From the IMG/VR virus record IMGVR_UViG_3300042938_000237, positions 1 through 30,595 of that record: a stretch of DNA of 30,595 nucleotides; one strand, given 5' to 3'. The position numbers and the translations under genes are program-made. Source of the DNA: a virus. A model generated the notes under the pieces. The model ran no database searches. It was given only the letters and a program-made list of their open reading frames with translations, and was not told the DNA's origin. Each line of letters begins with the position of its first letter. The first letter of the stretch is position 1. Shown piece by piece: positions 1 through 30,595 of the stretch.

Positions 1-1112
1 CTCTTGATGATCAGTTTGAGAAATGGAAGAAAGAACTAGGTCCTGAAGATTATCAGCTAAGGATATCTCAGCATCCCAGAAATATTAAAGAAGCATTTGA
101 TCATAGATCAGTATCTGTGTTTCCATCTCACTTAGTTGCAGCACAAGAAAGAAGAATAGAAGAGAAAGAATATGCTTATGAGTTCTTAGATATAACAGCA
201 GATGCAAATGGTAGACCTGCAGTTATGCCAACAAACAAAAGACCAATAATGGATTTTCCAGTTCCTAAAAAAATGGAAGATAAGACTGGTGTACTTGTAG
301 TATGGGAAAGACCTATTAAAGATCCTCAATTTGGTCAATCATATTATGCCTCCATTGACCCCGTGTCTGAGGGAAAGACAACTACCTCAGAATCACTATG
401 TTCAATATATGTAATGAAAGCTCCTGTTCAAGTAAGTAAAGTTACAGGCACTGAAACAGAAACATATATAGAACAGGATAAAATAGTTGCAGCTTGGTGT
501 GGAAGATTTGATGATATAAACAGAACTCACCAAAGACTAGAGTTAATAATAGAATGGTATAATGCATGGACAGTAATAGAGAATAACATTTCTCTTTTCA
601 TACAATACATGATATCTAAAAAGAAACAAAAATACTTAGTACCTAAGAGTCAGATTATGTTCTTAAAAGATCTTGGATCCAATGCTAATGTATTCCAAGA
701 ATATGGTTGGAAAAACACCGGAACATTATTTAAGGCCCATCTACTTAGTTATGCTATTGAATATACCAGAGAGGAATTAGATGTAGAGACTAAGCCTGAT
801 GGTACCATAGTAAGAACTAAATACGGTATAGAAAGAATTCCAGATCCTATGCTTCTCAAAGAAATGAGAGAATATGCAGATGGAGTCAATGTGGATAGAC
901 TAGTTTCATTCTGTGCTCTTGTGGCATTTATGAGAATACAACAAGCAAATAGAGGTTTTGCAAGAAGAGTTATAATGGATGATGCAGCTAAAAACTTGCA
1001 AAAGTCAGAAAATTTGTTTAAATTAAACAGTAGTCCATTTAGACATGTGGGAAAAACACATTATGATAGAGGACAAGGAGTTAAAAGATCTCCATTTAAA
1101 AATATAAAGTAA
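1..1112 (+). CDS. terL: Terminase large subunit, C-terminal part (partial at left edge)
   Basis: This is the nuclease half of the ATP-driven DNA-packaging motor, which cuts concatemeric phage DNA at the portal. The frame is open from base 3, so the gene begins before the window; the GTG at 117 is internal. Visible RNase H-like nuclease features are an Asp in YYASIDPVSEG (codon 357-359), a Glu in TVIENN (579-581) and an Asp in NVDRLVSF (894-896). These fit the three acidic metal ligands of TerL nucleases. The ATPase domain with Walker motifs would lie upstream. The C-terminus is basic. The portal gene starts six bases after the stop, the usual TerL-portal order. Family assignment is confident; exact catalytic residues are inferred from motif position. 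Confidence 0.88.
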   Translation, partial: LDDQFEKWKKELGPEDYQLRISQHPRNIKEAFDHRSVSVFPSHLVAAQERRIEEKEYAYEFLDITADANGRPAVMPTNKRPIMDFPVPKKMEDKTGVLVVWERPIKDPQFGQSYYASIDPVSEGKTTTSESLCSIYVMKAPVQVSKVTGTETETYIEQDKIVAAWCGRFDDINRTHQRLELIIEWYNAWTVIENNISLFIQYMISKKKQKYLVPKSQIMFLKDLGSNANVFQEYGWKNTGTLFKAHLLSYAIEYTREELDVETKPDGTIVRTKYGIERIPDPMLLKEMREYADGVNVDRLVSFCALVAFMRIQQANRGFARRVIMDDAAKNLQKSENLFKLNSSPFRHVGKTHYDRGQGVKRSPFKNIK

Positions 1113-1118
1113 GATACT

Positions 1119-3866
1119 ATGCAAATAATAAACGCATTACAAGCTAAGGCTGGAGCAAAGACTCAAAGTAATAGGATGGGTACAATCACCCAACCATTAC
1201 AGTTTCTTCCTAAAAAAGAAAAAGATGATGAGTGGGCTGCTTGGAACTTAGATTGGCATGAATGGCAAGGACTTAAACAGATCCGTAGAAATGCCCGTAG
1301 GTTAATGAAGAATTACAAACTTGCAAAAGGTGTTATAGATAAGTCTGATTATATAGTTGAAGAGAATAATGACTATAGAGAAATAGTTGAAGTACTTACA
1401 AAAGAAGATACTTCTGCTTTAGAATTAAAGTTCTATCCTATCATACCAAATGTTATTAATGTTCTAGTAGCTGAATTTGCTAAAAGATCAAGTAAAGTGA
1501 CATACCGGGCAATGGATGAATTGTCTTACAATGAGATGATGGAGCAAAAGCGTAAGATGGTAGAAGAGACTTTGCTTTCTGATGCTCAAATGAAGATACA
1601 AGCAGCATTAGTTGAACAAGGTATGGATCCTGAGTCTGAAGAGTTTCAACAAGAGATGAGTCCTGATAAACTTAAAACACTTCCTGAGATAGAAATGTTC
1701 TTCCGTAAGGATTATAAATCTATGGTAGAAGAATGGGCAACTCACCAACACAAAGTAGATGTAGAAAGATTCTGCATGGATGAGTTAGAAGAAAGAGGTT
1801 TCAGAGACATGTTGATTACAGATAGAGAGTTCTGGCATTTCCGTATGATGGAAGATGATTATGAAGTAGAGTTATGGAATCCTGCTATTACATTTTATCA
1901 TAAGTCACCGGATGCAAGATATATATCACAATCTAACTGGGTAGGTAAAACAGATATGATGACTCCTTCTGATGTTATTGATAGATATGGATACATACTA
2001 ACAACAGAACAATTAGAGGCATTAGAGGCAGTGTATCCTATCAGATCTGCTGGTTATAATGTGGGTGGTATGCAAAATGATGGTTCATTCTATGATGGAA
2101 CTAAATCTCATGAATGGAATACCAATATGCCATCACTAGCTTACCGTCAATATACCACAGGTATGAATGGTACAGTACTAGAGGGTGGTGATATTATAGC
2201 TCAAATACTTTCTGAAGGAGAGGATTATGTTGATCAAGGTACTGCTTACTTATTAAGGGTCTCTACTGTATATTGGAAATCTCAACGTAAAGTTGGTCAC
2301 TTAACTAAAGTAACAGATAATGGTGAAGTACTTAATGAAGTTATAACAGAGAGCTATAAGATTACTGATAAACCTATTTATGATACTAGACTATTTAAAA
2401 ACAAATCAAAAGATAATTTAGTATTTGGAGAACATATAGACTGGATCTGGATAAATGAAGTATGGGGTGGTGTAAAAATTGGACCAAATATTCCTTCTTT
2501 TTGGGGTATGAATAACCCTGGTGGATTTGCTCCTATCTATGTAGGTATAGATAAAAATAAAATTGGACCATTAAGATTCCAGTTTAAAGGTGACAATACA
2601 TTATATGGTAGCAAGCTTCCTGTAGAAGGAGCTGTATTCTCAGATAGAAACACTAAGTCTACTGCACTTATTGATTTAATGAAGCCATACCAGATTGGGT
2701 ATAATATTGTTAATAATCAAATAGCTGATATCTTAGTAGATGAGCTAGGTACTATTATCATGCTTGACCAGAATACTTTACCAAGACACTCATTAGGAGA
2801 AGACTGGGGGAAAGGTAATTTGGCTAAAGCTTATGTAGCAATGAAGAATTTTGGGATGCTACCTTTAGATACCTCAATAACTAATACAGAGAATGCACTG
2901 AATTTTAACCATTTCCAAAAACTTGACCTATCTCAAACAGAAAGGCTAATGACAAGGATACAGTTGGCTAATCACTTTAAGCAACAAGCTTATGAGGTAA
3001 TAGGTGTCAATCCACAAAGGATGGGACAACAAATAGCACAAATGACAGCAACAGGTGTAGAACAAGCTACTGCTTCTTCATATGCACAAACAGAAGTATT
3101 CTTTATCCAACATTGTGATTACTTAATGCCTAGAGTACATCAGATGAGAACTGACTTAGCTCAGTACTATCATTCTACAAAACCATCTTCAAGGTTGACT
3201 TATATAACATCTGCAGATGAGAAAGTTAACTTCCAGATAAATGGTACTGATTTGCTAATGAGAGATCTTAATATTTTTGTAAGTACTAATGCAAACCATA
3301 GAGCTATTCTTGAACAGCTTAAGCAAATGGCTATGCAGAATAATACTACAGGAGCCTCTATATTTGACTTAGGTAAAATTGTTCAGTCAGATTCAATAGG
3401 ACAGCTTAACACTGTACTCAAAGATTCTGAAATGAAACAACAAAAAGCTAAGGAGCAAGAACTGCAGTCTCAACAACAAATGCAAGAACAACAACTTCAA
3501 CAACAACAAGAAGTTGAAAAAATGAAGATTGATGCTGTTGCTGCTGAAAATGAGAAAAATAGACAGAGAGATATATTGGTTGCTGAAATTAGAGCTGCTG
3601 GTTATGGATCTTCTGTAGATATTAATCAAAATCAACAATCTGACTTTGCAGACCAAATGGGAGAGATAAGAAAATCTGAAGAATATCAAGCACAGATTAA
3701 TTTACAAACTCAGAAAGATGGCAACAGAATGACTATTGATAGAGATAAAAATAACATTGAAAGAGAGAAACTACAAGTTCAAAAGGAGATAGCTGATAAG
3801 CAATTAGAGATAGCTAGAACCAATAGAAACAAGTTTGATCAAAAAGGTTCTAAAGAAAAGAAATAG
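1119..3866 (+). CDS. Portal protein
   Basis: A 915-residue protein directly after TerL, expected to form the dodecameric DNA-entry ring at one capsid vertex. Its size, its position, and a conserved helical stretch around residues 643-683 (TGVEQATASSYAQTEVFF) match the large portals of crAss-like phages. From about residue 770 to the end it is a long charged helical tail. This tail has a Gln-rich run at about 773-799 followed by Lys/Glu coiled coil, like the barrel or crown extension of P22-type portals but unusually Q-rich. It ends in TAG. The ATG is preceded by AAGATACT with no Shine-Dalgarno. No frameshift is seen. Function rests on synteny and recalled family style, not on a search. Confidence 0.85.
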   Translation: MQIINALQAKAGAKTQSNRMGTITQPLQFLPKKEKDDEWAAWNLDWHEWQGLKQIRRNARRLMKNYKLAKGVIDKSDYIVEENNDYREIVEVLTKEDTSALELKFYPIIPNVINVLVAEFAKRSSKVTYRAMDELSYNEMMEQKRKMVEETLLSDAQMKIQAALVEQGMDPESEEFQQEMSPDKLKTLPEIEMFFRKDYKSMVEEWATHQHKVDVERFCMDELEERGFRDMLITDREFWHFRMMEDDYEVELWNPAITFYHKSPDARYISQSNWVGKTDMMTPSDVIDRYGYILTTEQLEALEAVYPIRSAGYNVGGMQNDGSFYDGTKSHEWNTNMPSLAYRQYTTGMNGTVLEGGDIIAQILSEGEDYVDQGTAYLLRVSTVYWKSQRKVGHLTKVTDNGEVLNEVITESYKITDKPIYDTRLFKNKSKDNLVFGEHIDWIWINEVWGGVKIGPNIPSFWGMNNPGGFAPIYVGIDKNKIGPLRFQFKGDNTLYGSKLPVEGAVFSDRNTKSTALIDLMKPYQIGYNIVNNQIADILVDELGTIIMLDQNTLPRHSLGEDWGKGNLAKAYVAMKNFGMLPLDTSITNTENALNFNHFQKLDLSQTERLMTRIQLANHFKQQAYEVIGVNPQRMGQQIAQMTATGVEQATASSYAQTEVFFIQHCDYLMPRVHQMRTDLAQYYHSTKPSSRLTYITSADEKVNFQINGTDLLMRDLNIFVSTNANHRAILEQLKQMAMQNNTTGASIFDLGKIVQSDSIGQLNTVLKDSEMKQQKAKEQELQSQQQMQEQQLQQQQEVEKMKIDAVAAENEKNRQRDILVAEIRAAGYGSSVDINQNQQSDFADQMGEIRKSEEYQAQINLQTQKDGNRMTIDRDKNNIEREKLQVQKEIADKQLEIARTNRNKFDQKGSKEKK

Positions 3867-3925
3867 TACTTAGCCATATAATGCTAATTTTTTATTTAGC
3901 ACCTTTTAAATTTTTCAAGTTTATT

Positions 3926-3961
3926 TTGTATATTAAAGTATAATAAAAAACCAACAACAAA
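3926..3961 (+). promoter_or_regulatory. Putative promoter and A-rich leader of the scaffold-MCP unit
   Basis: The 95-base gap between portal and scaffold-like gene holds an AT-rich TTGTATATTAAAGTATAAT followed by AAAAAACCAACAACAAA directly before the ATG. TTAGTATATTA recurs before 19404 and 17640, and the CCAACAA leader recurs before 6956 and 15073. This suggests a phage promoter and untranslated leader, but no transcription start can be read from sequence. Confidence 0.35.
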
Positions 3962-5227
3962 ATGAGTGAAGAAACAAAAGACCTTAATGAGGTCAATGAC
4001 TCTACAACGGTAGGGCAGGTAGATGTAAATATTGATGAGCTCTTTGGAATACCTGGTGCGGAAAGTGTAATGCTTCCTTCAGATGGTAAAGAAGAAGAAA
4101 AACCAAAGTCTATGTTCTCTAGTGAGAATATAGATACTACGTTCCTTGACAACAAACCTGCTAGTCCTTCTGAAAAACAGGAAGCAGCTGAAAAGAAAGC
4201 AGAAGTTGAAGAAACTATTGCTGAGCTAGATGGCTTAATCTCTCAAGAAGAGGATGCCGGAAACAAAGGAAGACCTAAAGTAGATAAGTCAGGTCTTTAT
4301 GAGTTAGCTAGCAAAATGATTGAAGATGGTGAACTGATGGGTTTTGATGATGGAAAGCCTTTAGAGGAATACACCACAAAAGACTTCAGAGAATTATTTG
4401 AAGCTAACTTTAATGAAAGAGAAGCTAAGATAAGAAAAGACACACCAAAAGAATTTTTTAAGTCTCTTCCAGAAGAACTTCAAATTGCAGCTAAGTATGT
4501 AGCTGATGGTGGACAAGATCTTAAAGGATTATTTAGAACACTTGCTCATGTAGAAGAAATGTTTGAATTAGATCCTGATAATGAGAATGATCAAGCTGAG
4601 ATTGCAAGACAGTATCTATTTGCAACAAACTTTGGAACAGAAGAAGAAATTGAATCTGAAATCCAAGATTGGGCTGACATGGATAAGTTAGGACAAAAAG
4701 CTAACCAGTTCAAGCCTAAGTTAGATAGAATGCAAGAAGAGATTGTAGCAAGACAATTAGCAGCACAAGAGCAAAAGAAAAGCCAGCAAGAAAGTGCGGC
4801 AAAAGCATATACAGAGAATGTGTATAATACATTAGCAGTAGGTGATATTGGTGGTGTTAAGCTAGACAGAAAGACACAAAGCATGTTGTACTCTGGATTA
4901 GTTCAACCAAGCTATAGTTCAATCTCTGGTAAACAAACAAATTTACTTGGACACTTATTAGAAAAGTATCAGTTTGTAGAACCAAGACATGATCTTATTG
5001 CTGAGGCTCTATGGTTACTTGCAGATCCAGATGGTTATAAATCTAAGATTAAAGACCAAGGTGGTAAAGCAGCTATAGAAAAAACAGTAAGACAATTAAA
5101 AACAGAAGAGGGTAGAAAACTTACTTCATCTAACGTAAGTGAAGATAGAGAAGAAAGAAGAACACCATCTAGACAAACAACACAAAACACTGTCTCAAGA
5201 CCAAGTAACTTGTTCAAGAGATTTTAA
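3962..5227 (+). CDS. Scaffold-like capsid assembly protein
   Basis: A 421-residue protein between portal and major capsid protein, the normal position of a scaffolding protein. The N-terminal 100 residues are acidic and probably disordered. The middle is helical and charged, with a predicted coiled coil around residues 245-285 rich in Gln, Lys, Glu and Ala. The C-terminus is basic (REERRTPSRQ, ending SNLFKRF), as in scaffolds that bind coat protein through a basic C-terminal tail. No protease motif is visible. The start is the ATG right after the CCAACAACAAA leader. The role is inferred from context and composition; a head-maturation or minor capsid role is the main alternative. Confidence 0.6.
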   Translation: MSEETKDLNEVNDSTTVGQVDVNIDELFGIPGAESVMLPSDGKEEEKPKSMFSSENIDTTFLDNKPASPSEKQEAAEKKAEVEETIAELDGLISQEEDAGNKGRPKVDKSGLYELASKMIEDGELMGFDDGKPLEEYTTKDFRELFEANFNEREAKIRKDTPKEFFKSLPEELQIAAKYVADGGQDLKGLFRTLAHVEEMFELDPDNENDQAEIARQYLFATNFGTEEEIESEIQDWADMDKLGQKANQFKPKLDRMQEEIVARQLAAQEQKKSQQESAAKAYTENVYNTLAVGDIGGVKLDRKTQSMLYSGLVQPSYSSISGKQTNLLGHLLEKYQFVEPRHDLIAEALWLLADPDGYKSKIKDQGGKAAIEKTVRQLKTEEGRKLTSSNVSEDREERRTPSRQTTQNTVSRPSNLFKRF

Positions 5228-5253
5228 TTAGTAACAAATAAACAAATATAAAA

Positions 5254-6870
5254 ATGGCAACTCCAGTTTTAAACAATGGTATATTCCTCCGGGATACATC
5301 GTATCAAGCTAGCTCCCATGTGGATTCTTACCACTTGGTAAACATGCTGAAAGATTCTGAACCTATGGATTTAGGTCCAGTAGACTTATGGGCTATGGCT
5401 CAGAAAGTTGAAATGCCACTTTACCAAATGTCAAGTTTTGGTGGTAAAAATGTTATCATGGTTGATAATGCTCGTGGTGAGTACAGATGGCAGACTCCAG
5501 TGTCTGTTGATCTACCTTACATACTTGAGGATATTGAGCCAGATAATACATTCAAAGGCCTTGAGGGATCAACATTCCGTATCAAGTTAAACAGAAGAGA
5601 ATTTGGACATGGTGATATTATCACTTATGACAAATACAATGGTGTTGAGATGTACATTACTGCAGAAGATATTCTTCCTTTAGGTGATGCATTTATCTAC
5701 ACAGTTCAATTAGTGAACAATGATAACTACAAATACTTAGATAATAAGTACCTGGCTAATGGTACTAAAGTTTTCCGTAAAGGTTCTGCCCGTGGAGAAT
5801 ATGGTGAAAGATTCTCTGATATCACAACAAGAACAGGATTCCGTGAATTCTATAACTTTGTTGGTGGTGCTGAAGCTCACGTACATTATTCAGTATCTTC
5901 TAGAGCTGACTTGATGATCAAAGGTGGAATGAATGCAGATGGTACAGTTCCTGTAACTGAGATCTGGAGAACATTTGACAAAAATGTTGATCCTTCAGTT
6001 ACATCTTTGGATGACATGGTTAAAGTAATGGGTAAAGACAAAGTTAAAAAAGCTTTTGACAATGGAGATTTATCTAGAACTTTCTTAACTCAAATGGAAG
6101 CTGCTCACCTTTCTAAGGTTGCATCTGATATTGAGACTTACCTTATGTGGGGACAAGGTGGTAGAGTACGTCAAGATGGTCCAGATGATCTAAGATTATC
6201 AGTGGGTCTTTGGAAACAGTTGGATAACTCATTCAAAAGAGTATACAACAAAAATAACTTTACACTTGATTTGTTCCGTGGAGAGATCTACAACTTCTTT
6301 AATGGTAAAGTTGAGTTCCAAGGTCCAGATCCAAAACGTAGCCTAGTTGTACAAACAGGTATGGGTGGAATGAGAATGGTTAATGAGGCTATCAAACGTG
6401 AGGCAGTATCTTCAGGTTTATTAATTCAAGCTGCTGACATCGGTGCTATCACTGGTAAAGGTATGGACTTAAACTTTGGATTTGCTTATACTTCATATGT
6501 GATTCCTTTCTTGGCAAATGTTAAGTTTGTACTTAACCCAGCATTTGACAATGTTCACACAAATGATATTGAGAACCCAATCATTGATGGTTTCCCATTA
6601 TCTTCTTATTCATTCATTATCTTTGATATCACAGATAACACAAATGACAACATCTTCTTGTTGAAATTATCTTGGGATAATCAATTGAAATGGTGGTATC
6701 AAAATGGTACTATGGACTACATGGGGCGTAGCCAAGGATTCCAGTCTTCTGGTCAATTTAATGGATACCGTGTTATGATGTCTCAAACAATGCCAGCTAT
6801 TTGGGTTAAAGATCCAACTAAAGTATTGAAAATTGTTATGAGAAACCCAATCACTGGAGGTTCATTCTAA
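5254..6870 (+). CDS. Major capsid protein
   Basis: A 538-residue protein after the scaffold-like gene, with an A-rich leader (AACAAATATAAAA) and a strong terminator just downstream. This arrangement is expected for the most abundant virion protein. Composition is balanced with mixed alpha/beta content and few cysteines. Repeated GxF and aromatic motifs appear in the C-terminal third (for example WWYQNGTMDYMGRSQGF and NGYRVMMSQTMPAIWVKDP). The family would adopt the HK97 fold; that is inferred from position and length, which is slightly above the roughly 500 residues typical of crAss-like MCPs. Codons such as CCG and CGT look more selected here than in neighbouring genes, fitting high expression. 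Confidence 0.82.
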   Translation: MATPVLNNGIFLRDTSYQASSHVDSYHLVNMLKDSEPMDLGPVDLWAMAQKVEMPLYQMSSFGGKNVIMVDNARGEYRWQTPVSVDLPYILEDIEPDNTFKGLEGSTFRIKLNRREFGHGDIITYDKYNGVEMYITAEDILPLGDAFIYTVQLVNNDNYKYLDNKYLANGTKVFRKGSARGEYGERFSDITTRTGFREFYNFVGGAEAHVHYSVSSRADLMIKGGMNADGTVPVTEIWRTFDKNVDPSVTSLDDMVKVMGKDKVKKAFDNGDLSRTFLTQMEAAHLSKVASDIETYLMWGQGGRVRQDGPDDLRLSVGLWKQLDNSFKRVYNKNNFTLDLFRGEIYNFFNGKVEFQGPDPKRSLVVQTGMGGMRMVNEAIKREAVSSGLLIQAADIGAITGKGMDLNFGFAYTSYVIPFLANVKFVLNPAFDNVHTNDIENPIIDGFPLSSYSFIIFDITDNTNDNIFLLKLSWDNQLKWWYQNGTMDYMGRSQGFQSSGQFNGYRVMMSQTMPAIWVKDPTKVLKIVMRNPITGGSF

Positions 6871-6886
6871 TCCAGTCTATATATAC

Positions 6887-6918
6887 AAGGGAGGGGATAA
6901 CACCTCTCCCTTTTTTTT
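6887..6918 (+). terminator. Rho-independent terminator after the MCP gene
   Basis: AAGGGAGGGG and CCTCTCCCTT pair as a 10-bp stem with one G-T wobble around a six-base loop, followed by eight T in a row. It lies 17 bases after the MCP stop codon. Confidence 0.9.
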
Positions 6919-6925
6919 AAGTACT

Positions 6926-6955
6926 AAAAACCAACAAAAATAAAAACCAACAACA
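6926..6955 (+). promoter_or_regulatory. Tandem AAAAACCAACAA leader motif
   Basis: Two copies of AAAAACCAACAA lie back to back, the second ending at the ATG of the next gene. The same motif precedes 3962 and 15073. It occupies the place of a Shine-Dalgarno, so it may be a translation-enhancing A-rich leader or an initially transcribed sequence. Confidence 0.4.
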
Positions 6956-7972
6956 ATGGAAAACTTCACAATGGTAGAAACAGGTAAAGGGTCAGTTAAA
7001 AAAACTGCTATTGCCATCCGCCCGTTCTTTGACAACACAGCTTCTAATATGGGATTAGAAACTTATGGTATCTCCTTATTTGATGGAGTAACTCACAATG
7101 AGCAATTAGCTTGTTTAGAAAACAATGGTGTAGTAAGATACATCACTGGTCTAAATGAATTTGCTCCAGAGATTAGATTGCTTATGCCAGATGATAAAGA
7201 GGCAAGAGTAAGAGAAATAAGATCTGCAATAATTGAACTTGAAAAAGAATTAGCTGCAAATGTTATTGAACCAGAGGATACCCAATTTTGGAATAAAGTT
7301 AAATTGCTTAAACCTGATAACTCAGATTTCTGGAATAGAATATTTATTTCATGTGGTAATGAACCTACTTTCTTAGACCCAAAAGATCCGTATGATAGAA
7401 TCAAACTATATGCTATTGAGGCAGGTGGTTTTTCTATTGTAGCAAAAAGTTTTGATGATGCCAGATCAAGAGCAACTCCTCCTAAGTTTTACTTAGATAA
7501 AGAAGAGGAAACTGTTATGTACAGAACAGAGTACAAAAAACTCCGTAATAAAGCATTGTCAGAATTACAAAAATTATTTGACAAAAACAGTACTAAGTTA
7601 TTCTACATTGCAAAAGTTGTAGATATCAACAGTACACAATATAAAAAATCAACACCACTGGATGTTATTTATGAGAACATGGATAGACATATTAATGGTG
7701 ATGGTGGTGAAACCAACAAAGAAAGAGCTGCAAAATCCTTCATGGAAACAGCTAATATGGATATGGAAACATTAAAAATTAAATCAATTGTGCGTGATTC
7801 CGTATTTTTTAAGTATATTATAAATAAGGCAGATGGATATATCTACCACAGTAAGTCAAATGCTTTACTAGGTAGGAATGTATCTGATGTTGTTGAGCAC
7901 TTGAGAAACCCTTTAAATGAGGACATTTTAAAAGATCTCAACATCTCCTGTGAGAAGTATTGGAACTCTTAA
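6956..7972 (+). CDS. Conserved virion-block protein of unknown function
   Basis: A 338-residue soluble protein just after the MCP terminator. I do not recognise a defined domain. It has a beta-rich start (about residues 10-65, with RPFFDNTASNMGLETYG), a charged helix at about 80-105, and a helical C-terminal half with many Lys, Asn and Asp. No signal peptide, membrane segment or catalytic motif is visible. Its place between MCP and the basic small proteins suggests a head-associated or assembly role. The start is fixed by the ATG following the second CCAACAACA leader. A second Met at residue 6 is a possible alternative start. Confidence 0.75.
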   Translation: MENFTMVETGKGSVKKTAIAIRPFFDNTASNMGLETYGISLFDGVTHNEQLACLENNGVVRYITGLNEFAPEIRLLMPDDKEARVREIRSAIIELEKELAANVIEPEDTQFWNKVKLLKPDNSDFWNRIFISCGNEPTFLDPKDPYDRIKLYAIEAGGFSIVAKSFDDARSRATPPKFYLDKEEETVMYRTEYKKLRNKALSELQKLFDKNSTKLFYIAKVVDINSTQYKKSTPLDVIYENMDRHINGDGGETNKERAAKSFMETANMDMETLKIKSIVRDSVFFKYIINKADGYIYHSKSNALLGRNVSDVVEHLRNPLNEDILKDLNISCEKYWNS

Positions 7973-7984
7973 AATAAAAATAAA

Positions 7985-8344
7985 ATGGCAACTAATGACA
8001 TGGGTCCTGGACCACTTAAAAAGGCAAGACGCTTTGTAAAAAAGATTACTCAAGGAACTATCCTAGAGGATCAAAAAAAGGCACCAGGTGAAAAAAAGAA
8101 TCCTTTTGCAAAAATTGGTGGTTCTACTAAAGCAACTTACAAAACAGGTGGTATGGTAAATGCCAATGCTAAATTAGTAGCTGCTAAATCTGCAGGTAGT
8201 AAAGGTGTTAAAGCTGGAGTTAATCCTAAAGCTGCTGCATCTAAAGTTGCTAGAGGACGTGTTGGTGGTACATCTACTGCTCCTAAGAAAGCAATACCTA
8301 AAGCTAAGCTTGGTATGTCTATGAAAAGTAAAAAGTCTTGTTAG
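7985..8344 (+). CDS. Small basic Lys/Ala/Gly-rich protein, probable virion protein
   Basis: A 119-residue, strongly basic, low-complexity protein with segments such as TYKTGGMVNANAK and NPKAAASKVARGRVGGTS and a C-terminus ending KSKKSC. It starts 12 bases after the previous stop, with an A-rich leader. No folded domain is obvious. It carries the hydrophobic-x-x-Gly-Gly motif (YKTGG) shared with several neighbours. Composition suggests nucleic-acid binding, perhaps packaged with the genome, but that is inference. It heads a run of similar small basic genes continuing to 11560. Confidence 0.7.
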   Translation: MATNDMGPGPLKKARRFVKKITQGTILEDQKKAPGEKKNPFAKIGGSTKATYKTGGMVNANAKLVAAKSAGSKGVKAGVNPKAAASKVARGRVGGTSTAPKKAIPKAKLGMSMKSKKSC

Positions 8345-8345
8345 G

Positions 8346-8414
8346 ATGCCTAAGGAGATGCTTAAAAGAAAAGATGGTAGTGTGTCCCAGAGAGGTCTCT
8401 GGGATAAAAACTAA
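8346..8414 (+). pseudogene. Probable 5' remnant of a small basic gene split by the GIY-YIG insertion
   Basis: A 22-codon ORF (MPKEMLKRKDGSVSQRGLWD plus KN) starts one base after the preceding stop codon and ends five bases before the endonuclease start. Its end, RGLWDK, resembles ENSLWNNIRAAKG near the start of the small ORF after the endonuclease. Joining the two at the LW(D/N) match gives a continuous roughly 50-residue basic protein. I recall GLWDNIRAK-type small basic proteins from other phages. This is best read as one gene cut in two; two short independent genes are also possible. Confidence 0.5.
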
Positions 8415-8419
8415 AAGTT

Positions 8420-9040
8420 ATGTTAAATTTAACAGAAGAACAGTTTTTAAAGTATGTGACTAATAAAAGTCGTCAGGGTGTTATTTACAAAATAAGTAAC
8501 ACCCTTAATGATGATTTTTATATTGGAAGTACTCAAAACTTTGTAAAAAGATATTACACTCATGTTAATCATATTAGAGTAAATAAAAAATCTTGTACAA
8601 AGTTGATACGTGCAGTTAATAAATATGGAGAACACAATTTTAAATTAGAAATTTTAGAAGAATGTGATCCACAATATTTACTTACAAGAGAACAGTTTTA
8701 TTTAGATAATTTTTTACCTACATATAACATAGCAAAAATTGCTGGTAGTAATCTGGGAATAAAAAGAACTGAAGAGGTTAAATTACAAAAAGCATTGCTG
8801 CAAAAAATTAATTGGCAAAACAGTGACTATAAAAAACATCATTTAGAAAAACTATCAAAAAACTGGAAATCAGGAACAGAACATAAAATGGCAAAACTAA
8901 ATGAAGAACAAGTATTTACTATTAAAAAAGAATTAGCACTAGGTCATAAACCTAAAGAGGTATCAAATTTATTAAACTTGAGTTATCATTCAATTAAAGA
9001 TATACACAGAGGTAAAACTTGGAAAAATATAACTGTATGA
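8420..9040 (+). CDS. GIY-YIG homing endonuclease
   Basis: A 206-residue site-specific DNA endonuclease of the selfish type. GIY-YIG features are VIYKI at 21-25, FYIGST at 33-38, the catalytic-type Arg44 in FVKRYYTH, the metal-binding Glu91 in TREQFYLDNF, and Asn103 in PTYN. The C-terminal part (about 158-204: AKLNEEQVFTIKKELALG to HRGKTWKNI) looks like a helix-turn-helix DNA-binding domain common in homing endonucleases. It is more AT-rich than its neighbours, with long A runs, fitting separate ancestry. It sits between two pieces of what appears to be one small gene. Its TGA stop overlaps the ATG of the next ORF. Confidence 0.92.
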   Translation: MLNLTEEQFLKYVTNKSRQGVIYKISNTLNDDFYIGSTQNFVKRYYTHVNHIRVNKKSCTKLIRAVNKYGEHNFKLEILEECDPQYLLTREQFYLDNFLPTYNIAKIAGSNLGIKRTEEVKLQKALLQKINWQNSDYKKHHLEKLSKNWKSGTEHKMAKLNEEQVFTIKKELALGHKPKEVSNLLNLSYHSIKDIHRGKTWKNITV

Positions 9041-9180
9041 AAAAAAAATTAAATAAATTAGGTGTAGAAAACTCTTTATGGAATAACATCCGTGCTGCTA
9101 AGGGTTCTGGTAAGAAACCTACTAAGGAAATGCTTAAGCAGGAAAAGAAAATTAAAGCAACTACTAAAAAGAAAAAGTAA
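9037..9180 (+). CDS. Small basic protein, likely 3' part of the gene split by the endonuclease
   Basis: A 47-residue ORF whose ATG overlaps the endonuclease stop (ATGA) and whose TAA shares one base with the next ATG. The first 13 or so residues (MKKKLNKLGVENS) look like a new start acquired after insertion. The rest (LWNNIRAAKGSGKKPTKEML, then a Lys-rich tail) looks like the conserved part of a small basic phage protein. It may still be translated by coupling to the endonuclease. It pairs with the 22-codon remnant at 8346. Confidence 0.6.
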   Translation: MKKKLNKLGVENSLWNNIRAAKGSGKKPTKEMLKQEKKIKATTKKKK

Positions 9181-9419
9181 TGGCAATTAAAAAAACAACA
9201 ACTAAATCAACACCAGCTAAGAAATCTTCTTCAGTTGGTATTTCCATTTTAGGAGGCGGTAAAGCTGAGATGAGAAAATGGGAAATTGAATCTGCTATGT
9301 CTACATTAAAGAGAGCAGCAGAGATTCAGAAAGATGCCAAGATGATGACAGAGATAAAGAAAGAAGCTCTGAAACAAGCACAGATGTTTACAAGTCTTGC
9401 TGGTGGTAAAAAGATTTAA
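9180..9419 (+). CDS. Small helical protein of unknown function
   Basis: A 79-residue protein with a basic N-terminus (MAIKKTTTKSTPAKKSSS), a short GISILGGGK turn, then a long amphipathic helix at about 28-70 (KWEIESAMSTLKRAAEIQKD) and a Gly-Gly-Lys end. The start overlaps the preceding stop by one base and the next gene starts three bases after its stop, so it is probably translationally coupled. Similar small helical proteins occur near basic virion genes in other phages, from memory. No function can be assigned. Confidence 0.7.
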   Translation: MAIKKTTTKSTPAKKSSSVGISILGGGKAEMRKWEIESAMSTLKRAAEIQKDAKMMTEIKKEALKQAQMFTSLAGGKKI

Positions 9420-9421
9420 TC

Positions 9422-9694
9422 ATGGCAAAGACAGCAGCTTGGACAAGAAAAGAAGGTAAGAATCCAACAGGAGGTCTTAATGCTAAAGGAGTAGCTTCTT
9501 ATAGAGCAGCTAATCCTGGTAGTAAGTTACAGACTGCTGTAACTACTAAACCATCAAAACTTAAAGCTGGAAGTAAAGATGCTAAGAGAAGAAAAAGCTT
9601 CTGTAGCAGAATGTCAGGGGTTAAAGGTCCTATGAAGGATGAAAAAGGAAGACCTACAAGAAAGGCTCTTTCACTTAGAAAATGGAATTGTTAA
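9422..9694 (+). CDS. Small basic phage protein, DUF6321-like
   Basis: A 90-residue very basic protein with the pattern WTRKEGKNPTGGLNAKG near the start, KRRKSFCSRMSG in the middle, and GPTRKALSLRKWNC-like ending (KGRPTRKALSLRKWNC). This pattern is widespread in marine and gut phages and, as I recall, is catalogued as DUF6321; I cannot check the accession. Function is unknown. The Lys/Arg content and linkage to virion genes suggest a packaged nucleic-acid-binding protein. Spacing to neighbours is 2 and 12 bases, so it lies in the same transcript. Confidence 0.78.
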   Translation: MAKTAAWTRKEGKNPTGGLNAKGVASYRAANPGSKLQTAVTTKPSKLKAGSKDAKRRKSFCSRMSGVKGPMKDEKGRPTRKALSLRKWNC

Positions 9695-9706
9695 AAACTA
9701 TATATT

Positions 9707-10732
9707 ATGGCAACTAAATGCATGAGCTGCGGAGGCTCAATGAAAAAAATGAAAACAGGTGGAACTTCTTCTAAACCATGTCCTCCTGGATTATGTAAAA
9801 ATTGGAATCCAGAACATACTAGTTACGCATGTGACCCATGTCCTAGTGTTCAAGCAGCTCGTGGAATAATTGGTGGTATAGCTTCTGCTGCTGTAAATGC
9901 AATTACTTCTAAAATGGGTAAAAAGAGAGAAGCAAATAAAGAAGTAAAAGGTATGGTTAAGAATATTGTAAAAAAAGCTAAGTCAACAAAGGTTATGCAA
10001 AAAGGTGGTGCAACTTTACCAATGATGGGCATGCCTATGTATAGTAATAATCCAAGATCTGAACAAGGACGTATACTTAAAGCAGGTGGGTCTACTACTA
10101 ATAGAGCAGTAGCACCAGGATGCCGTGGAGGTATGGTTAAAGATGCTTCTGGAAAATGTGTTGCTGAAAGAAAGTTTAAAAAAGGTGGTTTCCCAGATTT
10201 AAATAAAGATGGTAAAGTTACTAGAGCTGATATTCTTAAAGGCAGAGGTGTTATTAAAAAAACTGGTGGCATTACTAAAATGGATGATGGGGGTGCTACT
10301 ACTAAGAAAAATTTTATAACTGGTAGAACTAGAGTAACAACACCATATGCAGTTGGTGCACCATCTAAAGGTACCGTAGCACCAAGAGATTATGCAACAG
10401 GAACCAAAACTGAGGTGTATAGTAAAAAAGGTGATTTAGTTAAAACTAAATATAAGTCTAGGGGTACTGGTAAATATGATACTGGAAATTCAAGATATCC
10501 TTATAACTATGTTAGAGAAGAGGAGAAGCCAGGTGGTGAAAAAAAAGAAAAGTATCCAATTCTTCCATCTTATATGCAACCAGCTGATAAGTTAAAAAAA
10601 GCTGGTGGAGCAACAACTAGCAAAACATTAAAACCAGTTCCTGCAGGAAAACCAGGTTTAGCAAAACTACCTACTCCTGTAAGAAATAAAATGGGATTCC
10701 AGAAAAAGGGTGGACCAGTTAAAAAGAAATAA
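9707..10732 (+). CDS. Basic Gly-Gly-motif virion protein with Cys-rich start and EF-hand-like loop
   Basis: A 341-residue basic protein without a recognised overall fold. The N-terminus has Cys at 5, 8, 25, 30, 42 and 45, a possible metal-binding knot. A short hydrophobic Ala/Gly/Ile stretch follows (about 48-65, GIIGGIASAAVNAI). Residues 164-175 read DLNKDGKVTRAD, matching the calcium-loop pattern D-x-N-x-D-G-x-V-x-x-x-D of dockerin-type EF-hands. Gly-Gly motifs recur through the chain (MKTGG, MQKGG, LKAGG, FKKGG, MDDGG, KKAGG, QKKGG). The rest is low-complexity Lys/Gly/Pro/Thr. It looks like beads on a string or a substrate for processing. Function is unknown; virion location is inferred from context. 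Confidence 0.68.
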   Translation: MATKCMSCGGSMKKMKTGGTSSKPCPPGLCKNWNPEHTSYACDPCPSVQAARGIIGGIASAAVNAITSKMGKKREANKEVKGMVKNIVKKAKSTKVMQKGGATLPMMGMPMYSNNPRSEQGRILKAGGSTTNRAVAPGCRGGMVKDASGKCVAERKFKKGGFPDLNKDGKVTRADILKGRGVIKKTGGITKMDDGGATTKKNFITGRTRVTTPYAVGAPSKGTVAPRDYATGTKTEVYSKKGDLVKTKYKSRGTGKYDTGNSRYPYNYVREEEKPGGEKKEKYPILPSYMQPADKLKKAGGATTSKTLKPVPAGKPGLAKLPTPVRNKMGFQKKGGPVKKK

Positions 10733-10734
10733 CC

Positions 10735-11094
10735 ATGCTGACTCCTAAAAAAGAAAAAACAAAACCAAGATTTACTTTTAAAGAAAAAGTAAAAATTGCA
10801 AAAACTATGATAAAGTCAAAACTTACACCCCCAAGTAAGGAATCTAGACAAACTCAGAAGGAATGGAAACAAGAACAAGATGCTCTTAAAGCTGAGTTTC
10901 CAGATGCTTATAATAAAAGAAAGGGCGGTGCTCCTAAAATGAAAAAGGGTGGTGCAACAAAAGATGATAAGTGGATTCAAAAAGCAGTAAACCCTAAACA
11001 TAAAGGTTACTGTACTCCAATGTCAAAACCTACATGTACTCCAAAGAGAAAAGCTTTGGCAAGAACTTTTAAAGCAATGGCTAAAAATAAATAA
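10735..11094 (+). CDS. Small basic WIQKA-type virion protein
   Basis: A 119-residue, highly basic protein. A helical Lys-rich first half (EKVKIAKTMIKSKL) is followed by two Gly-Gly motifs (KRKGGAP, MKKGGATKDD). The C-terminal segment (KWIQKAVNPKHKGYCTPM, then KRKALARTFKAMAKNK) resembles the WIQKA-to-MAK tail I recall from small basic proteins in many phages and some large DNA viruses. Cys residues in GYCTP and PTCTP may pair. It starts two bases after the previous stop. A DNA-compaction role is plausible but unproven. Confidence 0.68.
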   Translation: MLTPKKEKTKPRFTFKEKVKIAKTMIKSKLTPPSKESRQTQKEWKQEQDALKAEFPDAYNKRKGGAPKMKKGGATKDDKWIQKAVNPKHKGYCTPMSKPTCTPKRKALARTFKAMAKNK

Positions 11095-11095
11095 T

Positions 11096-11560
11096 ATGAA
11101 AAAGACTAATAAAGAAAATCCAATAACAACCTTTAGAAAAGCTAATGAAGCTAGACAAGGTGCAGTTATGAAATCTTTGAAAAAAGCTCAAGCTGGTATT
11201 CAGGTAAACCCAATGCCAACACTAGCTGCTAAACAAGTTCCAAGTAAACTTATGGAGAATGTTGAAAAAAGAAAAAAAATAGGTGCAGGTAAGTATAATA
11301 TGATGTTAGAGAGTAATAAAAGAGATAAAGATTTTTATGATAAATCAAAAAGTGAACTAGCACCTGGAATGGCAATGGGTGAATTTTCTCCTTCTTATAG
11401 AGAAACACGTCAAAGACCTGATTTAAAACCAAGCACCTGGAAAAATTTATCTCAAAATGGATTATATACAACCCCAGATGAAACAGGTAAAAGCCCAGTT
11501 CCAAATAATATTGAAAGTACCTACTACAAAAAAGGTGGTGCAAAAAAGAAAAAGAAATAA
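11096..11560 (+). CDS. Basic protein with C-terminal Gly-Gly-polylysine tail
   Basis: A 154-residue basic protein ending STYYKKGGAKKKKK. The body is low-complexity with no recognised domain, and a helix is predicted near residues 50-85. It starts one base after the previous stop and the next gene starts three bases after its own, so it belongs to the same operon. The terminal YKKGG motif matches those in neighbours. Function is unknown; it probably belongs with the basic virion set. Confidence 0.65.
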   Translation: MKKTNKENPITTFRKANEARQGAVMKSLKKAQAGIQVNPMPTLAAKQVPSKLMENVEKRKKIGAGKYNMMLESNKRDKDFYDKSKSELAPGMAMGEFSPSYRETRQRPDLKPSTWKNLSQNGLYTTPDETGKSPVPNNIESTYYKKGGAKKKKK

Positions 11561-11563
11561 GTC

Positions 11564-12262
11564 ATGCTTAATAGTACCATTACCATAAAGATGAAACAAA
11601 GGCTTAACAAGCTTGACTCTCAAGATTTTGATAATATTGAGTGTTGGCAAATTGTTGAGTCTTTTAATAAGGCACAAGTAGAATGGGCCCGTAGACAACT
11701 TCATGGTATGAATCCAACTAAAGAAGGTGATGAAGGTTCTACAAGAAGAAAGGATGACTTACAAGTATTACTAGATACTAATCAACTTGGTCTTACAGAT
11801 AAAGATGATTATTATAAAGGAGCTCTTCCTGCAGATTATTTACAGTGGAAAAGAGTAGATGTATTTGCTCAAAAAGAATGTTGTGATAAAAGAAGAATGA
11901 CTGTGTATCTTGCTGAAGAAGCAAATCTTAATCAACTTCTAAGAGATAAAGCTAAACAACCAAGCTTTGAATGGGCAGAAACATTTGCTACACTAAAAGG
12001 TAATGAGGTAAATATTTATACCAACAAGGAATTTCAAATACAAAGGTCTGATCTTATATATTACAGACAACCAATTAAAATACAGATCCAAGGGTGTGTA
12101 GATCCATATACTAATGTAGCTTCCCCAGCTGAAGTAACATGTGAATTTAAAGATGATATAATAGAATTAATAATAGATGAAGCAGTAACAATACTTGCTG
12201 GAGACATTGAGTCAGGAAACCAATTCTCTAGAGGTAGTGAAGGTGCTGAACGTAATAACTAA
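11564..12262 (+). CDS. Head-tail connector/ring-like structural protein
   Basis: A 232-residue protein with helical N-terminus (about 1-50), a beta-rich middle (YLQWKRVDVFA, EVNIYTNKEF, LIYYRQPIKIQIQGC), and a C-terminal segment CEFKDDIIELIIDEAVTILAG. An acidic-hydrophobic helix that begins with 'E-DD-I-x-x-L-I-x-x-A' and lies at the end of a chain is typical of connector or adaptor proteins that dock to the portal. The order, after head genes and before tail genes, agrees. I assign a connector role tentatively; specific ring identity cannot be fixed without a search. Confidence 0.5.
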   Translation: MLNSTITIKMKQRLNKLDSQDFDNIECWQIVESFNKAQVEWARRQLHGMNPTKEGDEGSTRRKDDLQVLLDTNQLGLTDKDDYYKGALPADYLQWKRVDVFAQKECCDKRRMTVYLAEEANLNQLLRDKAKQPSFEWAETFATLKGNEVNIYTNKEFQIQRSDLIYYRQPIKIQIQGCVDPYTNVASPAEVTCEFKDDIIELIIDEAVTILAGDIESGNQFSRGSEGAERNN

Positions 12263-12267
12263 AAACA

Positions 12268-12780
12268 ATGGAAAAACCTAGAATGTTAAAAAGAAACCCA
12301 GAATCCTCTAGTAATAGAGTGGTGTTAGATATTATCTCACCAACAAAAAGTGAACCAGCTAAACCACAACCTACTTCAAGTACTGGTGTTGGTGGAAGTT
12401 CATTAGATAACATGGTGGCTGCATGTGCAATGGAACTAATGAATGCTAGAAATAGTTTTCACAAGCTTCATTTAAAAGTTACCGGAGAAGGATCTTATGC
12501 TGCTCATATAGCCATAGGAGATTTTTATGATGGTTTACCAGGACACGCTGATACCTTAGTAGAAGGTTATCAAGGAGTATCTGAGAAAATACTTGAGTGC
12601 AAAGATGTAGCATGTAGAACTTTAGATACAGTAGCTGATGGTGTTGCTTACTTAAGAGACATCTATGCAATGATTAACAAGTTACAAGGCATGTTACCTT
12701 ATTCAGAAATAGTTAACAACTTAGATCTTGTAAAAGACAGTGTTAATTCTACTAAGTATAAATTACTTTTCTTGAAATAA
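12268..12780 (+). CDS. Dps/ferritin-like protein
   Basis: A 170-residue protein. After a flexible Ser/Pro N-terminus (1-45) it has a helical domain whose residues 68-99 align with the Dps ferroxidase region. His68, His80, Asp95 and Glu99 have spacings of 12, 27 and 31 residues, identical to His51, His63, Asp78 and Glu82 of E. coli Dps. His93 matches Dps His76, and VTG follows the first His as NMRG does. The position of Dps Asp67 is Gly84, with Asp85 next to it. Dps proteins oxidise iron with peroxide and shield DNA. Viral ferritin-like families (DUF5856-type, from memory) exist. Linked to capsid genes, it may be packaged or protect DNA during infection; activity is not shown. Confidence 0.7.
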   Translation: MEKPRMLKRNPESSSNRVVLDIISPTKSEPAKPQPTSSTGVGGSSLDNMVAACAMELMNARNSFHKLHLKVTGEGSYAAHIAIGDFYDGLPGHADTLVEGYQGVSEKILECKDVACRTLDTVADGVAYLRDIYAMINKLQGMLPYSEIVNNLDLVKDSVNSTKYKLLFLK

Positions 12781-12795
12781 ATTTGGTTATTTCAA
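12772..12795 (+). repeat. Inverted repeat at the end of the Dps-like gene
   Basis: TTGAAATAA and TTATTTCAA form a perfect 9-bp inverted repeat around a six-base loop, with the stop codon inside the left arm. It is AT-rich and lacks a T tract downstream, so it is a weak or rho-type terminator, a transcript-stabilising hairpin, or an operator. Confidence 0.45.
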
Positions 12796-12843
12796 AAAGA
12801 TTCCTTATATTATATTATATATTTATAAACAAAAACAAAAAAA
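12796..12843 (+). promoter_or_regulatory. AT-rich probable promoter and leader of the 530-aa structural gene
   Basis: The 63-base gap contains TTATATTATATTATATATTTATAAAC followed by AAAACAAAAAAA directly before the ATG. With the preceding hairpin and the strong terminator after the gene, it suggests an independent highly expressed transcript. No defined -35 box can be assigned. Confidence 0.3.
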
Positions 12844-14436
12844 ATGAGTTATTTTAATCATGCCTTTAGAAAAACCTTTGTGGGAACAAATGGTTTTCAA
12901 GAATTAAACAAAGGCCGTCTTGGTACTCCTGGAAACATTTTCCAAGGAGGACAGTTCGGTTTTGTTAATCCAAAAACATGGAACATATTAGATACAACTT
13001 GGAACAGTGGAGTTGGTTGTTGCAACCTTATCCTTGCTGCAGGTTCAATTTATCAAAATGATAAAATTGGTCCTTTCCATGGAGGATACCAAGAGTCTAA
13101 CAAATCTAAGGAAATCAATCCTAAGTATGTAAGCAAGTTCTATCGTGTAGATCCATGTTTACCACAAAGTAATGTTATCCATTTGGGTAATACAGCTTAC
13201 ACAGATGATGTTGCTTTATTATTATCTACAGCTGGTGCTGGAGATCCAGGATCTGGTCTTGTTGATGAGATTTATACAGATGTTGAATTATCATGTGTTA
13301 CATGTACTGGTACTAATGATGCTCCAATCTTTGCTAACATTACTGTAGTAGGTGGTGAAGTTACATTTGTAGAAATAGTTAATGGTGGATCAGGTTATGT
13401 AACAGGAGATACTGTTGAAACATTAAATGCTTTACCAGGAACTGGTGAGTTTACTCAACCATTATTTGTAGTAACTGCTGGTGTAGGTGCTAACTGCTGT
13501 AAAGAATTCTTTTGTGGTGAGACATATACATTACGTGTTGATGTTAAAGGTTCTCCTGCATTAAGATTATTAAACCATAACTCTTATATCATTGCTTCTG
13601 CATATGGTGGATGTTGTACAGATGAGCTTGCTCCAATTGTACCTAATGTTATTGACTCTACATTAATATTCAAACAATGGGCTGAGGCAATTACACGTTA
13701 CCCAGTTATTTCTCCATTCATGCAGATTATACTAGTTGATGAGTTAGGTACTCCTTGGTATGCACCAGGAACAGATGCTACTTTCTTAGCTAGTCTTCCT
13801 TTTCCTGCAGATACTTGGGATCATTATGTATCTCCAGGACACACCCCTGATGGTTGTGCTGGTTTAGTTCTTAACGGGGCTTATGTTGATACTAAATTCC
13901 AAAACTGTACATTCCAAATCTCTGACTTCTATGAATTAGAGCCAGTAAGATTGTATGCTTCTGAAGTAGATTTAAATGGTGATCCTTGTTTATTTGATAC
14001 TTTATGTGTTATCACAGAATGTCAAGGAAGACAAGCAATGGGTTATGGTGAGTCAGTAGCAAGAGATGTTATTTTATCTGAGCAATACAGACAAAACTTC
14101 TTCCATTCAGACTTCCGTATCCGTGAGATTACTCAAGGTTACAGTGTGTTTGATTATATCAACAGAAATACTTTGTATACAAGATATTTCTTACAACACA
14201 ATGTTCCACGTTTTAATAACCCATCTAGTACATTTGATAATGATCAATACTTGTTAGAAGTTATTACTTGTGGAAGAATTGCTGCATTTGAAACTTTTGT
14301 GGATCTATGGTTAGAAGACTGTTCTCAGTGTACAGGTCTTGAGATTGAAGGTTGTGTTACTGATTGTACACCATTATACACTTTTCCTGTTCTTACAACT
14401 AACTTTAGTCCTAACACAATTCAAACTTGTGACTAG
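12844..14436 (+). CDS. Abundant structural protein of unknown role (530 aa)
   Basis: A 530-residue beta-rich protein with many Cys pairs (GVGCCN, GANCCKEFFC, GGCCTDE). Residues about 160-215 form a small extra beta module with the pattern VNGGSGYVTGDTV, a motif seen inserted in many phage appendage proteins. The C-terminal third (YGESVARDVILSEQYRQNFF; RIREITQGYSVFDY) looks conserved and helical. Like the MCP it has its own A-rich leader and its own strong terminator, so it is probably made in high copy. It could be a second shell, head fibre or tail component. I see no tail-sheath signature strong enough to name it. Confidence 0.72.
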   Translation: MSYFNHAFRKTFVGTNGFQELNKGRLGTPGNIFQGGQFGFVNPKTWNILDTTWNSGVGCCNLILAAGSIYQNDKIGPFHGGYQESNKSKEINPKYVSKFYRVDPCLPQSNVIHLGNTAYTDDVALLLSTAGAGDPGSGLVDEIYTDVELSCVTCTGTNDAPIFANITVVGGEVTFVEIVNGGSGYVTGDTVETLNALPGTGEFTQPLFVVTAGVGANCCKEFFCGETYTLRVDVKGSPALRLLNHNSYIIASAYGGCCTDELAPIVPNVIDSTLIFKQWAEAITRYPVISPFMQIILVDELGTPWYAPGTDATFLASLPFPADTWDHYVSPGHTPDGCAGLVLNGAYVDTKFQNCTFQISDFYELEPVRLYASEVDLNGDPCLFDTLCVITECQGRQAMGYGESVARDVILSEQYRQNFFHSDFRIREITQGYSVFDYINRNTLYTRYFLQHNVPRFNNPSSTFDNDQYLLEVITCGRIAAFETFVDLWLEDCSQCTGLEIEGCVTDCTPLYTFPVLTTNFSPNTIQTCD

Positions 14437-14461
14437 TATTTAGTATTAAACTATAAACAAT

Positions 14462-14496
14462 AAGGGGAGAAGAGTTTCATACTCCTCCCCTTTTTT
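14462..14496 (+). terminator. Rho-independent terminator after the 530-aa structural gene
   Basis: AAGGGGAG pairs with CTCCCCTT, and an inner GAGT pairs with ACTC around TTCAT, giving a 12-bp interrupted stem followed by TTTTTT. Confidence 0.88.
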
Positions 14497-14508
14497 ATTT
14501 CAAATCCT

Positions 14509-15051
14509 ATGGCAAATCACGTATTAAGTTTAGAAGTACCTACAGTAATGAATTCTTGTATCTTAAAGATATTTGATACAAGTATTTATACCACAATGCT
14601 TCCTGTAACTTGTCCAACACTAAATATTACAGTGCCTGGATTTGGGTATTCTGTACAATTAGATGTTACTGAAAACTTTGCAGAAACAATTACTGCATGT
14701 GATCTTCAGTTACAGACAGTAGATTGCGGAACTAGATACTCTGATATACCAGATGGAATATACATTATTAAATATAGCGTATCTCCTAATGATCAAGTAT
14801 ATGTAGAGTACAACCATATGAGAATTACACAAGCTTTAATTAAGTACAATAAAGTATTATGTGATGTTGATGCTGCGGCATGTGATCCGCCATTTCAAAT
14901 TAAACAGAAATTAGAAGCTTTGAGATTAATTAATATGTATCTTCAAGCGGCCAAAGCAAAAGTTGAGTATTGTCATGAGCCTCAGAAAGGAATGAGTCTT
15001 TATAACTATGCTCTTAAACTTTTAAATAAATTAACCTGTACTAATTGTTAA
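14509..15051 (+). CDS. Structural protein with beta domain and helical hairpin
   Basis: A 180-residue protein. Residues about 1-110 are beta-rich (TLNITVPGFGYSVQLDV, IPDGIYIIKYSVSPN, VYVEYNHMRI). Residues about 125-180 form a helical hairpin ending in CTNC. No enzyme motif is visible. It opens the appendage cluster between the 530-aa protein's terminator and the adhesin, so a connector or collar function for fibres is plausible. Start ATG has the A/T-rich context TTTCAAATCCT. I do not recognise a named family. Confidence 0.68.
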   Translation: MANHVLSLEVPTVMNSCILKIFDTSIYTTMLPVTCPTLNITVPGFGYSVQLDVTENFAETITACDLQLQTVDCGTRYSDIPDGIYIIKYSVSPNDQVYVEYNHMRITQALIKYNKVLCDVDAAACDPPFQIKQKLEALRLINMYLQAAKAKVEYCHEPQKGMSLYNYALKLLNKLTCTNC

Positions 15052-15072
15052 ACATTTTAAAACCAACAAAAT

Positions 15073-15282
15073 ATGTCAACGTGCGGAAACTGTGGAGCTA
15101 AGTTAAGTTGTGGCTGCCAGAAAAGAACATTAGCAGACGGTAAACAAGGTTGTAGTAACTGTGCTAGTAAAGTAACAGCTAAAGCAAAAACTGTTACAAA
15201 GACTGTTGCTGGACAACCTACTGTAAACACAAATACTTGGGGACCTAATAGATATTTAAACTTGAAAAAATTTACTAAGTAA
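15073..15282 (+). CDS. Zinc-ribbon-like Cys-rich mini-protein
   Basis: A 69-residue protein whose first half reads CGNCGAKLSCGCQK then DGKQGCSNCASKV, giving CxxC, CxC and CxxC clusters (Cys 4, 7, 13, 15, 27, 30) that could bind one or two zinc ions. The second half is basic and unstructured (KAKTVTKTVAGQ). A CCAACAA leader sits before its ATG. The stop shares one base with the adhesin start, so the two are translationally coupled. Similar CGNCG mini-domains occur in other Bacteroidota phages, from memory. Role unknown; a structural or folding helper for the Cys-rich adhesin is a guess. Confidence 0.68.
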   Translation: MSTCGNCGAKLSCGCQKRTLADGKQGCSNCASKVTAKAKTVTKTVAGQPTVNTNTWGPNRYLNLKKFTK

Positions 15283-17621
15283 TGGTTCTATTTCCAAATG
15301 CATACATTGTTTCTAATTGCTGTGATTCAGTTACCACAGTAACAATTAATATTGCTGGTTTTACAACAACATCAGATTATGTGTATACTTATACTGGTAG
15401 TACTTATCTTATAGGAGGAGTTTTATTTAAAGCAGGTAATTGTTATTTTATACAAGCTGCTGGAAACTCAATTGCATTTACAGGTCCATCATCAACAGAC
15501 TTTATATCAACTGGTGCTAAGGCGTGTAATCTTACACTTGAAGATGCTTGTCCTGAATGTTCAACTGTTCAACAATATTTAACATTTGAGCCTTGTTGTG
15601 GTGATGATCCTATATATTTTCAAATACCATTTGGTGGATTTTATGAAGGTTTGTATGAATATGTGGGAACACCAGTTTCAGGTCTAGAAAATATTTGCTA
15701 TTCAGTTACCTTAAATGATGTTGGTGTAGCACCAATTAATTCAGGAAATTATCCTATATTACCAGCAGCTCCAATATTTACTGATGGTGTAACATACAGT
15801 GTATTATCTTTTGATAATTTAGATTGTGATTTTTACATTGACTCTGAAGAATGTCCAACATGTATTGCTCCTTGCTATACATTATATAATTGTGACGGTG
15901 AATGGATGAATACTACAATAGATTTATCTGCTTATATAGATCCGCTAATACCAATTCAGATATATGATATAGATGGTGCTATACCAGGAACATGGTATGT
16001 TTTCCTTAATACAGGTGATTGTAGTGGTGCAAGAAATGATATATCAGTAGATCTTTTTGCTCCTGAACCATGTGTATGTAGGTGTTTTACAGTAGTTACT
16101 GATAGCGGAGTTAAAGGAAGATACTTAGACTGTGATGGTAATCTTCAAAAAATTATTGTTAATGCTAGTTTCTGTTCTCTTGTTGTTCCGCTTATTGAAA
16201 GTGCAGCTGGACCATATGAAGTAGTTGAAGGTGGTAATTGTATTGATGGAATATGCCCAATTAAATGTTTTGAACTTACTGAATGTACTACAGGTGAAGT
16301 AATAACATCTCAGTCTCAACGCTTAGAGCAATATTTTATATCAGGAGAAGTAATAGAACTTGTTGGTCATCCAGGATGTTGGGAAGTTACTAGTGATGCT
16401 GCTAGAGATTGTACTTGCCCAGTAGATTTAACTGTAACTATTGTACATGATGGTTGTGCAGAATGTATAGGTGTAATAGCCTACAAACTTACTAACTGTC
16501 AGAATATAAATGATATTAAATATACTTATGATGACTTATCTGAGTATATACTAAATGGTGTAGGCCTAACATTACTTACTGATTGTGGATGTTATCTAGT
16601 AGAGTTAATTGACTTTCAACCTACAAGTATATCTCCTATAGTTATCATATCTTCATTTAATGGTTGTCCTGAGTGTCTTAGACCCTATTACATGCTTACA
16701 GACTGTAATGAAGCAGAAGCTACTGTTTATACTTATACAGATTTATCTATATATGTTGGTCAAGTTATAAATATTAAAGGATGTGATACTTGTTGGCAAG
16801 TCTTTGATACAGACACTCCTATTAATCCTGGTATAGTTACAGTAACAAATTCATTTAAATTTTGTATAGATTGTACTCCTCCATTACCTTGTTTATGTAA
16901 CAGAATAACAAATTATAGTACTACTACTAAAGAATATGAATACATAGACTGTGATGATGAGAGTGTATTATTAACTTTAGCAGCAGGGGAAAGTAGTGGA
17001 AAAATATGTCTTAAGAGATGGGTTGTAGATTATCCTGATACAGATAACCTAGAAGTATTTGGAGATTGTGTTTTGGGTGGTGATTTTTGTTATGAATATA
17101 ATATTACTATTGGTAGTGGAGCAAGTGGAAAACTTTATTATAAAAATTGCAGTGGTAATGTTGAGTCTAGGCTGGTGGCATCACAAAAATTTCCATACAT
17201 AGAAACAATTTGTGGTGTTAATAATCAAACATCAAGTGACATATATATTGTAGGAACAGGAACTATACGCTTTGAAAAAACTACAATATGTTATACACCA
17301 ACACTTGTATGTCCAGAGACTAGACCTAAAAGAAAAATTACACCTGGATACTCTGTACCTACATGTGATATAGACAGGTATGAAAAAATAACTTGTAGAG
17401 CATCTGAGATTCTTTATAAAGAAGTAATAAGACTTAGATATGGTATAAGTAACTGTTGCCCAGAAGATGATGAGAAGTGGTTAATTAAAAAAGAATTAAT
17501 TGATCTTGCAGCTTTAGTAGATCCAAATTATATATGCACACCAGTACAAACATGTGGTTGTGCACCAAGTTCATGTGGATGCGGGTGCAGTTCTACACTT
17601 AAGACTTGCAATTCTCAATAA
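15282..17621 (+). CDS. Cysteine-rich modular repeat protein, probable fibre/adhesin
   Basis: A 779-residue secreted-style beta protein with about 60 cysteines by hand count but no signal peptide. It is built of repeats. Module A (about 15873-16875) follows the pattern LTxC...YTYxDLSxYvgqvI...CxxCWxV...CxxC, best seen in YKLTNCQNINDIKYTYDDL and YYMLTDCNEAEATVYTYTDL. Module B (about 16083-16270 and twice in 16892-17295) follows Y-x-DC-D...C. The last 120 residues are a distinct cap (PGYSVPTCDIDRYEKITC; RYGISNCCPEDDEKW) with a CGCAPSSCGCGC tail. This architecture suits a receptor-binding fibre or head decoration. ATG overlaps the previous stop. Function inferred from repeats and context. Confidence 0.72.
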   Translation: MVLFPNAYIVSNCCDSVTTVTINIAGFTTTSDYVYTYTGSTYLIGGVLFKAGNCYFIQAAGNSIAFTGPSSTDFISTGAKACNLTLEDACPECSTVQQYLTFEPCCGDDPIYFQIPFGGFYEGLYEYVGTPVSGLENICYSVTLNDVGVAPINSGNYPILPAAPIFTDGVTYSVLSFDNLDCDFYIDSEECPTCIAPCYTLYNCDGEWMNTTIDLSAYIDPLIPIQIYDIDGAIPGTWYVFLNTGDCSGARNDISVDLFAPEPCVCRCFTVVTDSGVKGRYLDCDGNLQKIIVNASFCSLVVPLIESAAGPYEVVEGGNCIDGICPIKCFELTECTTGEVITSQSQRLEQYFISGEVIELVGHPGCWEVTSDAARDCTCPVDLTVTIVHDGCAECIGVIAYKLTNCQNINDIKYTYDDLSEYILNGVGLTLLTDCGCYLVELIDFQPTSISPIVIISSFNGCPECLRPYYMLTDCNEAEATVYTYTDLSIYVGQVINIKGCDTCWQVFDTDTPINPGIVTVTNSFKFCIDCTPPLPCLCNRITNYSTTTKEYEYIDCDDESVLLTLAAGESSGKICLKRWVVDYPDTDNLEVFGDCVLGGDFCYEYNITIGSGASGKLYYKNCSGNVESRLVASQKFPYIETICGVNNQTSSDIYIVGTGTIRFEKTTICYTPTLVCPETRPKRKITPGYSVPTCDIDRYEKITCRASEILYKEVIRLRYGISNCCPEDDEKWLIKKELIDLAALVDPNYICTPVQTCGCAPSSCGCGCSSTLKTCNSQ

Positions 17622-17639
17622 TAATTAGTATATTATAAT

Positions 17640-19040
17640 ATGAAACCTTTAAACTTAGATAATAGACCATGTAGCCCAATATCAAGTAACTGTGTTATTT
17701 GGCAGGGTCCAGATATTCCTTGCATTAAATTATGTACAGGAGATACAATATCTGATGTGATATTCAAACTGGCTACTGAGTTATGCACCATAATGGACAC
17801 ACTAGATATTAAGAACTATGACTTGTCATGTTTTAATTTAGCAGCATGTCCTCCAGCTGATTTCCAAGCTTTGATTCAATTTTTAATTGAACAGATTTGT
17901 TCTTCTGAAAGTATTGCTACAACTAGATCAAGTCCAGTTTCAATTTCAAACTGTCCTGATTGTGTTGTAACAGTAGCAAGTTGTTTTATAGTTGGCAGTC
18001 AGTCAACTATGCAATTAGTAGATTATGTATTAATGATTGGTAATAGAATCTGTAGTATTATAACAGACATAACACAATTACAAAATCAAATTGATAATAT
18101 AAATATAAGAGTAACTGCATTAGAAGATGCTGTGCCACCTTCATTTACACTACCGTCAATCAGCACAGGGTGTCTTGGACCATATATGAGTGGTACTCCT
18201 GCTAGTGCAACAATTGATTTGGTTTTAAATGCAATGTTGAATAATGCTACTATTGGTTATTGTCAATTAATTGGAGCAACAGGTTTACCATCTGAAATTA
18301 CAAGTGCTGTTCTTTCACAATGTATATTTGATACTAGTGTATCATTAGAATTTAGTCCGGCAACTTTTGAAGCAGCATATGCTGGATCATGGGTGCAGGC
18401 AGGAGATTTAAATTCAGCAGCAGATGCAATCAATAACATATGGATATCTATCTGTGATATATATAACTATGTTAGTGGTTTAGTGTTAGCAACAAGTGTA
18501 GTAGATGCAGGAGTTGGTACAGCAGTTACATCAGCAACGGTTGGTACTGTAACAACATATACTGTATCCACATTAAGTTTTACGTGGGTAGGTCAATCAG
18601 TGTTACCGAACATTCCCAAATTAACTCCGGGATGGGGAACAGGTAGACTATGTGATGGTGCTAATATTATAATGACAAATGTTCTTTATAATGAAGACTC
18701 TGGATATAATCCAACATTAGGTATATGGTCATGTCCTACTACAGGAATGTATAGATTAGATTTTGTAATAAGTTTAACAGCTCCCTCTCCAGATGGTTGG
18801 TTAGATGCTGTACCAGGAATGATTATAGCTGGTTTAACTACACCAACTGCTTGTGATTTCTATGTAGTAAATAATTTTACTCCAAATGTTATAAGCAAAC
18901 ATGCTACAATTAGTGGTTCTGCAACTACATACATGGTTGCAGGAAATGAGGTCTGTTTGAAAATAGCAAATCTAACAAATATAGATTATGTAAGTACAGC
19001 CGGTGATTCTGTTAAAATGTCAATTGAAAGAGTAAGATAA
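17640..19040 (+). CDS. Receptor-binding fibre with C1q-like tip
   Basis: A 466-residue fibre. The N-terminal module (about 15-60: CVIWQGPDIPCIKLCTGD...) is shared with the following 80-aa gene and probably anchors it to the virion. A short coiled coil lies at about 140-165 (ITQLQNQIDNINIRVTALE), expected to trimerise. The C-terminal 150 residues look like a C1q/TNF-type jelly roll (GIWSCPTTGMYRLDFVISLT is the typical strand pair; GNEVCLKIANLTN follows), a fold used for host recognition by phage fibre tips. The next ORF's ATG overlaps its stop. Fold naming is from motif memory; host target is unknown. Confidence 0.68.
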   Translation: MKPLNLDNRPCSPISSNCVIWQGPDIPCIKLCTGDTISDVIFKLATELCTIMDTLDIKNYDLSCFNLAACPPADFQALIQFLIEQICSSESIATTRSSPVSISNCPDCVVTVASCFIVGSQSTMQLVDYVLMIGNRICSIITDITQLQNQIDNINIRVTALEDAVPPSFTLPSISTGCLGPYMSGTPASATIDLVLNAMLNNATIGYCQLIGATGLPSEITSAVLSQCIFDTSVSLEFSPATFEAAYAGSWVQAGDLNSAADAINNIWISICDIYNYVSGLVLATSVVDAGVGTAVTSATVGTVTTYTVSTLSFTWVGQSVLPNIPKLTPGWGTGRLCDGANIIMTNVLYNEDSGYNPTLGIWSCPTTGMYRLDFVISLTAPSPDGWLDAVPGMIIAGLTTPTACDFYVVNNFTPNVISKHATISGSATTYMVAGNEVCLKIANLTNIDYVSTAGDSVKMSIERVR

Positions 19041-19282
19041 TGGTAACAACAAATACATGTAAGAAATGCGGATGTGAGGATAGCTTTATGCCAAGTCCTG
19101 CTCCATGTCCAACTCCAATAGGATGTCCTAACCCAGAACCATGTTCTGAAGTTATGGATGCTCAGTGTGTAATATACACAGGTCCAAACATTATGTGTGG
19201 ACCAAATATACTAATAGCTACAAATACAAATTTAGCGGATGCTCTACAAGCAATAGTAAATACTCTTTGTCCACCAGCTTAA
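19040..19282 (+). CDS. Small Cys-rich protein with stand-alone fibre-anchor module
   Basis: An 80-residue protein with a CKKCGC start, a Pro/Cys linker (PAPCPTPIGCPNPEPC), and a C-terminal module CVIYTGPNIMC...ADALQAIVNTLC. That module matches the N-terminus of the preceding fibre (CVIWQGPDIPC...SDVIFKLATELC). It could occupy the same docking site as a cap, or join another fibre to the particle. Its start overlaps the preceding stop (TAATGG). It is the last gene before a terminator. Confidence 0.65.
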   Translation: MVTTNTCKKCGCEDSFMPSPAPCPTPIGCPNPEPCSEVMDAQCVIYTGPNIMCGPNILIATNTNLADALQAIVNTLCPPA

Positions 19283-19322
19283 AAGAAGTTGCAGGTTTGT
19301 TGGTTTCTGTAACAAACAAGAC

Positions 19323-19353
19323 AAGCCCTCACACTAGTGGGGGTTTTGTTTTT
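19323..19353 (+). terminator. Rho-independent terminator closing the appendage cluster
   Basis: AAGCCCTCAC pairs with GTGGGGGTTT around ACTA, with two G-T wobbles, followed by a T-rich tail TGTTTTT. It lies about 40 bases after the stop of the 80-aa gene. Confidence 0.82.
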
Positions 19354-19382
19354 ATAGCTATATTTGCTAAAGTCATTTATTT

Positions 19383-19403
19383 TTAGTATATTAATAATAT
19401 AGC
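19383..19403 (+). promoter_or_regulatory. Putative promoter before the connector/tail genes
   Basis: TTAGTATATTAATAATATAGC directly precedes the ATG at 19404, right after a terminator, where a new promoter would be expected. TTAGTATATTA also occurs at 17625-17635, and a close variant at 3926. If it is the -10 region the transcript would be nearly leaderless, which lowers confidence. Confidence 0.3.
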
Positions 19404-19985
19404 ATGAAGGAATTTAAAAAACCAGATGTAAAAGCTCCTAGATTTAGACCGGAAGTGTACAATGTTCTAAACACAGAGTTCTTTGATTTATTTAGAAAGA
19501 AGTATCCAAGATTCAAAAGTCTTGATAATATCCAATTAAAAAAGATTGTGAAGACATTTAACAGAACAGTTTTTCAAACAGTGATTGATACAAGAGATGG
19601 TGTTGAATTACCTGATGCTCTTGGTTGGTTATTTATCGGAACATGTGAACAAAGTAAAAAACAAAATATAAACTTTGCTAAGTCTGTTAAGTATGGTGTA
19701 GCAGTTTCAAATAACAATTGGGATACTGATGGTAAACTTGCTAAAATCTTTTACAGTAACCTTGCACCTAAACACAGAATAAAGAATAGAGAGTTCTGGG
19801 GGTTTACAGGATGCAGAGACTTTAAAAGAACAGTTGCAAAAACATATCCTGAAAATTGGAATATGTATGTAAGAGTGGATCCACTTTCTAAATTAGAAGC
19901 AATATACAGAAGTGTTCAATATAAAGATGTATTAAAAAAACAAACTGAAAAGGCACTTGTAAATTATAATGAATTTGACTTATGA
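19404..19985 (+). CDS. Conserved phage protein beside connector genes, possible HU/IHF-like start
   Basis: A 193-residue basic protein. Residues about 45-75 (a helix, then VIDTRDGVELPDALGWLFIG) resemble the helix-turn plus 'G-x-x-V-x-L-x-x-x-G' strand of HU/IHF proteins, which bend DNA; crAss-like phages are known to carry IHF-like genes near tail genes. The C-terminal half (NWDTDGKLAKIFYSNL, REFWGFTGCRDFKRTV) has no DNA-binding arm I can recognise, so the resemblance is weak. It starts after a terminator and overlaps the next start by four bases (ATGA). A tail-completion or connector role is equally possible. Confidence 0.65.
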   Translation: MKEFKKPDVKAPRFRPEVYNVLNTEFFDLFRKKYPRFKSLDNIQLKKIVKTFNRTVFQTVIDTRDGVELPDALGWLFIGTCEQSKKQNINFAKSVKYGVAVSNNNWDTDGKLAKIFYSNLAPKHRIKNREFWGFTGCRDFKRTVAKTYPENWNMYVRVDPLSKLEAIYRSVQYKDVLKKQTEKALVNYNEFDL

Positions 19986-20647
19986 CAACAATAGGAGAAG
20001 CCATATCAAGAGTAAGGAATGCTGTTAAAGGTGTTAAAGAAGATCCTTTTTTAACAGACCGGCAGATATACTTTTCTTTAATGAAGTATGCACTTACATT
20101 AATAAAAAGAGAAGATAACCAATACAGATTGATGAAGATAAGTTCTATCTTTAAAGTGCTTCCATATGTAGAGCTAATAGATGTAGATAAAGTAGAAGCT
20201 CAATGTGCTGGTGTTTATTCTGAGTGTTATATTAAAAGATCTAAAGATAAACTTCCAACTATACTAGATGGTGTGTTTGGTCCTATTATCCGTACCACAT
20301 CTTCTATAGATGGATCTATAGAAATGTTCAGAACGGATCCTGGTACTTGGGTATCAATGACTAAGACTACAACTTTTAAATATAATACAAGACCATACTT
20401 CTGGTTTCTTAATGGTTACATATATTGTCCTAATATAGATTGGGATGCAATAAAAATTGAAGCAATCTTTGAAGGTAATGTAGATATATGTAATCCTGAA
20501 GTTGAATGTGAAATAAGACAAGATCAAACTTTCTCACTACCTGAATACTTATTCTCTGAGGTAGAGCAGTTTGTAATTAAAGAATTAACAATGCTAATGT
20601 CTGTACCTGTTGACAGTACAGATGATGGTCAAAATATACTTAGATAA
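19982..20647 (+). CDS. Connector/tail-tubular-like ring protein
   Basis: A 221-residue protein with N-terminal helices (FLTDRQIYFSLMKYALTLIK), a beta-rich centre (TTTFKYNTRPYFWFLNGYIY) and a C-terminal helix (LFSEVEQFVIKELTMLMSVP) followed by DDGQNILR. The helix-beta-helix layout, with the beta part between long helices, and the position just before the tail hub fit head-tail connector or ring proteins of crAss-like phages. The start overlaps the previous stop by four bases (ATGA) and the stop overlaps the next start by one. The exact ring number cannot be given. Confidence 0.62.
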   Translation: MTTIGEAISRVRNAVKGVKEDPFLTDRQIYFSLMKYALTLIKREDNQYRLMKISSIFKVLPYVELIDVDKVEAQCAGVYSECYIKRSKDKLPTILDGVFGPIIRTTSSIDGSIEMFRTDPGTWVSMTKTTTFKYNTRPYFWFLNGYIYCPNIDWDAIKIEAIFEGNVDICNPEVECEIRQDQTFSLPEYLFSEVEQFVIKELTMLMSVPVDSTDDGQNILR

Positions 20648-21690
20648 TGGATTTTAATTACACTCTCCGCTATAGAACTTTTGATCAGTTACTGGAAGAT
20701 GTTTCAGTAGACATGAATACATTTGCTTTAGAAAACATGATTGAGCCTCAGACTTTAATTAAGTTAGTTAAAAAACTAAACTATGATCTTGGTCTCAGAG
20801 TTAATCAAACCAAAGAAATTATATTGGAAATATGCCATGGTAGAGTAAAACTTCCAGATGACTTTTATGTATTTAATTATGCAATGGTATGTGGAGAGTT
20901 TGATGTAACAACAGGTTATGGCGGACATGCTTCTGGTACTAATATTCAAGAAGTTCCTTATAAGGAATTTCCATCTACAGTAGATCAATGTGCCTTACCA
21001 AGTGTTAACTGTAGAACATGTAATGCTAATCCTTGTAACAATACCGCAGCTTGTGATCTTAATCATCCTATAGTAGATCCAATACCAACAGCATATGATC
21101 CTAATAATCCTTATGGTGATACATGTATTCCACCAAGGGTTTTTATGAATTGTAAAGGAGAAAAATATGAATTAATTGAAGTAGTTAATAGAAGTGAAAC
21201 AAGAACATACAGAAGACTAGTTCCACTTAGAATGAAAGCAAGTCAAGAAATAGAATGTGACTGCCCTAATTTATATATTGATACAGTTAATCAAGGTTGG
21301 ATAAAAGGAGGTTTTCTTTTTACAACATTTGACACAGGTAAAGTTTATTTAAATTACCAAGGTGCACTAGAAGATGAGGCAGGTAACTTACTTGTTCCAG
21401 ATCATGACTTACTTAATGAGTATTATGAGTATGCATTAAAACAAAGAATCCTTGAGAACTTATATATGAATGGTGAAGATGTTGCTCAAAGAATGACATT
21501 AATTGATCAAAGACTTAGAGTAGCAAGAAATGCAGCACTAAGTTTAGTCAATACTCCAAACTTTAAAGAAATGCAAGATCTTTGGTGGACCAATAGAAGA
21601 GCCCAGTACAGCAAGTATTATGATATGTTTAAAAGCTATAGTCCTAATTCTGCATACAATAGGTACTATGGAAACAATAGAGTTATTTAA
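20647..21690 (+). CDS. Tail tubular protein (P22 gp4-like connector type)
   Basis: A 347-residue protein. The N-terminal helical part (about 1-60) and the C-terminal segment (about 215-325: GGFLFTTFDTGKVYLNYQGA, LVPDHDLLNEYYEYALKQRI) match the layout of crAss-like 'tail tubular' proteins, where a strand-strand unit with 'G-x-V-x-x-x-Y-x-G' is followed by 'PDH' and long helices. A Cys/Asn-rich insert lies at about 115-140 (NCRTCNANPCNNTAAC). It begins on the last base of the previous stop, and the hub follows two bases after its stop. It would join portal or ring to the tail hub. Family naming is from memory of the pattern. Confidence 0.66.
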   Translation: MDFNYTLRYRTFDQLLEDVSVDMNTFALENMIEPQTLIKLVKKLNYDLGLRVNQTKEIILEICHGRVKLPDDFYVFNYAMVCGEFDVTTGYGGHASGTNIQEVPYKEFPSTVDQCALPSVNCRTCNANPCNNTAACDLNHPIVDPIPTAYDPNNPYGDTCIPPRVFMNCKGEKYELIEVVNRSETRTYRRLVPLRMKASQEIECDCPNLYIDTVNQGWIKGGFLFTTFDTGKVYLNYQGALEDEAGNLLVPDHDLLNEYYEYALKQRILENLYMNGEDVAQRMTLIDQRLRVARNAALSLVNTPNFKEMQDLWWTNRRAQYSKYYDMFKSYSPNSAYNRYYGNNRVI

Positions 21691-21692
21691 CT

Positions 21693-23036
21693 ATGGCAAA
21701 GATTCAAGATACTTCACAAACCAAACCTAGTAATTTTATAAAAGGTTTAAATAAAGATACTGATCCTACTTATATTCAAGAAGGTATGTGGACACATGCT
21801 CGGAATGTAGTAAATAATGATATTGAAGGTGACATAGGTTCATTAACTAATCAACCTTCTAATTTTAAATGTCCAAAAGATTTTCCTCCTGGAAGCACCA
21901 TGCCTCAAGCTGGAACAGGAACAACTATTGTTGTAGCAAGATATATAATTGGAGTAGTGCATTTGTTTTCTGATAAATGGATTATTTATACAGCAGGTCA
22001 TAATAATACGGGTCAACCAGTTATGTCTGAGATAGGCTTATTAGAAGAAGCAAGTTGTACTTATAGACCAATTGTTCAAGATGCATGTTTAGGTTTTGAT
22101 AAAAGATATTTAATATCAGGAGCATCTAGATTAACAGAAGATTGTTCTTGGCAGGTATATTGGGCTGATGGTTTAAATCCAGATAGATATCTTAATGTAG
22201 GTGATCCACAAACTTGGCCATCATCTGCTTATACTTGGGGATTAAGCATCAATCCTGCAACAACTCCAACTGCATATACAAACACTGTAAACTTTTATTT
22301 AGATTCTGCAGGCGGAACTATTCAATGGCCAGGAGTTGCTTGGAATGAAATATGTACTGATAGTGTATCATGTACTCAAACATCCCCAGGAGTATGGCCA
22401 CCAGGCTGTCCTCCAGTAAATGCTTGTATTACATGTAACCCTGTTAATAGTTTAAACTGTGACAAAACAAGATTAGCAAGTCTTATGAACACACCATGTT
22501 TAAAAGTAAGACTAGGAGACTCTGGTGGAACATTAAGAAATGGTACATACTCTGCTACTTTAGCATATAGTATTAATGGTATTAAAGTAAGTGATTATTT
22601 TTCTATTAGTAATACTCAACCAATCTGGTATCCAAATGATTTACAAGGATCTATAATTATTGAAGTAAATGCAGATACAGAAAACTTTGATGAGTTTATA
22701 CTTGTAGTTATTCAAAATATAAATCAAGGTACTGTAGCTAAACAAATTGGTATATATTCAACAAGGACACAAAGAATAGAACTAGATCAAATAAAAGATG
22801 ATCTTATAACTGTACCTATTAGGTTTTTACCAAACATAACTCCAATTGTTGAAACATCAAATCAAATTGCAGAAGTTAATGATTATCTTTTAAGAGCTGG
22901 TCCAAGATCTAAATTTGATTTTAATTATCAACCTCTTGCTAATTTAATAAGATCAAGATGGATATCAGTAGATTATCCAGCAGAATATTATGTAAATGGT
23001 GGTAACAAAGGTAGTTACTTACGTGATGAAGTATAA
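21693..23036 (+). CDS. Tail hub/stabilisation protein, N-terminal part (ends at in-frame TAA)
   Basis: A 447-residue open stretch. Its start (FIKGLNKDTDPTYIQEGMWT, then HARNVVNNDIEGDIGSL) is the hallmark of crAss-like tail hub proteins related to P22 gp10, which form the beta-propeller tail core. It stops at TAA 23034-23036 after SYLRDEV, but the same frame continues with AFYIRWVYNTGDKSASYHIP and stays open to 27332. So this is the first quarter of one 1,880-codon gene, interrupted once. TAT or TAC (Tyr) would restore the EVYAF sequence I recall from relatives. Whether the break is a mutation, a sequence error or readthrough cannot be told here. Confidence 0.8.
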   Translation: MAKIQDTSQTKPSNFIKGLNKDTDPTYIQEGMWTHARNVVNNDIEGDIGSLTNQPSNFKCPKDFPPGSTMPQAGTGTTIVVARYIIGVVHLFSDKWIIYTAGHNNTGQPVMSEIGLLEEASCTYRPIVQDACLGFDKRYLISGASRLTEDCSWQVYWADGLNPDRYLNVGDPQTWPSSAYTWGLSINPATTPTAYTNTVNFYLDSAGGTIQWPGVAWNEICTDSVSCTQTSPGVWPPGCPPVNACITCNPVNSLNCDKTRLASLMNTPCLKVRLGDSGGTLRNGTYSATLAYSINGIKVSDYFSISNTQPIWYPNDLQGSIIIEVNADTENFDEFILVVIQNINQGTVAKQIGIYSTRTQRIELDQIKDDLITVPIRFLPNITPIVETSNQIAEVNDYLLRAGPRSKFDFNYQPLANLIRSRWISVDYPAEYYVNGGNKGSYLRDEV

Positions 23037-26000
23037 GCCTTTTATATCCGTTGGGTTTATAACACAGGAGATAAATCTGCATCATATCACATTCCAGGAA
23101 GGGCTGCAGGAACTTACAATATAAATGGAATTAGTTATCCTGAAACAATTCCCTGGACAGACAAAAATACATTAGCATCAGGTGATAAGCTATTTGAAGT
23201 ATACAATACTGCAAGTATGTTAAATCCAAATCCCGCAATCAACCCAATAATAGGCACTACAACAGATGATGGTGGTACTGTAATTGCAAATGGCTTAATG
23301 GGTTATTGGGAATCAGATGAACAATACCCAGATGATAGACCAGAGATATGGAATGCAAGTGAGCATTGTTGGACAGGATTTGAAGGATTACCAGACCCAT
23401 CTTATGACTTATGTGGTTTACCAATAAGACATCATAAGTTTCCAGATAATTATCTTAATGATAGAACATTACATTTTGAGAGTAATCCAAATTACATGAC
23501 TCAAGGTAACAACCTTAGAATCAGAATAATGGGTGTTAACTTTGAAAATATAATATATCCAAAAGATAATGATGGTGTTGATATCCCAGGGATTGTAGGA
23601 TATGAAATACTAAGAGGATCCAGAGAGGGTAACAAGAGTATCATTGCTAAAGGTATGGTAAATAACTTTAGAACTTATGATATAAAAGGTACAGTTAAAA
23701 GAGGTAGGACAGGTCTTTATGCTAACTACCCTTTTAATACTATTAGACCAGCTTCTAATACTGGAACAGGTAGTGATCATAATGTTGGGTTTAATGATCC
23801 TTATATTAAAGTACCAGATTCTAATAACCCAAATAATGTAATTAACCAACAAGTACCAAGAGATATTATTTCCTTTCACTCACCAGATACAATGTTTAGA
23901 ACTCCGTTCTTATCATTTACTGAGTTAAAAATATATGGTAATTTACGTGGTGCTTCATCACAAGCTTTTAAAGAACCAGATCAACATCCTAAATGGAAAT
24001 TAATTTCTAATGAAACGGTTGCAATAATGTATGTTCTTGGTATAGCAGAAGCTGTATATTCATTTCAAGGAAAATATATTGTTAATGAACCTCCACCACA
24101 ACCAATACCCTTTGTGGATTTAGTAACTAATCCTGTAGCTTATGCTGCTCAATATGCAGGTTCTCTTGCCCTTGGTGCAGCAACAGGTAATTATGAAGCA
24201 CAACTAATTGGTTACTACAATGGTTTAGGTACAACTAATATTCTTAATCCAACACCAACTATTCCGCCAATAATTCCTGGAGGTATGTTAATTGATGCAG
24301 TTGCATCAATATTTACAGGAGCTAGACCCATTTATGGTCTTTCCATTAATGCTGTATACAATACTGCTTTAGAGGCAGCTGCCCTAGCTGGTACCATTTC
24401 ACCAAGTTATCAATCATTTACAAGAGAACTTCCTAAATGGTCATACCTTGATCCTATATCTAGAGCTCTTGGTGGTCTAAACCAATTCTTATTTTATTTT
24501 AATGAAGGTGTAGACATTGCATTAAGAGGAATATATGCATCCATAAAGTTTGACCAGTATGCATTACAAATGATTGCTCATGGTTTTTATTCATCTTTTG
24601 CTGCAAACAATTCCACAGACACAGTAAGGTTTAGAATTGAAGATGCATCCTTTTTGAGAGATAATATATTAGAGTTACCAAGATACACATCAGGACCCAC
24701 GGCGTATTCTTATAGTATTAATAACTTAAAAAGATCTGACACAGTTGTACTAAGAACTGATTGTGGTGTTCAACAAAATAATCCAGATAAAGGACCTGCT
24801 TATATAGTAGCTGCGGCTAATGTTGGTGGTGGTACTGTTGACCAGACATTACAAACTTTAGGTACTGTAAATCCTGGAGGCTTATCAAGCTTACCAACAT
24901 TTCAAAATGTTACTACACCCTTTCAACAAAAGATGGCTAGTCACTACGCTGCTGTAAAAGTAAGACTAGGTAATCAGTATGGTCAATTATTTTCAAGTTA
25001 CCAAGGTGTAAAACAAATTGTTATTACTCCATGTGAACAAACTATAGGCACAACAGATAATACCTTTACATCATTTCAATTAGGAGTAACATGCCCCTTT
25101 GGAGGTGCTGTTGAACAACTTACTTTAGAAAGATCACCAATATTCTTTGGAGGTGATGTATTTATAAACAGATATACTGAGAAGAATTCAATGTTCTTTT
25201 TCTATGATTGGTTATATGGTCAACCAGAGGGCTTTGAGTTTAATTATGGATTAAGACAAATGATTCCGCAACCCAGGTTTGTTGTTAATTCAGAAAGGTT
25301 TGATTCATCTGATTTATTAAATTTTAGTGGTTCTGGTGTAACAGCTGTTCCAGTTACTACTGGTTTTTTACCTACACAATTCTATAATATGGATAATGAT
25401 AATTATAATTATTCAACGGACACAGTAAGTTTTTATCCAGGAGTATTCAGACCAAAGAACTCTTATTTTTACTTAGCATGTTCTTCTGTAAGAGATTTCT
25501 TTGTAGAAAGTGAAGTACTTGTAGACTTTAGAATTGATGGAGACACTGAATGGGAAAAATCATACAATCCATACACCTATACAAATTTGGATGCTATGTT
25601 TAACATGGATCCTCAAATTATTACAAGAGGTAACTGGTATAGATATGATTACTCACTAAGTATTTCCAAAGCTCTTAATAATTATTTCTCTGCAGGTAAT
25701 TTGCAAAGCAGATATTATGATCCTACTATAGCTTCTTTATGCTTTACATATTATCCTAATAGAATAATATATTCTATGCAGCAACAGGATATGAGTTATA
25801 GAGGCGACCACTGGTTGGTATACTTAGCTAATAATTATAGAGACTTTAAGTCTCAACTCAGTGGACTCAAGTCTGTAAACAAGAGTGGTGTATTTATTAC
25901 ATTTAAAAATGATAGTCCATTAATGTTTCAAGGTGTAGATCAATTACAAACTGAACTAGGTACTAAACTTACTATAGGTGACGGAGGTTTATTTAGTCAA

Positions 26001-27332
26001 CCAGGACAAGCAATTACAAATGCTGATAAACCATATGAGTATGGCTCATCTCAAAATAGATTATCAGTAATAGCTTCACCGGCAGGTATATATTACATGT
26101 CTCAGAACCAAGGTAAAATATTCAACTATGGTGAGACTCTTAAAGAGGTTTCACAAAATGGTATGAAATGGTGGTTTAATAATTTTTTACCATATAAACT
26201 TACAGATGATTTTCCAGACTATCCATATCAAGATAATCCAGTATCAGGTATTGGTTGTCAAAGTTTATATGACAATGAAAACTCTATTATTTACTTCTGT
26301 AAAAAAGATTATAAACTAAAAGATGACTATAAGGGTAAGGTTGGCTATGTCCCATTGGTAACAGACCGTAAAACTATTTTTAATGGTCAAGCATTATTTA
26401 GGGGTCAAGGAGATTACTTTACAATAAATGGTAATGGAAGATATCTTTTAGGTGATCCATTATTATTTGAAGATGCCTCTTGGACAATAAGTTTTGACCC
26501 TAAGAATGATTTCTTTATTTCATTCCATGACTGGCATCCAGATTTAGTAATACCTACTAAGACAAACTATCTTACTACTAAAACAGTAAGGGAAGCATTT
26601 AATGGTACACAGCAGTTAATGGCTAATATATGGAAACACAATGATAGTCCACTTGATATATGTGGAACCTATTGTAACTTCTACAATGTAGACTATCCAT
26701 TTGAGATAGAGATTCCTGTAGCAACAGGACAGAGTGTAACAACTCTTAAATCTATGGAATATATACTAGAGTGCTATAAGAGATCAGAGTATAATTGTTT
26801 TGACCAGTACCATGTATTAGACTTTAATTTTGATAGAGCAGTAGTATATAATACGGAGCAGGTTTCTGGATACTTAAACTTAAACTTATTTCCTAAAAAT
26901 AATATTACACTTAGTCTACAATACCCTAAGTTTAATCCATCAATACTAGTAGATCCTACATACTTTCCAGTACCTGCATATGATGTATTGTTTTCCAAAG
27001 AAGAAAACAAATATAGAGTTAATCAGTTCTGGGATATAACTAAAGACCGTGGAGAGTTTCCAGTTGGTTCTGGTTATCCACCACAAGGACCTCTTGTTCC
27101 AGGTACTACAACTTTATTAGGAAACTATAATGAAAGACAAATCTGGGAAACAGGACCAAGTGGATATAAAAGAATTCTTAATCAAGCTAACTTAGATTAT
27201 ACTAAACCCCTTCTACAAAGAAAAAAGTTCAGACATTACATTAACTTCTTAAGCTTATCAAAAATGGTTTCTGGAGATGTGAACATGATCTTTAAATTAT
27301 TTAATGTTAAAAACCAAATTTCTATCAGGTAA
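23037..27332 (+). CDS. Tail hub/stabilisation protein, C-terminal part (in frame with the preceding ORF)
   Basis: The frame runs without a stop from 23037 to 27332. The first Met is at 23217 (1,371 residues), but coding-like sequence (AFYIRWVYNTGDKSASYHIP) precedes it, so that Met is probably not a native start and no leader lies before it. Conserved-looking segments include RSPIFFGGDVFINRYTEKN, TKLTIGDGGLFSQPGQ, YEYGSSQNRLSVIASPAGIY and CQSLYDNENSIIYFCKKDY, the last typical of propeller blades. A hydrophobic Ala/Gly-rich insert spans about 24110-24600. The following gene's ATG overlaps its stop. Together with 21693-23036 it is one tail hub of about 1,880 codons. Confidence 0.8.
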   Translation, partial: AFYIRWVYNTGDKSASYHIPGRAAGTYNINGISYPETIPWTDKNTLASGDKLFEVYNTASMLNPNPAINPIIGTTTDDGGTVIANGLMGYWESDEQYPDDRPEIWNASEHCWTGFEGLPDPSYDLCGLPIRHHKFPDNYLNDRTLHFESNPNYMTQGNNLRIRIMGVNFENIIYPKDNDGVDIPGIVGYEILRGSREGNKSIIAKGMVNNFRTYDIKGTVKRGRTGLYANYPFNTIRPASNTGTGSDHNVGFNDPYIKVPDSNNPNNVINQQVPRDIISFHSPDTMFRTPFLSFTELKIYGNLRGASSQAFKEPDQHPKWKLISNETVAIMYVLGIAEAVYSFQGKYIVNEPPPQPIPFVDLVTNPVAYAAQYAGSLALGAATGNYEAQLIGYYNGLGTTNILNPTPTIPPIIPGGMLIDAVASIFTGARPIYGLSINAVYNTALEAAALAGTISPSYQSFTRELPKWSYLDPISRALGGLNQFLFYFNEGVDIALRGIYASIKFDQYALQMIAHGFYSSFAANNSTDTVRFRIEDASFLRDNILELPRYTSGPTAYSYSINNLKRSDTVVLRTDCGVQQNNPDKGPAYIVAAANVGGGTVDQTLQTLGTVNPGGLSSLPTFQNVTTPFQQKMASHYAAVKVRLGNQYGQLFSSYQGVKQIVITPCEQTIGTTDNTFTSFQLGVTCPFGGAVEQLTLERSPIFFGGDVFINRYTEKNSMFFFYDWLYGQPEGFEFNYGLRQMIPQPRFVVNSERFDSSDLLNFSGSGVTAVPVTTGFLPTQFYNMDNDNYNYSTDTVSFYPGVFRPKNSYFYLACSSVRDFFVESEVLVDFRIDGDTEWEKSYNPYTYTNLDAMFNMDPQIITRGNWYRYDYSLSISKALNNYFSAGNLQSRYYDPTIASLCFTYYPNRIIYSMQQQDMSYRGDHWLVYLANNYRDFKSQLSGLKSVNKSGVFITFKNDSPLMFQGVDQLQTELGTKLTIGDGGLFSQPGQAITNADKPYEYGSSQNRLSVIASPAGIYYMSQNQGKIFNYGETLKEVSQNGMKWWFNNFLPYKLTDDFPDYPYQDNPVSGIGCQSLYDNENSIIYFCKKDYKLKDDYKGKVGYVPLVTDRKTIFNGQALFRGQGDYFTINGNGRYLLGDPLLFEDASWTISFDPKNDFFISFHDWHPDLVIPTKTNYLTTKTVREAFNGTQQLMANIWKHNDSPLDICGTYCNFYNVDYPFEIEIPVATGQSVTTLKSMEYILECYKRSEYNCFDQYHVLDFNFDRAVVYNTEQVSGYLNLNLFPKNNITLSLQYPKFNPSILVDPTYFPVPAYDVLFSKEENKYRVNQFWDITKDRGEFPVGSGYPPQGPLVPGTTTLLGNYNERQIWETGPSGYKRILNQANLDYTKPLLQRKKFRHYINFLSLSKMVSGDVNMIFKLFNVKNQISIR

Positions 27333-29611
27333 TGAAGAAAAAAATTATTACAGATCCTATGGGTCAATGGAAATACCCCGGAGAAAATACTAGAATACCT
27401 AGTAATAAGATTACTATGAAAGGTGTTAATTATCCTGTGTTAGGTATATCTAATAATGGTCAGAAAAAAATGATGCAGCCAGGTCAAGAATATACATTCC
27501 CTGGTGCAGATTATGTTGATGAGTTTCCACAATTAAGAAGAGGTGGTACAAAAGGACTTATACCAATGCCTAAACCAAGTAAGAAAGGTTTAGCATCCAA
27601 AAAGTATTCTAGAAGTCTTGAGGCTACTAATAGGTTGTTTACAGAAAACAAATTATTCAAAAAACCAAAGTCTAAAAAAAACAAGGTCTTTGATCCCAAT
27701 GCTAAGTATTATCAAGTTGGTGGTGATACTGATGCAATGACTGGTATGATGAAAGCCAGACTAGCATATGCTAATGAGTTTGGAAATCCTGCAGCACAAA
27801 GAATGATTAACCTACCTGATAACCCATATCAGTTTGATAACGGAAATACAGGTACTCATTACATGGCAAGTATGGATAACTATGCTGTACCACAAATACA
27901 AGATGAAAATGGTCAGTTAATGTTAGGTGACTATGGTCCAGAATCTAATGAAGCCATGAGATTTGATTCAGATGAAGATGCTGCTTATTTTGCAGAACAT
28001 TATAAAGATGTTTCTCCAGGTTTTATAGAAGCAGAACTTACAGATGATGAGATACAAGCATATAGGGATGGTGGTTATATAGTAGAAGACATCTCTGTGC
28101 CTTCATTAACTAAAGCACAAGGAGGAGGTTCACCTAAAAGTAAATGGATAGCACCAGTAGATATACGTGGATATAGTAAAGTTGATCCAGCCACAAAATT
28201 GGTTTATAAAAATCTTGAAGACTTTAAAATTAAAGCTGGTAAAAAAGGTTTTAAAAACAAAGTAAAAGGGTTCTTTCAAAAAGATATTGGTAAGTTAACC
28301 AAAGAAGCAGAAGAGTTAGGTAAAGGTGTTGGTTATATTGCAGGTGTTCAAGGAGATATAGAACCTGCAGTTTATAACAGAGAAGGTATTAATAAGTTTA
28401 AATCAGAAGTTAAAAAGCTTAAAGGTGATTTTAACAAAGAACTAAAAACTGCTGAGAAAAATAGAAAACAAGAAGCCGCTGATAGAGAGGATTATGAACA
28501 AGCTAGAAAAAAAGCACAAAGTTCCAAAGATCCAAATGCTGGTAGTAATTTTGCAAGAAAGTATGAAGAAAAAAACTGGTCTAGATTTGATCCTGCTACA
28601 ATGAAAGAAGGTTATAAGGGTCAGTTCCAAGATGCAGTAGATGAAGCCAATGTTAGAAAAGAAGCAAACATGGGAGTTACTACGGCAGCATTAAATGCTT
28701 TGGGTGGAGGGGCATACAATATTATTAAAGATCCTATGGGGACAATTGGTGGTGTTGCAAATACAGCACTTGAAGCAGTAACATACCCATTTGATAGTGA
28801 TAATAAAAATGTATTTGGTGAGGAATATGGACAGGACATAGATGATGTTATGAACGTACTAGGTGTCCTTCCCGTTGCAGGTGCTCTAAAAGCCATTAGA
28901 CCACTCATGAAAACTAAGACAGGTGTTATGTTAGGAAAAGGTTTAAGACCTGTAAAAAAAGGGTATAAACAAATGATGCGTAAATATGATAAGTTTGCAA
29001 ATCCAATCCTAAATACAAACCTAGCAAAAACTGGTGCCAGTGCTCTTGATGTAATTCTTGGTACACCGGGTACTGCTCAGAATGTAGTATCTAGATTACC
29101 CTCAAATATTGCAGAGACAGCAACTGTTGGAAATACAATAAAAGGTATTTCCTTAGCTAAAGGATCAAATGCATTAACACAAGGTGGTCTTGATTTATAT
29201 AATGCTGCAGAAACTGGTAGTAGAGAAGATTTTGACAAAGGTATAGAAAACCTAACAACTGCTGGTCTAACAGCAAGCATGCTTCATCCAAAAACTGAAT
29301 GGATCTGGAATGCATCAACAATTCCTTCTATTAGAACAAATATTAGTGACATACAAGAAGCAACTCAAAGTGATGACTCAGGAATAGAAAAAGCTGGAAA
29401 CATTGCACTTGATGCAGGAAGATTAGTAAGCAATGTACAAACATTACCAAGAGGAAGATTTAACTGGTTGCCAAAAACAGATATGCTTAAATACATTAAG
29501 GGTAAACATCTAAAACCTCATTTAAAAGAGGGTGGTGTAATTACATCACTTAGTAAAAAAGAAATAGATGATCTTATAGCACAAGGTTATACAGTGGAAG
29601 AAGTTGATTAA
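27332..29611 (+). CDS. Large virion cargo-like protein with Gly-Gly motifs
   Basis: A 759-residue protein directly after the tail hub, where crAss-like phages place virion cargo proteins ejected with DNA. The N-terminus is basic (MKKKIITDPMGQWKYPG). Gly-Gly motifs occur in LRRGGTK, YQVGGDT, YRDGGYI, AQGGGSP and LKEGGVI. The middle (about 300-440) is Lys/Glu-rich and helical. The last third has hydrophobic, Gly-rich segments (ALNALGGGAYNIIKDPMGTI; NVLGVLPVAGALKAI) that might touch membranes. A peptide ending the chain (LSKKEIDDLIAQGYTVEEV) is similar to one at about 236-254 (LTDDEIQAYRDGGYIVEDI). No enzyme motif is visible. Start overlaps the hub stop by one base. Confidence 0.68.
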   Translation: MKKKIITDPMGQWKYPGENTRIPSNKITMKGVNYPVLGISNNGQKKMMQPGQEYTFPGADYVDEFPQLRRGGTKGLIPMPKPSKKGLASKKYSRSLEATNRLFTENKLFKKPKSKKNKVFDPNAKYYQVGGDTDAMTGMMKARLAYANEFGNPAAQRMINLPDNPYQFDNGNTGTHYMASMDNYAVPQIQDENGQLMLGDYGPESNEAMRFDSDEDAAYFAEHYKDVSPGFIEAELTDDEIQAYRDGGYIVEDISVPSLTKAQGGGSPKSKWIAPVDIRGYSKVDPATKLVYKNLEDFKIKAGKKGFKNKVKGFFQKDIGKLTKEAEELGKGVGYIAGVQGDIEPAVYNREGINKFKSEVKKLKGDFNKELKTAEKNRKQEAADREDYEQARKKAQSSKDPNAGSNFARKYEEKNWSRFDPATMKEGYKGQFQDAVDEANVRKEANMGVTTAALNALGGGAYNIIKDPMGTIGGVANTALEAVTYPFDSDNKNVFGEEYGQDIDDVMNVLGVLPVAGALKAIRPLMKTKTGVMLGKGLRPVKKGYKQMMRKYDKFANPILNTNLAKTGASALDVILGTPGTAQNVVSRLPSNIAETATVGNTIKGISLAKGSNALTQGGLDLYNAAETGSREDFDKGIENLTTAGLTASMLHPKTEWIWNASTIPSIRTNISDIQEATQSDDSGIEKAGNIALDAGRLVSNVQTLPRGRFNWLPKTDMLKYIKGKHLKPHLKEGGVITSLSKKEIDDLIAQGYTVEEVD

Positions 29612-29625
29612 ACTTTATAAGTTTA
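29609..29625. repeat. Short perfect palindrome after the cargo-like gene
   Basis: TAAACTT-TAT-AAGTTTA, a 7-bp inverted repeat that includes the stop codon, followed by AT-rich DNA but no T tract. It could be an operator or a weak hairpin. Confidence 0.35.
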
Positions 29626-29657
29626 GCTACTAATTTAAAATTTATTATATTTAATAT

Positions 29658-30595
29658 ATGAAGAAGAAAGTAAGAATCTACAAATCTCCAGATGGAAAAG
29701 GAAAGTTTGTAAATAAAACTGCCAAGTTTCTAAGTAAAGCACAAGAAGGTGGGCAACAAGATAAGCAAGCACAACTTGCTGATTATGTATTTAAAACACT
29801 TGATGATGCTGAACCATTTGAATTTGAGTCAATCAAGGAATCATTAATAAATGAACTTGCCTCAGCTCAAATTCCAATAGATCAGGCAGAAGGCATGGTA
29901 GAGAATATTGCAGCTGGTCTAAGTAATGAAACAGCTCAAGCTGATGAACTTGCTGGACAAGAAGAAGCTGGTATGTATAATCAAGCACAAGAAGACCTTA
30001 GAGCACAAGAAGAAGCAGCCGCTGCAGCAGAAGAAGAGAGACAAGCAGGCTTAGCTGAAGACTATGGTTATTATGATGATACCGCAGCACAAGGTGAGGA
30101 TGAAGAAGATGAAGAAGATTATGATGATGAGGAGGAATCATCTTATATGCAGATGGGTGGAGATTTAATTCCAGAACCTAATGCAGTATCTTTTACAGGA
30201 TATGATCCTGAACAATATTCTCAAGACACACAAAACTCTTTTTCTAAAGGTGGTATTACCAAAAGAAAGTATATTGGCTCAGTAATGAAGATGCTTAAAA
30301 AGCAAGATGGGGGAGAAGGAGAAAAGGATTCTCAAATGGATCCTATGGATACAGCATCTAATGAGAAGAAAAGAAAGAAAGATGCATTCATTGGAGCACT
30401 AGCATCATCAGCTAAAGAAGCTAAGATGAAGGAACAAGCTGAAGCTATGTGGGAACAACAGCAACAAGCTATGATGCAGCAACAAGCTCCTCAGTATCCT
30501 ATGCAAGCTCCTATGGAGGAAGTACCAATGGCTCAGTACGGTTTATCTATTAATCATGGAGGTCATATTGGACAACAACTAAGGGGTGTCTCACC
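29658..30595 (+). CDS. Virion cargo-like protein, N-terminal part (partial at right edge)
   Basis: An ORF open from ATG 29658 to the window end, at least 312 residues. It starts MKKKVRIYKSPDGKGKF, similar in style to the preceding gene, and then has a Gly-Gly site in LSKAQEGGQQ. A helical Ala/Gln/Glu region follows, then a strongly acidic run near 30093-30140 (EDEEDEEDYDDEEE). After that come more Gly-Gly sites (MQMGGDL, FSKGGIT, KQDGGEG, NHGGHIG) and a Gln/Met-rich helix around 30440-30510. The preceding 46 bases are AT-rich (TTATTATATTTAATAT) with no Shine-Dalgarno. Location and style fit a crAss-like cargo protein; the domain that would reveal its job lies beyond the window. Confidence 0.7.
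   Translation, partial: MKKKVRIYKSPDGKGKFVNKTAKFLSKAQEGGQQDKQAQLADYVFKTLDDAEPFEFESIKESLINELASAQIPIDQAEGMVENIAAGLSNETAQADELAGQEEAGMYNQAQEDLRAQEEAAAAAEEERQAGLAEDYGYYDDTAAQGEDEEDEEDYDDEEESSYMQMGGDLIPEPNAVSFTGYDPEQYSQDTQNSFSKGGITKRKYIGSVMKMLKKQDGGEGEKDSQMDPMDTASNEKKRKKDAFIGALASSAKEAKMKEQAEAMWEQQQQAMMQQQAPQYPMQAPMEEVPMAQYGLSINHGGHIGQQLRGVS

Follow-up and report, generated by a model that had tools for sequence, protein, structure and literature searches.

A Dps-type protein encoded among the structural genes of a freshwater-type crAss-like phage

We analysed a window of 30,595 nucleotides (positions 1 to 30,595 of virus record IMGVR_UViG_3300042938_000237) and found that a 170-aa protein encoded among its structural genes is very likely a homologue of the Dps proteins with an intact tetrad of ferroxidase-site residues (His68, His80, Asp95 and Glu99). 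Considering fold, site, gene order and virion data of relatives together, we favour, at slightly better than even confidence, a combined reading in which the protein forms a compact Dps-type iron-oxidising cage that is made late in infection and is probably packaged. Phage-encoded Dps proteins and the family label PF19174 were known; the variant that resides in a capsid gene block and is linked to virions is new. The coordinates of the relevant features are given in Table 1 and the evidence is presented in the following.

Table 1. Features of the Dps-type gene, its surroundings and the T4 homologue (window positions unless indicated otherwise)
Feature	Position	Strand	Remarks
Upstream gene, 232 aa	11564..12262	+	csAssE-Sib ring/adaptor homologue (1.1e-14); phrog_29507 virion structural protein
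Dps-type gene, 170 aa	12268..12780	+	PF19174/phrog_858 member; AlphaFold model with Dps fold
N-terminal tail, residues 1-42	12268..12393	+	low-confidence/disordered in models
Helix A, residues 45-70	12400..12477	+	AlphaFold model
His65	12460..12462	+	extra His, 3 before the first ligand; 25/27 diverse members, invariant in close homologues
His68	12469..12471	+	E. coli Dps H51; invariant
Helix B, residues 76-105	12493..12582	+	AlphaFold model
His80	12505..12507	+	Dps H63; invariant
Gly84	12517..12519	+	at the Dps D67 position; family has G, N, D, E, others
Asp95	12550..12552	+	Dps D78; invariant
Glu99	12562..12564	+	Dps E82; invariant
Asp153, helix D	12724..12726	+	26/27 diverse members
Downstream gene, 530 aa, Cys-rich	12844..14436	+	weak virion-structural match
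CrAss_Ring_2 (PF25702)	19982..20647	+	above Pfam cut-off
CrAss_Ring_1 (PF24228)	20647..21690	+	above Pfam cut-off
T4 rI.-1/MobD.6	820-1206 of T4 locus L170	-	PF19174 114.7 bits; full H/H/D/E tetrad

Family membership and predicted fold

The 170-aa protein matched PF19174 (DUF5856) with 49.4 bits (curated Pfam cut-off 34.6), so that the DUF5856 lead of an earlier, sequence-only reading of this DNA proved correct, and it matched phrog_858 of the PHROGs collection with 4e-17; the latter profile was matched by all 27 members of the close alignment of relatives (A1). Over 1,300 sequenced phage genomes carry a gene of the PF19174 family, and no mention of DUF5856 was found in the literature searched. 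In PHROGs, phrog_858 is labelled 'starvation-inducible transcriptional regulator', a name that RefSeq also gives to PF19174 proteins and that seems to be a distorted Dps name. The label itself is what speaks for a role in transcription regulation; against it stand the predicted Dps fold and the lack of any regulator-type DNA-binding domain in the prediction, and we rejected the label on the basis of the fold, leaving the regulator a very improbable explanation. The 'DPs' mentioned in the literature on phage 7-7-1 are decoration proteins, unrelated to Dps.

A single-sequence search against the PDB sequences yielded nothing useful and Dps was reached by profiles only. The close-relative profile recovered mostly Dps proteins with weak E-values, and the profile of a diverse alignment (A2, 30 relatives) connected the protein to HP-NAP (best match, 7.6e-07), CAIP (2.4e-05), D. 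radiodurans Dps2 (2.3e-04) and numerous further Dps proteins, the tetrad staying in register. AlphaFold, supplied with A2, predicted a core with pLDDT values of 91-97 and four helices (residues 45-70, 76-105, 122-142 and 146-168); the short BC helix was absent from this better model and occurred as a helix at 104-110 in the first model, and the B-C linker (106-121) is short. Foldseek against the PDB returned mainly Dps or ferritins as best matches (probability 1.00, E 0.007-0.015, modest values since helical bundles score poorly), and a second structural aligner ranked mostly Dps chains on top, many of them at Z 14-16 and M. smegmatis Dps2 (MsDps2) at Z 16.3 (2.2 Å over 127 residues). A predicted fold other than a four-helix bundle had been named beforehand as an outcome that would overturn the Dps interpretation; the fold that was predicted is a Dps four-helix bundle. 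Unrelated helical bundles can attain Z 13-14 and the fold alone is therefore not decisive: the kinship to Dps is decided by fold, profile homology and the invariant site together.

The protein shares with the bacterial Dps proteins (E. coli Dps, HP-NAP, Listeria Dps, MsDps2) the four-helix bundle, the four ferroxidase residues with their spacing and a disordered N-terminal tail, and differs from them in a non-acidic residue at the D67 position, a low identity (10-15%) and an aligned core that is about 15 residues shorter than that of MsDps2 (128 versus 143 residues spanned), so that the standard 12-mer is not assured. With the PF19174/phrog_858/VOG0375 family, including T4 RI.-1 and LIMEstone1 ORF78, it has the core length, the helices and the tetrad in common, and it is set apart from the rest of the family by a 42-residue N-terminal tail with a conserved motif of its own. 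This motif is short, basic and located near the start (R5, L7, K8, R9); a conserved GVGGSS at 40-45 immediately precedes helix A, and residues 1-45 count seven K+R and four D+E. The tail might anchor the protein on DNA or inside the capsid. Structural matches to the fold were also found in the giant viruses Pithovirus LCPAC404 and Fadolivirus (BFVD A0A481ZC29, A0A7D3V608).

Conservation of the ferroxidase-site residues

Positions 12469-12564 comprise the codons of His68 through Glu99 within the open reading frame. In the profile alignment, residues H68, H80, G84, H93, D95 and E99 pair with H51, H63, D67, H76, D78 and E82 of E. coli Dps, respectively, and the pairing that had been proposed from the letters alone was recovered exactly. 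The conservation of these His, Asp and Glu residues among homologues, which had been put forward as a point on which the interpretation could fail, was complete: the tetrad was retained in 27 of 27 family members below 62% identity (crAss-like phages, podoviruses, 640-kb phages, Aeromonas phages, LIMEstone1 and T4). Residues S76, A82 and G103 were invariant in this set as well, and Asn150 was kept in 24 of its members. Among 82 close homologues H65 and the tetrad residues never vary, and over 81 close loci the tetrad codons show synonymous variation while the residues remain unchanged. A search for H-x11-H-x14-D-x3-E recovered 204 of 232 family members and none of the 5,975 unrelated open segments that were drawn from the same loci (1.18 million residues), and the spacing is therefore not a matter of chance; the members lacking it that we inspected have a shorter A-B loop and still possess the tetrad.

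The remaining two positions behaved differently. His93 does align with H76, but it is kept in 58 of the 82 close and only 2 of the 27 diverse homologues, and we rejected the functional equivalence to H76 and consider the match incidental. Likewise, it had been recognized that Gly84 takes the place of Asp67, which is correct, but the adjacent Asp85 does not qualify as a substitute, since residue 85 is variable as well. Position 84 itself is not conserved across the family (Table 1). Because the D67-equivalent of the 170-aa protein is non-acidic, we classify it as a variant-site homologue of the Dps type rather than a canonical Dps. Within the Dps family an Asp is not obligatory at the D67 position, as HP-NAP, a solved Dps, has Glu there in the profile alignment. 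In the relative encoded by cr108_1 (a gut crAss-like phage) all five residues, H, H, D, D and E, are present.

An alternative is a protein with a structural or DNA-compacting function, whose H/H/D/E residues would hold a structural metal between the subunits of a dimer and perform no redox chemistry. The lack of a D67-equivalent, the additional His65, the short length, the tail and the connection to virions (see below) would all suit it. Against it argue the retention of all four Dps ligands, the presence of the D67-equivalent in the cr108_1 relative and the Glu of HP-NAP, and we consider such a protein unlikely. The sequence-only reading had left the choice between an active protein and a structural element that has lost its iron chemistry; the active metal-binding protein is favoured and the loss disfavoured, because both Dps half-sites are invariant across the phage family.

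In Dps the ferroxidase half-sites meet across the two-fold subunit interface. On one predicted helix, H80 is followed 15 residues later by D95; by helix geometry this should amount to about 22 Å, too far for a metal to be shared within one subunit, and as both half-sites are invariant, we argue for the same inter-subunit pairing as in Dps. The model thus implies an inter-subunit ferroxidase site at the interface, and iron-oxidising activity of the 170-aa protein is predicted with good confidence.

Genome setting and relatives in other phages

The source phage is a freshwater-type crAss-like phage (Crassvirales sensu lato), for which homologues of portal, MCP, terminase and CrAss_Ring_1/2 were all found, and it is placed among the crAss-like phages because CrAss_Ring_2 is present. 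The portal matched best to those of Leptolyngbya phage Lbo-JY46 (32%) and csAssE-Sib (28%), to which the MCP, terminase and ring/adaptor protein could be matched too; the nearest named relatives, Lbo-JY46 and Cellulophaga phi17:2, are both listed outside the order Crassvirales. The earlier description of the surroundings as a structural gene block was accurate: terminase, portal, MCP, ring/adaptor-type, CrAss_Ring_2 and CrAss_Ring_1 genes lie around the Dps-type gene. The latter follows the 232-aa ring/adaptor-type gene after 5 bp, and this arrangement is fixed, with the 232-aa gene upstream in 90 of 90 relatives and the 530-aa gene downstream in all 89 relatives whose locus reaches that far. 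A scan for promoters and terminators around the gene performed no better than shuffles.

The window displayed several other features. The interval from the MCP region to the ring/adaptor gene (7985-11560) is filled by genes for six small proteins of strongly basic composition (21-29% K+R), most of them with KxGG-type motifs that recur in the ORFs 27332-29611 and 29658-30595; these basic proteins are possibly capsid-interior or sorting peptides. A GIY-YIG homing endonuclease gene (8420-9040) resides within the structural block. The structural region also contains a run of Cys-rich proteins (12844-19040), including a 779-aa ORF with 60 Cys (15282-17621) and a 466-aa ORF with a weak C1q-like match. 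Finally, two ORFs of 447 and 1371 aa (21693-27332) share a frame that only one in-frame stop (TAA, 23034-23036) interrupts; the same frame is open over 1764-1887 aa in ten out of ten relatives tested, so that the interruption is peculiar to this contig and represents either an assembly error or a mutation.

The phages csAssE-Sib, Lbo-JY46 and cr108_1 have terminase, portal, MCP and ring/adaptor homologues in common with the source phage, yet only cr108_1 carries a PF19174-like gene, which is located in the MCP-to-tail block (between the MCP and tail tubular protein genes). For Lbo-JY46 and csAssE-Sib no match to PF19174 or phrog_858 was obtained anywhere in either phage, the matching junction included, where the homologue of the upstream gene is kept with only 25 and 142 bp to the next gene; the Dps-type gene was therefore gained in the source lineage or lost in theirs. 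A second viral scan with A1 mostly returned the same loci again, and a genome scan with A1 returned one locus, on a phage-like 7.9-kb contig that was binned in a Sphingomonadaceae MAG and is probably a phage contig. This contig showed the order ring/adaptor, Dps and next gene at 53% identity. As evidence for naming a host, this single locus is too weak.

Elsewhere the gene recurs near head genes. In podoviruses (MW202640, DSL-LC05, locus L176) it is found immediately after the portal/head-tail adaptor gene; in the T4-like, Aeromonas and large phages it is located outside the head-gene clusters, and a capsid role therefore need not be general. A link to the particle comes from the Dickeya phage LIMEstone1, of which ORF78 is a family member that carries the tetrad: it was detected in virions by ESI-MS/MS (13.15 kDa, 28.21% coverage, 3 unique peptides) and entered as 'unknown structural protein' (PMC3296691). 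The same virion preparations also yielded proteins that the authors termed unexpected (PMC3296691), and carry-over of ORF78 is thus possible. In phi-crAss001 the virion has a capsid zone that is able to hold approximately 5 MDa of cargo protein (PMC10172136). As a homologue is found in LIMEstone1 virions and several phages without mutual kinship have the gene beside portal, connector or capsid genes, packaging is supported indirectly, and the virion of the source phage more likely than not contains the 170-aa protein. The fold was also matched by part of several BFVD models of 290-763 aa with the annotation 'prohead protease' or 'DNA-binding protein Dps' (those with the protease annotation are A0A6J7WPK9, A0A6J7XDU5 and A0A6J7WIS1); a protease-Dps fusion, if true, would suggest loading into the prohead.

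The same fold and site evidence would also hold for an active Dps-type ferroxidase that works late and in the infected cell only, where it would lower free iron and peroxide during DNA replication and packaging, and for which the place among structural genes would reflect timing and nothing else. The ferritin-like Dps-type enzymes of the Gratiaviridae (PMC8008677) and of Lactobacillus phages, where the genes lie near replication genes (PMC6669764), have been described as acting in the host cell and not as virion proteins, and the homologues of T4-like and large phages are away from head genes. Conversely, the presence of a tetrad-bearing homologue in LIMEstone1 virions and the recurrence of the portal/connector/MCP neighbourhood in unrelated phages argue against action in the cell alone, which we regard as possible but doubtful.

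T4 RI.-1 belongs to PF19174, and its discussion has been confined to a potential accessory role in lysis inhibition (PMC6832632, PMC3622015). A further candidate role of the 170-aa protein is that of a lysis-timing accessory. The T4 gene is part of the rI lysis-inhibition operon and its over-expression slightly delayed the collapse of lysis inhibition (reviewed in PMC6832632). However, the effect was slight and seen upon over-expression, RaK2 has a homologue but lacks the remaining genes of lysis inhibition (PMC3622015), rI.-1 is truncated by a frameshift (early stop) in some laboratory stocks of T4 (PMC8573959), which makes the gene dispensable in the laboratory, and in the source phage the gene is located in a capsid/neck operon. 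A role in lysis timing is accordingly hard to credit.

Proposed role and significance

In the packaged-cage reading that we favour, the gene would be expressed together with the capsid and neck genes. Two subunits would pair head to tail, bringing H68 and H80 of the first opposite D95 and E99 of the second, and a di-iron site would be formed at the subunit interface, as in Dps. At this site Fe(II) would be oxidised with the consumption of peroxide or oxygen, by which iron is kept off the DNA. The protein would probably be taken into the head, where the basic, flexible N-terminal tail may hold it to the DNA or to the inner head surface, and packaged or entering DNA would be shielded from Fenton damage. 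More tentatively, and with considerable doubt, PF19174 as a whole could constitute a phage-specific Dps branch that provides a head-loaded, DNA-delivered, iron-oxidising protector in several unrelated lineages (crAss-like phages, T7-like podoviruses, Ackermannviridae), and T4 RI.-1 would then be this enzyme too, its assignment to lysis control being mistaken.

The Dps-type reading with its invariant site gives DUF5856 a direct and testable biochemical function, and with LIMEstone1 and T4 there are cultured phages in which it can be tested now. If the protein is packaged, the particle itself carries protection against iron and peroxide, which would bear on the survival of virions in oxygenated water and on the escape of incoming DNA from oxidative damage.
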